A stretch of 64,000 nt of DNA, from contig NZ_JADQDB010000005.1 in the NCBI RefSeq assembly GCF_015694405.1, positions 148,589 through 212,588 of the forward strand, in the 5' to 3' direction. This DNA is from Pelagibacterium limicola (GTDB lineage: Bacteria; Pseudomonadota; Alphaproteobacteria; Rhizobiales; Devosiaceae). The notes beneath the pieces were generated by a model. That model was not told where the DNA came from. It did not search any database and saw only the letters and a list, made by a program, of their open reading frames with translations. Positions 1 to 64,000 of this stretch are shown here, piece by piece (position 1 is the first letter of the stretch; each line of letters opens with the position of its first letter). A program made the translations under genes and the position numbers.

Positions 1-1
1 C

Positions 2-373
2 AAGCTCGCGGATTTCTTTGCCGGTCACCCCAAGATTGAACTGGTGAGCTACCCCTTTCATCCCTCGCACCCGCAATACGACCTCGCCAAACGACAGATG
101 GGCGCCGGATCGACGCTCGTTGCAATTACCGTCAAGGGGGGAAAAGAGGCGGCGTTCAAGGTTGCCGATGCATTGGCGGTGGTTGCCATTTCCAACAATC
201 TGGGCGACGCCAAATCGATCGTCTCCCACCCCGCCACCACTACGCACCAGCGGTTCTCGGACGCCGACAAAGCCGAAATGGGCATTACCGAGGGCCTGCT
301 ACGCCTCTCGGTCGGCCTGGAGGATTCCGAAGACCTCATCGCCGACTTTGCTTACGCGCTCGATCAGGCCTAA
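2..373 (+). CDS. metZ: O-succinylhomoserine sulfhydrylase, C-terminal part
   Basis: This is the last ~123 residues of a PLP-dependent Cys/Met-metabolism enzyme; the reading frame is open from base 2, so the start lies left of the window. The visible part runs through the family's C-terminal segment, including SNNLGDAKSIVSHPATTTH followed by GLLRLSVGLED, which closes the substrate/PLP site in this fold. The family makes homocysteine from O-succinylhomoserine and sulfide. Cystathionine gamma-synthase and other family members share these motifs, so metZ rather than a paralogue is a judgement from overall similarity. It ends 22 bp before the convergent RND permease gene, with no clear terminator between. 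Confidence 0.75.
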   Translation, partial: KLADFFAGHPKIELVSYPFHPSHPQYDLAKRQMGAGSTLVAITVKGGKEAAFKVADALAVVAISNNLGDAKSIVSHPATTTHQRFSDADKAEMGITEGLLRLSVGLEDSEDLIADFAYALDQA

Positions 374-395
374 AGAGAGCGCGCGCTGGCGGGAC

Positions 396-3300
396 CTATT
401 CCGCCGGCGCCACCTGCGGCGCTTCATGGTGCCGGCCCGCGATCATTTCACGAAAGGTCGGGGCATTGGGGGTCATGAAGGCCCAGCGCAGGAAGGCCGC
501 GATGTCTGCGCCGATGCCAAGAATGGCGGGCACGAGGAACAGGACCAGCAGCGTTGCAAGGCTTAGCCCCGAGACGATGGTGAGTGCCATCGGGATCAGG
601 AACTGAGCTACAAGGCTCTTCTCGAAAAGGAGTGGCGTCAGCCCTCCGATCGTCGTCAATGATGTGAGGATAACCGCCCGCAACCGGTCCTTGGAAGCGC
701 CGATGGAGGCCTGCCGCAACCCTTGTCCGTCGGCCAGCCTTTCGTTCATGCGTGCGATCATGACGATGGAAGCGTTGACCAGAATGCCGCCTAATCCCAG
801 CATTCCCATCATCGAAACGACAGTCAACGGATAGCCGAGGAGGAAATGCCCCCAGGCCGCTCCCGCGATGCCGAAGGGGATGATGGCCATCACCGCAAAG
901 GGCGTGAACCACGACGCGAAAATCCACGAGATGATGATATACATCACCGCCAGCGCGAATACGGCGCCGATGCCGAGATCGGCGAAGGCGGCGTTCTGTT
1001 CGGCCCGGCGTCCACCGAATTCGTAGGCTATGCCATAACGTGCCGTGATCTGTGGCAGGTAGTCCGATGCCAGCCGCGCAAGGATGGCGCCCGAGTCGGC
1101 ACCCTCATCGACGTTAGCCCTGACCGACACCGCCGTCCGCCCATTCTCGCGCGCAATAAAGGCAAAGCCTTGCCGCTCGGAGAAATCGACGATCGAGGCG
1201 AGCGGGACATAGGTCCCCGAGGGCGCGCGCACCCACATTTCGCGCAGCGCCGCCGAGCCGGACCGTTCGTTCTCCCGTAGCAGCTTGACGGCTATTTCGT
1301 CTTCATGGGCTGCGATGGTTCCCACAGTCCGCCCCTCGAAGGCGTCTCGTACCTGGGTGCCCAGCGTGTTGAGGTCAAAGCCGAGCGCAGTCCCCCGGGC
1401 GTTGAGGTTCATGATCAGCTCGGGACCGCCGTAAAAGAGCGTATCGGAGGTCGAACTGACTTCAGGAAAGCCCTCGAGCACGTCCTGAAGCGCTTCTGAT
1501 GCCTGCTTGAGCACACTCGCCGAAGCGCCGATGAAGCGGATATCGATGGCCTGCCCCTGCGGGCCGCCCCGGAACTCGCGCACGCCGATGCTTGAAACGC
1601 CCGCAACGGCTGGCAGGTTGTCCCTGAGCGCCTGGGTTATGACGGCAGTGCGCACCGAACGCTGTTCGGACGGCGTAAGGTAGACGTTGAAATCCGCCCG
1701 GCCCTCTTCGAGGTCGAGGCTTGCATAGGTCGTGACGATCAGCGTTTCGCCATTGGGCGCGAGGTTTCGCTCGACCTCGGCGACCGAGCGCTCGATATCT
1801 TCGATGATCGCTGCCATTTCGCTCTGCGGCGTTCCGGCCTGGAACTGGGCAGATACGTTGAAGCTTTCGCCTTCGGCGGTCGGGAAGAATTCGAACCGTA
1901 ACTGGTTCGAGCCGAGCAGCCCCAGCGCGCCGATGCAAATGGCAAGCGCGATCGCGGCGGTCAGATAGCGCCAAGAATAGGACCATTCGGCGAGGGTCCC
2001 GAACAACCTTTCGCGGAAAAAGTCGAATCCCTTGTCGAACGTCCGCCGGAACTTGCCCGCCCTTTTGCGCTGGCGCGGCAGGGCGTGCGCGAGGTGTCCG
2101 GGAAGGATGAAAAAGCTTTCGAGCAGGCTCGCCGCCAATACCGCCACGACGACGAGCGGCAGCGGTGACATGATCTGTCCCACCACGTCCCCCACCAGCC
2201 AGATCGGCGCAAAGGCTGCCATGGTGGTCAATGCCGATGCGATGATGGGAGGCGCCATCCGGCTGGCCGCCTGTATGGCGGCTTCTGCGCGCGAGAGGCC
2301 TTGGCGGTAAAGGGTTGAGGTGTGTTCTCCCACCACGATGGCGTCGTCAACGATAATCCCGAGCACCATCATGAGCGCGAACATCGAAATCATGTCGATG
2401 GTCAGCCCCATGACGTACATCGCGCCAAGCGTGCCCAGAATGGCGATGGGGATGCCCGCCGCTACCCACATTGCAACGCGCCCGTCGAGGAAAACGAACA
2501 GCACCACGAGCACCAGCACGAACCCGGCCACCCCGTTGGCGATCAGAAGGCCCAGCCGCTGGTTTACCTGCTCGGCGGCGGCATCGAACACCACGGCGTT
2601 GAGCGATTGGGGCAAGGTAGGCTGCAGCGCATCCACATAGTCGCGCACCGCCTCATAGGTCGTCACAGTATCGGCATTGGCGGCACGCGAAACCTGCAAC
2701 TTGATCGCTGGCTCCCCCCGCATATAGCCGAGCGGCGTGTTGGGATCGAAGGTGTCGGTGATGGTTGCGATATCGCCGAAAGTCAGGGTCTGTCCGGTCG
2801 CCGAAGAGAAGATTTCGGTTTCCGCGATCTGGCGCGCCGAAAGCTCGCGTGCCGCCGCCCTGATCTGCGCGTCAAGGTCGCCTTGAAGCGTCCCTGAGGG
2901 CTGGTCGGCGAAATTGGGAGACAGTGCATTGGATAGATCGGCGAGCGTCAATCCAAGCTGGCGCAATCGGGCGTCGTCTACCTCGATCCGCAATTGCCGG
3001 TCGCGATAGCCGGTAAATTCGACCCTGTCGACACCCGCCGCCAGCAGCCCGTCGCGGATCTCGCGCGCATAGCGCCGCAGCGCTTCTTCGGGGAACGGGC
3101 CGGATATGGCGATGGCGGCCACGGGATCGAAAAAGCGCTGGGCCGAGACCACCGGCGTCGAGGCGCCGGACGGAAGGCCGGTAATCGATGAAACCACCGA
3201 TTGCACCCGTTGTTCGGCGGTCTGGAGGTTGACGGTGCGCTCGAAATTCACGCGGATCTGCGCCCGTCCTTCGCGCGCGAACGAATTTCTCGAGATCACG

Positions 3301-3554
3301 CCGTCTATCGCGCCTAACGCCGGTTCGATCAGCAGCAATATGTTTCGCTCGACGTCCTCGGCCGACGCCCCGCTCCAGTTTACCGTCACATTGACGGTGC
3401 GGGTTTCGGTATTGGGCATGAGTTGCCGGTTGAGATTGTTGACCCCCCAAAGGCCGAACAGCACAAACAGGATCATGAAAAGATTGGCTGCGTTTCTGTG
3501 CTTGACGAAACCGGCAAGCAAGCCCTGTGACGCCTGGAGCGATGGACGCATCAT
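396..3554 (-). CDS. RND efflux transporter permease (AcrB/HAE1-like)
   Basis: A 1052-residue inner-membrane proton antiporter of the AcrB/AcrD/AcrF family, at the usual full length. It has the duplicated layout: one N-terminal TM helix, a large periplasmic porter domain, TM2-6, then a repeat of the same arrangement from about residue 520. The proton-relay aspartate pair is visible in GIIVDDAIVVGEH. Its start codon overlaps the stop of the adaptor gene by 4 bp (ATGA), so the two are translationally coupled. No outer-membrane factor gene lies nearby, so the pump would need a TolC-like channel encoded elsewhere. The substrate cannot be read from the sequence. Confidence 0.9.
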   Translation of the reverse strand: MMRPSLQASQGLLAGFVKHRNAANLFMILFVLFGLWGVNNLNRQLMPNTETRTVNVTVNWSGASAEDVERNILLLIEPALGAIDGVISRNSFAREGRAQIRVNFERTVNLQTAEQRVQSVVSSITGLPSGASTPVVSAQRFFDPVAAIAISGPFPEEALRRYAREIRDGLLAAGVDRVEFTGYRDRQLRIEVDDARLRQLGLTLADLSNALSPNFADQPSGTLQGDLDAQIRAAARELSARQIAETEIFSSATGQTLTFGDIATITDTFDPNTPLGYMRGEPAIKLQVSRAANADTVTTYEAVRDYVDALQPTLPQSLNAVVFDAAAEQVNQRLGLLIANGVAGFVLVLVVLFVFLDGRVAMWVAAGIPIAILGTLGAMYVMGLTIDMISMFALMMVLGIIVDDAIVVGEHTSTLYRQGLSRAEAAIQAASRMAPPIIASALTTMAAFAPIWLVGDVVGQIMSPLPLVVVAVLAASLLESFFILPGHLAHALPRQRKRAGKFRRTFDKGFDFFRERLFGTLAEWSYSWRYLTAAIALAICIGALGLLGSNQLRFEFFPTAEGESFNVSAQFQAGTPQSEMAAIIEDIERSVAEVERNLAPNGETLIVTTYASLDLEEGRADFNVYLTPSEQRSVRTAVITQALRDNLPAVAGVSSIGVREFRGGPQGQAIDIRFIGASASVLKQASEALQDVLEGFPEVSSTSDTLFYGGPELIMNLNARGTALGFDLNTLGTQVRDAFEGRTVGTIAAHEDEIAVKLLRENERSGSAALREMWVRAPSGTYVPLASIVDFSERQGFAFIARENGRTAVSVRANVDEGADSGAILARLASDYLPQITARYGIAYEFGGRRAEQNAAFADLGIGAVFALAVMYIIISWIFASWFTPFAVMAIIPFGIAGAAWGHFLLGYPLTVVSMMGMLGLGGILVNASIVMIARMNERLADGQGLRQASIGASKDRLRAVILTSLTTIGGLTPLLFEKSLVAQFLIPMALTIVSGLSLATLLVLFLVPAILGIGADIAAFLRWAFMTPNAPTFREMIAGRHHEAPQVAPAE

Positions 3555-5026
3555 CCGCCTCCCGGCCCGCGCATCACAATGCCGCCGCCACCGCCTGGCC
3601 CCATGATGACGGGGCTACCGTCAGGGCGGGTTTGCGGCTCTTCCCCCTCCACCGTGACAGCAACGCCCGCGCCGGCCTGTGAAAGCCGCGAGGTGATGAT
3701 GCGTTCTCCCTCCGGGATCTCGGCGCTGACGATCAGCTGATCGTTCTGGCGCGCGAGAATGGTCACGGCGATCGCCGCCATGCGACCATCGCGGACGACA
3801 TAGAGGTGGTCGTCGTCATAAACCGCCGTTTCGGGCACCATCAGGCTGCTTTCATGCGCTATGCCTTCGATCGTTACCGAAACGAAAGTGCCCGGCCGCA
3901 ATCGGCCCGCGTCCCCTGCATCGAGCCGGGCGAAAAGCGTGACGCCTCCTGTCGATGCGTCGACTTCCGCCGCCGTGCGCGTGATGCGGCCTTGCGCGGT
4001 AACCGGACGCGACCCCGCATTCCAGGTAACGGTTACAGGGCGCCCCAACATCCCGGCAGCGCTCAATTCGCCATATTGCCGGTCCGAGAGCGTAAAGCTC
4101 ACATCCAGCGCGGCAGTTTCGTAGAGTGTCCCGAGATTTTCGGTGGCGTTGACATATCCGCCCTCGGTCACGGTGCCAGTGGTGACGGTCCCGTCGAATG
4201 GCGCAGTGATCTCCGTGTCGGCTCGGTTCCGCTGGGCAACGTCAAGTTGATGCCGTGCCTGCGCAATGGCCGCCTGTTGGCGCAGGATCTGTGCGTCGAG
4301 CGTAAAAATGTTGACTTCGCGCTGGCTGAGCGCCTGTTGGCGTTCGGCGACCGTCAGGGCGCGTGTATCGACCGTCTGCTGGGTCGCCGCGCCGGTGGAA
4401 AGTAGCGAACGGGCGCGGTCGAGATCGGTTTCAGCGGCAGCGAGCGAGGCGCGCGCCGTTTCGATGTTACGCTCCTCAAGCGCCCTGGCCTCGCGCGCTT
4501 CGGCCAGCGCCAGTTCCGCATTGGCGATGGCAGCCCGCGCCTCGATTACCGCCGCGTCGTAGGCGAAAGGGTCGATCCGCACTAGCACTTCGCCTGCCAT
4601 GACCTGCCCGCCGGCGAGGAAATTGGGCGAAACCTCAACCACCCGCCCCTGGACCTGCGCCCGCAAATCGAGTGTGCGCGCAGCTACCACCTGGCCAAAC
4701 GTGCCGATATCGGCCCGGTGTTCTCCATAGGTGGGTTCGACGACATTAACGGTAAAGCTGCGTTCCCTGTTCATGCGCTGGGGCGCTTCTGGGCGGCTGG
4801 AGACCCAGCTATAGGCCTGGTAGCCCGCTACGCCGACGACGATCAAGGCAATGGCAAACCGCATAAAAGCGGACATCAACCCGAAACGGCGGGGAGGGCG
4901 TTCGGCCGTCTCCGCTGGATGGTGTTCGGATAAAGAAAGCTGCGCCGAATCCGGCCCGCCGGTCTTGTCCAATGAAGGCGTCCCTGAAAATGAAAAAGCG
5001 TCGCCCGCCAAAAAGCGTCCGGGCAA
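3551..5026 (-). CDS. RND efflux periplasmic adaptor (membrane fusion protein)
   Basis: The periplasmic adaptor (HlyD/AcrA type) of the RND pump encoded just downstream. It has one N-terminal TM anchor (around MRFAIALIVVGVAGYQAYSW), a barrel-sandwich/lipoyl half-motif (VQGRVVEVSPNFLAGGQV), a long Ala/Glu/Arg-rich coiled-coil hairpin (about residues 160-265), the second lipoyl half (ITAPFDGTVTTGTV), and a beta-barrel plus membrane-proximal domain. The start is uncertain: the longest frame opens with TTG at 5026 without a good ribosome-binding site, and an internal ATG at 4876 sits just before the TM helix. The C-terminus ends in a Gly-rich tail. The protein bridges the permease and an outer-membrane channel. 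Confidence 0.85.
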   Translation of the reverse strand: MPGRFLAGDAFSFSGTPSLDKTGGPDSAQLSLSEHHPAETAERPPRRFGLMSAFMRFAIALIVVGVAGYQAYSWVSSRPEAPQRMNRERSFTVNVVEPTYGEHRADIGTFGQVVAARTLDLRAQVQGRVVEVSPNFLAGGQVMAGEVLVRIDPFAYDAAVIEARAAIANAELALAEAREARALEERNIETARASLAAAETDLDRARSLLSTGAATQQTVDTRALTVAERQQALSQREVNIFTLDAQILRQQAAIAQARHQLDVAQRNRADTEITAPFDGTVTTGTVTEGGYVNATENLGTLYETAALDVSFTLSDRQYGELSAAGMLGRPVTVTWNAGSRPVTAQGRITRTAAEVDASTGGVTLFARLDAGDAGRLRPGTFVSVTIEGIAHESSLMVPETAVYDDDHLYVVRDGRMAAIAVTILARQNDQLIVSAEIPEGERIITSRLSQAGAGVAVTVEGEEPQTRPDGSPVIMGPGGGGGIVMRGPGGG

Positions 5027-5097
5027 GGCTAATGATTCAGGCGCGACGGCTCAAATGAACTTTTCGCAAGGATTTGGAAAGCCTTGCCGTCGACCGA

Positions 5098-6087
5098 TCA
5101 GAACTGGTTGGGATTGAAGTGATAGTGCGTCGAGCAGAACTCGCACACCACTTCGATTTCCCCGTCGACCACCATATCCGTCCGGTCCTCGGGCGAAAAA
5201 TCGTGGATCATCTGCTCGACCCGCTCGGCTGAGCAGGTGCAGCGCTCGACCAGCGGCTGGGGCTCGAACACGCGCACGCCTGCCTCGTGATAAAGCCGGA
5301 ACAGCAGGCGCTCGGACGAAAGGTCAGGGTCTGCAAGTTCGGCGTCGGTCAGCGTATCGAGCAGCGCCTTGGCCTCCGTCCAGCCGTCGTCCTCAACGAA
5401 ATCGGGATCGGCTGTCGCCTCGTTCTCGAAATCTCCGTCGCCCGGCAGGTCCGGCATATGCGAAATTCCGGTCTCGGGCAGGTGCTGGAGCAACACGCCC
5501 CCTGCCCGCCAGCGCGAGCCCGGGCGTCCGCGCTCGGAGTATTCCGCGACGGCGAGCCGCACACGCGTCGGGATTTGCTCGGACTGTTGGAAATAGGTGT
5601 GCGCGACCTCTTCGAGCCCCTCATGGCCCTCGAGTGCCACGATCCCCTGATAGCGGTCCATATGCACGCCCTGATCGACGGTCAGCGCCAGGATGCCCTT
5701 GCCGAGCAATTCGGCGGGACTGGCCTTGCCGTTCCGCACGGCCTCAGCAATCACGTCAGCGTCGTAGCGCGCATAGGCACGCAAGCCGTCCGGGGTATCG
5801 AAATCGACGACCAGAAGGCTCACGGGCCCGTCGGTGCGGGACTGGAGAATGAAGCGCCCTTCGAATTTGAGCGAAGATCCGATCAGCGCGGCGAGCGTGA
5901 TCGCTTCGCCCAGGAGACGGGCGACAGGCTCAGGATAGCCGTGGCGCGAGATGATGGTGTCGAGCGCGTCACCCAGGCGCACCACGCGCCCGCGGCTATC
6001 GAACGTCTCGAGCGCAAAGGGCACGGCGACATCGTCCCCGCTTTCGGGGCGGTTGAGGCCGAACTGTTCGAGCGTACTTGGGGTCAT
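5098..6087 (-). CDS. hslO: Hsp33 family redox-regulated chaperone HslO
   Basis: A 329-residue cytosolic holdase activated by oxidation. The zinc/redox switch is visible at the C-terminus: RCTCS (C-X-C) followed ~30 residues later by CEFCS (C-X-X-C). The start was placed at the ATG at 6087, behind AAAAGGACTGCA; a longer frame reaching 6171 would overlap argF and has no ribosome-binding site. It is the last gene of argD-argF-hslO, a common alphaproteobacterial arrangement. The 53 bp gap to argF shows no terminator, so co-transcription is likely. Confidence 0.92.
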   Translation of the reverse strand: MTPSTLEQFGLNRPESGDDVAVPFALETFDSRGRVVRLGDALDTIISRHGYPEPVARLLGEAITLAALIGSSLKFEGRFILQSRTDGPVSLLVVDFDTPDGLRAYARYDADVIAEAVRNGKASPAELLGKGILALTVDQGVHMDRYQGIVALEGHEGLEEVAHTYFQQSEQIPTRVRLAVAEYSERGRPGSRWRAGGVLLQHLPETGISHMPDLPGDGDFENEATADPDFVEDDGWTEAKALLDTLTDAELADPDLSSERLLFRLYHEAGVRVFEPQPLVERCTCSAERVEQMIHDFSPEDRTDMVVDGEIEVVCEFCSTHYHFNPNQF

Positions 6088-6140
6088 TGCAGTCCTTTTC
6101 ACGCGCGCACCCGCCGGAGTGGCCGGGCGTGCGCAGTAAT

Positions 6141-7067
6141 TCAGAGGGTTTCGATCCCGAAGGCCCAGCACAGGATCGCCTTTTGCACATGCAGGCGATT
6201 TTCGGCTTCATCGAACACCACCGATTGCGGACCGTCGATCACCTCGTCGGTAACCTCGTCCCCGCGATGGGCAGGCAGGCAGTGCATGAAAAGGGCTTTG
6301 GGATTGGCGTTGGCCATCAATCTGGTATCGACCCGGTAGGGTTTCAAGATACGCCTGCGCTCACCCTCGTCCGTGTCGCCCATGGAAACCCAGGTGTCGG
6401 TGACGATCAGATCGGCGCCCTCGGTGGCCGCGCCCGGATCGGTTCCGAGCGTCACAGCGTCTCCAGCCTCGGCAATGTCGGACAACAGGCCTTGATCGGG
6501 CCAGTATTCCTTGGGGCAGGCGATGGCGAGCGAGACGCCGAACAGGGGGGCTGCGTGGACCCAGGAGGCAAGCACGTTATTGCTGTCCCCGACCCAGGTG
6601 ACCTTTTTGCCGGCCAGCGGCCCTGCGTGTTCCTCGTAGGTCATGATGTCCGCCATGACCTGACAGGGATGCGAGCGGCGCGTCAGCCCGTTGATCACTG
6701 GAACCGCAGACGCCCCGGCGAGATCGATCAGGTCGTCATGGCTGAGGATGCGGATCATGATCGCATCGACGTACCGGCTCATCACCCGCGCAGTATCCTC
6801 GATGGTCTCCTCGCGGGCGAGCTGCATTTCCTGTCCCGTCAGCATCAGCGTCTCGCCGCCGAGCTGGCGCATGCCGACATCGAAGGAAACGCGCGTGCGG
6901 GTCGATTGGCGCTCGAAGATCATCGCGAGCACCTTGTCGGCCAGAAGCCGCGGCCGTTCGCCCGCCCTCAGGCGCGCCTTGAGCGCGTGAGCAAAGTCGA
7001 GAATTTTGCGCAATTCCTCATGGGAGAAATCTTTGAGATCGAGAAAATGTCTGGGCTGTCCGGTCAT
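6141..7067 (-). CDS. argF: Ornithine carbamoyltransferase
   Basis: A 308-residue enzyme, normal for the family. It condenses ornithine with carbamoyl phosphate to citrulline in arginine synthesis. The carbamoyl-phosphate loop STRTRVSFD, the HPCQ motif and the ornithine-binding HCLPAHRG motif are all present and intact. It lies 47 bp downstream of argD on the same strand, so the two consecutive arginine-pathway genes probably form one transcript with hslO. Confidence 0.95.
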
Positions 7068-7114
7068 GATGACTGGTCCTGAGGAGGCTGGAATGTGGTG
7101 GGAAACTGCGCGGC

Positions 7115-8302
7115 CTATTCAGCCGCGCTGGCGCTTTCGGCTTCGAGTTCGGCAAACGCATCCGAGATGATCGAAACAGCTTGTTCGATTTCAGCTTCAT
7201 TAACGATCAATGGCGGCAGAAGGCGCAGGACATTGTCGCTGGCCGCAACCGTGAGCAGCTTGTGATCGCGCAGGCGCTGAACGAAATCGCGGACGGGCGG
7301 CGTGATCTTGATCCCGGCGATCAACCCCTTGCCGCGCACCTCGGTAATGTAATCGGGATAGCGCTGCATGAGCTGGTGAAGGTGGCGGGAAAGCACATGG
7401 CCCATTTTTTCCACATGCTCGAAAAAGCCTGGAGCCTCGATCCGGTCGAGCACAGCATTGCCCACCGCACAGGCTAGCGGATTGCCGCCATAGGTCGAAC
7501 CGTGCGTGCCCGGCACCATGCACTTGGCAACCTCATCCGTCGCAAGGCAGGCGCCCAATGGGAACCCGTTGCCTATGGCCTTGGCCACCGCCATGATGTC
7601 CGGTGTCACCCCGGCCCATTCATGGGCGAAGAAACGGCCTGTCCGGCCATAACCACACTGCACTTCATCGAAAATGAGAAGCAGCCCATGCTTGTCGGCC
7701 AGCGCGCGCAACCCCTTGAGATAGGCGTCGGAAAACGCTGTTACCCCGCCCTCGCCCTGCACGGGTTCGATAAGGATGGCGGCAGTCTTCTCATCGATCG
7801 CGGCCTCGACCAGTGAGAGATCGCCGGGCTTTAGGTGCTTATATCCCGGCATCGGGCCGAAGCCCTCCGTATAGGCCGGGTTACCCGCTGCCGCGATCGT
7901 GGCTGTGGTGCGCCCATGGAACGAGCCCGAAAAGCCGATGATATCGACGCGGTCCCTCTCGCCCTTGTCCCAGAAATAGCGCCGCGCGGTCTTGATCGCG
8001 CATTCGAGCGCCTCGGCGCCCGAATTGGTGAAGAACACCTTGTCCGCGAAGGTCGCATCGACTAGGCGCTGGGCCAGCTTTTCCTGCTCGGGAATGGTAT
8101 AGATATTGGAGACATGCCAAAGCTTGTCCGCCTGGCGCTTAAGCGTCGCGACGACGTGAGGGTCCCCGTGCCCGAGCGCGTTGACCGCGATCCCGGCGTT
8201 GAAATCGAGATAGGCCGTGCCGTCCTCCGTGAACAATCGCACGCCCTCGCCCCGCACAAAAGCGAGTTCGGACCGGGCGTACGTGCCATAGAGCGCAGAC
8301 AT
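7115..8302 (-). CDS. argD: Acetylornithine aminotransferase
   Basis: A class-III PLP aminotransferase (395 residues) that converts N-acetylglutamate semialdehyde to acetylornithine; family members may also act on succinyl-diaminopimelate semialdehyde. The PLP lysine is in [15 protein letters not shown] and the cofactor aspartate region is [15 protein letters not shown]. The start was chosen at the ATG at 8302, which has AGAAGG 11 bases upstream; the frame can be extended four codons to a GTG at 8314, but that codon directly abuts the ribosome-binding site. First gene of argD-argF-hslO. Confidence 0.93.
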
Positions 8303-8785
8303 CTTGAAAGCCACCTTCTCGAGTTCGGGTTAAGGGATGTTCCGGGGCATGTCCCAAAACGAAAAACGCGCCCGGCTCTTCAGTCCAAGCACGTATCATC
8401 CAGCCCCGCTTATGGTCGCGGATGCCGCAAAAGTCAATCTCCCGCGCCCCGTATGGCCCGGATTCAGGGCCTGTGCGGGGCTTTGACTCACACTGGCCAC
8501 AATCGCGGGCTAAGTGAGCCTCGTGCTGGCGCTGTGTGCGGTGTGCAACAGCTTCCCCGGATTTGTGCACTTGGACAAATTTGAGCGGGGATTATCTTGG
8601 GAAACTCGCTCGCGACTCTTGAAAGCGATTCCCCCGCCTGTGTAGGATGATCGCCATTGGGAACACGACATCTCGTGTGGCGGACCCCATCACTCTACGA
8701 GAACTGGTATCTCGTCCATCGGATGTGTCCGGCGGAGAGTGATCGGATTCTGAATCGTCATTCGGCCTGGGAGCCTTTTTTGATT
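8303..8785. promoter_or_regulatory. Intergenic region between argD and gcrA, rich in GANTC sites
   Basis: This 483 bp stretch has no convincing gene. It must hold the divergent promoters of argD and gcrA. Six GANTC sequences (the CcrM methylation target) lie at 8461, 8485, 8614, 8627, 8746 and 8752, all within 300 bp. A perfect 6 bp hairpin (ACACGA-CATC-TCGTGT) at 8663-8678 lies in the presumed gcrA leader. An open frame from 8657 is continuous with gcrA, but its N-terminal 43 codons do not match the family and were excluded. Confidence 0.6.
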
Positions 8786-9334
8786 ATGACCTGGACTGAC
8801 GAACGTGTAGCTCTTCTCAAGAAGCTCTGGATGGAAGGTCTGAGCGCAAGCCAGATCGCAGCCGAGCTGAGTGGCGGGGTCACGCGTAATGCGGTGATCG
8901 GCAAGGTGCACCGGCTCAAGCTGTCAGCACGGGCCAAGCCGACCAATGTCTCCCCGCGCCCCAAAGCGCCGCGCACAAGCGCGCCGCGCCGGCCATCCCA
9001 AGGTACTGCCGGGAGTACGCGCACCAATCTCAACGCGGGCAGTCCACGCCGCACCGGCGCCGCGCCTGTCCTGGGAGCGACCGCGCTCAAGATCGATACG
9101 GACCTTGAGGCCGAAGCGGTCATTGAAGTGCAGACCAAAGCCGCCGAGCTCTACATCCCCGTCGAAGAACGCATCTCGTTGTTGCAGCTCTCTGAAAAGA
9201 CCTGCAAATGGCCTATCGGCGATCCTATGTCGAGCGAGTTCCACTTTTGCGGTCGCACTTCCGAAGAGGGAAAGCCCTATTGCGACTTCCACGCCCGCCG
9301 CGCATACCATCAGGTCGACCGCAAGAAACGGTGA
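8786..9334 (+). CDS. gcrA: GcrA cell cycle regulator
   Basis: A 182-residue alphaproteobacterial cell-cycle transcription factor that binds sigma-70 RNA polymerase and stimulates promoters containing methylated GANTC sites. The N-terminal helix-turn-helix signature (MTWTDERVALLKKLW, then GVTRNAVIGKVHRL) and the C-terminal cysteine-containing segment (KTCKWPIGDP through FCGRTSE) are both present, with a basic Pro/Arg-rich linker between. The start was set at the ATG at 8786 because family members begin MTWT; the upstream extension is leader sequence. GANTC sites cluster upstream, suggesting methylation-state control of its own transcription. Confidence 0.95.
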   Translation: MTWTDERVALLKKLWMEGLSASQIAAELSGGVTRNAVIGKVHRLKLSARAKPTNVSPRPKAPRTSAPRRPSQGTAGSTRTNLNAGSPRRTGAAPVLGATALKIDTDLEAEAVIEVQTKAAELYIPVEERISLLQLSEKTCKWPIGDPMSSEFHFCGRTSEEGKPYCDFHARRAYHQVDRKKR

Positions 9335-9437
9335 CATATTGGGCATGGCGTTGAACGTGAGGCGGAATGAACAGGGCAGTTCCTTCAGTCAGCTGTAATG
9401 CGCGGATTTGGGCCGCTTCAGCAGCCGCCCTCGTTTG

Positions 9438-10535
9438 CTACCGCACAACGGTGACCCTTTCGGCCGCACGCGTAATGCCGGTATAAAGCCAGCGCGCCGC
9501 TTCCTCTCGGAAGACAAAGCTCTCGTCGAACAGATAGACGTTATCCCATTGGCTGCCCTGTGCCTTATGGACCGTAAGGCAGTAGCCATAGGTGAATTCA
9601 TCGTATTGGCGACGGAGTTGCCAGCTCATCTCTGCATCCTCTCCAGTAAAGAATGCCTCGTGAGTCCTGACTTTGGTCTGGACCGCGGTACGATCGGCAT
9701 CCTCGGGATCGATGGTCATTTCCAGCGTCCCGCCGGCCCGCTTCTTGATTTCCGCCACTGTCCATATCTGGCCATTCAAAAGCTTTTTCTGCGGATTGTT
9801 TCTAAGGCATACCAGCCGGTCCCCCTTCACGGGTATTTCCGGGGGCAGGTTTTTGAGTTCGCGGATGCGGTTGTTGTAGTGGAGCCGGGTCTTGTTGCGA
9901 CCGACAAGCACCTGATCGACACAAAGCACCTCGGACTGGTCGATGTCAGCGCGCGGGATCACCTTGCTCTCGCCATAAGTTCCGTAGTCGAGCCCCCTGC
10001 CCTCGCGGATATCGAGAGAAAGCCGCACCAGCGGGTTGTCACGTGCCTGGCGGTGAATTTCGGTAAGCATGATATCGGGTTCTTTCGCCGTGAAGAATCC
10101 TTCCCCCTGCACGGGCGGTAACTGGAACGGATCACCGAGCACCAGCACCTTGGTGCCAAAGCTCAAAAGATCGGTGCCCAGCACCTCATCGACCATCGAG
10201 ACTTCGTCGATGACGATCAAATCGGCATTGGCTGCCGCCGATTCCGGGTCGAGTACGAAACGCGGCTCGCCTTCCTTTTCGGAAATCCGCGTATAGATCA
10301 GCGAGTGGATCGTGGACGCGCCCTTGCAGCCGCGCTTGCGCATGACGAGTGCCGCCTTCCCTGTAAAAGCGGCGTATTTGACCGTTTTGACATCCTTGGC
10401 GAGATGCCGCGCGAGGGTGGACTTTCCGGTGCCCGCCCAGCCGAACAGGCGAAAAACCTGTGCGCCACCGGGATCCTTGAGCCAGGCCGCGACAGTTTTC
10501 AGCGCTGCGTCCTGCTGGCTGGACCAGACAACCAT
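9438..10535 (-). CDS. RecD-like ATP-dependent DNA helicase (UvrD/RecD SF1B type)
   Basis: A 365-residue superfamily-1B helicase with a single RecD2-like core and no RecBC partner nearby. Walker A is GWAGTGKSTLAR and Walker B is LIVIDEVSMVDE; the C-terminal helicase motifs are YCLTVHKAQGSQWDNV and YTGITRAAERVTVV. The start was set at the ATG at 10535 (MVVWSSQQ) because the longer frame would overlap the divergent DUF924 gene and its extra residues look non-coding. The cellular role cannot be read from context; related proteins act in DNA repair or resection. Confidence 0.85.
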   Translation of the reverse strand: MVVWSSQQDAALKTVAAWLKDPGGAQVFRLFGWAGTGKSTLARHLAKDVKTVKYAAFTGKAALVMRKRGCKGASTIHSLIYTRISEKEGEPRFVLDPESAAANADLIVIDEVSMVDEVLGTDLLSFGTKVLVLGDPFQLPPVQGEGFFTAKEPDIMLTEIHRQARDNPLVRLSLDIREGRGLDYGTYGESKVIPRADIDQSEVLCVDQVLVGRNKTRLHYNNRIRELKNLPPEIPVKGDRLVCLRNNPQKKLLNGQIWTVAEIKKRAGGTLEMTIDPEDADRTAVQTKVRTHEAFFTGEDAEMSWQLRRQYDEFTYGYCLTVHKAQGSQWDNVYLFDESFVFREEAARWLYTGITRAAERVTVVR

Positions 10536-10615
10536 TTCCGGGCCACACTTCTCTTCAAGAATCACGAATGGGCGAGAGTATCCTCGCCCCAACGCGAACA
10601 AAACAGGAAATTCCC

Positions 10616-11158
10616 ATGCAGTCCAAGGACGTTCTCGATTTCTGGTTTGTCGAACACGGGCCAGACGACTGGTATTCGGGCGATCCAGTGTTCGATGAAA
10701 AATGCGCAGAGCGGCTTTCGGCGGTCCACGCCAAGGCTGTGCGAAGCGAGCTTTGGACATGGCGGGAAACGGCCGAGGGGCGCCTTGCGGAAATCATTCT
10801 CCTCGACCAGCTTTCGCGGCAACTGTTCCGGGGCCGGCCCGAGGCTTTTGCTTCCGATACGTTGGCGCTGGCGCTGGCCCAGGAGGCTATCGCGCAAGGC
10901 TGTGACAAGCAGCTCGACCTCCATGGACGGCTTTTCCTCTACATGCCCTTCCAGCATGCGGAATCGCTGGTCATCCAGGAGGAATCGGTCCGACTTTTCA
11001 AAGGCCTGGGCGATGACGAATATCTGCCCTATGCGATCGAGCACCACGAGATCATCGAAAAGTTCGGCCGGTTCCCCTTGCGCAACAAGGCGGTGGGGCG
11101 AAAATCGACGCCGGAGGAAATCGCCTATATCGAGGGCCGTGGCGACAAGGCCTACTGA
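10616..11158 (+). CDS. DUF924 family protein
   Basis: A 180-residue soluble alpha-helical protein of the DUF924 family (TPR-like fold, no assigned activity). Characteristic segments are VLDFWF near the N-terminus, LLDQLSRQLFRG in the middle, and FLYMPFQHAESL followed by a C-terminal AIEHHEIIEKFGRFPLRN. The ATG at 10616 is preceded by AGGA at good spacing, so the 16-codon upstream extension was dropped. It is convergent with the PfkB kinase gene, and their stop codons overlap by 7 bp. Confidence 0.85.
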   Translation: MQSKDVLDFWFVEHGPDDWYSGDPVFDEKCAERLSAVHAKAVRSELWTWRETAEGRLAEIILLDQLSRQLFRGRPEAFASDTLALALAQEAIAQGCDKQLDLHGRLFLYMPFQHAESLVIQEESVRLFKGLGDDEYLPYAIEHHEIIEKFGRFPLRNKAVGRKSTPEEIAYIEGRGDKAY

Positions 11159-12072
11159 GCGGCGGCCTCGAGCTTTTCGCGCGGCACGATTGCGCCGTGA
11201 TAACCGATGACGATAGCGGCTGTCGCATGGCCCGCTTTCGCCGCCGTCTCGGGATCGGCGCCCTTGAGCCGGGCGGCGAGATAACCGCCGTTGAAACTGT
11301 CGCCCGCGCCAGTAGCATCGACCACTCTATCCGTTTTTTGCGCGGCAACGCGCCACAGCCCTTCTGCAGTCACCACCAAAGCGGGGTTGCCGCCGTTCTT
11401 TACGACTACCTCTTCGGCCCCCGCCTCGCGATAGCGTTGCGCTGTCGCCATATCGTCGGCGTCGCCAAAATAGGGTACTTCATCCTCATGGGTAGGCAGG
11501 ACGATACTTGATACGCCTGCCGCAGCCGTCAGCGCCTCGATCACCGCGTCCTTTCCGCTCCAGAGCGCGGGCCGGATATTGGGATCAAAGCAAACCGTGG
11601 CGCCGTTTCGGCGACGCTCACCGATAGCGCCGAGCAATTGCGCCTGCGCCTGGGGTGCCAGAATGGCGAGGGTGATGCCTGAAAAATAGATGACGTCAGC
11701 CCCGTCGAGCGCCTTGTTCAATGCGGCCTTGTCGTCGGCCAGGAGCTTGGCAGCCGAGGTGTCGCGCCAATAGGTGAAATGGCGGTCGCCATCGGCCTGA
11801 TGAATCATATAGAGACCCGGGCGCTTGCCCTTGATCTCGCTCACATGAGCGGTGCCGATACCGAAACCCTCGATATGCGTCCGCATCTGCCTTGAGTAGA
11901 GGTCGTCGCCGAGCGCTGTCAGATAGTCGACCTCCCATTCATCGCCCAGCCGCATCTTCAGATAGTAGGCCGTGTTGAGCGTGTCGCCGGCAAAGCCCAT
12001 GCGATAGGCGTTGTCCGCCCCCCCGCTCATTTCGATCATGGCCTCTCCGATGGAAACGACGCGCCCGACCAT
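11152..12072 (-). CDS. kdgK: PfkB-family sugar kinase, probably 2-dehydro-3-deoxygluconate kinase
   Basis: A 306-residue ribokinase-fold kinase. The signature near the C-terminus, DATGAGDSFNGGYLAARL, contains the catalytic aspartate and anion hole, and the N-terminal VSIGEAMIEM with a GGA-x-NAY segment fits KDG kinases. KDG kinase phosphorylates 2-keto-3-deoxygluconate for the Entner-Doudoroff pathway. No aldolase or uronate gene is adjacent, so the substrate assignment rests on family resemblance only. Confidence 0.75.
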   Translation of the reverse strand: MVGRVVSIGEAMIEMSGGADNAYRMGFAGDTLNTAYYLKMRLGDEWEVDYLTALGDDLYSRQMRTHIEGFGIGTAHVSEIKGKRPGLYMIHQADGDRHFTYWRDTSAAKLLADDKAALNKALDGADVIYFSGITLAILAPQAQAQLLGAIGERRRNGATVCFDPNIRPALWSGKDAVIEALTAAAGVSSIVLPTHEDEVPYFGDADDMATAQRYREAGAEEVVVKNGGNPALVVTAEGLWRVAAQKTDRVVDATGAGDSFNGGYLAARLKGADPETAAKAGHATAAIVIGYHGAIVPREKLEAAAQ

Positions 12073-12110
12073 CTGTTGCTTCCTCTGCCTGAAAGATGGG
12101 TGTGATTAGC

Positions 12111-12953
12111 CTATCCGTGACGGGCAAGATAGCCCTCGGCCGAGAGGACGATATCGGCATCGATCTCCCCGAGCGCCGAGAAATCCTTGCCTTCATATTC
12201 GATCGGCCACAGCACCTGCTGGATGGCGGCGAGGCGCGCGCGCCTCTTGTCATTGGCCCGGATGACGATCCACGGCGAATCGGCGGTATCGGTGGCCGCG
12301 AACATGCGATTGCGGGCTTCGGTATATTCGTCCCAGCAATCGAGGGCCTTGAGATCGACCGGCGAGAGTTTCCAGATTTTCACCGGATCGTGCCGGCGGT
12401 CGTGAAAGCGCTTCAACTGCATTTCCCGCCCGATCTCGAGCCAGAACTTGAAAAAATAGACCCCGGAATCATTGAACAACCGCTCAAACCCCGGTGCCTC
12501 GCGCAGAAAGGTTTCGGTCTCGTCCGCCGTACAGAAGCCCATAACGGGTTCCACCACCGCACGGTTGTACCAGGAGCGGTCGAACAAAACGATTTCACCC
12601 CCCGCAGGGAAGTGTTCGACATAGCGCTGGAAATACCATTGCGTGCGCTCGCGGTCCGAGGGTTTGGGCAGTGCCACGGTACGCGCGTTGCGCGGGTTGA
12701 GGTTTTCGAGAAACCTCTTGATCGTACCGCCCTTGCCGGCCGAATCCCTGCCTTCGAAGAGCGCCAGCACCCGCTGGTCGGACTTGAGAAGATGGGACTG
12801 GAGCTTGACCAATTCGATCTGGAGCGCGCGCAGGCGCTTTTCGTACGCTTTGGAATCGAGCGGTTCCTCATAGGGATAGCCGCCGCTGGTCAGCGCGTTT
12901 TTTCTGATCGCCTTGGGCAACTCGGGATTTTCGAGATCGAACGCATCGGACAT
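12111..12953 (-). CDS. ppk2: Polyphosphate kinase 2 family protein
   Basis: A 280-residue single-domain PPK2. Walker A is FEGRDSAGKGG, the Walker B/lid region is LFDRSWYNRAVVEPVMGF, and the Arg-rich lid (RERTQWYFQRYV) precedes it. PPK2 enzymes use inorganic polyphosphate to phosphorylate nucleoside mono- or diphosphates, or run in reverse. The length and motif set suggest a class I (NDP-phosphorylating) enzyme, but class cannot be assigned firmly by eye. It is divergent from phoR, so a phosphate-storage gene sits directly beside the phosphate-sensing cluster. Confidence 0.9.
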   Translation of the reverse strand: MSDAFDLENPELPKAIRKNALTSGGYPYEEPLDSKAYEKRLRALQIELVKLQSHLLKSDQRVLALFEGRDSAGKGGTIKRFLENLNPRNARTVALPKPSDRERTQWYFQRYVEHFPAGGEIVLFDRSWYNRAVVEPVMGFCTADETETFLREAPGFERLFNDSGVYFFKFWLEIGREMQLKRFHDRRHDPVKIWKLSPVDLKALDCWDEYTEARNRMFAATDTADSPWIVIRANDKRRARLAAIQQVLWPIEYEGKDFSALGEIDADIVLSAEGYLARHG

Positions 12954-13036
12954 CTGGACCGCCTCTCCTTGGACACATTCTATTTACGCAGTCGGGGCCA
13001 AGCTGATAAGCCCTTGGGCGTCATCATCGCGTTGTC

Positions 13037-14353
13037 ATGGATGTCCGATATGCCAGTGCCATGCTGGACGGTCGATTCGCTATGAGATTGGATCCGCCAG
13101 CCCACCTGTCGCCCCGTCGCGGCGTTCGTTTTCCCGCGCATCCGGCTTTCGCCGTCTGGATGGCCGGCGTTGTTATCCTGGGTGTATTGATGGCGTTCGG
13201 ACGGCTTTCCCTTGTCGATGGTTTCGGGTCGGTTGTCGGCCTCGGCGTCCTGAGCACGCTTGTGGCGCGGCTCACCGGGCGGCGCGGCGGCGAGAACAGG
13301 CAAACGGCGGTTGATAGTGGGCTCGACCCCAACGTGGCCCGTTTCGCCGATACGCTCGCTGAACCCTGCCTGCTGGTCAACGAGCGCGCCGTGATTGTCT
13401 ATTCCAACCCGGCTGCGGTCCAGCGTTTCCCGCGCGCCAAAGTGGGCGATCCCCTTGCCTTCACCCTGCGCAATCCCGAACTCGTCGAAGCTCTCGGCAG
13501 GGTGCAGGAAACCGGCGAAGCCCAGCGTAGCGAGCTTCATATCACTGCCCCCAACGACGTCTGGTATCGGGCCGTCGTCGTCCCGTACCGGCCCCATGGC
13601 GAGGATGGCGTGCAATTTACGTCCATTTCGCTTTACGACTTCACCGAACAGAAGCGTACCGACCGGATGCGCGCCGATTTCATCGCCAATGCCAGCCATG
13701 AATTGCGCACGCCGCTCACCTCGCTTTCCGGGTTCATCGAGACGCTGCAGGGGTCGGCGGCAAACGATGAAAAGGCGCGGGCGCGTTTCCTCGGCATCAT
13801 GCGTGGACAGGCCGAGCGCATGTCGGCGCTGATTGATGATCTTTTGTCCCTCTCGCGCATCGAATTGCGCCAGCACGTCAAGCCAACCGGCGAGGTCAAT
13901 CTCAACCTGCTGATCCGCGAGGTCGCGGAATCGCTCGAGCCGCGACTGGCCGAAGGCGGGGTGGCGCTAAAGCTCGATCTCCCGGATGCTCCGGTCATCA
14001 TCAATGGCGACCGGCAGGAGCTCTACGAGGTCATCGAGAATCTCGCCGACAATGCACTCAAATATGGTGGCGCGGGCGGCAGGATCGAAATCACGCTTAC
14101 CCCCGACGCCTCGCGCTCGGGGGCCCATCATGGATTGACGGTCACCGATTTCGGCCAGGGGATTGCCGAAGAGCACGTGCCGCGCCTCACCGAGCGCTTC
14201 TATCGTGTGGACAGCGAGACCACGCGCGGCAAGAAGGGGACGGGGCTGGGCCTGGCCATCGTGAAGCACATTGTCTCGCGCCACGAGGGCGAAATGACCA
14301 TCCGCTCCAAGCCCGGCGAGGGAACACGGGTCGAGATCCTGCTCCCGCGCTGA
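13037..14353 (+). CDS. phoR: Phosphate regulon sensor histidine kinase PhoR
   Basis: A membrane histidine kinase of 438 residues. Two N-terminal TM helices (about residues 36-85) are followed by a PAS domain, the HisKA phosphoacceptor box (ANASHELRTPLTSLSGF), the N box (ENLADNALKYG), and glycine-rich ATP-lid motifs (DFGQGIAEEH; GTGLGLAIVKHI). It phosphorylates PhoB under phosphate limitation. The start is uncertain: the ATG at 13037 and the ATG at 13082 both lack a strong ribosome-binding site. Position immediately before pstS, with phoB at the far end of the cluster, supports the name. Confidence 0.9.
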   Translation: MDVRYASAMLDGRFAMRLDPPAHLSPRRGVRFPAHPAFAVWMAGVVILGVLMAFGRLSLVDGFGSVVGLGVLSTLVARLTGRRGGENRQTAVDSGLDPNVARFADTLAEPCLLVNERAVIVYSNPAAVQRFPRAKVGDPLAFTLRNPELVEALGRVQETGEAQRSELHITAPNDVWYRAVVVPYRPHGEDGVQFTSISLYDFTEQKRTDRMRADFIANASHELRTPLTSLSGFIETLQGSAANDEKARARFLGIMRGQAERMSALIDDLLSLSRIELRQHVKPTGEVNLNLLIREVAESLEPRLAEGGVALKLDLPDAPVIINGDRQELYEVIENLADNALKYGGAGGRIEITLTPDASRSGAHHGLTVTDFGQGIAEEHVPRLTERFYRVDSETTRGKKGTGLGLAIVKHIVSRHEGEMTIRSKPGEGTRVEILLPR

Positions 14354-14447
14354 GCCCGAACCTTCTCCCCCTGTAACGGAACTACCTGCACGCAATTGCT
14401 TTGCACAGATCTCGCGCTGAATTTCTCTTTTTTTCCAGCAATTTAAG

Positions 14448-14481
14448 CCGTCATCCAAGTGTCATTTGACCGTCATATAAG
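14448..14481 (+). promoter_or_regulatory. Pho box and pst promoter
   Basis: Three 7-bp direct repeats, CCGTCAT (14448), GTGTCAT (14459) and CCGTCAT (14470), are spaced exactly 11 bp apart with 4-bp spacers (ccaa, ttga). This is the PhoB-binding architecture. A -10-like hexamer TATAAG (14476-14481) starts 10 bp after the second repeat, the spacing used at PhoB-activated promoters that lack a good -35. The element lies ~115 bp upstream of the pstS ATG. Confidence 0.85.
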
Positions 14482-14594
14482 CGTTAGCTGCGGGTTCTAG
14501 GTTGCGCTCGTTTCGCGATGGGACGTCCTCTCGGGCGCGTTCATCACAGGGGGCAACAGCCCGGACGCTTCTGACACCAAGGAAGATCAGAATC

Positions 14595-15635
14595 ATGAAA
14601 ACCGCACTTTACGCCAGCGCCGCTGCGCTCGCCGTCGTTGCCGCATTTGGCGCAACCGCTGCGAACGCCCAGAGCCGTGACCAGATTCGCATCGTGGGCT
14701 CCTCCACGGTGTTCCCTTACACCCAGGCCGTTGCCGAACAGTTTTCCGCGATGACTGGCGGCACGGCGCCCGTCGTCGAAGGTACCGGTACAGGGGGTGG
14801 CATGCGCATCTTCTGCGAGGGCGTAGGCACCGAATACCCCGACATCACCGGCGCTTCGCGCCCCATGACCCGGTCTGAATATGACGCCTGCATTGCCAAT
14901 GGCGTGGATAGCGTGACCGAGGTTCTTATCGGCTATGACGGCCTCTCCATCGCCATCTCGCAGGATGGCGCCGACATGGACCTGACCAAGGCCCAGATTT
15001 TCCAGGCCCTCGCTGCCAAGGTCGAGATCGACGGCGAAATCGTCGACAATCCCTACCGCCGCTGGTCCGATATCGACGCTTCGCTTCCCGACATGGAAAT
15101 CGAGGTTCTCGGCCCCCCGCCGACCTCTGGCACCCGCGACGCGTTTGTTGAACTCGTCATGCACCCCGGCTGTGCCGCATTCCCGGCTATTGCCGCCCTT
15201 GAAGGGGACGAGCGCCGCAACGTTTGCGATCGCATGCGCCAGGACGGACCGTTCATTGAAGCCGGCGAGAACGACAACCTCATCGTTCAGCGCCTCAATG
15301 CCGACAGCGGGGTTCTCGGCATCTTCGGCTACTCGTTCCTTTACGAGAACCAGGACACCCTCAAGCCCGTCCTGATCGAAGGCGTCGAGCCCAATGAAGA
15401 CACGATCGGCGATGGTTCGTACGGCGTAGCGCGCCCGCTGTTCTTCTACATCAAGAACGCCCACCGCGGCGTCATCCCCGGCCTTGAAGAATTCGTGACC
15501 GAGTACGTGTCCGAAGATTCCTTCGGCCCGGGCGGCTACCTCGAAGAACGCGGCCTGATCGCGCTTTCCGACGAAGACCGCGAAGCAACTCGCCAGCGCG
15601 TTGCCGCCGGCGAACACTTCGACCGCTACCAGTAA
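14595..15635 (+). CDS. pstS: Phosphate ABC transporter substrate-binding protein
   Basis: A 346-residue periplasmic phosphate-binding protein. It opens with a Sec signal peptide (MKTALYASAAALAVVAAFGA..ANAQS) and then IVGSSTVFPYTQAVAEQF, where the GSST loop contacts phosphate; GPPPTSGTRDAF is the second phosphate-binding loop. The start is the ATG at 14595 behind AAGGA; the frame extends further upstream, but that part would lack a signal peptide start. It follows the Pho box and is followed by an attenuator, as expected for the most abundant product of the operon. Confidence 0.95.
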   Translation: MKTALYASAAALAVVAAFGATAANAQSRDQIRIVGSSTVFPYTQAVAEQFSAMTGGTAPVVEGTGTGGGMRIFCEGVGTEYPDITGASRPMTRSEYDACIANGVDSVTEVLIGYDGLSIAISQDGADMDLTKAQIFQALAAKVEIDGEIVDNPYRRWSDIDASLPDMEIEVLGPPPTSGTRDAFVELVMHPGCAAFPAIAALEGDERRNVCDRMRQDGPFIEAGENDNLIVQRLNADSGVLGIFGYSFLYENQDTLKPVLIEGVEPNEDTIGDGSYGVARPLFFYIKNAHRGVIPGLEEFVTEYVSEDSFGPGGYLEERGLIALSDEDREATRQRVAAGEHFDRYQ

Positions 15636-15642
15636 AAACGAC

Positions 15643-15675
15643 GGGGGGCCGGAAAACATCCGGTCTCCCCTTTTT
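15643..15675 (+). terminator. Attenuating terminator between pstS and pstC
   Basis: A GC-rich hairpin, GGGG-(GG)-CCGGA, loop AAACA, TCCGG-(TCT)-CCCC, is followed by TTTTT. It lies 8 bp after the pstS stop and before pstC. Partial termination here would give more PstS than membrane components. The call is from the visible stem and T-tract only. Confidence 0.75.
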
Positions 15676-15703
15676 CCAGGGCAAAGACGGGGAATCATTG
15701 GCG

Positions 15704-17083
15704 ATGCTTGGATATCTGGTTCTGGCCATCATCGTTTTCTCGCTTGCCGCCTTTTATGTCGGACGGTCCGCCGGCAACCGCTTTGTCGCCGTCGAGGGTG
15801 CAGCCACCCACTCGCTTCCCGGATATCACGGGGCTTTTGTCGCCATATGGGTAGGCGTGCCGGCGCTGGTTCTCGTGTTGCTCTGGCTCCTGTTCCAGGA
15901 AACGGTTATCGACGGCCTCCTGCTTGCCGGCCTGCCAGCCGGAGCGATAGACGGTCTGAGCGCGGCACAGACCCGGCTCCTTCTTTCCGAGATCAAGAAC
16001 GTCGCTGGGGGGCGGATGTTCGGTACGCCGTCCGAGATGGTTCTCGAGGCCGCCCAAACCTATCTCCGCTGGCAGGGGATTGCAGGATGGGCGATGATCG
16101 TCGTCGCCGTCGCAATCATGCTGATCGGCGGATTCCTGGCCTATACGCGGCTTGCACCGCGTTTTCGCGCCCGGCACGGCGTCGAGCGGTTCGTGACCGC
16201 TTTCATGATTTTCTGTTCCGCCGCCGCGATCCTCACGACACTGGGCATCATCGTTTCGCTGGTTTACGAGTCGCTTCAGTTCTTTGCGATGGTCCCGGCG
16301 CATGAATTCTTCTTCGGCCTCAACTGGGAACCGCAGATTCCGATCCGCGACGACCAGGTGGCTGGTGCCGGCGCCTTCGGGGCGGTACCGGTCTTTCTCG
16401 GAACACTGCTGATCGCCACCATCGCCATGATCATCGCCATTCCGGTGGGGATATTCTCTGCAATTTATCTGGTCGAGTACGCCGACAAGAACGTACGCAA
16501 CTTCATAAAGCCGATCCTGGAAATCCTAGCGGGCGTCCCGACGGTGGTTTATGGCTTTTTCGCCGTTCTGACCGTCGCGCCTGCCATCCGACAGGCCGGT
16601 AATCTCCTGGGCCTTTCGACTTCGCCCAATTCCGCGCTCGCCGCCGGTCTTGTCATGGGCATCATGGTCATCCCCTTCATTTCCTCGCTCTCGGACGATG
16701 CCTTGCGCGCTGTGCCGCGCTCGCTGCGCGATGGCTCGCTCGCGATGGGTGCGACGCGGGGCGAGACGATCACCAAGGTTCTGGTCCCGGCCGCCCTGCC
16801 CGGCATCATGGGCGGCGTCCTGCTCGCCTTTTCGCGTGCCATTGGCGAAACCATGATCGTGGTCATGGCCGCAGGTCTGATCGCCACCATGACCATCAAC
16901 CCCCTCGACTCGGTGACAACGGTTACCGTGCAGATCGTGACGCTTCTGATCGGGGATACTGCATTCGACAGCCCCAAGACGCTCGCTGCCTTCGCTCTGG
17001 GGCTCGTGTTGTTTGTGGTGACGCTGTGCCTCAACGTCGTCGCGCTGACCATCGTGCGCAAATATCGCGAACAATATGACTGA
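15704..17083 (+). CDS. pstC: Phosphate ABC transporter permease PstC
   Basis: An inner-membrane permease of 459 residues, longer than the ~320-residue E. coli protein because of an N-terminal extension with extra TM helices (about residues 1-190), as is usual in alphaproteobacteria. The ABC-permease EAA-type loop is visible around LRDGSLAMGATRGETITKVL. The start is ambiguous between TTG at 15698 and ATG at 15704, both downstream of GGGGA; ATG was preferred. It is followed by pstA with an 11 bp gap. Confidence 0.92.
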   Translation: MLGYLVLAIIVFSLAAFYVGRSAGNRFVAVEGAATHSLPGYHGAFVAIWVGVPALVLVLLWLLFQETVIDGLLLAGLPAGAIDGLSAAQTRLLLSEIKNVAGGRMFGTPSEMVLEAAQTYLRWQGIAGWAMIVVAVAIMLIGGFLAYTRLAPRFRARHGVERFVTAFMIFCSAAAILTTLGIIVSLVYESLQFFAMVPAHEFFFGLNWEPQIPIRDDQVAGAGAFGAVPVFLGTLLIATIAMIIAIPVGIFSAIYLVEYADKNVRNFIKPILEILAGVPTVVYGFFAVLTVAPAIRQAGNLLGLSTSPNSALAAGLVMGIMVIPFISSLSDDALRAVPRSLRDGSLAMGATRGETITKVLVPAALPGIMGGVLLAFSRAIGETMIVVMAAGLIATMTINPLDSVTTVTVQIVTLLIGDTAFDSPKTLAAFALGLVLFVVTLCLNVVALTIVRKYREQYD

Positions 17084-17093
17084 GGACCGAAAG

Positions 17094-18377
17094 ATGACCG
17101 ATATCACCGCCCCCTCAGTTACCTTTGCCGACCCGGATCGCATGGCGGCGCTGCGTCGCCGACGCTATGCCGCCGACCTCCGGCTCCGTTTTTACGGCAT
17201 CGCCGCCATCTGCACCGCGATCGGTCTTCTGGGCATTCTTGTCACGACGCTGGTCATCGGAGGGTATTCGGCCTTCACCCAAACCCATATCCGCGTTGCC
17301 TTCGATATTTCCGAAGACCTGGTGGACCGAGGCGATCCGGCGCAAGGGCGTTGGCGGACCGTCGTTTCCGACGCAATCGAGGAGATGTTCACGGGTGTAG
17401 AGGGCGCCGATATGCGTGCGGCGGGGCAGATTCTCACCAACAACACCCAGTTCATCGTGCGCGATGCGGTTTTGCGCAATCCGGGCGTCATCGGATCGAC
17501 CCTGGTGCTCGAAATTCCCGCGGCCGACCCTTATGACCAGCTCAACAAGGGGGTCATCAACCGCGACCTGCCGGAGAGCCGCCGCCGCCTCAACGACGGC
17601 CAGATCGCGCTCTGGGACGTGTTGGTTGAACAAGGCCGCGTTTCGCGCCCGTTCAATTGGGCGCTGTTCTTTAACGCGGACAGCCGTTTCCCCGAGCTTG
17701 CCGGGCTCGCCGGCGCCATCACCGGCTCCTTCTATGCACTTCTTGTGTGTTTCGTGATCAGCTTTCCCGTGGGGATTGCTGCGGCGGTCTATCTCGAGGA
17801 ATTTGCGCCGCGCAACCGGCTCACCGACATCGTCGAGGTCAATATCAACAACCTTGCCGCCGTGCCTTCCATCGTCTTCGGTTTGCTCGGGCTCGCCGTG
17901 TTCCTGCAGACCTTCGGGCTGCCGCGCTCGGCCCCGCTGGTGGGCGGCCTTGTGCTGGCGCTCATGACATTGCCCACTATCATCATCGTCACCCGTGCTT
18001 CACTCAAGGCGGTTCCGCCCTCGATTCGTGAGGCGGCACTGGGCATGGGCGCGTCGCGCCATCAGGTCATCATGCACCACGTGCTGCCGCTTGCGCTGCC
18101 CGGCATATTGACCGGCACGATCATCGGCCTGGCCCAGGCCCTGGGTGAAACCGCTCCGCTCCTGCTCATCGGCATGAATGCCTTTATTACCAGCCCGCCG
18201 GGCGGCGTCATGGAGGCCTCGACTGCGCTTCCGACCCAGATCTTCATCTGGGCCGACAGCCCCGAACGCGGCTTTGTCGCGCGTACGTCGGCAGGTATTC
18301 TCGTGCTGCTGGGCTTCCTCATCACCATGAACGCCGTCGCGATCTTTTTGCGGCAACATCTTCAGCGCACCTGGTAA
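17094..18377 (+). CDS. pstA: Phosphate ABC transporter permease PstA
   Basis: The second inner-membrane permease, 427 residues. TM1 (about residues 30-55) is followed by a ~160-residue periplasmic insertion typical of alphaproteobacterial PstA (DUF3333-type), then the five-helix permease core with the EAA loop [20 protein letters not shown]. The ATG at 17094 has GAGGA seven bases upstream and was preferred over the in-frame ATG at 17076, which overlaps pstC. Confidence 0.92.
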
Positions 18378-18397
18378 ACCAGCAAGGACCGCTCAAA

Positions 18398-19225
18398 ATG
18401 GCCAATCCAGCTCCAACGCCGGCGATGGAAAGCTTCCAGACCGTCCGCACCGCCGACGCCAACGCCAATCCGGCGCGCTTGAAAGCAGACGGGGTCAACG
18501 TGTTCTATGGCGAGAAGCAAGCGTTGTTCGACGTTTCGATCGACATCCCGGAAAAGTCGGTTTCCGCCTTCATCGGGCCTTCGGGCTGCGGCAAATCCAC
18601 CTTCCTGCGCTGCATCAACCGGATGAACGATTCCATCGAAGGGTGCCGGGTAACCGGAGATATCACGCTCGACGGCGAGAATCTTTATGATGCGCGCCTC
18701 GACGTAGTGGAGCTTCGCGCACGGATCGGGATGGTGTTCCAGAAGCCCAATCCTTTTCCGAAGTCGATCTTTGAGAATGTCGCCTACGGCCCCAAGATCC
18801 ACGGGCTGGCGCGGGACAAGACCGACCTTGAGGAGATCGTTGTTTCCTCGCTCAAGAAGGCAGGGCTGTTCGAGGAGGTCAAGGACCGGCTTCATGCGCC
18901 CGGCACGGGCCTGTCCGGCGGCCAGCAGCAACGGCTTTGCATCGCGCGCGCCATTGCCGTCGGCCCCGAGGTAATCCTGATGGACGAGCCGTGCTCCGCG
19001 CTCGACCCGATTGCCACCGCCATCATCGAGGAACTGATCGACGAGTTGCGCGAGAACTACACCATCGTCATCGTCACCCATTCGATGCAACAGGCGGCGC
19101 GTGTTTCGCAAAAAACCGCTTTCTTCCACCTGGGCAAGCTGATCGAAGAAGGGCCGACCGAGGGCATATTCACCAATCCGCGCGAAAAGCGCACACAGGA
19201 CTACATCACGGGCCGTATCGGCTAA
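18398..19225 (+). CDS. pstB: Phosphate ABC transporter ATP-binding protein
   Basis: The 275-residue ATPase of the Pst transporter. Walker A is [12 protein letters not shown], the ABC signature is [14 protein letters not shown], Walker B is [13 protein letters not shown], and the switch histidine is in [14 protein letters not shown]. The stretch [18 protein letters not shown] is characteristic of PstB. The first ~28 residues are a low-complexity extension before the ABC fold. It sits between pstA and phoU in the standard order. Confidence 0.97.
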
Positions 19226-19238
19226 GGGAGAAGCGGCG

Positions 19239-19943
19239 ATGCCTAACAACGAACATATCGTCTCGTCCTACGAAGACGAGCTTACCGAGTTGGCCCGCGC
19301 GATTTCCGAAATGGGCGGTCTGGTCGAAAAGGCGCTCGCCAATGCGGTCGATGCTCTGGTGCGCACCGACGAGGAGTTGGCGATGGCCGTGGTCGTCGCC
19401 GACAAGAAGATCGACGCCATGCAACACCTGATCGACGAGAAATCTGTTTCGATCATTGCCCGCCGCCAGCCGGTCGCCTCGGATCTGCGCTTGGTTATCG
19501 CCTCGATCCATGTGGCCAACGACCTCGAGCGCATCGGGGACATGGCAAAATCCACCGCCCGCCGCGCGACCCAGTTCGAGGGGGTCACCATGTCTACCCA
19601 GTTCAAGAACGGGTTGCGTCACATGGGCGAATTGGCGCAGCGACAGGTCAAGCTCGCACTCGACGCCTTCGCTGCCAAGGACAAGGATACGGCGGTCGAG
19701 GTGTTCGAGCGAGACACCGATGTCGATGCCCTCTATGTCTCGCTCTTCCGCGAGCTTTTGACCTACATGATGGAAGATCCGCGCAACATCACCATGTGCA
19801 CGCATCTCCTGTTCTGCGGCAAGAACCTCGAGCGCGTGGGCGACCATTCGACCAATATCGCCGAACAGGCCTATTTCCTCGCCACCGGTAAGTCTCTGAT
19901 TTCCGATATCGAGGATTTGCGGCGCGAAAAGCTGCAACCGTGA
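19239..19943 (+). CDS. phoU: Phosphate signaling complex protein PhoU
   Basis: A 234-residue all-helical cytosolic protein with two tandem PhoU three-helix repeats, containing the metal-binding E/D-x-x-x-D motifs ERIGDMAKSTA (first) and ERVGDHSTNIAE (second). PhoU links Pst transporter status to PhoR and restrains the kinase when phosphate is sufficient. It is preceded by GGGAGAAGCGGCG and lies 13 bp after pstB. Confidence 0.95.
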   Translation: MPNNEHIVSSYEDELTELARAISEMGGLVEKALANAVDALVRTDEELAMAVVVADKKIDAMQHLIDEKSVSIIARRQPVASDLRLVIASIHVANDLERIGDMAKSTARRATQFEGVTMSTQFKNGLRHMGELAQRQVKLALDAFAAKDKDTAVEVFERDTDVDALYVSLFRELLTYMMEDPRNITMCTHLLFCGKNLERVGDHSTNIAEQAYFLATGKSLISDIEDLRREKLQP

Positions 19944-19959
19944 GGGGGACGCGAAACGG

Positions 19960-20652
19960 ATGATCCCGCAGGTTCTTGTCGTCGAAGACGAAGCCGATCT
20001 GGTCGAGCTTTTGCGTTACAACCTCGAAGCCGAGGGCTTTTCGGTCTCGGCAGCCGAGGATGCCGATGAAGCGGTGCTGCGCATTTCCGAGCGCAAGCCC
20101 GACATCATTCTTCTCGACTGGATGCTGCCCGGCACTTCGGGCATCGAGATCTGCCGCCGGCTGCGCGCGCGTCCGGAAACCGCCTCGGTGCCCATCATCA
20201 TGGTCACGGCGCGCGGCGAGGAAGAAGAACGCGTACGCGGGCTCGCGACGGGGGCGGACGACTATGTCGTCAAGCCCTTCTCGATCCCCGAGCTCCTGGC
20301 CCGCATCAACGCACTCCTGCGCCGCTCGAACCCGCAATTGATCGCCGCCGTGCTCAAGGCCGGCGATATCGAGCTCGACCGCACCACCCATCGCGTAAGG
20401 CGTTCGGGCAAGGAAATCCACCTTGGTCCGACCGAATACCGCCTGCTCGAATATCTCATGGGCAATCCGGGGCGCGTCTATTCGCGCGAGCAATTGCTCG
20501 ACGGGGTTTGGGGTACCGACGTTTATGTCGACGAGCGCACCGTGGATGTCCATGTGGGACGCCTGCGCAAGGCCATTAACCGTGGCCGCGTCAAGGACCC
20601 CATACGCACCGTGCGTGGCGCCGGTTATGCGTTCGATGAGAAGTTCGTATAG
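19960..20652 (+). CDS. phoB: Phosphate regulon response regulator PhoB
   Basis: A 230-residue OmpR-family response regulator. The receiver domain has the acidic pair in VVEDEADL, the phosphoacceptor in ILLDWMLPG, a conserved Thr in MVTARG and a Lys in VVKPFS. The C-terminal winged helix ends with DVHVGRLRKAINRG and TVRGAGYAF. It binds Pho boxes such as the one at 14448. It is the last gene of phoR-pstSCAB-phoU-phoB. Confidence 0.96.
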   Translation: MIPQVLVVEDEADLVELLRYNLEAEGFSVSAAEDADEAVLRISERKPDIILLDWMLPGTSGIEICRRLRARPETASVPIIMVTARGEEEERVRGLATGADDYVVKPFSIPELLARINALLRRSNPQLIAAVLKAGDIELDRTTHRVRRSGKEIHLGPTEYRLLEYLMGNPGRVYSREQLLDGVWGTDVYVDERTVDVHVGRLRKAINRGRVKDPIRTVRGAGYAFDEKFV

Positions 20653-20773
20653 GACGGACAATCGCAGGAAAGCCATTGTCGCGTCTCGCCTTTTGCAGAC
20701 TGAACCTTGGCCCACGGGCCCGGCGCAGGATCTGACCTTCCTCCAAGGGTAAGCACCCCTCACCTCTGGCCAG

Positions 20774-20803
20774 TTGACTCCCGACGCGCTTGGAGTCTTT
20801 AAT
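20774..20803 (+). promoter_or_regulatory. Promoter of imuA-imuB-dnaE2
   Basis: TTGACT (20774-20779) and TTTAAT (20798-20803) are separated by 18 bp and lie directly before the LexA box. This is a sigma-70-like promoter inferred by eye; the location relative to the operator fits SOS repression. Confidence 0.6.
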
Positions 20804-20804
20804 A

Positions 20805-20819
20805 GAACAAAATAGGAAC
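20805..20819 (+). promoter_or_regulatory. LexA operator (SOS box)
   Basis: GAAC-N7-GAAC (spacer aaaatag), the known alphaproteobacterial LexA site on this strand. It begins one base after the -10 hexamer, covering the expected transcription start, and its right half overlaps the AGGA ribosome-binding site of imuA. It should place the mutasome under DNA-damage control. Confidence 0.88.
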
Positions 20820-20825
20820 AATTCT

Positions 20826-21593
20826 ATGGACAGAGCACACGATGCGCTGGGCCGGCTGCGTGCTATTGCCAGCATGTCCGCGCCTCTTATGGCGAGCGAG
20901 ACGGTTTCTCTGGGCGGGCAATTGTCCGGCCTGCCGGCCCTTTCGCGCAGCACGGTGCATGAGTTTTTTGCCCTCCGGAAGGAGGATGCGCCCGCCACGA
21001 CAGGGTTTGTTGCCGGGGTGGTGTCGCGCGCAGGGCGGGAAAGCCGCCTCTCGCTCTGGGTGCGCTGCGCGCCCTTGCGCGCGGGTGCGCTTTACGGCGC
21101 TGGCCTCGCCGGCATGGGCATCAACCCCGCAACGCTGATCCATCTGCCGGTGGACAATGAAAAGGATGCGCTTCGCGCCGCCCTCGAAGGGTTGCGCTGC
21201 AAAGGATTGGCCAGCGTCGTCATCGACATCGCCGGCCCCGCGCCCCATCTCGATCTGACGGCCACCCGACGCTTGAAACTCGCCGCTGCCGAACACGGCG
21301 TTACCACCCTGATCCTGCGCGCGGGAACCGACCCCAGCCCGAGCGCGGCGCAAACCCGCTGGCAGGTTGCGCCATCGCTCTCGGCTTCGCCGGGGCTTAG
21401 CCTGCCAGGCAATCCCGCCTTCGCAGTGACGCTTTTGAAACACCCGTCCGAGGGAACCGGACGCAGCTGGGAAATGGAGTGGGACCATGAAACCCGCGCC
21501 TTCGCTCCAAAGACGCTATCTCGCCCTGTGGCTTCCTTACCTTTCGACCGAACGCATCGAGAGGCTGGAGAGAGCCTCAGGGCGCGCGCCTGA
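20826..21593 (+). CDS. imuA: ImuA, mutasome accessory protein
   Basis: A 255-residue RecA/SulA-related accessory protein of the ImuA-ImuB-DnaE2 translesion mutasome. It shows the family's HEFFA-like segment (TVHEFFALRKED) after a Gly-rich stretch and the WVRCAPLRAGALYGAGLAGMGI region corresponding to a degenerate RecA ATPase core; no intact Walker A is visible. Start: the ATG at 20826 has AGGA eight bases upstream, inside the LexA box; a TTG at 20790 would put the operator inside the coding sequence. Its last 107 bp overlap imuB. Confidence 0.9.
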   Translation: MDRAHDALGRLRAIASMSAPLMASETVSLGGQLSGLPALSRSTVHEFFALRKEDAPATTGFVAGVVSRAGRESRLSLWVRCAPLRAGALYGAGLAGMGINPATLIHLPVDNEKDALRAALEGLRCKGLASVVIDIAGPAPHLDLTATRRLKLAAAEHGVTTLILRAGTDPSPSAAQTRWQVAPSLSASPGLSLPGNPAFAVTLLKHPSEGTGRSWEMEWDHETRAFAPKTLSRPVASLPFDRTHREAGESLRARA

Positions 21594-23043
21594 CAAAGCC
21601 CCGCTCGTTGTTGTCGGGCGGCGTGAAAACGCCCTCCGGCTGGTGGCCACGGGCCCCATGGCACGCAAGGCTGGACTGCTGCCCGGCCTTGCCTTCGCCG
21701 ATGCCCGCGCCCGCGTGCCCCTCATGCGTGTCGAAAAGGAGGACGAAGCGGCGGACGCGATCCTGATCGGGAACCTCGTACGCTGGTGCGACCGCTATAC
21801 CCCCGTCATCGCCCAGGACCCGCCCAATGGCCTGATGCTCGAGATCTCGGGCAGCACGCACCTGTTCGGGGGCGAGAAACCGCTGATGGACGATGCCATT
21901 ACCAGACTCGCCCGCATGGGCCTGACCGCGTTTGCCACCATTGCGGGCACGACCCGCGCCGCCCGCGCGCTGGGCCGCTTCCGCGCCACCGGCACCATCG
22001 CCCCGCCGGGAGCCGAGCGCGATCATGTCGCAAGCCTGCCCGTAGAGGCGCTGGAAGCCGACGAAAAGGTTTCCCTGGCGCTAAGGCGTGCCGGATTGAA
22101 GACAATCGCCGATCTGGCGTCCCGCCCGCGAAAGCCGCTTGCCGCCCGCTTCGGGGAGGATCTGACCTTGAGATTGGCCGAAGTGCTGGGCGAGATCGAT
22201 CGACCCCTTGTCCCCCATCGCCCGCCTCCGGTCTTTTCCGCCGAGTGCCGCTTTGCCGATCCGATCGGCCTTGCGGACGATATCGATGGCGCGCTGTCCG
22301 GCCTCGCTCATGAGCTGTGCGAGGGTCTTTCGAGGCTCGACCGGGGCGGACGGGCTTTCGAGGTCACCTTTTTCCGTGCCGATGGCGCGGTGCGGCAGAT
22401 CGAGGTGTTGTCCGGCCAGCCTTTGCGTGCACCCAAAACCCTGTTGCGGCTGATTTCCATGCGGCTGGATGCGCTCCCCGATCCGCTCGATCCTGGCTTC
22501 GGGTTTGACATGATCCGTATTGCGGTTCTGGATGACGATGCAGCCTCCGCCGTCCAGCCGGGGCTCGATGGCGATAATGGGCACGAACGCTCGGTCATCG
22601 ATCTCATCGACCGGCTTGCCGCGCGGTTCGGTTCGGATGCGGTCAACCGGTTCGTCGCGAAAGGTAGTCATCTGCCCGAACGTGCGGCCCTTGCGGTTCC
22701 GGCTCTCGGAGCGCAGACCGGATCGTGGCCCGAAATGGGGACGAAGCCGCCGCGTCCGCTATTTCTTCTTTCACCTGCCGAACCCATTGAGGCGATGGCG
22801 GCCGAGGTGCCCGACGGCCCGCCCAAACGCTTCCGCTGGCGCGGCGTGCTATACGATACGCTATATGTCGAGGGGCCCGAACGCATCGCCCCCGAATGGT
22901 GGCGCGCGGCAAAGGACGTAAAGTCACGCGATTATTTCCGCGTCGAAGATGGCGAGGGCCATCGCTTCTGGCTCTTTCGCTACGGGCTTTACGGACATGA
23001 ACGCGAGCCCGTGCGCTGGTTTATGCATGGACTGTTCCCATGA
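21487..23043 (+). CDS. imuB: ImuB, Y-family polymerase-like mutasome protein
   Basis: A 518-residue Y-family DNA polymerase homologue that serves as a scaffold rather than an enzyme. The N-terminus RRYLALWLPYLSTERI is typical. At the place where active Y-family enzymes carry the catalytic Asp-Glu pair (SxDE), this protein reads EISGSTHLFGGE, so the metal-binding acidic residues are missing, as known for ImuB. The C-terminus ends with FWLFRYGLYGHE and WFMHGLFP, the ImuB-specific tail. It overlaps imuA by 107 bp and dnaE2 by 4 bp (ATGA). Confidence 0.93.
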   Translation: MKPAPSLQRRYLALWLPYLSTERIERLERASGRAPDKAPLVVVGRRENALRLVATGPMARKAGLLPGLAFADARARVPLMRVEKEDEAADAILIGNLVRWCDRYTPVIAQDPPNGLMLEISGSTHLFGGEKPLMDDAITRLARMGLTAFATIAGTTRAARALGRFRATGTIAPPGAERDHVASLPVEALEADEKVSLALRRAGLKTIADLASRPRKPLAARFGEDLTLRLAEVLGEIDRPLVPHRPPPVFSAECRFADPIGLADDIDGALSGLAHELCEGLSRLDRGGRAFEVTFFRADGAVRQIEVLSGQPLRAPKTLLRLISMRLDALPDPLDPGFGFDMIRIAVLDDDAASAVQPGLDGDNGHERSVIDLIDRLAARFGSDAVNRFVAKGSHLPERAALAVPALGAQTGSWPEMGTKPPRPLFLLSPAEPIEAMAAEVPDGPPKRFRWRGVLYDTLYVEGPERIAPEWWRAAKDVKSRDYFRVEDGEGHRFWLFRYGLYGHEREPVRWFMHGLFP

Positions 23044-26000
23044 GGCTCATGATGAGTGGGTATGCCGAGCTGGTAACAGCCACAAATTTCTCTTTTTTGC
23101 GCGGCGCCTCCCACGCGCAGGACCTCGTCCTAACCGCGCTTTTGCTCGGGCAGTCGGGGATAGGGATTTGCGACCGCAATTCGGTGGCAGGCGTCGTGCG
23201 TGCCTATGGGGCGCTCGAGGATTTGCGTGAAGGGGAGGTCCTGCTCGAAAAACGGCGCGAAGGGTCCGGACCGGGGGAATACGGCGTCAAGGCGCGGTAT
23301 CGCGAGGAGGATTTACCCTTCACCGTGGCGGAAATCGCCGAACGTGCGAAAAGCTTCAAGCTCGCGGTCGGCGCGCGGCTGGTCTTTATAGACGGCACGC
23401 CCGATATCGTCGCCTACCCGCAGGATCGGGATGGCTGGGGCCGTCTGTGCCGGGTGCTGACGCAGGGAAACCTGAAGGGCAAGAAAGGTGAATGCCTCCT
23501 GGAATTTTCCGATTTCCGCTTTTCGACGGCCGGGCTGAATCTGATCGTCATGCCGGAAGGCGATCCCGGTCGGCTCGAAGCAACGCTTGCCGAGCTTTCC
23601 CACTCGGCGCCCGGTGCCGTCTGGCTTGGTGCGTCGATGACATATAGGGGGGATGACCGCCGCCAGCTGATGGGATTGAAGGCACTGGCCACCCGCACCG
23701 GCGTTCCCCTCATCGCCACCAATGACGTGCTTTATCACGCCCCCCAACAGCGCGACCTCCAGGACATCCTTACCTGCATCCGCGCGGGGGTGACCATCGA
23801 CGAGGCTGGATTGCTTCTGGAGGCCAATGCCGAGCGGCATCTGAAAAGCCCCGAGGAAATGGCGCGGCTTTACGCCGATGCCCCCGAGGCCATCGCCGAG
23901 ACGCAAACCTTGCTCCAAAGCATCGATTTCTCCCTCTCCCAGCTTCGTTATCAATATCCCGAAGAGCCCATCCCACCGGGCTTTACCGCTCAAGGCTGGC
24001 TCGAGGAGTTGACCTGGCGCCGCGCCGCCATGCGCTACCCCGATGGCATTCCGGAAAAGGTGAAGAAGCTTTTGCACGACGAATTGAAGCTGATCGCCGA
24101 ACTCGATTACGCCTGCTATTTTCTGACCATCAACGACATCGTGCGCGTCGCCGAGGACAAGGGGATATTGTGCCAGGGGCGCGGCTCGGCGGCCAATTCC
24201 GCCGTCTGCTATGCGCTGGGCATCACCGCCGTCGATCCCAACGAGAACGAACTGCTCTTCGCCCGGTTTCTTTCCAAGGAAAGAAAGGAGCCGCCCGATA
24301 TCGATGTCGATTTCGAGCATGAACGGCGCGAGGAGGTCATCCAGCACATCTATAAACTTTATGGCCGCAAGCGCGCGGGGATCGCTGCTACCGTCATCTC
24401 CTACCGCCCCAAGAGCGCCATACGCGAGGTGGGGAAGGCGTTGGGACTGACCGAGGACATCACCGCCCGTATTGCCTCGACCGTCTGGGGAAGCTGGAGC
24501 GGAGACAAGCTGCCTTCCGACCATATCAAAGAGGCCGGGCTCGATCCCTCCAACCCCGCGATTTTCCGCGCCGTCTCTTTTGCAAGACGCCTTCTGGGCT
24601 TTCCGCGTCATCTCTCTCAGCATGTGGGCGGGTTCGTCCTGACCCAGGGCCGGCTCGACGAATATGTGCCCATCGGCCACGCCGCGATGGCCGACCGCAC
24701 CTTCATCGAATGGGACAAGGACGATATCGACCGACTGGGCATGATGAAGGTCGATGTGCTGGCGCTCGGCATGCTCACCTGCATTCGCAAGGCGTTCGAG
24801 TTGATCCATCACCACTATGGCAAGGTTTACGACCTCGCCACCGTGCCCCAGGAAGATCCCGCAGTTTACGACATGCTCTGCCGGGGCGAGTCCATCGGCG
24901 TCTTCCAGGTCGAAAGCCGCGCCCAGATCAACATGCTGCCGCGTTTGAAACCGCGCGAGTTCTACGATCTCGTCATCCAGGTCGCCATTGTCCGCCCGGG
25001 GCCAATACAGGGCAATATGGTCCATCCCTACCTCAGGCGGCGCACCGGGGAGGAGAAAGTCGAATTTCCCTCGCCCGCCCCGCCCCATGATCCCCATGAA
25101 CTCGAAAAGGTGCTCAAGCGGACGCTTGGCGTGCCGCTGTTTCAGGAACAGGCAATGAAGATTGCCATGGTTGCCGCCGAGTTCACCGATGTCGAGGCCA
25201 ACCGGCTGCGCAAGGCGATGGCCACCTTCCGCCACAACGGCACCATCTGGCAGTTCGAGGAGATGATGGTGGAGCGCATGGTCGAGCGCGGCTACACGCG
25301 CGAATTCGCGCAGCGCTGTTTCGACCAGATCAAGGGGTTCGGCGAATACGGCTTTCCCGAAAGCCATGCGGCGAGTTTTGCCAAGCTCGTCTACATCTCT
25401 TCATGGATCAAGCACTATTACCCCGACGTCTTTGCCTGCGCGCTGCTCAATTCCCAGCCCATGGGGTTTTATGCGCCCGCCCAGATCGTGCGCGATGCGC
25501 GCGAGAACGGAGTCGAGGCGCGGCCCGCGGACATCAACGCCAGTACACATAATAACACGCTCGAACCGGGCGGCGAGCACTGCGCCCTGCGCCTTGGCTT
25601 TCGCCAGCTCGACGGGTTCAAATCCGAGTGGTCCGAGCGCATCCGCCAGCGCCGCGGCAATGGCTATGCCTCGATAGAGGATGTCTGGCAGCGGACCGGC
25701 CTGCCCCACCGTGCGCTGACCATCCTGGCCGACGCCGACGGATTTACCTCGCTCGGGCTCGATCGCCGCGAGGCCGCCTGGGCCGTGAGACGTCTGCCCG
25801 ACGATGACCCGCTTCCCCTGTTTGCCCACGCCCAGGCGCAGGAACTCAGCCCCGAGCCGGACATGACCCTGCCGCAAATGACGCTTTCCGAGCACGTCAT
25901 CGCCGATTACCAGACCATCCGCCTATCGCTCAAGGCGCACCCGATGACCTTCCTGCGCCCCTGGTGCGACCGGGAGGGCTTTGTAAGCTGCGCGGGGCTC

Positions 26001-26402
26001 GAAGCCCAGCGCGACGGCGCGCGCGTCCGCGTTGCGGGGATCGTCCTCATCCGCCAGCGCCCCGGCAAGGGCAATGCGCTGTTCATGACCATCGAGGACG
26101 AAACGGGGGTCGCCAACGGGCTGATGTGGGCGCGCGTCTTCGAACGCAAATATCGCCGGCCCTTCATGGCTGCCCGGGTGGCGGTGATCGAGGGCGAGGT
26201 GCAGAAAAGTGCAGAAGGCGTGATCCACGTCATCATGAATGCGGTCTACGATCGCTCGGACCTTCTCGACCGGCTGGCCATCGGGCAAAACGTTGTTCCC
26301 GAGCTCTCCCGCGCCGATCATGTAAAAAACCCGCTCATCTCGCGCAACCGTGGCCACCCGCGCAACGTCCGCGTGGTGCCCAAATCGCGGGATTTCCATT
26401 GA
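23040..26402 (+). CDS. dnaE2: Error-prone DNA polymerase DnaE2
   Basis: A 1120-residue C-family polymerase, the catalytic subunit of the SOS mutasome. It has an N-terminal PHP domain (ELVTATNFSFLRGASHAQDL), the active-site acidic cluster in PPDIDVDFEHERREE, the GRGSAANSAVCYALGI segment, and a C-terminal OB fold (MTIEDETGVANGLMWARVF). DnaE2 lacks the C-terminal extension that DnaE1 uses for tau binding, consistent with the length here. The start overlaps the imuB stop; the ATGs at 23049 and 23052 are alternatives. Confidence 0.96.
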   Translation: MRLMMSGYAELVTATNFSFLRGASHAQDLVLTALLLGQSGIGICDRNSVAGVVRAYGALEDLREGEVLLEKRREGSGPGEYGVKARYREEDLPFTVAEIAERAKSFKLAVGARLVFIDGTPDIVAYPQDRDGWGRLCRVLTQGNLKGKKGECLLEFSDFRFSTAGLNLIVMPEGDPGRLEATLAELSHSAPGAVWLGASMTYRGDDRRQLMGLKALATRTGVPLIATNDVLYHAPQQRDLQDILTCIRAGVTIDEAGLLLEANAERHLKSPEEMARLYADAPEAIAETQTLLQSIDFSLSQLRYQYPEEPIPPGFTAQGWLEELTWRRAAMRYPDGIPEKVKKLLHDELKLIAELDYACYFLTINDIVRVAEDKGILCQGRGSAANSAVCYALGITAVDPNENELLFARFLSKERKEPPDIDVDFEHERREEVIQHIYKLYGRKRAGIAATVISYRPKSAIREVGKALGLTEDITARIASTVWGSWSGDKLPSDHIKEAGLDPSNPAIFRAVSFARRLLGFPRHLSQHVGGFVLTQGRLDEYVPIGHAAMADRTFIEWDKDDIDRLGMMKVDVLALGMLTCIRKAFELIHHHYGKVYDLATVPQEDPAVYDMLCRGESIGVFQVESRAQINMLPRLKPREFYDLVIQVAIVRPGPIQGNMVHPYLRRRTGEEKVEFPSPAPPHDPHELEKVLKRTLGVPLFQEQAMKIAMVAAEFTDVEANRLRKAMATFRHNGTIWQFEEMMVERMVERGYTREFAQRCFDQIKGFGEYGFPESHAASFAKLVYISSWIKHYYPDVFACALLNSQPMGFYAPAQIVRDARENGVEARPADINASTHNNTLEPGGEHCALRLGFRQLDGFKSEWSERIRQRRGNGYASIEDVWQRTGLPHRALTILADADGFTSLGLDRREAAWAVRRLPDDDPLPLFAHAQAQELSPEPDMTLPQMTLSEHVIADYQTIRLSLKAHPMTFLRPWCDREGFVSCAGLEAQRDGARVRVAGIVLIRQRPGKGNALFMTIEDETGVANGLMWARVFERKYRRPFMAARVAVIEGEVQKSAEGVIHVIMNAVYDRSDLLDRLAIGQNVVPELSRADHVKNPLISRNRGHPRNVRVVPKSRDFH

Positions 26403-26502
26403 GGGCCTCGTCGGCATAGCGGCGACCCACCGCCCATCAGCCTGCCTTGCATTTCCTCGCGCCCCGCGCTATATCACCGCCAACAATCTCAGAACTAATG
26501 AG

Positions 26503-26534
26503 AGAGTGGGTGCCAACCGGCCCCGCTCTTTTTT
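26503..26534 (+). terminator. Terminator between dnaE2 and rimP
   Basis: AGAGTGGG pairs with CCCGCTCT (one T-G wobble) across an 11-base loop and is followed by a run of six T. It lies 100 bp after dnaE2 and 15 bp before the rimP start. It may end the mutasome transcript or, being so close to rimP, attenuate the rimP-nusA-infB operon. Confidence 0.6.
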
Positions 26535-26549
26535 GTTGACCAAGGGCCC

Positions 26550-27182
26550 ATGGCACCGATCACCAACACAAAACGCTATGTCCGGGAAACTCCACTCGAA
26601 GCCCGCATTGCGGCCATTGTCGAGCCCATTGCGGAATCGCTTGGCTACGATCTCGTGCGGATTCGCGTGACCCAGGAAAATGGCTGCACGCTTCAGATCA
26701 TGTGCGAGGACACGCATGGACGTTTCACCATCGAGGACTGCGAGGCACTCAATGCCGACCTTTCCCCGGTGCTCGATCTTGAAGACCCGATAGACCGGGA
26801 ATATCATCTTGAAATATCGTCGCCCGGCGTCGACCGCCCGTTGGTCCGCGCCCGCGATTTTGCCGCCTTTGCCGGCCATGAGGCCAAGGTCGAACTGGCC
26901 GACATGATCGATGGGCGCAAGCGTTTCCGGGGCGAGATCGTGGGGGCGGACGACGAGACTTTCTCGATCCGCCTGCCAGACGCGCCCCAGGACGAGGATC
27001 CGATTCATCGCCTGCCGCTTACAGCGCTCGCCGATGCCAAACTGGTCTTGACCGACAAACTGCTCGATGCAGCGCGTCAGATGCAGGCCGAAGACCCCGA
27101 GTTCGATGATGAAGACGGGGATATTGAAACTATTTACGAAGACCAGATTGACGGCGATCAAGACGCCGAAGAGCGCAACTAG
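26550..27182 (+). CDS. rimP: Ribosome maturation factor RimP
   Basis: A 210-residue 30S maturation factor. The N-terminal alpha/beta domain carries VEPIAESLGYDLVRIRV and YHLEISSPGVDRPL, the family hallmark, and the C-terminal SH3-like barrel follows. It has an acidic C-terminal tail (Asp/Glu-rich, residues ~180-210), often seen in alphaproteobacteria. It is the first gene of the classic rimP-nusA-ylxR-infB operon. Confidence 0.95.
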   Translation: MAPITNTKRYVRETPLEARIAAIVEPIAESLGYDLVRIRVTQENGCTLQIMCEDTHGRFTIEDCEALNADLSPVLDLEDPIDREYHLEISSPGVDRPLVRARDFAAFAGHEAKVELADMIDGRKRFRGEIVGADDETFSIRLPDAPQDEDPIHRLPLTALADAKLVLTDKLLDAARQMQAEDPEFDDEDGDIETIYEDQIDGDQDAEERN

Positions 27183-27196
27183 GGAGTTGTTCGAAT

Positions 27197-28807
27197 ATGG
27201 CCGTTTCAGCCAACAGGCTTGAACTTTTGCAGATCGCCGATGCGGTGGCCCGCGAAAAGTCCATCGACCGCATGATCGTGATCGAGGCGATGGAGGAAGC
27301 GATTCAGCGCGCCGCCAAGGCTCGCTACGGCGCGGAAACCGAGGTGAAGGCCGAGATCAATCCCAAGACCGGCGAACTGCGCCTCTGGCGGCTTCTCGAG
27401 GTGGTCGAGAATGTCGAGGAATATGGCCGTCAGATTTCGCTGGCCGACGCCCAAGCCAAGAATTCTGCGGCAAAATATGGCGACTATGTCACCGAGCCGC
27501 TCCCGCCCATCGAATTTGGCCGCATTGCCGCGCAGTCTGCAAAGCAGGTCATTGTCCAGAAGGTGCGCGACGCCGAGCGTGAGCGCATGTACGACGAATA
27601 TATCGACCGGATCGGCGAGATCGTCAACGGCACCGTCAAGCGTGTGGAATACGGCAACGTGATCGTCGATCTCGGTCGCGGCGAAGCCATTATCCGCCGC
27701 GACGAACTGATCCCACGCGAAATGTTCCGCTATGGCGACCGTGTGCGCGCCTATATCTACGATGTGCGCCGCGAGCAGCGGGGCCCGCAGATTTTCCTCT
27801 CGCGCACCCATCCCCAGTTCATGGCCAAGCTCTTCCAGCAGGAAGTGCCTGAGATCTACGACGGCATCATCACCATCCGCTCGATCGCCCGCGATCCGGG
27901 CAGCCGTGCCAAGATCGCGGTGACCTCCTCGGATTCTTCAATCGACCCGGTGGGCGCGTGCGTCGGTATGCGCGGCTCGCGTGTTCAGGCGGTCGTTGGA
28001 GAATTGCAGGGCGAAAAGATTGATATTATCCCCTGGACGAACAATATAGCAGACTTGGTCGTATCGGCGCTCCAGCCTGCCGACGTCGCTAAGGTCGTGC
28101 TCGACGAGCAAGCCGAGCGGGTCGAAGTGGTGGTGCCCGACGAGCAGCTTTCTCTCGCCATCGGCCGCCGCGGGCAGAACGTGCGTCTGGCCTCCCAGCT
28201 TATTGGCTGGGACATAGACATCCTGACGGAGCAGGAAGAGTCCGAGCGCCGCCAGAAGGAATTCACCGAGCGTTCGACCCTGTTCATGCAGGCGCTTGAT
28301 GTCGACGAGATGGTCGCCCAGCTTCTGGCCTCGGAAGGCTTTTCCTCCATCGAGGAACTGGCTTACGTTGACATTTCGGAGATCGCCTCCATCGGCGGGT
28401 TCGATGAAGAGACGGCAACCGAAATCCAGAACCGCGCCACCGAGTATCTTGATGCGCTCGAGCGCGAGCAGGACGAAGAGCGCAAGTCGCTCGGGGTTGA
28501 GGACGGACTCTACGATATTGGCGGGCTTAACGCCGCCATGCTCGTGGCACTCGGCAAAGACGACATCAAGACTGTAGAGGATTTCGCCGGCTGCGTTGCC
28601 GACGATCTCATCGGCTGGTCCGAGCGGAAGGATGGCGAAACCAAGCGCTATGACGGCAGCCTGAGCGCCTTCCCGCTCTCGCGCCAGGAAGCCGAGGACA
28701 TGATCATGGCTGCCCGGTTGAAAGTCGGCTGGATTACCGAGGACGATTTGCCCCAGGCCGCGGCCGAGGGCGAAGAGGACTTCGCCGAAGGCGCGGTCGC
28801 GGAGTAG
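27197..28807 (+). CDS. nusA: Transcription termination/antitermination factor NusA
   Basis: A 536-residue RNA polymerase-associated factor. The NusA N-terminal domain (residues ~1-125) is followed by an S1 domain (GEIVNGTVKRVEYGNVIVDLG), two KH domains (PVGACVGMRGSRVQAVV; LAIGRRGQNVRLASQL) and helix-hairpin-helix-type C-terminal repeats (FSSIEELAYVDISEIASI). It has an acidic C-terminus. It lies 14 bp after rimP, behind AGGGAG. Confidence 0.96.
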   Translation: MAVSANRLELLQIADAVAREKSIDRMIVIEAMEEAIQRAAKARYGAETEVKAEINPKTGELRLWRLLEVVENVEEYGRQISLADAQAKNSAAKYGDYVTEPLPPIEFGRIAAQSAKQVIVQKVRDAERERMYDEYIDRIGEIVNGTVKRVEYGNVIVDLGRGEAIIRRDELIPREMFRYGDRVRAYIYDVRREQRGPQIFLSRTHPQFMAKLFQQEVPEIYDGIITIRSIARDPGSRAKIAVTSSDSSIDPVGACVGMRGSRVQAVVGELQGEKIDIIPWTNNIADLVVSALQPADVAKVVLDEQAERVEVVVPDEQLSLAIGRRGQNVRLASQLIGWDIDILTEQEESERRQKEFTERSTLFMQALDVDEMVAQLLASEGFSSIEELAYVDISEIASIGGFDEETATEIQNRATEYLDALEREQDEERKSLGVEDGLYDIGGLNAAMLVALGKDDIKTVEDFAGCVADDLIGWSERKDGETKRYDGSLSAFPLSRQEAEDMIMAARLKVGWITEDDLPQAAAEGEEDFAEGAVAE

Positions 28808-28821
28808 GGGCCAAACAAACG

Positions 28822-29438
28822 GTGGCGCGCAGCAACGACACCATGCGCCAATGCGCGCTCACCCGCACCGAAATGCCGGTGGCCAAACTCATCAGGTTCG
28901 CGGAATCGCCTCAGGGCGACATCGTGCCCGATGTGGACGGCAAGGCCCCGGGCCGGGGTGTCTGGATCACGCTTTCTTCCGCCGCCGTTGACGAGGCGAT
29001 CAGAAAGAAAGTGTTTTCCAAAAGCCTCAAGGCGCAAGTGGATGTGCCCGCCGACCTTGCGTTGATGACCCGGTCGCGGTTAGAACAGCGCCTCACGGGG
29101 GCGCTTGGATTGGCGCGCAAGGCGGGCGCGCTGGTGACGGGCGCCGCCAAGGTTGCGGCGCTTGTCGAAAAACGGGGAGCTGCGGCGCTGATTACAGCCA
29201 GCGACGCAGCGCCAGACAGCCGCCGCAAGATGCTCCAGTCTGTGCGGCGTGCCTATGAGACGCCCGAAGGCCTCGAGCATATCGAATCGCTCGCGTCGGA
29301 CCAATTGGGTTTGGCATTGGGCCTTGAAAATGTGATACACGCTGCGCTTATTCCCGGCGCGGCTGCAAATTCGGTGATGGAGCGGGCAAATCGGCTCGCG
29401 CGGTTCATCGCCACAGACAGAGAAGAAGACGGCACCAT

Positions 29439-29442
<4 letters not shown>
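28822..29442 (+). CDS. RNA-binding protein YlxR (DUF448) fused to an L7Ae-like domain
   Basis: A 206-residue protein with an N-terminal DUF448/YlxR domain ([18 protein letters not shown]) and a C-terminal region resembling the L7Ae/ribosomal L30e-like fold ([20 protein letters not shown], followed by [16 protein letters not shown]). This fusion is common in alphaproteobacteria. The start is GTG at 28822, with a weak upstream AGGGG. Its stop overlaps the infB start by 4 bp, so the two are translationally coupled. Confidence 0.88.
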
Positions 29443-32075
<2,633 letters not shown>

Positions 32076-32100
32076 GGACTGCCGACATCGCAAGAGTTCA

Positions 32101-32126
32101 AAGGGCGCCCTTGAGGCGCCCTTTTT
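32101..32126 (+). terminator. Terminator after infB
   Basis: A perfect 9 bp stem AAGGGCGCC / GGCGCCCTT with a CTTGA loop runs into a T-tract, 25 bp after the infB stop. It ends the rimP-nusA-ylxR-infB operon. Confidence 0.9.
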
Positions 32127-32153
32127 GCAGGCGCGGCTCGCCGGTATAGCGCC

Positions 32154-32900
32154 TCATGTCCCCTCCTTGGCGATGCAGACCTGGCGCCAACTCTCGGGCG
32201 TTAGGGGGCGCCGATCAAAATCGCCGAACCGGCTCACCAGTTCAAAGCCATTCTGCCTCAGCAACAATGGAAGTTCTTGAGGGAAAATCTGGCGCAATCT
32301 TAGGCTCGTACGCCTGAATGAGGGGTTGGACGCCGTTGACCAATACCAATTGGCCTCGCTTATCTGCGTAGTGGGGTTGTAGCTGATTGTCTCTTCCACC
32401 ACGATCTCTCCGAGTTCGTCATGCCTGAAGGAACCCAAGAGTTGCCGTTCACCCAAGGGTAGCCTCAACAAGCGGGCATTGGGTACGAAAACATCGAAGA
32501 CCAAGTTTCCGCCCGGCGCGAGATGGCGCCTGATTGTGGCAAACAGTCGGGCAAAGTCCTCCGTCGAATGCATATGCATAATGGAGTTTGCCGCAATCAC
32601 CACGGCATCGAACGACTGGTTCAGTTGGAAGTCGCGCATATCGAGCGTGACAAAATTCACCTTCGCGCCCGTTTCGCGCGCAACAGAGCGCGCCCGTTCC
32701 AGCATGGTTTCAGAAAGGTCGCCTCCGACGACGTGGGCGCCGCTCTTCGCTAGGGGAACCGTAAAGCGACCGGAACCGCAGGCGAGTTCCAGCACCCTGC
32801 GCGAAGGCCCACCGGCGACTTCCACATAGAAGTTTTCCATGGTCGCATCGCGCGGTGCGATGAGGTCATACAATTCCGCATCGTCATATAAGCTAAGCAT
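32154..32900 (-). CDS. Class I SAM-dependent methyltransferase
   Basis: A 248-residue cytosolic methyltransferase. The SAM-binding motif I is VLELACGSGRFTVPLA, followed by the acidic residue of motif II in VVGGDLSETML and motif III/IV around FDAVVIAANSIMHM. The substrate is unknown. The coding sequence looks less GC-biased and less codon-biased than its neighbours, which hints at acquisition by transfer. It stands alone, convergent with infB and divergent from the sulfur transport genes. Confidence 0.8.
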   Translation of the reverse strand: MLSLYDDAELYDLIAPRDATMENFYVEVAGGPSRRVLELACGSGRFTVPLAKSGAHVVGGDLSETMLERARSVARETGAKVNFVTLDMRDFQLNQSFDAVVIAANSIMHMHSTEDFARLFATIRRHLAPGGNLVFDVFVPNARLLRLPLGERQLLGSFRHDELGEIVVEETISYNPTTQISEANWYWSTASNPSFRRTSLRLRQIFPQELPLLLRQNGFELVSRFGDFDRRPLTPESWRQVCIAKEGT

Positions 32901-33212
32901 TGCAGCCCTCGTGCGAGGATAATCAGCATGACTATAATGGAAACGGCCATGCGGCGAATGCCTTGAATGGGCCGGTCCGTTGCCGATAATTCAACCGGCA
33001 CAATCTTCAAAACTATACTACGTTTTCAGACCAGAAAGTGACGTCGCTTTCCTGAAACGCTCCAGACGACCGATTCGGCGCAAAGAAAATCTCGCAGCCC
33101 GAACAACAACGCAACGCCCTGCACGGCGGCTGCGTAGCGGCCATGCAGGGTCATATTATAATGGAACAGCCGCGTTAAACAGGCATTCCGGTGCCAAGGA
33201 GTTATCTATCCC
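32901..33212. promoter_or_regulatory. Intergenic region upstream of the sulfur transport genes
   Basis: A 312 bp stretch without a gene, visibly more AT-rich than its surroundings. A hairpin at 33117-33150 has outer arms CCCTGCA/TGCAGGG and inner arms GGCTGC/GCGGCC around GTA. It is followed after six bases by a perfect TATAAT (33157-33162). No good -35 hexamer lies upstream, so the hairpin may be an operator for an activator or repressor of the downstream genes. An AAGGAG ribosome-binding site precedes the GTG at 33213. Confidence 0.5.
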
Positions 33213-33641
33213 GTGACCCAATTTACCCCCATTTCCGCTTTGCTTGGCGGTGGTCTTATCGGGCTTTCCGCCGTCATTCTCATGGCGTTCAACGGCCGCA
33301 TCGCGGGCGCGACAGGTATCGCATCGGGCATCGTCCCGCCCTTACCCCCCGATTGGCGCTGGCGGCTCGCCTTCATCGCTGGTGCTGTGGTAGCTCCAGC
33401 CTTGATTGTGGTTCTTGGCGGCCGGCCGATCCCCTTTCAGAGCACAATTCCGACCCCTTGGCTGGTGGTCGGCGGGCTCATCGTTGGCGTCGGAGCCTAT
33501 TTCGGCAATGGCTGCCCAAGCGGTCATGGGGTTTGCGGCATCTCGCGGTTGTCCCCCCGCTCGATCGTCGCGACGCTGACCTTCATGGCCACCGCGATCG
33601 CCACGGTTTTCGTCGTCCGCCACCTCGTAGGAGGTTTGTAA
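33213..33641 (+). CDS. YeeE/YedE (TsuA-like) sulfur transport family protein, first half
   Basis: A 142-residue membrane protein with about four TM helices. It contains the family motif GNGCPSGHGVCGISRLSPRS, whose cysteine is implicated in sulfur-compound passage in YeeE/YedE proteins. The start is GTG, with AAGGAG upstream. It is paired with a second small YeeE/YedE protein 1 bp downstream; such split pairs make up the two halves of one transporter fold and often sit near sulfide/sulfane-sulfur genes, but none are visible here. Confidence 0.82.
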   Translation: MTQFTPISALLGGGLIGLSAVILMAFNGRIAGATGIASGIVPPLPPDWRWRLAFIAGAVVAPALIVVLGGRPIPFQSTIPTPWLVVGGLIVGVGAYFGNGCPSGHGVCGISRLSPRSIVATLTFMATAIATVFVVRHLVGGL

Positions 33642-33642
33642 G

Positions 33643-34074
33643 ATGCGTCCAATCCTTTCTGCGCTGCTCGCCGGACTTGTCTTCGGAGCGGGGATCGCCG
33701 TCTCGGGCATGATCAATCCTGCCAAGGTGCTCAATTTCCTCGACCTCGCGGGAGCCTGGGACCCTTCGCTCATCTTCGTTATGGGCGGGGCGGTTGCAGT
33801 CGCCACTATCGGTTACCGGCTGGTGTTCAGGCGGACCCGACCGCTGTTCGACACCAGCTTCCACCTGCCGACCCGGACCACAGTCGATGCGCGCTTGGTC
33901 GGCGGCTCGGCTCTGTTCGGGGTCGGCTGGGGCATTGTGGGCTTCTGCCCTGGCGGGGCGATACCCGCCTTGGGCCTTTTTGAACCCGATGCCGCGATTT
34001 TTGTTGTCGCCATGCTGGCCGGCTTGGGCGCCGCGCGCTGGTTCGACAGTCGCCGGGCCCAATTGGCCAGGTGA
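33643..34074 (+). CDS. YeeE/YedE (DUF6691-type) sulfur transport family protein, second half
   Basis: A 143-residue membrane protein with about four TM helices. Its family motif is GVGWGIVGFCPGGAIPALG, with the conserved cysteine, and the N-terminal GLVFGAGIAVSGMINPAKVL is typical of the DUF6691 partner. It begins 1 bp after the stop of the first half and is surely co-expressed. The transported species (thiosulfate or another sulfur compound) is not determinable from sequence alone. Confidence 0.82.
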   Translation: MRPILSALLAGLVFGAGIAVSGMINPAKVLNFLDLAGAWDPSLIFVMGGAVAVATIGYRLVFRRTRPLFDTSFHLPTRTTVDARLVGGSALFGVGWGIVGFCPGGAIPALGLFEPDAAIFVVAMLAGLGAARWFDSRRAQLAR

Positions 34075-34080
34075 TTTGGC

Positions 34081-34845
34081 TCACGTCAGCCGCATTACGG
34101 TCTGCTTCAGTTTCTCGATATCGGCCTCCCGGCTCAGCCGGTGATCCCCATCCGGAATGAGCGTAAAGGTCACCGGGTCAGAAATCAGGTGGCTGACGAG
34201 TTTCAGTGCATGAGCGGGGGGGACGTCTGTGTCCTTTCCTCCCTGGAGGATCGCCACCGGGCAGCGCGTGCGGATGGGGCCGAAAAAGAGCAGGTGCCGT
34301 TCGCCGTCCTCGATCAACTCCCTGGTGAGGACGTAAGGTTCATCCGAATAGTCCGAAGGCTGTTCGACCCGGCCCTTTTCCCAGAGATCGGCCAGCTCGG
34401 CGTCCGTAAAGGTGTTGCGCATCAAATCGCGCGTCATGTCGGTGGCGGGGGCGATCAATACGATCCCGCGTACACGGTCCTCGGCCTTTTCGCGCAAAGC
34501 CTTGTTGAGCAGCAGCGCTAGCCAACCTCCCATGGAAGAGCCGATTACGATCTGCGGGCCCCCGGTCGTCCCGAACACCGCCAGCGCCTCTTCGAGCCAA
34601 CGCGAAATCGTGCCCTTGAGAAAGTCCCCGCCCGAGCGGCCATGGCCCGAATAGTCGAAGCGGGTGACAGAGAGGCCCTTTTCCGTCCCCAGCGCATCGA
34701 GAGCCTGGGCTTTCGAGCCGTCCATGTCCGAGCGGAAACCCCCGAGCCAGAACAGCCCCGGGGCACCGCCATCGCGCCGCAGAATGGCAATTTCTCGCGC
34801 CTCTCCGCCTGCTCCGACCATCATCTTTTCAAACGTAGCATCCAT
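34081..34845 (-). CDS. Alpha/beta hydrolase
   Basis: A 254-residue alpha/beta-hydrolase-fold protein. The nucleophile elbow is IGSSMGGWLA, the catalytic acid probably lies in LQGGKDTDVPP, and the histidine in IPDGDHRLS. An oxyanion-region motif FDYSGHGRSGG is present. This resembles palmitoyl-thioesterase/ABHD10-like hydrolases of alphaproteobacteria, but the substrate is unknown. The ATG at 34845 has GAGGA seven bases upstream; a longer frame to 34872 lacks support. Confidence 0.82.
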   Translation of the reverse strand: MDATFEKMMVGAGGEAREIAILRRDGGAPGLFWLGGFRSDMDGSKAQALDALGTEKGLSVTRFDYSGHGRSGGDFLKGTISRWLEEALAVFGTTGGPQIVIGSSMGGWLALLLNKALREKAEDRVRGIVLIAPATDMTRDLMRNTFTDAELADLWEKGRVEQPSDYSDEPYVLTRELIEDGERHLLFFGPIRTRCPVAILQGGKDTDVPPAHALKLVSHLISDPVTFTLIPDGDHRLSREADIEKLKQTVMRLT

Positions 34846-34892
34846 GCCTGTATCCTCAGGGCAAAGGGTCAAAGAATCGCCCCCGTTTGCTG

Positions 34893-34921
34893 TTGACTTT
34901 ACCCTCGTTTGCCAAGATTTT
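34893..34921 (+). promoter_or_regulatory. Putative infC promoter
   Basis: TTGACT (34893-34898) and GATTTT (34916-34921) are spaced 17 bp, about 55 bp before the infC start. The -35 is good and the -10 weak; called by eye. Confidence 0.45.
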
Positions 34922-34976
34922 AAGGCGCGCTCGGCCAGAGCCGCCTGAACGTTAACGATTCAAAGGAAGAAAGCCC

Positions 34977-35513
34977 ATTCGTCGCCCGATGAGACCCGTG
35001 CAGCCCCAAAAAGATGGGCCGCGCTCCAATCACGAAATCACCGTTCCCGAAATCCAGCTTATCAACGCCGAAGGCCAGAATATTGGCGTGGTGCGCACCA
35101 GTGAGGCCATCACGATGGCTATGGAGGCCGGGATGGACCTTGTCGAGATTGCGCCCAATTCAGCGCCTCCCGTTTGCAAGATCCTTGATCTCGGCAAGTT
35201 TAAGTACGCCGCTCAGAAGAAGGCTGCCGAGGCGCGCAAGAAGCAGAAGGTGATCGAGGTCAAGGAGATCAAGCTCCGCCCCAATATCGACACCCACGAC
35301 TATGACGTGAAGATGCGCTCGGTTGAGAAGTTCCTTGGCGAAGGCGACAAGGTGAAGGTCACCATGCGCTTCCGTGGCCGCGAAATGGCGCACCAAGAGC
35401 TCGGACTGGAGCTGCTCAACAAGGTGAAGGATCAAATGGAGGAGATCGCCAAGGTCGAATCTTCCCCGCGATCCGAAGGTCGGCAGATGGTGATGGTGCT
35501 CGCTCCACGCTGA
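34977..35513 (+). CDS. infC: Translation initiation factor IF-3 (ATT start)
   Basis: A 178-residue factor that checks the initiation codon and keeps the subunits apart. The N-domain has [15 protein letters not shown] and the C-domain [17 protein letters not shown]. The first ATG in the frame (34989) is 21 bases from the ribosome-binding site AAAGGAAG, whereas an in-frame ATT at 34977 is 9 bases from it and adds MRRP, the N-terminus familiar from rhizobial IF-3. Non-canonical start codons on infC are known to allow IF-3 to repress its own translation. ATT is therefore the preferred start. Confidence 0.9.
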
Positions 35514-35543
35514 GAGCCCAATCTACCTGCACCAATACGCTGG

Positions 35544-35567
35544 AAGGTGGTCGCAAGGCCACCTTTT
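35544..35567 (+). terminator. Terminator after infC
   Basis: Stem AAGGTGG / CCACCTT with an 8-base loop, followed by TT, 30 bp after the infC stop. The T-tract is short but the stem is perfect. rpmI and rplT, often next to infC, do not follow here. Confidence 0.7.
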
Positions 35568-35720
35568 GTCGTTACGGCCCTTGCCGAATGACAGGCGCCT
35601 AGGACACTAGGCCGCTGGGCACCAAAATTTTTTTACTCTTGAATCTTCCTTAACTCGAAACAGCCTAGTTTGCTCCCTCGCCATATTCCGCGATCTGATG
35701 CGCCAGGGGGGTCCGGCCAA

Positions 35721-38003
35721 ATGTTTTCGCGCTTTTCCATTGCCCAGAAGATTTATTCATCCTTCGCCGTCCTGATCGTGATGCTCGCAGCGATCAGCCT
35801 TGTCGCCATTACCGGCTTGGCGCGCGTAACCGAAACGTTCGACGCCTATCAAAGCGGCACCGATCAGACCCTGTTGATCTCAGGCTACGTCGAGGCGCTG
35901 GCCGCCGCCCGTCTCGCGGATCAGCAATTCAGGGCCGATCCGACCAATGAAGCGGCGGACCGGCTCGCCCAGCGCATCGATGCACTGGTGCTCACGCCCG
36001 AAGTCATGGCGTTTCTCGCGAGCGATGCTGAAAAGCTGGCGATGCTGGAAGAGCTTGACGAAGACGTCGAACTCTATGCCGCAGCTTTCGACAAACTGGT
36101 CGCTCACCAGCGGAACGCCAATCGACTGACCGCCGAAATCGCCCGGCTTGGCGCCGATCTGCGCGCCAATGCGGGGGGAGCTGTCCAAGCCGCCAGTGCC
36201 AGCGCCAATTTCAACGCCACGGGCATTGCCGGCCAGGCCGTGCAGGAGATCCTTCTCACCCAGCTCGATGTCGAGCGCTTCCTCCTGACCAACGACCCTT
36301 TATTGTTCGAATCCGCCTTTGCCAATGCCGGGATGGCGCACGAAACCTTTACGCGCCTTCACGCTGCGGTGTTCAGTCAGGATCAGAAGGCCAATGTCGC
36401 CCGGATTCTCGCCGACCTTGAGGCCTATGGTACGAGCATGACCGAATTGCGCGCCGAGATAGAGGCCCGCAATGGGGTCATGGGTGACGAACTCGAGCCG
36501 CTCGGTATCGAGATGGAAGGCGACTATCGCGCTCTGCTTGACCTCGTCAGTGCCGAGCAGGCCGCGCTGGGCGCGGAAGCCGCGTCCCAGGCCGCCCTGG
36601 CACAAACTGTGATCATCGCCGCCGCCGCGTTTGCGCTTCTTGCGGGCGCAGGGCTTGCTCTGTTCATCGGGTCCAAGCTTTCGGCCACCATCCGCAAGGT
36701 TGCCGCCGACATGCGCGCGCTGGCCCATGGCGACTTCGACCTCGCTCTCGATGACAAGCAACGCCACGAAGTGGGTCAGATGATAGAGGCGCTCGCCATC
36801 TTCCGCGACAACGGCAAGGCCATGCGCGAAATGGACGCCGAAAAGGAACAGGTGCAACGCCGCGAGATGGCAGAAAACGCCGTACGGCTCGAACTGCAGC
36901 AGGAAATCCGCAAGGTGGTCGCGGCATCGCTGGCCGGTGATTTCTCGGTGCGCATCGAAAAGCACTTCGACCGTCCCGAGCTCGACGAAGTCTCCCGTTC
37001 GGTTAATGCGCTGATCGAGACGGTCGATCGTGGCCTTACGGAAACCGGGGCAGTCCTTTCCGCGCTTGCCGGCGACGATCTGTCGGTGCGTGTCACAGGC
37101 AGTTATCAAGGCGCGTTTGACCGACTCAAATCCGACACGAATGCGGTTGCAGAGCGCTTTGCCCAGGTACTGGGACGGTTGCGCGTCACCGCCCGCACAC
37201 TCAAGACGGCCACCAGCGAGATTCTGTCCGGCGCCAACGATCTTTCGGCGCGAACCACGCGCCAGGCCGCAACCATCGAGGAGACCGCCGCAGCAATCGA
37301 GCAATTTGCAGCAACCGTTGCGGAAAATGCTGCCAAGGCCGAAGAGGTCGCGAGCAAGGCCGAGAACGCCTCCGTGATGGCCAGCGCCGGGGGAAAGGTG
37401 ATAGACCACGCAAACGAGGCGATGGTACGCATAACCGCATCCTCGGAAAAGATTTCCGATATCATCAAGCTGATCGACGATATCGCCTTCCAGACCAACC
37501 TGCTTGCGCTCAACGCCTCGGTCGAGGCTGCGCGAGCCGGGGAGGCGGGCAAGGGCTTCGCCGTGGTCGCCATCGAGGTGCGGCGGCTGGCTCAGTCGGC
37601 AGCAAAGGCTTCGTCGGAGGTAAAGGCCCTGATCGAACAGTCCGCCGCGGAAGTTGCAGGCGGGTCCAAACTCGTCTCGGAAGCTGCCGCCAAGCTCAGC
37701 GCGATCCTGTTGGCGGTCAAGGAAAATGCGGAGATCATGCATGCGATCTCCGGCGCCAGCCGCGAGCAGGCGTCGGCGATCGGTGAGGTATCGTCCGCCG
37801 TGCGTCAGCTCGATGAAATGACCCAGCAGAACGCTGCGCTGGTCGAGGAGACGAATGCGGCAATCGAGCAGACCGAAGAACAGGCCCGCTCACTCGACGC
37901 TATAGTGGATATCTTCGATCTCGACGGTTCGAAGGCGGCGCCTATCGAAGATGAGGTCCGGGGCCGCGGGATAGACCATAGGCCCTTGGCCCGGGCCGTA
38001 TAG
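35721..38003 (+). CDS. Methyl-accepting chemotaxis protein
   Basis: A 760-residue inner-membrane chemoreceptor. TM1 (about residues 10-32) is followed by a ~260-residue helical periplasmic sensor region, TM2 (about residues 305-325), HAMP segments, and the cytoplasmic signalling domain with the hairpin tip [25 protein letters not shown]. No CheR-tethering pentapeptide is seen at the C-terminus. The ATG at 35721 was preferred over a TTG at 35670. The signal sensed is unknown, and no che genes lie nearby. Confidence 0.9.
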
Positions 38004-38038
38004 GGGCGCGTCAAAGGCTGCACGGCGACAAACAAACG

Positions 38039-39547
38039 CTATTCTGCGGCGTCGCGACCCGGAGTGTCAGCGGGCGCGTTGGGATCACCTGCGGCGGTTT
38101 CACACGCCAGATCTGGGAAGGCCGCGATGCGTCGGCCGGAAAAATCGTCGCGCAGGACGAGCAGGTCACGTTCCTCGAAGTAGGTCAGCAGCCGCCGCGC
38201 ACGGCCGGCCGAATGGCTGCCATAGGCGCGGGCGAGGGAGGCATCGGACGGGCAAGGCAGGCCGTCCACCGCTGCGCGAGCGAGCAACAGGAATACGCCC
38301 TGCACGTCCTCGCTCAATTCATTGGCAAGTCCGAGCGCCTTTTGCCAGGTCTCACTTTGGGCGGTTTGTGAATCAATCCCGGCGCGGGCTACCGAGAAGC
38401 GGCGTTTGAATTCGCTGAGATCGGGTGGAGCGCCAGGTACGCGCCGGATACGGCAACGCACGAGAAAATCCTGATAGAGCACGGCCACCGAGCGATAGCT
38501 CGCCTCAGGGTCTTCGAGGATTTCACTGAGGACCGCCGCGATCAGGGCGTCACGTTCGGCCTCGTCTATTTCAGGAAAAAGCGTTTCGCGCTGCGGCTGG
38601 GGCACAGGCGCGCTCAGTTGGGCGAGAATATCGGCCGTGGGCCGGGGCGCCGGTTGGGCAGGCCTTCGTGGCGGCACCCGCAAATCCTCGTCGGCGCCGG
38701 GCGTGAAGATGAGATCCGCCGCCTCTTCGCCGCGTGCAGCTTCCGGCAGCGGCATAAGCCTGGGGCTGGTCGAGCGGGCGGAGGTTTCCACCGGGCCGAT
38801 GATCACCGGCAAGGGACGGCGCGCCAGAGCCGGCCCAAGCGCCACGAACTGCCCCCGTGCCAGATCGCGGAACATCTCGGTTGCACGGCGGTCCATGCCC
38901 AGAAGATCACCCGCACGGGCCATGTCGATATCGAGAAACGTTCGGCCCATGAGGAAATTGCTCGCCTCGGCCGCAACATTCTTGGCAAGTTTTGCAAGCC
39001 GCTGGGTAGCAATGACCCCGGCCAGTCCGCGCTTGCGCCCGCGGCACATCAGATTGGTCATAGCCCCGAGAGAAAGTTTCCTTGCATCATCGGACACCTC
39101 CCCGGCTGCGGCTGGTGCGAAAAGCTGGGCCTCGTCGACGACGACCAGCATTGGATACCAGAACTCGCGTTCCGCGTCGAAAAGCCCCCCCAGAAAGGCG
39201 GCGGCGGCGCGCATCTGGGCTTCGGTGTCGAGCCCTTCGAGTGAAAGAACCGCCGATACGCGGTGCTGGCGGACCCGGCCCGCGATACGGGTCAGTTCTG
39301 TCTCCGACCGGTCGGCCTCGACAACCACATGACCAAACTGATCGACAAGCGTCACGAAATCGCCTTCCGGGTCAATGACGCATTGTTGCACCCATTTGGC
39401 GCTCTGTTCGAGCAGGCGGCGTAGGAGGTGGGACTTGCCCGAACCGGAATTGCCCTGGACGAGGAGCCTTGTCGCCAGCAATTCCTCGAGATCGAGCGGT
39501 GCGGTGGCACCCGCCCGCGTTGTCCCCATGTCGATCTCGACGGTCAT
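38039..39547 (-). CDS. HerA-like ATPase (DUF87)
   Basis: A 502-residue ATPase of the HerA/FtsK-like superfamily with a DUF87-type N-terminal core. Walker A is VQGNSGSGKSHLLRRL, Walker B is MLVVVDEAQLFAP, and an arginine-rich sensor segment NLMCRGRKRGLAGVIATQRL follows. The C-terminal ~200 residues carry a Pro-rich linker and a helical domain. Its role (DNA translocation or export) is unknown. There is no NurA-like nuclease nearby. It is divergent from the Nudix gene. Confidence 0.8.
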   Translation of the reverse strand: MTVEIDMGTTRAGATAPLDLEELLATRLLVQGNSGSGKSHLLRRLLEQSAKWVQQCVIDPEGDFVTLVDQFGHVVVEADRSETELTRIAGRVRQHRVSAVLSLEGLDTEAQMRAAAAFLGGLFDAEREFWYPMLVVVDEAQLFAPAAAGEVSDDARKLSLGAMTNLMCRGRKRGLAGVIATQRLAKLAKNVAAEASNFLMGRTFLDIDMARAGDLLGMDRRATEMFRDLARGQFVALGPALARRPLPVIIGPVETSARSTSPRLMPLPEAARGEEAADLIFTPGADEDLRVPPRRPAQPAPRPTADILAQLSAPVPQPQRETLFPEIDEAERDALIAAVLSEILEDPEASYRSVAVLYQDFLVRCRIRRVPGAPPDLSEFKRRFSVARAGIDSQTAQSETWQKALGLANELSEDVQGVFLLLARAAVDGLPCPSDASLARAYGSHSAGRARRLLTYFEERDLLVLRDDFSGRRIAAFPDLACETAAGDPNAPADTPGRDAAE

Positions 39548-39667
39548 TGGGTAAAATGGCCTCCGCTCATATTGGGGTGATTCCCGGCACGAATGTGCAG
39601 GGCGAATCTAGCCCAGCACAGAGCGCGGAACCATAGCCGCACGCTGCGTTTTCCCGTTAATCGTGGT

Positions 39668-39686
39668 GGGCGGCACGTTGCCGCCC
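39668..39686. repeat. Perfect hairpin in the HerA/Nudix divergent promoter region
   Basis: GGGCGGCA-CGT-TGCCGCCC, an 8 bp perfect inverted repeat with a 3 bp centre, between the divergent HerA-like and Nudix genes. No T-tract follows on either side, so it is not a terminator; it may be an operator or a leader hairpin of the Nudix gene. Confidence 0.5.
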
Positions 39687-39741
39687 GTGCTTGAATCGCG
39701 ATAGTTTCAAATACTTGATCTCATCCAGGGAAGTGGCGCGG

Positions 39742-40224
39742 ATGCTGGAAAAACTACTGGGACTCGTCAGACGCCCGTTCCGTGGCCAAATCGAGCCAGC
39801 CGGTCCGCAGTATGGCGCCTTGCCTTACAGGTTTATCGATGGACAGCTTGTCGTCCTGCTCGTTACCTCGCGCGGCCGCGGCAAGTGGATTTTCCCCAAA
39901 GGCGCACTCATCGAGGGCAAGACGCCCTGGGAAAGCGCGGCCTACGAGGCCTACGAAGAAGCGGGCGTCGAAGGGGAGATCGAGCAGACGCCGATCGGCT
40001 CCTATCTGCTACCGGTTACCGAAGAGCGCCCAGCACCCGTCGAGGTCAAGGTGTTTCCCCTAAAGGTCACCAATCAGCGTGAAGATTGGAAGGAAATGGG
40101 ACAGCGCTATCGGCACTGGGCGGTTCTGCCCGAGGCCAAGCGCCTGATCACCCACGAGGGATTGGCGGACCTTGCCTTGGCCTTGGCACAACGCGAGCTT
40201 AGCCGACCCAAGAGCAAGCCCTAA
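39742..40224 (+). CDS. Nudix hydrolase
   Basis: A 160-residue Nudix protein resembling alphaproteobacterial diphosphoinositol/dinucleotide-polyphosphate hydrolases. The Nudix box is partly degenerate: GALIEGK in place of the Gx5E start, then YEAYEEAGV, keeping the EExGU metal ligands but with Tyr for the usual Arg. The start is the ATG at 39742, with AGGGAAG upstream; the TTG at 39691 adds residues outside the fold. Its stop overlaps the convergent pit stop by 4 bp. Confidence 0.82.
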   Translation: MLEKLLGLVRRPFRGQIEPAGPQYGALPYRFIDGQLVVLLVTSRGRGKWIFPKGALIEGKTPWESAAYEAYEEAGVEGEIEQTPIGSYLLPVTEERPAPVEVKVFPLKVTNQREDWKEMGQRYRHWAVLPEAKRLITHEGLADLALALAQRELSRPKSKP

Positions 40225-41726
40225 AGCCCAAAGAAGAACTTCATTGCGAAATAGATTATCGCGGCGATCAACGCGGCTGCGGGCACGGTGACGATCCAGG
40301 CCGCGCCGATCGAGAAGGCGTGCTGACGGCGCACGAGATAGCGACGCTGGCGCTTGTTGAAATTGGCAATCGCCTCTTCAGGGGTTTTGTTGAGGTGGTC
40401 AGTCTTGAGGAAGACTCCCTCGGGGCTTACTGCTTTATTTTTAATACCTTTATTGGAAAATCCTTCGCGCAGGAAACCTACCCCGAATATCGCGCCGACC
40501 GCGATATGGGTCGAGGATACGGGCAAACCAAGCGCCGATGCGACGAGCACAGTGGTGGCCGCCGAAAGAGCGACGCAGTAGCCGCGTATCTCGTTGAGCT
40601 TGGTGATCTTTTCGCCGACCACGCGGATGAGACGCGGCCCGAAAAGCGCCAGCCCGAGCGCGATGCCGAGCGCGCCTATGGCCAGAACCCAAAGCGGCAG
40701 CGCGACGCGCGCATCGCCAGCGATCCCGCTGTCCACCGCGGCGACAATCGCCGCAAGGGGACCCACCGCGTTGGCAACATCGTTGGCGCCGTGAGCAAAG
40801 GACAAGAGCGCCGTGGCAAAGATCAGCGGCAGGCGGAACATCACCGCCACATGCTTGTTGGTGTTCTCCATGCCGGTGGTTCGTTTGGCAACCCAGGGCT
40901 TGGTGGCCAGCCAGCCCAACCCAGCAAAAAGCAGGCCCAGAAAAAGAACCACGTGAGGTTCGGGTTTCCACACGCGGCTAAGCCCCTTCATGGACATATA
41001 CATGGCAAAGACGCCGGTCATTAGTCCCACGAATACCGGCACCCAAACCCGTGCGGAGGCAGCCTTCTCGCGCTGATCGAGGATCGTCGCATAGATTATC
41101 GACAAGAGAAGCGCGGCCAGTACCCCCCCCATGACAGGCGAGATCACCCAACTGGCGGCAATCGTCGCCATGGTCGGCCATGTAATGGCGGAGAAACCGG
41201 CTGCGGCGATCCCGGCGCCCACCACGCCGCCCACGACCGAATGCGTAGTTGAAACGGGGGCACCAAGGATGGTCGCGAGGTTGATCCACAGCGCGGAGGA
41301 CAACAGCGCCGCCATCATGACCATGATGAAAGCCGTGGTGTCGAGGCTGGTATCGGGTGCTATGATGTTGCGCGAAATGGTTGTCACAACGTCGCCACCG
41401 GCCAAAAGCGCTCCGGCCGCTTCGCAAACAGCGGCAATGACCAGGGCTCCGGTCATGGTCAGCGCCTTGGCGCCGACGGCAGGGCCCATATTGTTGGCGA
41501 CGTCGTTGGCGCCGATATTGAGCGCCATATAGGCGGCGATAACGGTGGCAATGATTACGAGATAGCCGAGCGGGCCGCCACCCACGGCAAAAAATGCCCA
41601 GACCAGCGCCAGCAGAAGAAACACCAGCGCAATGCCAGGTGCCGCGCCCGCGCGTGCCGATTCCCTCGTGGCGCTGCCTAGCTGGCCAACCCGCTTGAGG
41701 TCCTTGTCGATGGTGCTTTTTGCCAT
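40221..41726 (-). CDS. pit: Inorganic phosphate transporter, Pit family
   Basis: A 501-residue low-affinity phosphate:proton (metal-phosphate) symporter. The duplicated family signature is visible: GANDVANNMGPAVGAKALT in the first half and GANDVANAVGPLAAIV in the second, with about 11 TM helices. The start is the ATG at 41726 with GGAAAG upstream. It is not in the pst operon, but adds a constitutive-type phosphate route to the same window. A palindrome lies ~90 bp upstream. Confidence 0.92.
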   Translation of the reverse strand: MAKSTIDKDLKRVGQLGSATRESARAGAAPGIALVFLLLALVWAFFAVGGGPLGYLVIIATVIAAYMALNIGANDVANNMGPAVGAKALTMTGALVIAAVCEAAGALLAGGDVVTTISRNIIAPDTSLDTTAFIMVMMAALLSSALWINLATILGAPVSTTHSVVGGVVGAGIAAAGFSAITWPTMATIAASWVISPVMGGVLAALLLSIIYATILDQREKAASARVWVPVFVGLMTGVFAMYMSMKGLSRVWKPEPHVVLFLGLLFAGLGWLATKPWVAKRTTGMENTNKHVAVMFRLPLIFATALLSFAHGANDVANAVGPLAAIVAAVDSGIAGDARVALPLWVLAIGALGIALGLALFGPRLIRVVGEKITKLNEIRGYCVALSAATTVLVASALGLPVSSTHIAVGAIFGVGFLREGFSNKGIKNKAVSPEGVFLKTDHLNKTPEEAIANFNKRQRRYLVRRQHAFSIGAAWIVTVPAAALIAAIIYFAMKFFFGL

Positions 41727-41815
41727 GGGCTTTCCGGATCCGGCGCTTCGTGTATTCGCTTTGACGGGTCCCCGCTGCCCATAACGGAGCGGGAGGGCAG
41801 TTTCCAGCCCCAATG

Positions 41816-41829
41816 TGACAGAACTGTCA
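41816..41829. promoter_or_regulatory. Inverted repeat upstream of pit
   Basis: TGACAG-AA-CTGTCA, a perfect 6 bp inverted repeat ~90 bp before the pit start and 12 bp after the end of the GGDEF-EAL gene. The half-site CTGTCA is the core of a Pho-box repeat, but the halves are inverted rather than direct, so this is not a standard PhoB site. Possible operator for pit. Confidence 0.4.
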
Positions 41830-41840
41830 TGTTTTAAGGG

Positions 41841-44519
41841 TTAGCTAGCTTTCCGCCAGCGGGCTGAACGGACGAAATCCGGTATGTCCGCCGCTGGCAT
41901 AGGACGGGCAAAGGCGTAACCCTGCAGGGCCGCGCAGCCCATTTCGGCAAGGATGCTGGCATGCTCGCGGGTTTCCACGCCCTCGGCGATCGCGGAAATG
42001 CCCAACGAGGCCCCGATATCGATTATCGACTGCACGAGTGTGCGCTGCTCGCGCGAGCCGGTGATCGGCTGAACAAGCTGGCGGTCGATCTTCAGCCGCT
42101 TGGGCCGCAATTTCATCAGACTCAATATCGAGGCGTAGCCCGTGCCGAAATCGTCGATTTCAATGTCGATCCCGAGTTCCTTGATCTGGTCGATGTTCCA
42201 GCTCACGATCCCTTCGTTTTCGTCGAGATAGATCGACTCGACCAGTTCGAACGCGACCCCGCCCAATGGGATATCGAGGCGTTTCAGCGTGTCGATGAGA
42301 TGTTCATCATGGAGCCGACGCGCCGAGACGTTGACCGAAACGCGCGGAACAAAGATGCCGGCCCTATCCCATTCACAGCGCTGGGCAAGGGATTGTTCGA
42401 GGATCAACCTGTCGAGCGTACCGACGACATTGATATCTTCAGCGATGTTGATGAATGCGTCGGGCGTCAGGATACCGCGGGTCGGGTGGTTCCACCGTGC
42501 CAGCGCCTCCACGCCTATGACGTCGAGCGTGATGGCATCAAACTGGGGCTGGTAATAGGCGATGAATTCACCGTGGTCGAGGCCCGAGAGGATGTCGTCG
42601 GCCACCCGCTTGGTCGTCACGATCTCGGCCTGCAGTTCATCGGAGAAGAACTCGGAGCGGTTGCCGCCGCGTTTTTTTGCCCGGTAAAGCGCGATATCGG
42701 CATTCACCAATAGCTGTTTTGGGGTAACCCCGGTGCAGTCCGCACTGGCGATGCCGATGGAAACGCCGAAACGGCACTCATGGCCCTGAAAAGAAACCGG
42801 GCGGCGCATGGCCCTGATGATACCGCCGGCAAGGTCGCGCAGTTCCACATCTGTTTTTTCGCCCAGGCAGAAGACCACGAACTCGTCACCTCCAATCCGG
42901 GCGACGAAATCGCTCTGGCGTACGGCCGATTTGAGGATTTCGGCAGCATGGATGAGCATGGCATCGCCTGCGGCGTGGCCGAGCGTGTCATTGATCTGTT
43001 TGAACCGGTCCAGATCGACGTGAAGTATCGAAGCCTGGATGGGGATTTTGGCAACCCGCTTCGCATGCATCTCCAGTACATCGTCGAGGTACCGCCTGTT
43101 GGGCAGGGCGGTCAGGGGGTCGTGCAGCGCGTTGTGCTCGATGCGCGCTTTGGCGGTTTCCAGTTCGAAGTTCTTGGCCTCAGCCTGCGTCTTGGCACGC
43201 ATCAAGGCTTCCGAAAGCCGCGCGTCGGCCGTTGCATCCCAGTTGACCCCGAGGATTCTGGGGGGCGATCCAGGGTCCTGATAGACCGAGCCGAGCGCGC
43301 GGATGTGGCGGACCTCGCCTTCCGGGGTCACGACACGAAAATTGGAAACATAGCGCTCCCCGGTGCGCACGGATTCATTGAACTCACGCTCGCAACGCTC
43401 GGCGTCTTCTTCGAGAAGTCTGCTGCGCCAGTGCGTATAGTCTCGCGCGCCCCCATCCTGGGGGTAGCCGTAAATCTCATTCATCCTGTCGTCCCAAGAC
43501 AACTCGCCTGTCAGGATGTTCATCTCCCATACGCCGACCTGGGAAGTGGCGAGGGCGAGTTCGAGACGGCGTGAAAGACGCTGCAGTTCAAGTTCCCGAC
43601 GCTTTTGCTCAATCAGCCGGCGCCGGCGATCGGCGCTGAGCCGGCCAACCAGCATGACCGGGATAAGCACGAAAGCAGCAGCCGCGATCATGGCCATGCG
43701 AAGGAACCACGCGTTAGGCGGCTCGGTGCCCCATCCGCCCTTGGGAACGGCCGCCAATTGCCAGCGGCCTGCAGGGAGTGAGACGTCGGCAAGGATCGGG
43801 TCCATGCCGAATACGGCCGCATCACCAAAGAATACGGTGCCATCAGCCCCCGAGCCGTCCTGACCCGCGATAGCGATGGTCAGCTCCTCACTGAGAGCAT
43901 GAAGCCCGCTTTCGGTATAGAGGCGTTCTGCGTTGATTACGGCAGAGATAATGCCCCAGAATCTGTCGGTTCCGTCCGGCAGTGAAATGAAAACGGGGAA
44001 ACGCGCGATGAAACCCCTGCCTCCCTGGACCAAATGGACCGGTCCCGCAAGCACCATGCGGCCGGTATCACGGGCACGCAAAGCCGTTTCAGACTGTTCG
44101 GGATGATTTGCATAGTCGAGCCCGAGCGCAGCTTCGTTTCCCTCTACCGGATAGATATACCGGATTACGAGATTTGGGGCGGCAGCGATGTTGTTGAGCT
44201 GGTTGTTCTGGGCAAAAAGGTAGCCGGCAAGGCTGGCGAACCGCGCCTGATTCATGTCCGGTTCGGTAGCTATGGTAGATACCAAGCCGTGTACGAGCTG
44301 AATGTTGGAGGTCACCTTGCCTTCCAGTTGAGCTCGTACCAGCGCGATTTGGCCGAGCACCTCGTTGCGCTGGGTTTGCTCGTGAATGGAGCGGTTCTGC
44401 ATTTCGGCAAAGGCAATGGCCGCCACGATCACCACCAGGGCGATAGCGGTAGGGATATTGCTCGCATGGAAGACCCGGCGCGCGAATCTTTTCAGCGCGA
44501 TCGGGACACCGTTAGCCAC
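41841..44519 (-). CDS. CHASE-PAS-GGDEF-EAL cyclic di-GMP enzyme
   Basis: A membrane protein of ~892 residues: TM1, an extracellular CHASE-type sensor, TM2, a PAS domain, then a diguanylate cyclase domain with intact GGDEF (ARIGGDEFVVF) and a phosphodiesterase domain with intact EAL (GVEALARW), DDFGTGYASI and AEGVET. Both catalytic motifs are complete, so either activity is possible. The GTG at 44519 was chosen, with AGAGG upstream, because the frame's first codon (TTG at 44564) overlaps a promoter-like TTGGCT-N17-TATGCG. The signal is unknown. Confidence 0.9.
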   Translation of the reverse strand: MANGVPIALKRFARRVFHASNIPTAIALVVIVAAIAFAEMQNRSIHEQTQRNEVLGQIALVRAQLEGKVTSNIQLVHGLVSTIATEPDMNQARFASLAGYLFAQNNQLNNIAAAPNLVIRYIYPVEGNEAALGLDYANHPEQSETALRARDTGRMVLAGPVHLVQGGRGFIARFPVFISLPDGTDRFWGIISAVINAERLYTESGLHALSEELTIAIAGQDGSGADGTVFFGDAAVFGMDPILADVSLPAGRWQLAAVPKGGWGTEPPNAWFLRMAMIAAAAFVLIPVMLVGRLSADRRRRLIEQKRRELELQRLSRRLELALATSQVGVWEMNILTGELSWDDRMNEIYGYPQDGGARDYTHWRSRLLEEDAERCEREFNESVRTGERYVSNFRVVTPEGEVRHIRALGSVYQDPGSPPRILGVNWDATADARLSEALMRAKTQAEAKNFELETAKARIEHNALHDPLTALPNRRYLDDVLEMHAKRVAKIPIQASILHVDLDRFKQINDTLGHAAGDAMLIHAAEILKSAVRQSDFVARIGGDEFVVFCLGEKTDVELRDLAGGIIRAMRRPVSFQGHECRFGVSIGIASADCTGVTPKQLLVNADIALYRAKKRGGNRSEFFSDELQAEIVTTKRVADDILSGLDHGEFIAYYQPQFDAITLDVIGVEALARWNHPTRGILTPDAFINIAEDINVVGTLDRLILEQSLAQRCEWDRAGIFVPRVSVNVSARRLHDEHLIDTLKRLDIPLGGVAFELVESIYLDENEGIVSWNIDQIKELGIDIEIDDFGTGYASILSLMKLRPKRLKIDRQLVQPITGSREQRTLVQSIIDIGASLGISAIAEGVETREHASILAEMGCAALQGYAFARPMPAADIPDFVRSARWRKAS

Positions 44520-44701
44520 GATAGTGTCCGCCTCTTGTCTATTTGCCGCATAAATAGGACACAAGTGTTAGCCAATATCGTTTAACAGGCCCTTTAGGAG
44601 CCGTCCGTTTTCCCGTTTATGTCGCCAAGTATTATTTATGCAGGCACCAAGTCGTCTAACCGTCCCCAATGCGGCCTAAGCCTATGCCACACCGATCCGG
44701 A

Positions 44702-45019
44702 CTAGGGCAGGTGAAACATGGGGATGAGATCAACCTGGACGGGCGAGTGGTCAGGGTTGGTTTCCATGATGTCGCCCATCATGGCCCACCAGCGGCGCAT
44801 GATTTCGGTTTCCGGCAATGCGTGTATCGAATTGGCTTCTGCGCGCACGAATGTTGCAAAGAGACAATGGGTCTCCGGGTCCAGCCATATCCAATAGTCC
44901 GATATCCCGGAGGAGCGCAGCAAGTCGGCAAGCTCGGGCCAGATCTCGTCGTGTCGGCGCCGGTATTCGTCCATGCGGCCAGGAGTGAGTCTCATCCTGA
45001 AAGCAACGCGCTCGACCAT
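44702..45019 (-). CDS. rhaM: L-rhamnose mutarotase
   Basis: A 105-residue dimeric alpha/beta-barrel protein that interconverts rhamnose anomers (called RhaU in rhizobia). Family features: the N-terminal VAFRMRLTPGRMDEYRRRHDEIWPEL and the C-terminal MGDIMETNPDHSPV. It begins 2 bp after the rhaI stop, last gene of rhaD-rhaI-rhaM. Confidence 0.93.
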   Translation of the reverse strand: MVERVAFRMRLTPGRMDEYRRRHDEIWPELADLLRSSGISDYWIWLDPETHCLFATFVRAEANSIHALPETEIMRRWWAMMGDIMETNPDHSPVQVDLIPMFHLP

Positions 45020-45021
45020 GG

Positions 45022-46314
45022 TTAGATTATCCCCCCCGATCCGCCGGCCACGGCTGGCCGCTGCGCCGCAACGTGCTGGCGATAGCCCGAAGCCCTGTAA
45101 GTCGAGACCGGGTCGGCAGCATTGCCCTTGCGCATGCGTGCCATCGCGAGAATGGGCTCGACGTCCGTGCGGAAGGCCTGCTTGAGTGTTTGCGCGGCCA
45201 TCAAGGCGTCATTGTCATCCTGGTAAGCGGTAAGCGCGACTCTATCGACGAGTAGCGCCTGGGCGTAGGCGCGCTGGACTTCCATGGCGCTCTGCATCAG
45301 GCTCTCTATGGGATCGGTCACGTTGTGGCTCTGATCGAGCATATGGGCCGGGCTAAATCCCCTCGCCCCGCGCGCCTCGGCATCCACCAGTTCGTTGAAC
45401 ACGAGAAAAAGCCGATAGGGGTCTATTGAGCCGGTATCGAGATCGTCATCGCCATACTTGGAATCGTTGAAGTGGAACCCGCCTAGCTTACCGCTCTGAA
45501 TCAGTCGGGCAACAATCATTTCGATATTGACGTTTGGCGCATGGTGCCCGAGATCGACAAGGCAATAAGCCTGCGGCCCAAGCTCCTGAGCGATCATGTA
45601 ATTGGTGCCCCAGTCCTGAACCACGGTGGAGTAAAAGGCCGGCTCGTACATCTTGTGCTCGGTAAATATGCGCCAGTCGGGCGGGAGCGCTTTGACGATT
45701 TCCTTCATTGAAGACAGATATCGCTCGAACTGGGTCGTAAAATTGGTCTGGCCCGGAAAGTTCGAGCCATCGCCGATCCAGACCGTCAGCGCCTTGGAAC
45801 CCAGCGCTTTCCCGATTTCGATGCACTCGACATTATGCTCTACCGCTTGCGCGCGGGTGGCTGCGTCCGCATGGCTCAGTGAGCCGAATTTGTAGGAATG
45901 CGTCTGTCCGGGCGCGTCCGAGAAGGAGTTCGAGTTCATGGCATCAAAGCCGAGGCCAAGAGCGTCGGCCTTGTGGCGCAAGGCCTTGGGATCGGCCTTG
46001 TCCCAAGGAATGTGAAGCGAAACCCTGGGGGTTGCGCCTGTCAACGTCTGAATGACCGCACAATCCTCGAGCTTATCGAAAATGTCGCGCGGTTCCCCGG
46101 GACCGGGGAAGCGGGCAAACCGTGTGCCGCCCGTGCCCACGCCCCAGGATGGAATGGCAACGTCATAGTGCGAAACCTTGGCCACGATATCCTCGATATC
46201 GATTCCACGCCTTTCAAGTTGAATGCCCAATGCCTCGAAATCGCTGCGCAACGCGGATGCGTGTCTTTCGTTCTCGGAGGCAATGGCCTCCGTTAGGGTA
46301 TCGAGCCCGGACAT
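45022..46314 (-). CDS. rhaI: L-rhamnose isomerase (RhaI type)
   Basis: A 430-residue TIM-barrel sugar isomerase of the rhizobial/Pseudomonas RhaI group, converting L-rhamnose to L-rhamnulose. Metal-ligand regions are visible in FTEHKMYEPAFYSTVVQDWG, VDLGHHAPNVNIEMIVARL and GGFHFNDSKYGDDDLD. It is preceded by AGGGAGGAAAGAAC. It lies between rhaD and rhaM. Confidence 0.94.
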   Translation of the reverse strand: MSGLDTLTEAIASENERHASALRSDFEALGIQLERRGIDIEDIVAKVSHYDVAIPSWGVGTGGTRFARFPGPGEPRDIFDKLEDCAVIQTLTGATPRVSLHIPWDKADPKALRHKADALGLGFDAMNSNSFSDAPGQTHSYKFGSLSHADAATRAQAVEHNVECIEIGKALGSKALTVWIGDGSNFPGQTNFTTQFERYLSSMKEIVKALPPDWRIFTEHKMYEPAFYSTVVQDWGTNYMIAQELGPQAYCLVDLGHHAPNVNIEMIVARLIQSGKLGGFHFNDSKYGDDDLDTGSIDPYRLFLVFNELVDAEARGARGFSPAHMLDQSHNVTDPIESLMQSAMEVQRAYAQALLVDRVALTAYQDDNDALMAAQTLKQAFRTDVEPILAMARMRKGNAADPVSTYRASGYRQHVAAQRPAVAGGSGGII

Positions 46315-46390
46315 GTTCTTTCCTCCCTTGCACCGGCAAGCGGCGTACTTGGCCGATTAGCTTGTCGGCCTCCTAAGCCCTTCGGCCGAA

Positions 46391-48493
46391 CTAGCGTGTA
46401 AAACTCTGGGCATTGCCCGCGTCGACATTGATGATATTGCCTGTGGACTTTGCCGACATTTCGGAGGCGAGAAAATAGATCGCTTCCGCAATGTCCTCGG
46501 GCAGTACGGAGCGCTTGAGCATGGACCGTTGCCGATAGTGTTCTTCGAGTTCGTCGGTGCCCATGTTGTAGGCTGCCGCGCGCTGCTCTTTCCATTCACC
46601 GGTCCAGATCTTGGAGCCGCGCAGCACCGCATCGGGATTAACCACATTTACCCGGATCTGTTCGGCGGCTCCTTCGAGCGCAAGGCAGCGCGCCAAGTGA
46701 ATCTCGGCCGCCTTGGCCGTGCAATAGGCCGAAGCATTGGGCGAAGCGGCCAGCCCGTTCTTGGACGCAACAAAGACCACGTTGCCACCAATCTTTTGCG
46801 CTTTGAACAGCTTGAAGGCCTCTCGGCTGACGAGAAAGTAGCCCGTGGCAAGGATATCCATGTTGCGGTTCCAGAGCGCAAGGGTGGTATCCTCGATCGG
46901 GGCCGACGACGCCAGTCCCGCATTGGACACCAGGATATCCAGGCCGCCAAAAGCGACCACCGCGTGGTTAAACCCCTCGATGACCATGGTTTCGTCGGTT
47001 ACATTGAGGCGAACGGTGCGGACGACGTCGGCGCCATACCGGCTAGCGAGATCGGCGTGGGCCCTCTCGAGTGCGGCCTCATCGATGTCGGCCAGCATGA
47101 CGCACGCGCCTTCCGAGAGCAGCCTGTCAGCACTGGCGCGACCGATGCCTCCCGCTCCACCGGTGATCAGCGCAACGCGGCCGGCCAACGACTTGGGCTT
47201 TGGCATGCGCTGGAGCTTGGCCTCCTCAAGCAGCCAGTATTCGATATCGAACGCTTCCTGCTCATCGAGCCCGCGATAGGTTGAAACCGCCGAGGCTCCG
47301 CGCATCACGTTGATGGCATTGATATAGAACTCGGCCGAGATGCGCGCCGTGGCCTTGTCATTCGCGAAGGTCATCATGCCCACGCCAGGCACGAGGAAAA
47401 CCACGGCGTTGGGATTGCGCATGGCTGGGGAATCGGGGCGTTTGCAGCGCTCGTAATAGGCAGCATAGCCTGTCCGATATTGCGCGACCGCTCCGGGCAA
47501 TGCGGCTTCGAGCGAAGCGAGGTCCGGTCTGGTCGGATCGAATTCTACCACCAATGGAGCGATCTTGGTGCGCAGGAAATGATCCGGACAGGACGTGCCC
47601 AGCGGGGCCAGTGCATCGAGTGCTCGCGAATTGACGAATTCAAGCACCACCGGGCTATCATCGAAATGGCCGACCTTATGGCTCTCGGCCGAAATCAATC
47701 CACGGATAGCGGGCATGAGGCGTGCCGCGATTGCCTGCCGTTGTTCAGTTGGCAATGCCTCGTGCCGGACGCCGCCAAATGCCGGCTTGTTTGCAGTTTG
47801 CTTTTCAAGCCAGGCAATGGCTGCATTGATCGTTGCGAGGGTGGTTTCATAGCAGCTCTTGGCGGTGTCACCCCAGGTGAACAGGCCATGACTCTCCAAA
47901 ACAACGCCTTTGGCGGATGGGTTTTCCTGGCAAAACCTTTCCAGCCAGAGCCCGAGTTCGAGCCCTGGCCTTTTCCATGGCAGCCAGCCAATCGTGTCCC
48001 CAAAGATTTCCCGCGTCAGCGCCTTGCTATCGGCGCTCGCGGCAATAGCGATGATGGCATCGGGGTGCATGTGATCCACATAGGGATGCGAGACGAAGGC
48101 GTGGAGCGGGGTGTCGATAGATGCCGCCCGCGGGTTTAGGTTGAAGGTGCAATGGGGCAGATAGCCCACCATTTCGTCTTCATGCTCCGCGCCGCGATAG
48201 AGGTTCTTGAGAGCCCGGAGCTTGTCCATATAGAGCGTGGCAAAACCATCGCGTTTGATGGTGCCCAAGTCGCCGCCCGACCCTTTCACCCAGAGCACCT
48301 CGACAGGCTTTCCTGTCAGCGGATCGTTCTCGAAAATCTTGGAGGAGGTGTTTCCGCCACCATAATTGGTCACTCTTTTGTCCGATCCGAGCAGATTGGA
48401 GCGATAGACCAATTGCGCAACTTCACTCATTCCCGATGCAATCGCATCGTCCCACAGCGATGACAGTCGCGCGGACGAAGTCGTTTCGGTCAT
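46391..48493 (-). CDS. rhaD: Bifunctional rhamnulose-1-phosphate aldolase / lactaldehyde dehydrogenase
   Basis: A 700-residue fusion. The N-terminal class II aldolase half has the zinc histidines in HAFVSHPYVDHMHPDAI and ESHGLFTWGD. The C-terminal half is a short-chain dehydrogenase with the Gly-rich motif ITGGAGGIGRASADRL, NAG motif (VSNAGLASS) and catalytic YCTAK. It cleaves rhamnulose-1-phosphate and handles the lactaldehyde produced. The start is well supported (GGGGAGGAAATC-ATG). First gene of rhaD-rhaI-rhaM, divergent from rhaR. Confidence 0.94.
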   Translation of the reverse strand: MTETTSSARLSSLWDDAIASGMSEVAQLVYRSNLLGSDKRVTNYGGGNTSSKIFENDPLTGKPVEVLWVKGSGGDLGTIKRDGFATLYMDKLRALKNLYRGAEHEDEMVGYLPHCTFNLNPRAASIDTPLHAFVSHPYVDHMHPDAIIAIAASADSKALTREIFGDTIGWLPWKRPGLELGLWLERFCQENPSAKGVVLESHGLFTWGDTAKSCYETTLATINAAIAWLEKQTANKPAFGGVRHEALPTEQRQAIAARLMPAIRGLISAESHKVGHFDDSPVVLEFVNSRALDALAPLGTSCPDHFLRTKIAPLVVEFDPTRPDLASLEAALPGAVAQYRTGYAAYYERCKRPDSPAMRNPNAVVFLVPGVGMMTFANDKATARISAEFYINAINVMRGASAVSTYRGLDEQEAFDIEYWLLEEAKLQRMPKPKSLAGRVALITGGAGGIGRASADRLLSEGACVMLADIDEAALERAHADLASRYGADVVRTVRLNVTDETMVIEGFNHAVVAFGGLDILVSNAGLASSAPIEDTTLALWNRNMDILATGYFLVSREAFKLFKAQKIGGNVVFVASKNGLAASPNASAYCTAKAAEIHLARCLALEGAAEQIRVNVVNPDAVLRGSKIWTGEWKEQRAAAYNMGTDELEEHYRQRSMLKRSVLPEDIAEAIYFLASEMSAKSTGNIINVDAGNAQSFTR

Positions 48494-48563
48494 GATTTCC
48501 TCCCCGTTCGGAAAGCCCTGGCTTTGTTTTCCGGAGCCCGTTGTGCACGCAACGCAAGCCTAC

Positions 48564-48640
48564 TGTCAATCATAAACGATCACAAACGATCATTTCTGAT
48601 TAAATACGATTGACAGTGATCGAAAATGATGAAAACTGTC
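48564..48640. promoter_or_regulatory. Divergent rhaD/rhaR promoter-operator region
   Basis: TGTCAATC (48564) and GATTGACA (48608) form a perfect 8 bp inverted repeat with a 36 bp spacer; each contains a TTGACA -35 hexamer facing outward. Between and beside them are AAACGATCA at 48574 and again at 48584 (10 bp period), and an inverted copy-like TGATCGAAA at 48617. This fits an operator array for the DeoR-family regulator controlling both transcripts. Confidence 0.65.
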
Positions 48641-48658
48641 GGTATGGGAGGGTCGAAC

Positions 48659-49471
48659 ATGCATGAAAGTGAGCGCCACAGGGTTATTCTCGCTGCCGTG
48701 CAAGCGCGGCCTGTCGCGACGGTGCAAGAACTTGTCGAATTGACAGACACCTCGGAAGCCACGATCCGCCGGGATATTGCCGCCCTTCATGTGCAGGGCA
48801 GGCTACGGCGCGTCCGGGGTGGGGCGGAAGCCCTGACGCCGCCGACACAAGGCAACCTTGTGGGCAGGCCGTTCTCGGTCAATGAAACGATCAATATCGG
48901 CCTCAAGCGCGCGATAGCCAAGGTAGCCGTCGATTTATGCGCCGACGGGGATTCCATAATCATCAATGGGGGCACAACGACCTATCAGATGGTTTTCCAT
49001 TTGGTGAACCGGCGCTGTCAGGTGTTTACCAACTCATTCCCTATCGCCAGTCATCTGCTCGGCCACTCCAAGAACAGCGTCATCGTTCCCGGAGGCACTA
49101 TTTATCGCGAGCAGAATATCATTCTTTCGCCCTTTGAAAGCGATGTGACCAAGCATTTCTATGCGCGCCGCATGTTCATGGGTGCCCAGGGCATCGGACC
49201 TCACGGGCTGACCGAAGCCGATCCCCTGCTGATTCAGGCCGAACAGAAGCTGCTCAATCAGGCCGATGAGCTGGTGGTCCTGGCGGATTCATCGAAGTTC
49301 CGGCAGCGATCAAGCCTGATCCTGTGCAAGCTCGAGCGCATCCACATGGTTATCACCGACCGCAACATCCGTGACGAGGACCGACAAATGCTCGAGGAGC
49401 GAGGCGTAGCGATACGCATCGCCGGGCCCTCTGACAACGCGGAGGAGGAAGTTTCGCCTTCGGTCGCTTGA
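48659..49471 (+). CDS. rhaR: DeoR-family regulator of rhamnose genes
   Basis: A 270-residue DeoR/GlpR-type repressor: N-terminal winged helix (VQELVELTDTSEATIRRDI, then LRRVRGGAEAL) and a C-terminal sugar-phosphate-sensing domain with NGGTTTYQM and VIVPGGTIYREQN. The ATG at 48659 has GGGAGG seven bases upstream. It is the first gene of the transport operon and likely controls it and the divergent rhaDIM. The DeoR family differs from the AraC-type RhaR of E. coli. Confidence 0.88.
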   Translation: MHESERHRVILAAVQARPVATVQELVELTDTSEATIRRDIAALHVQGRLRRVRGGAEALTPPTQGNLVGRPFSVNETINIGLKRAIAKVAVDLCADGDSIIINGGTTTYQMVFHLVNRRCQVFTNSFPIASHLLGHSKNSVIVPGGTIYREQNIILSPFESDVTKHFYARRMFMGAQGIGPHGLTEADPLLIQAEQKLLNQADELVVLADSSKFRQRSSLILCKLERIHMVITDRNIRDEDRQMLEERGVAIRIAGPSDNAEEEVSPSVA

Positions 49472-49517
49472 CCGGCCGAGGACGACGATCAACGCAACGC
49501 TCGAGGGAGGAAATATC

Positions 49518-50513
49518 ATGAGCTTGTTGAAAAGACTTATTGCAACCACTGCACTTACGGCCGCCATGTTCACATTGGCAGCACCCGCGCAGGCCCAGAC
49601 GCGCATCGCGCTCGTGGTCAAATCGCTGGGTAACGGCTTTTTCGAAGCTGCAAATGCCGGAGCGCGAGAAGCCGCCGAGGAGCTTGGCGATGTCGAGATC
49701 ATCTACACCGGCCCAACCGAACCGACGGCCGAGGCCCAGATCGAGGTTATCAACAGCCTGATCGCCCAGCAGGTCGATGCAATTGCGATTTCGGCAAATG
49801 ACCCCGACGCCCTCGTCCCGGCCCTGCAACGCGCCATGGATCGCGGTATCACCGTCATCTCCTGGGACTCCGGCGTAGCCCCCGAGGGCCGTGCCATGCA
49901 CCTCAATCCCTCTTCAAACGAGTTGATCGGCAACACCATCATCCGCCTTGCTGCAGATCACCTGCCGGACGGGGGGCAAGTCGCCATACTCTCGGCCACC
50001 GCAACCGCCACCAATCAGAACATCTGGATCGATGAAGCGCGTAAGGTGCTGCCCAACTATCCCGGCATCGAACTGGTTACCGTGGTCTATGGCGACGATC
50101 TTGCCGACAAGTCTTATCGGGAAGCGCAGGGCCTGATGCAAACCTACCCTGACCTCGATGCGATCATCGCCCCGACGACGGTGGGCATCGTAGCTGCCGC
50201 CCAGGCGGTGACAGACGCAGGCAAAATCGGTGAGATCAACGTCACCGGGCTCGCTCTGCCCTCGGAGATGGCCGGGCACGTCCACTCCGGCGCCAGCCAG
50301 TCCTTTGCGATCTGGAACCCGATCGATCTTGGCTATTCCGCTGCTTATATCGCCCATGCGCTGGCCACCGGCGCGGCCGTGGCCGAACCGGGCGCAACGA
50401 TCTCCATCGGCCGCGTCGGCGAAATAACCATCGGGGAGAACGGGGAAGCGGCGATGTCCGATCCGTTCACCTATGACGCATCGAACGTGGACGAGTTCAA
50501 GTCCATCTTCTGA
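49518..50513 (+). CDS. rhaS: Rhamnose ABC transporter substrate-binding protein
   Basis: A 331-residue periplasmic sugar-binding protein of the ribose-binding (type I) family. A Sec signal peptide (cleavage near APAQAQ) precedes TRIALVVKSLGNGFFEAANAGAREAA. The segment VDAIAISANDPDALVPAL, with the later TVISWDSG, is typical of the family. It is behind GGGAGGAAATATC and begins 47 bp after rhaR. The name follows the rhizobial nomenclature. Confidence 0.92.
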   Translation: MSLLKRLIATTALTAAMFTLAAPAQAQTRIALVVKSLGNGFFEAANAGAREAAEELGDVEIIYTGPTEPTAEAQIEVINSLIAQQVDAIAISANDPDALVPALQRAMDRGITVISWDSGVAPEGRAMHLNPSSNELIGNTIIRLAADHLPDGGQVAILSATATATNQNIWIDEARKVLPNYPGIELVTVVYGDDLADKSYREAQGLMQTYPDLDAIIAPTTVGIVAAAQAVTDAGKIGEINVTGLALPSEMAGHVHSGASQSFAIWNPIDLGYSAAYIAHALATGAAVAEPGATISIGRVGEITIGENGEAAMSDPFTYDASNVDEFKSIF

Positions 50514-50523
50514 TGTTTCCTTT

Positions 50524-50554
50524 GGCGGTCCGGCATTGGCGCCGGACCGCCTTT
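50524..50554 (+). terminator. Attenuator hairpin between rhaS and rhaT
   Basis: A perfect 11 bp stem GGCGGTCCGGC / GCCGGACCGCC around a 6-base loop, followed by TTT only. It begins 11 bp after the rhaS stop. It would stabilise the rhaS message or partly terminate, giving excess binding protein over the ATPase and permeases. Confidence 0.7.
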
Positions 50555-50620
50555 GACCAACAATGCGACCACGCACCTTTCACGCAGGCGAGCGCACCAT
50601 TCCCAAACGAGCCAGTCACG

Positions 50621-52147
50621 ATGCCTAGGGCCCCAGACAGTGCCGTGCCACGCCCCTGCCTTTCACTAAGGGACGTATCCAAGAGCTTTCCTGGCGTGCG
50701 CGCGCTCAACCGCATCGGGCTCGAACTGCATCCGGGTCAAGTCACCGCTCTCGTTGGCGAAAACGGGGCCGGCAAATCCACTCTGGTTAAAATCCTGACC
50801 GGCATCTACCAGCCCGACGAGGGCGCGATAGAGCTCGACGGGGCGCCGATTTCACTGCCGACGGCACACGCGGCGCTCGACCAAGGCATCACGGCCATCC
50901 ACCAGGAAACGGTCCTGTTCGACGAGCTTTCGGTCGCCGAGAACATCTTTCTCGGTCACGCACCGCGGACGCGGATCGGCTTGATCGACTGGCGCAGGCT
51001 GCGCGCCGAGGCGAGCAGCCTTCTCCAGGCCATGGGCGCACCGATCCACCCCGACATGCGCCTTAAGGACCTATCAATTGCCAACAAGCATCTGGTGGCG
51101 GTTGCCCGTGCCCTGTCGATCGAAGCGCGGATCGTCATCATGGACGAGCCGACCGCGGCCCTCTCGCACAAGGAAATCGAGGAGCTGTTTGTTCTGATCG
51201 ACATGCTCAAGCAAGACGGCAAGGCGATCTTGTTCATATCGCACAAATTCGACGAAATCTTCCGCGTCGCCGACCGATATACGGTTTTTCGCGATGGCGA
51301 AATGGTCGCCTCGGGCATGATGAGGGACACCAGCCAGGCCGAACTTGTTCGCATGATGGTTGGCCGATCAGTCGAGCACGTATTTCCCAAGCAGGATGTC
51401 ACGCCCGGCGAGACCGTCTTGACCGTGAAGGGCCTGACCCATCCGACCGAGTTCGAAGACATCTCCTTTGACCTGCGCCGAGGCGAGATACTGGGCTTTT
51501 ATGGTCTGGTCGGCGCTGGTCGCACCGAGACCATGCAGGCACTTTTCGGCATCACGCGGACGAGCGCCGGCACGGTCACGCTCGATGGGAAGCCTGCGCT
51601 GGCGAAAAACCCGGCCCACGCCGTCGATATGGGGATCGTCTATGTGCCCGAGGATCGGGGACGTCAGGGCGCAGTCATCGGGCTGCCGATCTTTCAGAAC
51701 ATTTCCCTACCCTCGCTGAGGAACACGTCGCGCGCCGGTTTTCTTCATATTGCCAACGAGCTTGCGCTTGCCCGAAAATATTCAGAGCGGCTCGACCTGC
51801 GAGCTGCGGCCCTGGATCAGGACGTCGGCACGCTTTCGGGCGGCAACCAGCAGAAGGTCGTTATCGGCAAGTGGCTGGCCACGCGCCCGCGTGTCATCAT
51901 TCTCGACGAGCCGACCAAAGGCATCGACATCGGCTCGAAGGCAGCCGTCCATGCCTTTATGAGTGAACTTGCGGCGGAAGGGCTTTGCGTCATCATGGTT
52001 TCCTCGGAATTGCCGGAAATAATGGGCATGTCCGATCGGGTGATCGTCATGAGGGAAGGCCGCATCGCGGGCGAGTTCGATCGGTCCGGCCTTAACGCTG
52101 AAACCCTGGTGCGAACCGCCGCCGGGATCGAGGGAGAGGCCGCATGA
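50621..52147 (+). CDS. rhaT: Rhamnose ABC transporter ATP-binding protein
   Basis: A 508-residue sugar ABC ATPase with two fused ATP-binding halves. The first has Walker A GENGAGKSTLVKIL and Walker B IVIMDEPTAALS; the second has signature LSGGNQQKVVIGKWLA and Walker B VIILDEPTKGID. As usual in this subfamily, the second Walker A is degenerate (GLVGAGRTE). The ATG at 50621 was chosen because the fold begins shortly after; the ribosome-binding site is weak. Overlaps rhaP by 4 bp. Confidence 0.93.
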   Translation: MPRAPDSAVPRPCLSLRDVSKSFPGVRALNRIGLELHPGQVTALVGENGAGKSTLVKILTGIYQPDEGAIELDGAPISLPTAHAALDQGITAIHQETVLFDELSVAENIFLGHAPRTRIGLIDWRRLRAEASSLLQAMGAPIHPDMRLKDLSIANKHLVAVARALSIEARIVIMDEPTAALSHKEIEELFVLIDMLKQDGKAILFISHKFDEIFRVADRYTVFRDGEMVASGMMRDTSQAELVRMMVGRSVEHVFPKQDVTPGETVLTVKGLTHPTEFEDISFDLRRGEILGFYGLVGAGRTETMQALFGITRTSAGTVTLDGKPALAKNPAHAVDMGIVYVPEDRGRQGAVIGLPIFQNISLPSLRNTSRAGFLHIANELALARKYSERLDLRAAALDQDVGTLSGGNQQKVVIGKWLATRPRVIILDEPTKGIDIGSKAAVHAFMSELAAEGLCVIMVSSELPEIMGMSDRVIVMREGRIAGEFDRSGLNAETLVRTAAGIEGEAA

Positions 52148-53130
52148 GCATCGTCCTCAAGCACCGCGAAATGATCCTCGTTGCCGCTATCGGCCTCCTG
52201 CTCGCGCTGATATCGATGCGGTTCCCGGCTTTTCTCGAGCCGCGCAATCTGGTGCGTGTCTTCGATGATACGTCCATTCTGGCGATGTTGGCGCTTGGGC
52301 AAATGCTGGTGATCCTTACCCGCTGTATCGACCTTTCCATGGCCGCCAATCTAGCCTTGTGTGGCATGGTGGTCGCCATGCTCAATGCAGCCTTTCCCGG
52401 GGTTCCCGTCCCGGCCCTGATCGCTGGGGGCATGGTGCTCGGCGCGAGCCTCGGCGCGCTCAACGGGGTTTTGGTCTGGAAGCTCAACATGCCTTCCATC
52501 GTTGTCACGCTGGGCACGATGACCATCTTTCGCGGCTCGATCTTTCTTCTCTCGGGAGGCCAGTGGGTCAACGCCCACCAGATGGATGACGCCTTCAAAG
52601 CCCTGCCGCGCACCGTTGCGCTGGGCCTCCCGGTATCGTCGTGGATCGCCGTTGCGGTGATCGGCCTGTTTCTCATTCTCATGAGCCGCGCGCCACTGGG
52701 GAGGGCTTTCTATGCGGTTGGCGTCAACCCAACGGCCTCGGTCTATGCCGGTATCAATGTCGGCCGGACGCGGTTCTTCGCCTTCACCGTGGCAGGCATG
52801 GTTGCCGGGCTGGCGGGTTACCTCTGGGTAGCGCGGTACGCGGTTGCCTATGTGGACATAGCAGGCGGGTTCGAATTGCAGATCATCGCCGCTTGCGTGA
52901 TCGGGGGGGTATCGATCGCAGGCGGGATCGGGACCGTGCCGGGCGCCGTCCTCGGGGCGTTATTCCTTGGCGTGGTCAATAACGCCTTACCCGTCATCAA
53001 TGTTTCGCCCTTCGCGCAAATGGCCATCTCGGGGGCCGTCATCACTGTCGCGGTGATCTTCAATGCCCGCAACGAGCGCAAGAAGGGCCGCATAATCCTG
53101 AAACGGGCGCAGGGGGAGGGCGCAGCATGA
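52144..53130 (+). CDS. rhaP: Rhamnose ABC transporter permease
   Basis: A 328-residue inner-membrane permease of the ribose/rhamnose type (BPD_transp_2), with about nine TM helices. The motif RCIDLSMAANLALCGM and the conserved loop VGVNPTASVYAGINVGRTRFFAF match the family. It overlaps rhaT and rhaQ by 4 bp each (ATGA), indicating tight translational coupling. Confidence 0.93.
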   Translation: MSIVLKHREMILVAAIGLLLALISMRFPAFLEPRNLVRVFDDTSILAMLALGQMLVILTRCIDLSMAANLALCGMVVAMLNAAFPGVPVPALIAGGMVLGASLGALNGVLVWKLNMPSIVVTLGTMTIFRGSIFLLSGGQWVNAHQMDDAFKALPRTVALGLPVSSWIAVAVIGLFLILMSRAPLGRAFYAVGVNPTASVYAGINVGRTRFFAFTVAGMVAGLAGYLWVARYAVAYVDIAGGFELQIIAACVIGGVSIAGGIGTVPGAVLGALFLGVVNNALPVINVSPFAQMAISGAVITVAVIFNARNERKKGRIILKRAQGEGAA

Positions 53131-54131
53131 CCCAGATACCCCATATCTCACGCGCGATACCGGACCGGCTCGAGAGCCCGCTGGCCACCGCGCTCAAGAG
53201 CTGGGAAATGCTGCTGATCGTCGTGGCGATAGCGATCTTCATCGCAAACAGCCTGGCGTCCCCCTATTTCCTCAACCCGTGGAGCCTGTCGGACGCGACT
53301 TTCAATTTCACGGAGAAGGCGATCATCGCACTGGCGATGGCCATGGTCATCATATCGGGCGAAATCGATCTTTCGGTGGCATCCATTATCGCCCTTGCCT
53401 CCACGGCCATGGGGTTTGCCCTTCAATTTGGTGCCGATGCGCCAACGCTTGCCGCAATAGGGATTTTGGTCGGAATTGCGTGCGGCGCGTTCAACGGCCT
53501 GCTGGTCAGCGGGCTCGGTCTGCCCTCGATTGTGGTCACCATCGGCACGATGAGCCTTTTCCGAGGCATTTCCTATATTGTCCTGGGCGACCAGGCATTT
53601 CGCGGCTATCCGCGCGATTTCGCATGGTTTGGTCAGGGTTATGTCTGGTGGGTCGTTTCGTTCGAGATCGTCCTGTTTCTCGCTCTGGCAATTGTCTTTT
53701 ATGTTCTTCTCCATCGCACCAATTTCGGGCGAGCCGTCTTTGCCATCGGCAATAACCCGCTCGCAGCCCAGTTCTCGGGCATTCGCATTCGACGGGTGAA
53801 ATTCGTGCTTTTCGTTCTTACCGGCCTGACAGCGGGAATAGCATCCGTGCTGCTGACGGCCCGCCTCGGGTCCACGCGACCGTCCATTGCATCCGGCTGG
53901 GAACTTGAGATCGTCACGATGGTCGTCCTGGGTGGCGTGTCGATCCTGGGAGGATCGGGCAGCATTGCCGGGGTGGTCATTGCTGCATTCATCATGGGGC
54001 TGGTCACGTTCGGACTGGGCCTGCTCAATGTCCCGGGGATCGTCATGTCCATCTTTGTCGGGGTCATGCTGATTGTCGTTATCGCCCTTCCCGTCGTTGC
54101 GCGGCGCCTCCGAGAGCGCAGAGCTGTCTGA
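53127..54131 (+). CDS. rhaQ: Rhamnose ABC transporter permease
   Basis: A 334-residue permease paired with RhaP, same family. Family motifs are SGEIDLSVASIIALAST and IGNNPLAAQFSGIRIRRVKF. About nine TM helices. Followed by rhaK two bases after its stop codon. Confidence 0.93.
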   Translation: MTQIPHISRAIPDRLESPLATALKSWEMLLIVVAIAIFIANSLASPYFLNPWSLSDATFNFTEKAIIALAMAMVIISGEIDLSVASIIALASTAMGFALQFGADAPTLAAIGILVGIACGAFNGLLVSGLGLPSIVVTIGTMSLFRGISYIVLGDQAFRGYPRDFAWFGQGYVWWVVSFEIVLFLALAIVFYVLLHRTNFGRAVFAIGNNPLAAQFSGIRIRRVKFVLFVLTGLTAGIASVLLTARLGSTRPSIASGWELEIVTMVVLGGVSILGGSGSIAGVVIAAFIMGLVTFGLGLLNVPGIVMSIFVGVMLIVVIALPVVARRLRERRAV

Positions 54132-54133
54132 CG

Positions 54134-55507
54134 ATGCGCCATGTCGGGGTCATTGATGTCGGCAAGACAAACGCAAAGGTCGTGGCCGTCGACCTGAGCG
54201 CCATGCGCGAGACTGCCGTGCGAACCGCGCCCAATCGCGTGCTGGCTGGCCCTCCATACGCCCACTTCGATATCGACGGGCTTTGGGGCTTCATCAGAAC
54301 CGCCCTCGCAGAAATCAACCGCGAATTTCCCCTCGATGCCATTTCAATCACGACGCACGGGGCATGTGCGGCCCTCATCACGGAAGATGGCAGCCTTGCC
54401 CTGCCTGTACTCGATTATGAAAGTGCAGATCCCGAGGCATCGGCATCTGCCTATGATGCGATCCGGCCCGGCTTTGAGACAAGCTATTCGCCGCGCTTGC
54501 CGGGCGGCTTGAACCTGGGGGCGCAACTCTTTTACCAGGCCCGGCGGTATCCCCAAGCGTTTGCGCAAGTGCGCTGGATTCTCACCTATCCTCAATACTG
54601 GGCCTATCGCTTCACCGGCGTGACCGCGAGCGAGTTGACCTCGCTGGGCTGCCACACGGATCTATGGGACTTCCGAACCTGGGGATTTTCATCGCTCGTA
54701 AAGGAGGAAGGCTGGCTAGACAGGTTTCCGCCGCTCCAGCCTGCAGATGGGGCACTTGGCCCGATGCGGGCGGATCTCGCTCGCGAATTGGGGCTGGCTT
54801 CCTCGGTGCCGGTCGCATGTGGAATTCACGACTCCAATGCCTCGCTCGTCCCCCACTTCTTAATGCGGCAACCGCCGTTTTCCGTCGTATCCACCGGCAC
54901 CTGGGTTATTGCCTGCTCGCCGGGTGGAGACCTTGAGCGACTTGATCCAACCCGCGACTGCCTTGCCAATATCGACGCTTTCGGCAGACCCGTCCCATCG
55001 GCGCGATTTATGGGCGGGCGAGAGTTCTCAACGCTGATCCCCTCGTCCGTTGAAACGCCGTCCAGCGCTAGCGCTGCCGACATTCTCGCACGCGGGGTCA
55101 TGTTGTTGCCGACGATACTGCCAGGCTCCGGGCCCTTCCCGAACCGTACAGCGAACTGGACCCAGGATCCGGAAAGCCTTTCACAAGCCGAGCGACACGT
55201 CGTGGCGTCGTTTTACCTGGCCCTTATGACGTCGGAATGCCTCGTTATGACGGCGGGGGAAGGCGTGATCGCTGTCGAGGGTCCCTTCTCGCGTAATGCG
55301 CTTTACTGCGCGATGCTGGCAAGCGCGACCGGTCGCCCGGTGGTCACCACGGAAAATGCCACGGGGACCAGTATCGGGGCAGCGATGCTGGTTGCGCCGA
55401 GCCAGGGGGCCGCTCCACCCGTTGCGGACGACGAAAAATTCCTGCCCGATCCTCCGATGGCCCGCTACGCGGCCGCCTGGCGGTCCGCGCTCGAACGAAC
55501 GGCATAG
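54134..55507 (+). CDS. rhaK: FGGY-family L-rhamnulokinase
   Basis: A 457-residue sugar kinase with the two-domain actin-like fold: N-terminal phosphate-1 segment IDVGKTNAKVVAVD and the adenosine-proximal region TAGEGVIAVEGPFSRNAL. In Rhizobium leguminosarum the equivalent kinase is needed not only for catabolism but also for rhamnose transport activity; that is family knowledge, not seen here. It is the last gene of rhaR-S-T-P-Q-K. Confidence 0.9.
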   Translation: MRHVGVIDVGKTNAKVVAVDLSAMRETAVRTAPNRVLAGPPYAHFDIDGLWGFIRTALAEINREFPLDAISITTHGACAALITEDGSLALPVLDYESADPEASASAYDAIRPGFETSYSPRLPGGLNLGAQLFYQARRYPQAFAQVRWILTYPQYWAYRFTGVTASELTSLGCHTDLWDFRTWGFSSLVKEEGWLDRFPPLQPADGALGPMRADLARELGLASSVPVACGIHDSNASLVPHFLMRQPPFSVVSTGTWVIACSPGGDLERLDPTRDCLANIDAFGRPVPSARFMGGREFSTLIPSSVETPSSASAADILARGVMLLPTILPGSGPFPNRTANWTQDPESLSQAERHVVASFYLALMTSECLVMTAGEGVIAVEGPFSRNALYCAMLASATGRPVVTTENATGTSIGAAMLVAPSQGAAPPVADDEKFLPDPPMARYAAAWRSALERTA

Positions 55508-55533
55508 GTTCGCCCTTCCCCATGGGATCGGCA

Positions 55534-55563
55534 CGCGCGCAGCCACGGGCGCGCGGGTTTATT
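55534..55563 (+). terminator. Weak terminator after rhaK
   Basis: CGCGCGC / GCGCGCG stem with an 8-base loop, followed by GGTTTATT. A broken T-tract makes this a modest call. It separates the rhamnose operon from the partner-switching operon starting at 55683. Confidence 0.5.
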
Positions 55564-55682
55564 GATCGCCGGCAAAGGTATTGCCTCAGAATGACTCGAT
55601 TTTCATAAAATGCCTCTCCCCATGGAAACCCGCGTGCAAGGCAATTCTCGCGATCTTTGTTAAAAATGATTCAGGATTGCTC

Positions 55683-56873
55683 ATGCAACTTCTCGTCGTC
55701 GAACCCGATCACAGCCAGCAGGCGCTTCTCGGCGCCATGGCCTCGCAGATGGGGCATGAGGCCACCTTTGTCCGGACCGGTGAGGAGGCGCTCGGGGTTA
55801 TCGAAGATGAGCCCGCATCCACACTCTTATGCAACATGGACCTTCCGGAAATGTCCGGGCTCGATCTCATGCATCTGCTACGGCAGCGCAGCTATGACCG
55901 TTACCTCTATGCGATCCTGTTTACCGGTCGGGATCCGGACGTAGCGTATCTCGATGCCCTCACCGCCGGGGCGGACGACTTCATGGCGACGCCCATCCGG
56001 CGGCGCACGCTTGATGTGCGGCTGCAGGTGGCCGAGCGCGTTCTCCGCTACGACGACCGGCTGCGCGCCACCAGGCTCCGGCTCGAAAAGGCCAATTCCG
56101 AAATCACGCAAGGGCTGCAGGAGGCGAGCCGGGCTCAGGCCCGCCTTCTACCAGCACCAGGCAGAATCCCCGGTGACTTCAAGGTCGATCTCTTGTTCCG
56201 TCCGGCCAACTTCGTATCGGGGGACATGCTCGGCACCATCGCCATCAACAATGCGTGCATGGGGTTCTATGCAGTGGACGTGGCGGGGCATGGGATGCGG
56301 TCTGCCCTTCGGGCGGTAACGCTCTCCCATACGATTACCAACCAGCTTTTTCTCGATACCGTGGGCAGCGCACGCCCTTGGGCGCCAGGTCGGCGCTTTG
56401 TTCCCGACAGGCTGGCGGCGCTGCTCAACGAGCGCTTTGTCGAAGAACTCGATACGGACGACTACTTTTCACTGATGTGCGGAATTGTCGATCTCGAAGC
56501 CGGCGAGGCTATCGTCTGTCAGGCCGGTCACCCACGCGCCATGATCATGCGCCAAGGCGGTGCGATCGAGTGGATTGGACAGGGCGGGTATCCGGTAGGC
56601 TTGCTTTCCGATGCGCAATTCGTTTCTGAACGCACCGTATTTCGACCCGGCGACCACCTGGTCATTTTCTCGGATGGCATCAGCGAGGCCGAATCCCCAA
56701 CAGGCGAGCCCTTCGGCGAGGCCAATCTCGCGAGAACCTGCGCCGCAGCCGTAAAGGACGGAGCCCCTCTTTCCTCCGCGGTCGAACATGCACTTGAAAC
56801 CTGGGTCGCCGCCGAGCGTTTCCAAGATGACGTATCGCTGTTGATCGTCTCGGCGGGAGGGAAACATGCTTGA
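55683..56873 (+). CDS. Receiver-PP2C (SpoIIE/RsbU-type) serine phosphatase
   Basis: A 396-residue cytosolic protein: a receiver domain (residues ~1-120), a coiled-coil linker (~121-155) and a PP2C phosphatase domain (~160-396). The phosphatase metal ligands are intact: SGDM (D181), DVAGHG (D199), FSDG (D331) and QDDVS (382-383). The receiver keeps its phosphoacceptor D53 (NMDLPEMSG) and T81, but the conserved Lys is replaced by Thr (ATP at 102-104). Such proteins dephosphorylate a STAS antagonist, here presumably the next gene's product. The ATG at 55683 has AGGA six bases upstream; its end overlaps the STAS gene by 8 bp. Confidence 0.9.
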   Translation: MQLLVVEPDHSQQALLGAMASQMGHEATFVRTGEEALGVIEDEPASTLLCNMDLPEMSGLDLMHLLRQRSYDRYLYAILFTGRDPDVAYLDALTAGADDFMATPIRRRTLDVRLQVAERVLRYDDRLRATRLRLEKANSEITQGLQEASRAQARLLPAPGRIPGDFKVDLLFRPANFVSGDMLGTIAINNACMGFYAVDVAGHGMRSALRAVTLSHTITNQLFLDTVGSARPWAPGRRFVPDRLAALLNERFVEELDTDDYFSLMCGIVDLEAGEAIVCQAGHPRAMIMRQGGAIEWIGQGGYPVGLLSDAQFVSERTVFRPGDHLVIFSDGISEAESPTGEPFGEANLARTCAAAVKDGAPLSSAVEHALETWVAAERFQDDVSLLIVSAGGKHA

Positions 56874-57204
56874 ATGGCAGGATGAACAAGAAGGCATTAC
56901 GGTCGTCAGGTTGACCGAAGAAAGTCTCACCGCATCCAATGCAGCCTCGTTCCGAGCTCGGCTGTCCGAACTGGCGGAAGGCGGGCGTACGCGGCTGATT
57001 CTGGATCTGGCCAATGTCCGTTATGTCGACTCCAGCGGGCTCGGAGCACTGGTGAGCCTGCTCAAGCGCATCGGGGTAAAGGGCGAACTGGCACTGTGTG
57101 CCGTGGCCCCTGCCGTCATGTCGGTCCTTACGCTCACCCGAATGGACAAGGTCTTCTCCATCTACGCCGATCGCGGGGCGGCCGTTGAGGGCTTGTCCGA
57201 GTGA
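56866..57204 (+). CDS. STAS-domain anti-sigma factor antagonist (RsbV-like)
   Basis: A 112-residue single STAS domain. The phosphorylatable serine lies in RYVDSSGLGALVSL (Ser56), at the position used by RsbV/SpoIIAA. It would be phosphorylated by the HATPase kinase encoded next and dephosphorylated by the upstream PP2C. Starts inside the phosphatase gene (8 bp overlap) and overlaps the kinase gene by 4 bp. Confidence 0.9.
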   Translation: MLEWQDEQEGITVVRLTEESLTASNAASFRARLSELAEGGRTRLILDLANVRYVDSSGLGALVSLLKRIGVKGELALCAVAPAVMSVLTLTRMDKVFSIYADRGAAVEGLSE

Positions 57205-57653
57205 TCGAGCGCGCCACCAGATCCGACCTCCGTATCGCGATCCCGGCCGAGCACCACCACGTGCCGGCCCTGGTGGCTTGGCTTGACCGCGAGCTCGCCC
57301 CCCATTGTCCCCAATGGCGGTATTTTCAGGTGCGGGCAGCGATCGTCGAGGCGGTCAACAACGTCGTGAGTCACGGACTTGACGGGGGTGCGCCCGACCA
57401 GCAGATCGAACTCGGCCTGAGGATCGCCGGCCGCTCGGTTGCGATTGACCTTGAGGACCGCGGGCGCCCGATCCCTTCTGACAAGCTCGATTCCGCACGT
57501 CTTCCCGATTTCGATCCCGACCATATCGATCACCTTCCCGAATCTGGATTCGGGCTGGGAATCATCGCAGCAGCCGTCGACCGGCTCACCTATCGTTCGG
57601 GGTCCGGTCGCAACTGCCTGACGTTGACCGTCGCGCTGGAGGATGCGCCATGA
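57201..57653 (+). CDS. RsbW-like serine kinase / anti-sigma factor (HATPase_c)
   Basis: A 150-residue GHKL ATPase. N box: EAVNNVVSHG; G1: EDRGRPI; G2: ESGFGLGIIAAAVD. These define the anti-sigma/partner-switch kinase family. The start is GTG at 57201. No sigma factor gene lies in the cluster, so the partner controlled may be the STAS protein and the downstream enzyme rather than a sigma factor; that is inference. Confidence 0.88.
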   Translation: MIERATRSDLRIAIPAEHHHVPALVAWLDRELAPHCPQWRYFQVRAAIVEAVNNVVSHGLDGGAPDQQIELGLRIAGRSVAIDLEDRGRPIPSDKLDSARLPDFDPDHIDHLPESGFGLGIIAAAVDRLTYRSGSGRNCLTLTVALEDAP

Positions 57654-58915
57654 GGGTCCTTGCTTCCCATGCCGCTCCTCGAAACAACTCGCACGCTCCC
57701 CTCCAGAGTGAAGAGGACGAGAGCTTGGATTTCGCAGAGCTGATTGATGCCGATGCGGAAAAGCGGATGGCGCCGCTCACTCGGCTCGCCGCCCAGATAA
57801 CGGGCCTCCGCGGTACGTTTGTCGGCCTTTCGTCTCACGGTGCCATCCATTACCGGGCCCTATCCGACTGGAAGCGCGCGCGGCCTCCGCTTCCCGATGT
57901 TCTGTGCGCAGCCACCATCGATCGAAACAAAACGCTCGTGGTTCCCGATACGCGCCGCGAACCGATGCTCGCGAAGGATGGGTCGGTCGCGGGCCCTCAT
58001 GGAACCAGGTTCTACGTTGGCGCACCGATACGCATGCGTTCCGGTCCCGCAATCGGTGTCCTTGGCGCGGTCGACACCGTCCCGCATCCGCGGCCCGGAA
58101 GGGAGGCGTTGGACGGACTGGAAATGCTCGCCGAAATGGCAGGCGACCAGATTGCCTTGCTTTCAACCCTGAGACAGTCCGCACGGGCGCAGCACCACAT
58201 GCACGAGGCTGCGGACTCCGTTCCCTACGGTCTGCTCATGGAGGATGCCGAGGGCAAAGTGGTCATGGCCAACGCTGCGTTCGACAAAATGACAGACCTG
58301 CCGACAGGGATCGCCAAGATCGGGATGTCGACAGGCGATGTCCTTGGCCTCCTCGCCATGTCGGGCCTTTTTCCCGATGCCGAGGGCAACGAGCGAAATT
58401 GGGCCGCCGAACGCCTGAGTCGACCGACGCCGTCGGTCGAACGGCTGCGCCTCTCCGACCAGCGTGAAGTCCTGGCCACTCGCCATCGTACGCGGTCCGG
58501 CGGGACGGTTTGGCTTTGGACCTCGCTCCCCGCGCGGCGCGCAAACGCGCAGCTTCTGCCCCGTCCAGCCGCACCGGCGCCGGCCAATCCTGAGATCATT
58601 CAGCCCCAGCGCCTGACGGAACTGCGCGAGGATCTGTCCGACGAGGCCTTCGACTCCGTCCTCGTCGAGTTGGTCAAGGACATCGAAAAGCGGCGCGATG
58701 AGCTCGTGCTTACGCTCGCTGCCGATGATCAGAAAAACCTCGAACGCTCTGCGGCTGCAATCGCCACCCTGGCCAGCAATCTCGGTGCATCGGAGGTGCA
58801 TGCTGCGGCCCAGACCGTGACCCGCGATGTGACCGACAAACCGGCACTGGAGGCGCTGTTTGCCGCAGTCGCGCGCTCGATGGAAGCCCTGCAGGTGGAG
58901 CTCGGTCGCTGGTGA
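57650..58915 (+). CDS. GAF-PAS protein with a degenerate HPt-like domain
   Basis: A 421-residue soluble sensor-like protein. A GAF-like domain (about residues 30-175, with FYVGAPIRMRSGPAIGVLGAV), a PAS domain (~185-295, GLLMEDAEGKVVMANAAFDKMT), a Pro/Ala-rich linker (~300-318) and a C-terminal helical HPt-like domain (~318-421). The HPt core ends in SNLGA (376-380), as HPt domains do, but the phosphoacceptor His position (369) is Ala and the following Lys is also absent. It therefore cannot relay phosphate in the usual way. Overlaps its neighbours by 4 bp on both sides. Confidence 0.75.
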   Translation: MRVLASHAAPRNNSHAPLQSEEDESLDFAELIDADAEKRMAPLTRLAAQITGLRGTFVGLSSHGAIHYRALSDWKRARPPLPDVLCAATIDRNKTLVVPDTRREPMLAKDGSVAGPHGTRFYVGAPIRMRSGPAIGVLGAVDTVPHPRPGREALDGLEMLAEMAGDQIALLSTLRQSARAQHHMHEAADSVPYGLLMEDAEGKVVMANAAFDKMTDLPTGIAKIGMSTGDVLGLLAMSGLFPDAEGNERNWAAERLSRPTPSVERLRLSDQREVLATRHRTRSGGTVWLWTSLPARRANAQLLPRPAAPAPANPEIIQPQRLTELREDLSDEAFDSVLVELVKDIEKRRDELVLTLAADDQKNLERSAAAIATLASNLGASEVHAAAQTVTRDVTDKPALEALFAAVARSMEALQVELGRW

Positions 58916-60732
58916 GTTTTTATTTCGACAGATTTGAGGATCGGCGTCCTCCCGAACCGGTGCCCCATTCGGCGTTGCGCCAATCGGTATTCCGGCTCCT
59001 TGCTTTAGCGGCCGTCGCCACCGGCCTCTGGTACCTGAGCTGGCGCTGGACCGCCTCGCTCAACTACGAGGCTCTGTGGTTCGCACTGCCTCTGGTTCTT
59101 GCCGAAACCTGCGCTTTTATCGGCCTCCTGCTCTACTATATCAATCTCTGGAAGGTCTCGGATCCCCCGATCACCCCCCCGCCTGCAACCATCGCAGAAT
59201 GCGTTCCCGATCTGCATGGCCCCGATCGCCCCCTTAGCGTCGATGTCTTTTTCGCGACCTACAACGAGGATCCTGAACTCGTGCGGCTGGGCATCCGCGA
59301 CGCCCGCGCGATGCGCTATCCCCACCCGTTAAACCTCGTCATCCACGTGCTTGACGACGGGCGACGGGAGGAGATGCGCGCGGTCGCCGAACAAGAAGGC
59401 GTCAATTACATCACAAGGCCCGATAATGCCGGCTACAAGGCCGGCAATCTGCGCAATGGGATCGAGGAGACCGATGGCGATTTCATCCTGATCTGCGATG
59501 CCGACACCCGGCCTTTCCCAACGCTGCTCGAACGCACCATGGGCTATTTCCGCGACCCTAGGGTCGCCTGGGTTCAGACCCCACAGTGGTTTTTCGATCT
59601 GCCCGAAGGCATCGGGCTGGGCGAGGCGCTTGGGCAGGCCTTGGGGCGCCCCGGGCGGACAATCGGAGGCGCGATCGAAAGGGTCTTCGGACCGATAAGG
59701 TTCGGTGAGGATCCGTTCGTCTCGGACCCGCGCCTGTTTTACGATGTTCTGCTGCGCCGGAGAAACTGGGCGAATGCCGCCTTTTGTTGTGGCGCCGCCT
59801 CCATACATCGCCGTGAAGCGGTAATCGAAGCCGCTCTCCGATCCTACGGCGCCGCGGTCGAGCGGGCCATGAACCTCACGACAGCGAGCATAAGCCGGGC
59901 TCCCGGAGAGAACGCGGTCTCCACAGGGTTGCTCAATGCCATACGTGACGAGGCGGCGCACGCGATCGAGTTCACACCATACAAATTCCACGTCTCCGAA
60001 GACATCTACACCTCGATTGTCCTCCATTCGGACCGCGAGCGCGATTGGCGCTCCATCCAGCATCCCTATGTAGAATCCAAGATGCTTTCCCCCCAGGATC
60101 TTCTGTCCTGGACGGTTCAAAGGTTCAAATACGCTGGCGGGACGCTGGACATCTTCTTTCACGACAATCCGCTTTGGCGCAAAGGTCTCTCGCTGCCGCA
60201 AAAGCTGATGTATGGCTCGACCTTCTGGTCCTATCTCGGCGCCATCTGGAACCTCGTTTTCCTTGCGGCGCCGGTGATCTATCTGCTGACAGGCATCGCG
60301 CCGGTCGACGGATTCACGGTGGAATTGTTCAACCGACTTCTACCCTTCCTGATCGCCATGGAACTGGCGGCGATGGTCGGAACATGGGGGATTCCCGGCA
60401 ACCGAGGCAAGTCCAGCTATCTCTCGTTCTTCCCGATCAATCTCCAGGCGATATGGACGGTTGTCACCGGCCGGCCCATTGCATTCAAGGTCACGCCCAA
60501 ACAGCGGCAGCAGGGAAGATTTTACCGGCTGGTCTGGCCTCAAATCGCCGTCATGGGCCTTACACTGGGAGCCATTGCATATGCCTTGAGCCTGCATCTG
60601 GCGGGCTCGGACCAGTATTCACTTACCGGGCTCGTGGCCAACATATTTTGGGGCTTTCACAACTGCATGGCTTTGGCCGGCATCGTTTATGCGGCAGGTT
60701 GGCAACCGCCCGCCAGCGAGGCAAAAACATGA
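58912..60732 (+). CDS. GT2 polysaccharide synthase (cellulose-synthase-like, no PilZ)
   Basis: A 606-residue processive GT2 inner-membrane glycosyltransferase. Two N-terminal TM helices (~27-48, 55-78), a cytosolic GT-A domain with DDG (148-150), DAD (196-198), catalytic-base motif SED (362-364) and QRFKY (403-407, in place of QxxRW), then about four C-terminal TM helices. BcsA-type cellulose synthases end with a c-di-GMP-binding PilZ domain; none is present. The product could be cellulose-like or another beta-glucan. No BcsB/C/Z genes are nearby. Start GTG at 58912, overlapping the previous gene by 4 bp. Confidence 0.85.
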   Translation: MSFYFDRFEDRRPPEPVPHSALRQSVFRLLALAAVATGLWYLSWRWTASLNYEALWFALPLVLAETCAFIGLLLYYINLWKVSDPPITPPPATIAECVPDLHGPDRPLSVDVFFATYNEDPELVRLGIRDARAMRYPHPLNLVIHVLDDGRREEMRAVAEQEGVNYITRPDNAGYKAGNLRNGIEETDGDFILICDADTRPFPTLLERTMGYFRDPRVAWVQTPQWFFDLPEGIGLGEALGQALGRPGRTIGGAIERVFGPIRFGEDPFVSDPRLFYDVLLRRRNWANAAFCCGAASIHRREAVIEAALRSYGAAVERAMNLTTASISRAPGENAVSTGLLNAIRDEAAHAIEFTPYKFHVSEDIYTSIVLHSDRERDWRSIQHPYVESKMLSPQDLLSWTVQRFKYAGGTLDIFFHDNPLWRKGLSLPQKLMYGSTFWSYLGAIWNLVFLAAPVIYLLTGIAPVDGFTVELFNRLLPFLIAMELAAMVGTWGIPGNRGKSSYLSFFPINLQAIWTVVTGRPIAFKVTPKQRQQGRFYRLVWPQIAVMGLTLGAIAYALSLHLAGSDQYSLTGLVANIFWGFHNCMALAGIVYAAGWQPPASEAKT

Positions 60733-60881
60733 GATTCCGCGACGGGTTGGTGGCCGCACGCGGCCATCTGATATTCATTGTCGTCCTCTGCGTGCTTTTC
60801 GGCGCACTACAACACCTTGATCGCACGCAAGGCGGGACCGACCTTCCAGAAGCGTCTGCGACCACAATCCAGACCCGATGA
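60729..60881 (+). CDS. 50-residue single-pass membrane peptide
   Basis: A small ORF coupled to the GT2 gene by a 4 bp ATGA overlap, with GAGG eight bases before its ATG. It encodes a basic N-terminus (MRFRDGLVAARG), one TM helix (HLIFIVVLCVLFGALQHL) and a short polar tail ending in IQTR. No family is recognised. Small membrane subunits accompany some polysaccharide synthases, so an accessory or stability role is a reasonable guess. Confidence 0.65.
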   Translation: MRFRDGLVAARGHLIFIVVLCVLFGALQHLDRTQGGTDLPEASATTIQTR

Positions 60882-61020
60882 GGCCCAGGCGACCAAAGTG
60901 TGCTTTTGAGCGCATGACGGTGTTGGCGATAAACGGCTCACAGACTCGTTACCGTCCGCACCGCCATGCAATCTGGCCCACACTATGGCAATCGTCGCAG
61001 GTTCGCGGTATTCTTGAGGT

Positions 61021-61038
61021 CTTCGCGAGAGCGCGAAG
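61021..61038 (+). repeat. Hairpin in the 3' region of the GT2 operon
   Basis: CTTCGCG-AGAG-CGCGAAG, a perfect 7 bp stem with a 4-base loop, 18 bp before the terminator at 61056. Together they make a structured 3' end of the partner-switch/GT2 transcript. Confidence 0.6.
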
Positions 61039-61055
61039 GGCAAGAGCAACTCCGG

Positions 61056-61093
61056 CGGCGATACGGGAAATACCCGTATTTCCGCCGTTTTTT
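61056..61093 (+). terminator. Terminator of the partner-switch/GT2 operon
   Basis: CGGCG-ATACGGG, loop AAATA, CCCGTAT-(TTC)-CGCCG, followed by six T. It lies 175 bp after the last small gene and just before the convergent ribN stop. The stem has one 3-base bulge. Confidence 0.8.
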
Positions 61094-61105
61094 ATGCAAG
61101 TCCCC

Positions 61106-62002
61106 TCAATGGGCGCATCGCCCTCGGCCTTCCCGGCTCATGATATAGATCGAGCCGGCAACGATCATGGCGGCACCGGGCCAGAAGGTCACATCCGGTG
61201 AAAAACCGAAAACGATCCAGCCCAGGATGATGTTGAGCGGCAGCTTGAGATCCTCGAACGGCTGAAGATAAGCCGCATCCGCTGAGGCATAGGCCCGGGT
61301 GAGCACATATTGCGCAGCCGCTGTCAGAAGTCCGGCCGCCAGCAGCACGAGCCAACCCTCGAGGGGCGGCATTTGAAGGCCCGACCCCAAATAGAGCGCA
61401 AAATTGATCGGTGTGAGGAGAAGCAGAAGATAGAGCGCGATGGAATCGGAGCGCTCGAAGCGTGTGAGCTCCTTGGTTATGAGCGAGGCTCCCGCCCAAA
61501 GTGCAGCCGCAAGCACCGGCAGCACGGCGTGCCAGGTGAAGGTTTCAGACCATGGCGCGATGATGATCAGCGCGCCGGCAAAGCCGAAGGCTGTGGCGCC
61601 GACACGTGCCAATGTCACGGTTTCGCGCAGAGCGAGGGCGGCGCCGGCCAGAACGAAGAAGGGCGAAGTCATGGAAAGCGCAATCGCTTGCCAGAGCGGC
61701 ACATGGGCCAGCGCCATGACCCAGACCTGCACACCCGCCGCCGCCAGGACGATGCGAACGAGATGCAGCATGGGGCGCCCGGTGCGCATGGCCGAAAGGC
61801 CACGCCGCCAGACGAGCGGCAGGACAAAGAGAAAGCCAAAGAAATACTGCCAGAAAGCCGTTGCGGTCGACGAGATGCCGTTGACCATGCCGGCCCACTG
61901 AACCGCGACATTGACGCCGGCAAAGGCAATTCCGGCCAAGAGCATGAGACCTGCACCTGTAAGGGCGGGGCTCGATTTGAAGTAAGAGGTCGTCTGGGTC
62001 AC
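61106..62002 (-). CDS. ribN: EamA/DMT-family riboflavin transporter RibN
   Basis: A 298-residue inner-membrane protein of ten predicted TM helices in two EamA repeats (GLMLLAGIAFAGVNVAVQW opens the first; LWAGASLITKELTRFE opens the second). RibN riboflavin importers of Rhizobiales are DMT proteins preceded by FMN riboswitches, which is what is seen here at 62110-62252; that context makes riboflavin the likely substrate. The start is GTG at 62002 with AAGGA upstream; the long upstream frame reads through the riboswitch and is not coding. Confidence 0.85.
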   Translation of the reverse strand: MTQTTSYFKSSPALTGAGLMLLAGIAFAGVNVAVQWAGMVNGISSTATAFWQYFFGFLFVLPLVWRRGLSAMRTGRPMLHLVRIVLAAAGVQVWVMALAHVPLWQAIALSMTSPFFVLAGAALALRETVTLARVGATAFGFAGALIIIAPWSETFTWHAVLPVLAAALWAGASLITKELTRFERSDSIALYLLLLLTPINFALYLGSGLQMPPLEGWLVLLAAGLLTAAAQYVLTRAYASADAAYLQPFEDLKLPLNIILGWIVFGFSPDVTFWPGAAMIVAGSIYIMSREGRGRCAH

Positions 62003-62006
62003 GTTC

Positions 62007-62053
62007 TCGATCCTTTCGCTAACCACCAGTGACCTCAGGGGTTGCGGGATCGA
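62007..62053 (-). promoter_or_regulatory. Predicted RBS-sequestering hairpin of ribN
   Basis: On the minus strand TCGATCC (62047-62053) is fully complementary to GGATCGA (62007-62013), which contains the ribN Shine-Dalgarno. The helix extends inward by CGC-AACC against GGTT-A-GCG. This would hide the ribosome-binding site, making it the expression platform of the FMN riboswitch. No terminator-like U-tract is seen, supporting translational control. Confidence 0.6.
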
Positions 62054-62109
62054 AGACCGCAGGCCCGAACGCGCGCGAAGACTCGCGGACGCACGGCCGG
62101 TCCAAATCC

Positions 62110-62252
62110 CGTTCTCTTCCATCCGGACTATGACCGTCGGCTTCGGAATCGCACCGAATCTGCTGACCCTTTCCAACAGGAAAGGCGCTCGCGGGCTTCG
62201 GGCATTGGAGCCCGTTACCGCCGGTGGGGACTTCCACCCCGCCCTGAGAACG
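62110..62252 (-). ncRNA. FMN riboswitch (RFN element)
   Basis: Read on the minus strand, the conserved RFN blocks appear in order: CGTTCTCAGGGCGGGGTG, AGTCCCCACCGGCGGTAA, AGCCCGCGAGCGCC, GGTCAGCAGATTCGGTG, GATTCCGAAGCCGACGGT, and CATAGTCCGGATGGAAGAG followed by AACG. The outer P1 arms (CGTTCTC / GAGAACG) pair. It sits ~107 bp upstream of ribN. FMN binding is expected to reduce transporter synthesis. Confidence 0.95.
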
Positions 62253-62330
62253 TCTATGCGGCACTTCATCGTGAAGCGCCGATGAAATAGATAGCGCCGC
62301 GGATATTCGGGATCAAGCACTTTAAGCCAA

Positions 62331-62364
62331 CAAAAAAGGACCACCCGGATTTCGAGTGGTCCTT
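62331..62364 (-). terminator. Terminator of the minus-strand small unit
   Basis: AAGGACCAC / GTGGTCCTT, a perfect 9 bp stem with an 11-base loop. Read on the minus strand it is followed by TTTT (T6 in total counting the stem end), while the plus-strand side has no T-tract. It insulates ribN's riboswitch from the transcript arriving from the right. Confidence 0.85.
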
Positions 62365-62421
62365 CCATGATACCGTCACGCAAAGAGTGACTGAACCATC
62401 AGATGGTTCGGAGGAAGAAGA

Positions 62422-62499
62422 TCAAAGCGCCGAGGGCTGCCTCGCCGCTATCACCTCACACCCAAAGCCGCTCCCGCCTGCGCGGATCTCACTAGACAT
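62422..62499 (-). CDS. 25-residue ORF with near-perfect Shine-Dalgarno
   Basis: The ATG at 62499 is preceded, one base away from its end, by AAAGGAGGTGATCC (62501-62514), complementary to essentially the whole anti-Shine-Dalgarno tail of 16S rRNA. The peptide starts MSSEIRAGG and ends RQPSAL; no family is recognised, and it has no TM helix. Such a strong initiation site on so short an ORF suggests a leader peptide, a small protein, or a ribosome-binding regulatory RNA. Confidence 0.45.
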   Translation of the reverse strand: MSSEIRAGGSGFGCEVIAARQPSAL

Positions 62500-62657
62500 T
62501 GGATCACCTCCTTTCAACTGGTTGAAAACGGTTACAATGCTGCCTGCGTTCTTGATGCATGACAAGCCCATATCGACCGGGGATCGGCGCGAAAGCGCAG
62601 TTCACAAATCGGTTTTTCTTACCGATAATGCGCGCGCTGATCGGGCGGCGCCCGCTT

Positions 62658-64000
62658 TCATCCCCCATCCTTGTCGAGAAATGCCAAAGCCGAGGCGACA
62701 TCGGGCTTGTACTTGACCATGGGCGGGCGGACGCCATGGGTCAGGAGCATCCGCCGGATGGGAGCGCGCGCACCGGCGATGATGAACCTTATGCCCGATT
62801 GACGTGCCTTGCGCGCGGCACCTTCGAGCGCGTGGGCGGCGGTCGAGTCGAGCACCGGCAGGTCGGTGCAATCGAGCACAAAGTTTTTGCGCTGATCGGC
62901 TATGCGATCGAGGATCGCTCCAACGCTCGCCGCTGCGCCGAAAAAGAAGGCCCCGGAAATCTTGTATACGACCGTAGCGTTATCGGTCGCTTGCCTGGGG
63001 TCGTATGGAGACTTGTCATCAGTCTCGGGATGGGTATGCGTTGCCTTGCGTTCTTCGATGGCCACCGCAGCCGCCATGCGGTGAATGAACAAGAGCGCGC
63101 CGAGCGCAAAGCCCACGACGATACCCTCGGTCAGGTCGCGGAAAACGACCAGCAGGAAAGTCACTGCCAAAACCGCGGCGTCCCCGCGCGAGCCGCGGAA
63201 CAGCGCCGAGATCGCGTGACGCTCGATCATGTTCCAGGCGACGACCACCAGTACCCCCGCCAGGGCAGCGAGGGGGATGTAGCTGGCAAGTGGTGCGGCG
63301 ACCATCACGAAGCCGAGCAGGAAGAGCGCATGGAGCATTCCCGAAACCGGCGTGCGTCCGCCCGAGCGCACATTGGTCGCGGTGCGCGCGATGGTCCCGG
63401 TGACACAGATGCCGCCGAAAAGTGCCGAACCGATATTGGCAATGCCCTGACCGAGAAGCTCGGAATTGGAGCGGTGCCGCCGCCCCGTCATGCCGTCGGC
63501 GACGACAGCAGAGAGCAGCGATTCGATCGCCCCCAGGAGCGCAAATGCAATGGCATCGGGCAAGACCGCGATGATCCGCTCCCCACTGATCTCAGGCAAG
63601 GCGGGAACGGGTAGCGCATTGGGAATACCGCCGAACTGGCTCCCGATGGTTGCGACCGGCAGGCCGAACAGGCCGGCAATTAGCGCTGTAGCGGCCACCG
63701 CAATCAACAAGGCCGGCAATCTCGGTGCGAAACGGTTGAGCGCAAGGATCATCGCGATGGTTCCGAATCCCACCGCAACCGCAACACCATTCATGGTGGG
63801 GAGCGCGACCCAAAGTACGTGGAGCTTTTCGACGATTTCGCCCGGCTCCCGCCCGTCGAGCGTGAGTCCGAACAAATCCCGTAGCTGGCTGGCCAGGATG
63901 ATAATCGCAATGCCGGCGGTAAATCCCACCGTCACCGGATATGGAATGAACTTGATGAAGGTGCCCAGGCGCAGCAATCCGATGCCGATCATCAACACCC
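62658..64000 (-). CDS. SulP-family anion transporter with STAS domain, N-terminus cut off
   Basis: The C-terminal ~447 residues of a SulP (SLC26-type) inner-membrane anion transporter; the frame is open to the window edge, so the first TM helices are missing. TM region: FIPYPVTVGFTAGIAIIILASQ near the left of the protein and later GGRTPVSGMLHALFLLGF. The C-terminal cytosolic STAS domain has VLDCTDLPVLDSTAAHALEG. The substrate may be sulfate, bicarbonate or another anion; no carbonic anhydrase or cys gene is visible. Confidence 0.88.
   Translation of the reverse strand, partial: VLMIGIGLLRLGTFIKFIPYPVTVGFTAGIAIIILASQLRDLFGLTLDGREPGEIVEKLHVLWVALPTMNGVAVAVGFGTIAMILALNRFAPRLPALLIAVAATALIAGLFGLPVATIGSQFGGIPNALPVPALPEISGERIIAVLPDAIAFALLGAIESLLSAVVADGMTGRRHRSNSELLGQGIANIGSALFGGICVTGTIARTATNVRSGGRTPVSGMLHALFLLGFVMVAAPLASYIPLAALAGVLVVVAWNMIERHAISALFRGSRGDAAVLAVTFLLVVFRDLTEGIVVGFALGALLFIHRMAAAVAIEERKATHTHPETDDKSPYDPRQATDNATVVYKISGAFFFGAAASVGAILDRIADQRKNFVLDCTDLPVLDSTAAHALEGAARKARQSGIRFIIAGARAPIRRMLLTHGVRPPMVKYKPDVASALAFLDKDGG

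Follow-up and report, generated by a model that had tools for sequence, protein, structure and literature searches.

A six-gene cassette of Pelagibacterium limicola belongs, on balance, probably and in streamlined form, to a widespread glycan-synthesis system whose synthase machinery is controlled after translation by a partner switch; this GT2 partner-switch system is apparently uncharacterised so far. The cassette occupies positions 55683-60881 of the window, i.e., of the whole 64,000-nucleotide stretch of DNA that was analysed, and constitutes a reduced form of a more extensive cluster found in other bacteria.

All six genes are encoded on the forward strand and are chained by consecutive overlaps of 4-8 bp. 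This chain had been described in an earlier note on this DNA, and its coordinates, overlaps and open frames were all confirmed, the frames being free of frameshifts. The first gene (55683..56873, +; 396 aa; Pfam Response_reg and SpoIIE) encodes a pseudoreceiver joined to a PP2C phosphatase of the SpoIIE/RsbU type and is overlapped by 8 bp by the gene of a single-domain STAS protein (56866..57204, +; 112 aa; Pfam STAS). These are followed by genes for an RsbW/SpoIIAB-like serine kinase (57201..57653, +; 150 aa; Pfam HATPase_c_2), a GAF-PAS protein with a C-terminal pseudo-HPt (57650..58915, +; Pfam GAF and PAS_7), a BcsA-like processive GT2 synthase (58912..60732, +; 606 aa; Pfam Glycos_transf_2) and a 50-aa membrane anchor homologous to the N-terminus of a DUF3131 protein (60729..60881, +), each overlapping its predecessor by 4 bp. 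A promoter and terminator scan yielded no signal exceeding that of shuffled sequences. With respect to GC content the cassette is no outlier (0.618 versus 0.613 for the window), so that a foreign origin is not supported by base composition.

As in modules of the RsbU/RsbV/RsbW type, a PP2C with metal-binding Asp residues, a STAS protein with its Ser and a HATPase kinase with its N-box are encoded together. The metal-binding motifs of the PP2C are intact (GDM, DVAGHG, SDG and DD), and the identities previously assigned to the STAS protein and the RsbW-like kinase agree with their Pfam matches. The STAS protein features the motif DSSGLG, and its Ser56, which had been positioned correctly, is invariant in 81/81 aligned rows. 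In the kinase, E50, N54, H58 and G118 are invariant among 78 rows and D86 is retained in 74 of them, while a phmmer search against solved structures gave no match at E 0.01. The genome as a whole encodes one SpoIIE protein and one short HATPase_c_2 protein.

The GT2 protein displays the motifs DDG, DAD, SED, QRFKY and, in the gating loop, FxVTPK; the Q, R, K and Y of QRFKY are each invariant in 84/84 sequences. Its closest solved fold is the cellulose synthase BcsA (VIA-align Z 31, 490 residues, 2.5 A), with which it shares the D,D,D layout and the FxVTxK gating-loop motif, whereas QxxRW of BcsA is replaced by QRFKY and the gene has DUF3131/OpgC-type neighbours in place of BcsB. The model aligns with residues 192-698 of E. 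coli BcsA and 57-582 of R. sphaeroides BcsA and ends there, at the point where PilZ would begin; neither this alignment nor a Pfam search detected PilZ in the GT2, in accordance with the earlier note. Unlike BcsA, the enzyme is also devoid of a C-terminal cytosolic domain, its last membrane helix being followed by a short tail only, and contains a cytosolic helical insertion at residues of about 303-355. This insertion comprises 54-59 residues in the measured kinase-linked synthases versus 29-41 in four relatives without a kinase in their cluster, although these four outgroup sequences are also the most divergent ones and the contrast may reflect one evolutionary event. Four synthases missed by the regular expression were checked by eye and possess the insertion as well.

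Members of the GT2 family (55-65% identity) were detected in 83 loci of alpha-, beta- and gammaproteobacteria and Desulfoluna. The STAS/kinase pair adjoins the GT2 gene in all 80 testable loci, namely those in which no contig end truncates the relevant side, and in almost all of them the PP2C gene does so too. Linkage of PP2C, STAS and kinase with GT2 occurs in at least five arrangements on separate branches of the GT2 tree, on which the window GT2 sits on a long branch. Thus, the linkage is kept through rearrangements far beyond close relatives, while the exact six-gene order, which the earlier note had singled out for comparison, is not conserved. A gene order confined to close relatives had been set beforehand as an observation against the original proposal; given how widely the linkage is kept, the proposal is not refuted on this count. 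Among nine sampled genomes of the same genus or family neither SpoIIE nor GT2 was detected, and GT2 is absent from 12/12 genomes of the same genus; since these relatives have neither, the module and the synthase appear together. Copies on Pantoea and Salmonella plasmids encode a GT2 with 57% identity that is adjoined by SpoIIE, STAS and kinase. Moreover, accessory block 3b of Klebsiella pneumoniae, whose function was not studied in the respective report (PMC12974863), presumably holds the same GT2, judging from its gene list; this block and the enterobacterial plasmid clusters differ from the window cassette in being much larger and in encoding a globin, a hybrid kinase and a GH2 protein.

In related clusters the GT2 gene is followed by a gene for a DUF3131 protein with a beta-1,2-glucanase-like fold. 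The window has the orthologous GT2 beside PP2C, STAS and kinase but lacks the DUF3131 domain, of which the anchor segment alone is left. Hence, the 50-residue peptide does contain a membrane segment, as originally described, yet it represents no independent family but the amputated N-terminal anchor of the DUF3131 protein. The anchor of Devosia nitrariae is similarly short, i.e., the short form recurs. The peptide would serve as a retained membrane anchor partnering the GT2. As to the product, the fold of the DUF3131 protein points to a glucan of the beta-1,2 or periplasmic type more than to cellulose.

Further losses concern the input arm. The PP2C with its SpoIIE domain stood up to analysis, but the receiver attached to it is degenerate: the acceptor Asp is changed to Asn, the conserved Lys to Thr, and the acid pair is broken. 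Both the acceptor Asp and the Lys, which characterise a phosphorylatable two-component receiver, are present in all 72 related receivers. The C-terminal domain of the fourth gene product is homologous to HPt (E 4e-10 in a two-sequence search), with Ala aligned to the phospho-accepting His required of a phosphotransfer domain, so that the pseudo-HPt recognised in the earlier note is corroborated by the profile match. What had been overlooked is that the His-Asp arm is dead at both ends in the window. In Devosia sp. RYN_484 the corresponding position is occupied by a full hybrid kinase (PAS-HisKA-HATPase-REC-HPt). Since the His-Asp input is dismantled at both ends, control of the PP2C by the GAF-PAS protein probably relies on a phosphorylation-independent contact between pseudo-HPt and pseudoreceiver.

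In Sinorhizobium meliloti, the BgrRSTUVW partner switch reportedly controls the BgsBA glucan synthase (Baena et al. 2019). The Syp and Hsb systems, initially cited as precedents, are relevant, though the nearest ones, SiaABCD and BgrRSTUVW/BgsBA, had been overlooked. The alphaproteobacterial Bgr system resembles the cassette in that BgrU (PP2C), BgrV (STAS) and BgrW (kinase) control a PilZ-less, BcsA-like GT2 glucan synthase (PMC7647112, PMC5567048). It differs in that its STAS target is the diguanylate cyclase BgrR and in that c-di-GMP activates the mixed-linkage glucan synthase BgsA through a C-terminal tail of 139 aa (PMC5567048), which is missing in the window GT2. No Sinorhizobium plasmid was matched by the window STAS at E 1e-3 or by the window GT2 at 1e-60. 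SiaABCD of Pseudomonas aeruginosa, which controls biofilm formation, likewise combines a PP2C, a kinase and a STAS-like protein with an enzyme effector in one operon, and the STAS-type SiaC activates the operon-encoded SiaD by binding (PMC7647112); here, however, the effector is a diguanylate cyclase instead of a glycosyltransferase, the phosphorylated residue is Thr, and the operon has no GT2. Biofilm output is also under STAS control in HsbRA-HsbD of P. aeruginosa and SypA/SypE of Vibrio fischeri, where unphosphorylated SypA is active on an unknown target (PMC6482189, PMC8256260), but HsbA also acts on FlgM/sigma and SypA belongs to a different kind of locus comprising 18 genes.

In a classical partner switch, the kinase would be the anti-sigma factor of a sigma factor encoded elsewhere and the GT2 merely linked or transcriptionally controlled; the module could thus act on transcription via a distant factor, its association with GT2 being that of a neighbouring target operon. 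Such a role is in line with the best scores of kinase and STAS, obtained with anti-sigma and anti-anti-sigma models, with the sigma factor targets of most studied HATPase_c_2/STAS pairs, with nine Sigma70_r2 matches elsewhere in the genome, and with RbaVWY of Rhodobacter capsulatus, whose target is unresolved and which lacks a linked sigma gene (PMC3999984). Nevertheless, we regard it as unlikely: no sigma factor is encoded in the cassette, as stated previously, and none of the nine matches lies on contig C7, so that the cognate sigma gene expected in or near the operon of a sigma-controlling switch is lacking. In addition, sigma genes occur in only 3/83 loci and at no shared position despite repeated rearrangement of the module, two genomes encode a STAS domain fused to a biosynthetic enzyme in clusters without kinase or PP2C, and module and GT2 co-occur while relatives have neither. 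Still less probable is that STAS controls a diguanylate cyclase whose c-di-GMP then activates the synthase, although the nearest systems that have been characterised, SiaABCD, HsbRAD and BgrRSTUVW/BgsBA, are known to work in this way (PMC7647112, PMC6482189), and the genome yields 19 GGDEF matches. No GG(D/E)EF motif was found on a credible protein in the 83 loci, and the GT2 carries neither PilZ nor a BgsA-type tail; across the family, the synthase is the only effector, as had been claimed for the cassette.

Precursor supply offers another candidate target. Where a locus has a nucleotidyltransferase gene of the type typical of these clusters, the gene directly follows that of STAS (29/29 loci). 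In addition, the GT2-DUF3131 clusters of two genomes encode a fusion of STAS with a sugar nucleotidyltransferase, and neither cluster has a kinase or PP2C; SpoIIE is absent from one of these genomes altogether, and the fusion that was read has Arg at the position of Ser56. These features are consistent with STAS being ON when unphosphorylated. Given this adjacency and the fusions, STAS may contact the precursor-supplying enzyme or the entire complex, and where present, the nucleotidyltransferase is as good a candidate for the STAS partner as the GT2. The proposal of STAS-gated glycan synthesis is hence upheld by the missing sigma factor, the conserved GT2 linkage and the absence of PilZ, while its restriction to GT2 is weakened by this enzyme. 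That STAS gates precursor supply instead of GT2 family-wide nonetheless appears improbable, as most alphaproteobacterial clusters, including that of the window, keep the module without a nucleotidyltransferase beside STAS. To a similarly low degree we credit the view that the window cassette is a decaying remnant with a switch possibly stuck on or off. Decay could be read from the length of the GT2 branch and from the loss of receiver Asp and Lys, HPt His and DUF3131 domain; this is opposed by the six open, tightly overlapping frames, the full conservation of the GT2, STAS, kinase and PP2C motifs in the window, and the recurrence of the short anchor in Devosia nitrariae.

In the preferred mechanism of post-translational control, which we infer from sequence, the kinase would phosphorylate STAS at Ser56 and the PP2C phosphatase would remove the phosphate. 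Unphosphorylated STAS would then bind the membrane GT2 complex, permitting polymerisation, or possibly act through the nucleotidyltransferase in other lineages, and this switch would replace control by c-di-GMP and PilZ. Considerably more tentative is the specific version in which STAS serine phosphorylation, instead of c-di-GMP, switches a widespread class of processive glycan synthases by docking of STAS on the GT2 insertion at about 303-355, with the phosphorylation-dead pseudo-HPt/pseudoreceiver pair driving the switch in the window; a partial mirror-tree comparison of GT2 segments with STAS, kinase and PP2C found most segments correlated and singled out no GT2 surface.

If true, BcsA-like synthases would feature a second general gating route, based on switching by serine phosphorylation rather than on c-di-GMP, in a system spanning marine and soil proteobacteria as well as enterobacterial plasmids. 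It would also give orphan STAS/kinase pairs a direct target other than a sigma factor, an issue long posed by SypA and RbaV, and genes that currently carry the labels 'anti-sigma factor' or 'cellulose synthase' would be renamed.

Six open reading frames at 55683-60881 of the window overlap consecutively by 4-8 bp, exactly as the earlier note had described them. Pfam assigns Response_reg and SpoIIE domains to the first product, STAS to the second, HATPase_c_2 to the third, GAF and PAS_7 to the fourth and Glycos_transf_2 to the fifth, the GT2 synthase, while the sixth (50 aa) has no significant Pfam family. In NCBIfam, the STAS protein matches the anti-sigma-antagonist superfamily, and the top-scoring model for GT2 is CelA, albeit far below threshold. 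Neither a sigma factor nor PilZ is found among the domains of the cassette. Directly upstream (49518-55507) lies a sugar ABC transporter operon encoding a binding protein, an ATPase and two permeases and ending in an FGGY kinase gene of the FGGY_C_2 type. On the minus strand at 62658-63998, a SulP sulfate permease carries a C-terminal STAS domain that is unrelated to the switch.

The 3.47 Mb genome contains a single SpoIIE protein and a single short HATPase_c_2 protein, the remaining HATPase_c_2 matches residing in longer frames. Of its five STAS matches, three fall in long frames. None of its nine Sigma70_r2 matches is located on the contig of the window (C7). GGDEF matches number 19; one of these, at 42500-43130 on the minus strand and about 13 kb from the cassette, is a GGDEF protein with an EAL-like motif (908-aa frame). 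Twelve further genomes of the genus all lack GT2, and across 249 genomes sampled from the order the synthase proper occurs in four, namely this one and three in which identity is 55-58%; further matches in that sample are of partial length and resemble cellulose-synthase relatives. SpoIIE is present in 128 genomes of the same sample and in none of nine sampled genomes of the same genus or family. Since both are missing from the sampled near relatives, module and synthase appear together in this genome, and the base composition of the cassette gives no sign of recent import.

Conservation of the six-gene order beyond close relatives had been proposed as a check. A profile scan of named genomes yielded 80 loci with a GT2 at 56-65% identity, which are the 80 best matches of one scan, so that the count describes this GT2 clade rather than all such synthases. 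The hosts include Devosia, Paracoccus, other Rhodobacterales, Sphingobium, Thiothrix, Vibrio, Photobacterium, Shewanella, a methylotroph and Desulfoluna. With three order-level loci the set comprises 83, of which three are cut by a contig end on the relevant side and were left out of the linkage count. STAS and kinase lie within the fetched flanks of GT2 in all 80 uncut loci, and PP2C is found in nearly all of these as well, one being cut by a contig edge. Hence, linkage of module and GT2 extends far beyond close relatives, whereas the arrangement varies: the module stands in tandem upstream of GT2 in 65 loci (69 including four whose kinase is detectable only by profile), convergently downstream in six, divergently in one, with PP2C on the far side in two and in mixed form in one. 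These variants occupy separate branches of the GT2 tree, and linkage has therefore outlasted several rearrangements. Three of the 83 loci contain sigma-factor homologues, at no common position, and a GG(D/E)EF motif was encountered once in the set, antisense to a DUF3131 gene.

Plasmid-borne copies are found in Pantoea, Salmonella, Paracoccus and others. In the enterobacterial clusters, GT2 is divergent from SpoIIE, STAS, kinase and OpgC, and three DUF3131 genes, a globin, a hybrid kinase and a GH2 gene are present as well; compared by gene list, this layout agrees with Klebsiella accessory block 3b, published without a function (PMC12974863). Globin together with a hybrid kinase is seen in plasmid clusters L152 and L153. 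Where the arrangement is convergent, PP2C and GT2 are flanked by GH10 and TPR genes (locus L033, 5168-6250 and 11464-14205; locus L032, 11665-14163), one flanking gene giving a weak PgaA-barrel match, which suggests that a secretion route stands in for DUF3131. The best GT2 match, locus L040, is labelled Mycobacterium sp. KBS0706; a proteobacterial cluster would be unusual in such a host, and the label may be wrong.

Wherever a locus has a nucleotidyltransferase gene of the cluster type, this gene directly follows STAS (29 of 29). In two genomes of another family both are fused (L146, 11484-12980; L151, about 8798-10174; minus strand in both) inside a cluster ordered acyltransferase, fusion, unknown, GT2 and DUF3131. 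Kinase and PP2C are absent from both fusion clusters; one of the genomes has no SpoIIE, the other a single one on a different contig. The fused STAS of L146, the one fusion read, has Arg at the position of the phosphorylatable Ser56. The fusion connects STAS with the glycan pathway and is compatible with unphosphorylated STAS being the active state.

On the input side, the gene following the kinase in Devosia sp. RYN_484 encodes a PAS-HisKA-HATPase-REC-HPt hybrid kinase, and the PP2C receiver is what such an HPt would feed. In the window, the fourth gene combines GAF-PAS with a domain matched by the HPt profile (E 4e-10, two-sequence search) that has Ala at the position of His, and in the PP2C receiver the acceptor Asp and the Lys are replaced by Asn and Thr, respectively, while related receivers keep both residues (72/72). 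At both ends, the phosphorelay of the window has been lost, consistent either with a phosphorylation-independent contact or with a loss of input. In some relatives a HAMP-containing N-terminal part replaces the receiver. Moreover, genes of the heme-NO sensor H-NOX lie near receiver-PP2C in 12 loci, L043 (1080-3355) and L050 (1370-3687), both on the minus strand, and ten further ones; a hybrid kinase adjoins H-NOX in both loci examined. Given these varied parts, the input side is modular, and the core of STAS, kinase, PP2C and GT2 is fixed.

In relatives, GT2 is followed by a DUF3131 protein with an N-terminal membrane anchor of the pattern xFxxxLxxARSHIxFLxxL, with which the 50 residues of the window align before ending. 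In the model of a full-length relative (mean pLDDT 89.9), residues 3-32 form a short helix and a membrane helix, and a linker leads on to a helical barrel. Among solved folds, this barrel comes closest to putative glucoamylases, endo-beta-1,2-glucanases and the cyclisation domain of cyclic beta-1,2-glucan synthase. Because Devosia nitrariae likewise has a 52-aa version, the anchor is retained where the enzyme domain is lost. The membrane anchor of BcsB serves BcsA, and by analogy we infer that this anchor itself serves GT2.

GT2 keeps the DDG, DAD and SED motifs and the gating-loop motif FxVTPK, and has QRFKY instead of QxxRW. The structure closest to its model (mean pLDDT 83.9) is BcsA (Z 31, 490 residues, 2.5 A), and the model stops where the PilZ of BcsA begins. 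GT2 likewise has no counterpart of the 139-aa C-terminal tail that binds c-di-GMP in BgsA (PMC5567048). Between its HRRE and SED motifs lies a cytosolic helical insertion, a candidate docking site. This insertion spans 54-59 residues in those module-linked synthases that were measured, against 29-41 in four relatives from clusters without a visible kinase or PP2C; these four are also the most divergent. In a mirror-tree type comparison, most GT2 segments correlated with STAS, kinase and PP2C, and no particular surface stood out.

A partner switch beside a PilZ-less synthase resembles BgrRSTUVW/BgsBA, the switch reportedly described by Baena et al. 2019. There, control of the PilZ-less glucan synthase runs via a diguanylate cyclase (PMC7647112, PMC5567048). 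The proposed mode also resembles that of SiaABCD, whose STAS-like protein activates an enzyme encoded in the same operon (PMC7647112). By the tests made, the cassette belongs to neither system, because a linked cyclase and a c-di-GMP-binding tail are both missing. In the literature searched, with partial coverage, no functional study of DUF3131, of partner switching with cellulose synthase or of related subjects was found. According to the best-supported reading, the phosphorylation state of STAS would gate the synthase machinery after translation, where we infer the activity, the sense of the switch and the contact alike; going by the H-NOX and globin genes, the signal that feeds the switch may be nitric oxide or oxygen.

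Follow-up and report, generated by a model that had tools for sequence, protein, structure and literature searches.

The closest described relative of the element considered here is CC2171, a Caulobacter sRNA whose family, RF01867, Rfam classifies as an sRNA gene. In our literature search, the family appeared only in one Rfam table and one sRNA list, and the available text of these two sources mentions no reading frame for CC2171; in the accessible parts of the literature, the search likewise found no description of the ORF or of the extended Shine-Dalgarno (SD) sequence of the element. MH_s33 of Mesorhizobium huakuii is annotated as RF01867, which is also the family nearest to our element (PMC5596092). 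According to the available text of that study, RNA-seq products were obtained for every non-riboswitch candidate except MH_s6 (34 of 35), so that MH_s33 is expressed; the same text discusses neither a function nor an ORF for it.

The rnTrpL/peTrpL system of Sinorhizobium (PMC10117765, PMC7298713) is likewise a small RNA with a translated mini-ORF, but, as described in the available text, it is leaderless, derives from the Trp attenuator, encodes a functional peptide and has no SD, unlike the element in our window. The anti-SD sRNAs SmelA075 and RS0680a, which have CCUCCUCCC loops, share with the element an anti-SD stretch in a structured small RNA; they differ in being present in several copies per genome, and the available part of the source describes no extended SD of their own (PMC3927594). 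Long pairing between SD and 16S rRNA is found in the extended SDs of Staphylococcus aureus (PMC13009471), where, as far as the available text goes, it is a general feature of messages, whereas here it concerns a single element, and SDs play little part in initiation in the bacteria that carry it. According to the accessible text of PMC4117421, SDs are little used for initiation in Caulobacter (24.6% of CDSs), and ribosomes there pause on internal SDs. It is for this reason that a single, ultra-long and conserved SD is notable. Identity with two other described RNAs was rejected. SmelC289 adjoins prolyl-tRNA synthetase according to the available text (PMC3927594), whereas the one Rhizobium element checked (L099) has other neighbours. 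PmaR was rejected on its range and interacting sequence as given in the available text of PMC6234868, since it occurs only in Agrobacterium and a close Rhizobium and its interacting sequence has no anti-SD.

The window, that is, the whole stretch of DNA that was analysed, comprises 64,000 nt from Pelagibacterium limicola. Inspection of the sequence places a complete small transcription unit, running from promoter-like hexamers to a terminator, on the minus strand at 62332-62565. Its parts, in window coordinates, are as follows.

62560..62565 (-), -35-like hexamer TTGTCA, separated by 17 nt from the -10-like hexamer, with the same spacing in relatives; predicted from sequence
62537..62542 (-), -10-like hexamer CAGCAT, 19 nt upstream of AAC; the window's own match is weak
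62512..62527 (-), palindrome TTTCAAC-CA-GTTGAAA within the 5′ leader; not conserved
62500..62515 (-), extended SD GAAAGGAGGTGATCCA, 16 nt complementary to the 16S tail
62501-62514 (-), 14-mer SD AAAGGAGGTGATCC, the core of the extended SD
62422..62499 (-), mini-ORF MSSEIRAGGSGFGCEVIAARQPSAL, ATG to TGA, 25 codons plus stop
62460..62465 (-), TTGGGT, a YTGG motif within the ORF that is complementary to the ATCCAA of the start-codon region (62499-62504)
62418..62456 (-), hairpin with a CAGC loop, which takes in the ORF's 3′ end and its stop codon; double-sided changes in 5 of 14 pairs
62410..62414 (-), CCTCC, complement of GGAGG (62507-62511)
62393..62409 (-), hairpin GAACCAT-CTG-ATGGTTC; predicted fold, covariation in the genus
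62375..62391 (-), hairpin GTCAC-loop-GTGAC; predicted fold
62364..62370 (-), TCATGGA, with which the codons following the start are proposed to pair at long range (P1); the proposal has support in two other classes
62332..62365 (-), terminator hairpin plus T6; within the genus, double-sided changes in 5 of 14 pairs

The inventory of the preliminary description (palindrome, 14-base SD, 25-codon ORF, CCTCC, three hairpins and T-tract) is found in full on the minus strand, and its view of a stand-alone, structured small transcription unit whose SD is extreme holds. A lack of conservation or covariation was named there as a refutation; the outcome was the opposite, as the element is conserved in relatives and its hairpins covary. 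Because of this conservation, we regard the element as beyond chance. The palindrome is the exception: it is present, but within the genus the 7-bp palindrome at the leader, which contains CAAC, occurs in the window only, and a palindrome of at least 6 bp is found there in just 2 of 192 relatives. It was rejected as a functional site.

The preliminary description recognised no family for the element. A cmscan search gives a match to RF01867 of 42.3 bits (E 1.5e-6 in 6 kb), and the alignment spans the whole model, positions 1-159. Since this score stays below the gathering score of 75 bits, and the match without the SD leader amounts to 19.6 bits (E 0.016), the alignment makes the window element a diverged relative of CC2171 rather than a filed member. 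In the alignment, it shares with CC2171 the SD and the start, the leader 5′ of them, a proposed long-range helix and the hairpin at the 3′ end, and differs in that the middle pieces are shorter or missing. In its own genome, the window element is the sole good match to the model. Among 61 relatives, 48 match at E ≤ 1, 40 at E ≤ 1e-3 and one over the cut-off; 6 of 14 control genomes also match, and weak ones among the 48 may be chance. For other alphaproteobacterial elements with the same leader, 6 of 18 scanned loci pass the gathering score.

The range of the element was examined with patterns that favour the SD and start, and all element counts given here are counts of related sequences, not of independent events. 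An exact 19-mer, consisting of the SD, the start and TGTC, was searched in named genomes and occurs in at least 118 stretches from Hyphomicrobiales, Rhodobacterales, Caulobacterales, Rhodospirillales, Sphingomonadales and others. The exact pattern, of a kind that overlooks diverged members, is present in 37 of 385 genomes of the class Alphaproteobacteria. With two mismatches allowed, 102 of 199 genomes of the order match, always with one copy, and the reversed control pattern matched once. A search of the phylum returned 24 of 299 genomes, all within the class (24/86, against 0/213 outside it). By these searches, the element is single-copy and widespread in Alphaproteobacteria.

A looser collection, for which ATG or GTG was required and identical sequences were merged, holds 192 distinct elements. 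We sort them by the start of the peptide into classes whose labels (WIN, MSSE, VSHC, VSR, BRA, DEV and AZO) are our own. Four Azospirillum-type MSHGA elements, with ORFs of 56-59 aa, are probably another gene and were left out of the terminator/P1, promoter and YTGG counts. L088 (in a record named SAR92 cluster, Gammaproteobacteria) and L124 sit in the MSSE and VSHC bins though they resemble another short type. They share the SD, GTGTCTA and a hairpin with a T-tract directly after CACTGGGAG, and their frame enters the terminator without a stop; they are perhaps a minimal, nonstop version, or chance.

The 16S tail of the genus, GCGGCTGGATCACCTCCTTTC, is present as an exact match in 2 of 13 genus genomes; in the window's own genome, this end of 16S is not assembled. 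The extended SD is complementary to this tail over 16 nt (-29.4 kcal/mol), and its 14-mer core is present as a single copy in the whole 3.47 Mb genome. In the 102 matches, 15 SD positions carry 59 substitutions, counted as sequences rather than events and under a pattern that permitted at most two mismatches; 49 of them replace a Watson-Crick pair with 16S by a G-U pair, and 10 break the pair, half of these at the last position. A general bias towards transitions would favour A to G and C to T, but the G and T positions, at which a transition breaks the pair, changed only three times. At the level of sequence comparison, this shows the pairing of the SD with 16S to be under selection.

We assign a rough probability of 0.45 to the reading that the element is a stand-alone, single-copy, ribosome-gated small RNA gene related to CC2171, in which ribosome loading, and not the peptide, would matter. 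A 30S subunit would dock on the long SD through 16 nt of the 16S 3′ tail and, once bound, would open the start hairpin. Initiation would then compete with self-pairing of the start region, contributed by UUGG or CUGG in the ORF and, in some classes, also by CCUCC or a mimic of the 16S tail. The ribosome would start the mini-ORF (14 to 30 codons), cross the structured body, stop before the terminator and leave. Loading would be the regulatory step that opens the fold, and the benefit would lie in the RNA itself: loading may set how stable it is or how far its C/U-rich anti-SD stretch is available to other messages. The conserved features suggest that ribosome binding itself could be the function. 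We infer that the mini-ORF is translated, and a dual-function sRNA design appears plausible.

The element's RNA is predicted to fold more stably than any of its 200 dinucleotide shuffles (z = -3.7). Across 11 distinct genus sequences, 97.6% of the cells in the covariation test pair, and 11 pairs show double changes against 5.4 in shuffles (0/500); every slide of the partner lowers all measures. The covariation support derives from the stop-codon hairpin, the GAACC hairpin and the terminator. A consensus terminator scan called no terminator at the window element; our own scan found terminator-like hairpins in 178 of 188 relatives examined. The long-range helix P1 was examined by swapping partners, ten elements without a terminator-like hairpin being omitted. 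Cognate pairing is better in 41 of 50 MSSE elements, and in VSHC it reaches -10.6 kcal/mol versus -5.4 kcal/mol against other classes. The swap gave no support in VSR, BRA, DEV or the window's genus, the last of which is without variation.

Helix 2 of the genus, in which ATCCAA pairs with TTGGGT within the ORF, is paired in 100% of cells and hardly varies. Among ATG elements, TTGGR occurs in 34/58 (13.1 expected) and CTGGR in 7/58 (13.3 expected), while GTG elements carry CTGGR in 87/130 (25.9 expected). TTGGR is also present in 38 GTG elements, nearly all of them VSR (Rhodobacterales), via a G-U pair, and 6 of the 7 GTG elements of MSSE have neither motif. That the YTGG type follows the type of start codon is suggestive, although founder effects can yield such a link. 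Because the start codon type matches its UUGG or CUGG complement inside the ORF, we propose that the start site folds back on the frame. Further mimics of the 16S tail are class-specific, occurring as CTGGRN..CCTC in 34/70 VSHC elements (0.7 expected) and as CAYCTCC in 24/39 VSR elements (0.2 expected).

Pairing of CCTCC with the unit's own SD, as first suggested, is present in the predicted fold, but masking in the genus does not rise above shuffles. The energy for opening the SD exceeds that of shuffled controls in only 6/11 genus, 24/70 VSHC, 24/51 MSSE and 0/6 DEV elements, and duplexes between the SD and downstream sequence do not surpass those of shuffles, either in the listed elements of the genus or in the DEV average. 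Masking does exceed the controls in 36/39 VSR and 11/11 BRA elements, and in BRA the SD is strongly folded away (opening energy 14.1 versus 7.0 in shuffles). Self-masking of the SD was rejected as a general rule, since it holds in VSR and BRA only.

A different explanation, which we consider unlikely, is that the element is a messenger for a functional micropeptide, the strong SD yielding much of a short product. The start and stop are indeed conserved. The start codon in the 102 matches is ATG (57) or GTG (45) and never another, other codons being within the allowed mismatches, and the base that precedes it is freely variable. ORF length lies between 14 and 33 codons in all but five of the 192 elements; it is 18 codons in 39/39 VSR (Rhodobacterales-type) elements, which end at this fixed position in TAA, TAG or TGA, and 14 codons in 11/11 BRA (Bradyrhizobium-type) elements. 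There are also recurring short motifs, for example, VSRxxLERGVGT (18 aa) and MSSE..EQPS, and Schrader et al. 2014 report, in the available text (PMC4117421), that two earlier predicted Caulobacter ncRNAs are translated. However, coding-type substitution was not found in any class tested: the synonymous share in frame 0, observed versus expected, is 0.314 vs 0.296, 0.333 vs 0.303 and 0.237 vs 0.263, and the three codon positions are equally variable. By eye, no alignment is apparent between peptides of different classes, the tail of the G004 peptide is frame-shifted within the genus, and the recurring motifs fall on RNA hairpins or on stretches that mimic 16S. The substitution pattern gave no sign of protein-level selection on the ORF, although RNA constraint could mask a weak one, and a conserved micropeptide is not supported. 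Since start and stop are kept and coding-type substitution is absent, the plain reading of these alignments would be that start and stop matter and the peptide does not. In Bradyrhizobium loci (L061, L067, L072 and others), a 14-codon frame, VSYxKRCHLAGIAR, is nearly invariant in DNA.

It is also conceivable, and in our judgement doubtful, that the element is a trans-acting sRNA whose CCTCC pairs with the SDs of other messages, the ORF being a by-product of an SD that hides the seed. CCTCC is present in 7/11 elements of the window's genus (1.0 expected) and in 6/6 DEV elements, and the Rfam type of CC2171 agrees with such a role. The available texts describe Rhizobiales sRNAs with CCUCCUCCC loops (PMC3927594) and the use of an anti-SD motif by SisA of Caulobacter (PMC12559287). 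Against this, CCTCC shows no clear enrichment in MSSE (8/51 vs 5.0 expected) or VSHC (17/70 vs 13.7 expected), and the conserved start and stop codons are left unexplained. The same codons weigh against the idea of a trap or decoy, in which the RNA would do no more than tie up free 30S subunits through its 16-nt complementarity, thereby damping translation. The complementarity does span nearly the whole single-stranded 16S tail, and the changes in it keep pairing, but neither a start codon kept in 102/102 matches nor a fixed stop position would be required of a decoy; we hold this explanation to be very improbable.

The genomic setting varies. The gene upstream of the element encodes SulP (Pfam) in the window, a LysR regulator at six loci of the genus (one Pfam-checked) and a membrane protein without a Pfam match at five (two of them, L021 and L082, on the same contig); in most genus members an EamA gene lies downstream. 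Promoter-like hexamers just upstream score above their own shuffles in 164 of 180 relatives, a count that omits one element with <60 nt upstream, and the usual place of the -10-like hexamer is -18 or -19 relative to AAC. Because the neighbours vary and these hexamers lie upstream, the element would be a gene of its own; an origin in the sulP 3′-UTR, as had been suggested, was rejected, since the upstream gene is another one in 11 genus loci while the element stays. GANTC, the CcrM methylation site, occurs in 54 of 187 upstream 60-nt regions against 23.5 expected from shuffles, kinship being ignored, and the excess possibly reflects a link to the cell cycle.

In the VSR class (L034-L149, Rhodobacterales), the fetched flank holds a gene with an RF-1 domain (ArfB-like ribosome rescue) at 33/39 loci, often directly downstream; L065 (Hyphomonadaceae) and L117 have an RF-1-domain gene nearby too, in the other orientation. 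The neighbour at L046 is an RNase R-like gene and that at L133 a translational GTPase, RF3-like. In the window, an FMN riboswitch (RF00050, 117 bits, 62107-62255, minus strand) precedes the EamA-family gene at 61106-62026, which is likely a riboflavin transporter. That the element is a cis-acting leader (attenuator) of the downstream gene is the least probable explanation, for although mini-ORF, hairpins and terminator look attenuator-like, and ArfB-like and EamA genes recur beside it, the downstream gene varies between clades and, in the window, the EamA gene is preceded by a separate FMN riboswitch that lies beyond the terminator.

The ribosome-gated small RNA gene can be extended to a bolder model, to which we give a low probability: an RNA that senses free 30S subunits throughout the Alphaproteobacteria. 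Within the RNA, a mimic of the 16S tail (CUGGAUC..CCUCC, whole or in part) would hold the start region, the true tail would compete for it, and translation, independently of the peptide made, would switch the RNA between two folds and thereby change how it acts on other messages.

Should ribosome loading be the signal, the element would be a compact natural readout of free ribosomes or of the state of initiation, and the uncharacterised CC2171 family would gain a reading frame, a testable function and a range well beyond what the Rfam model finds at its cut-off. SD-led initiation is little used in Caulobacter, according to the available text of PMC4117421, yet the class keeps one element whose SD complements the 16S tail almost completely.
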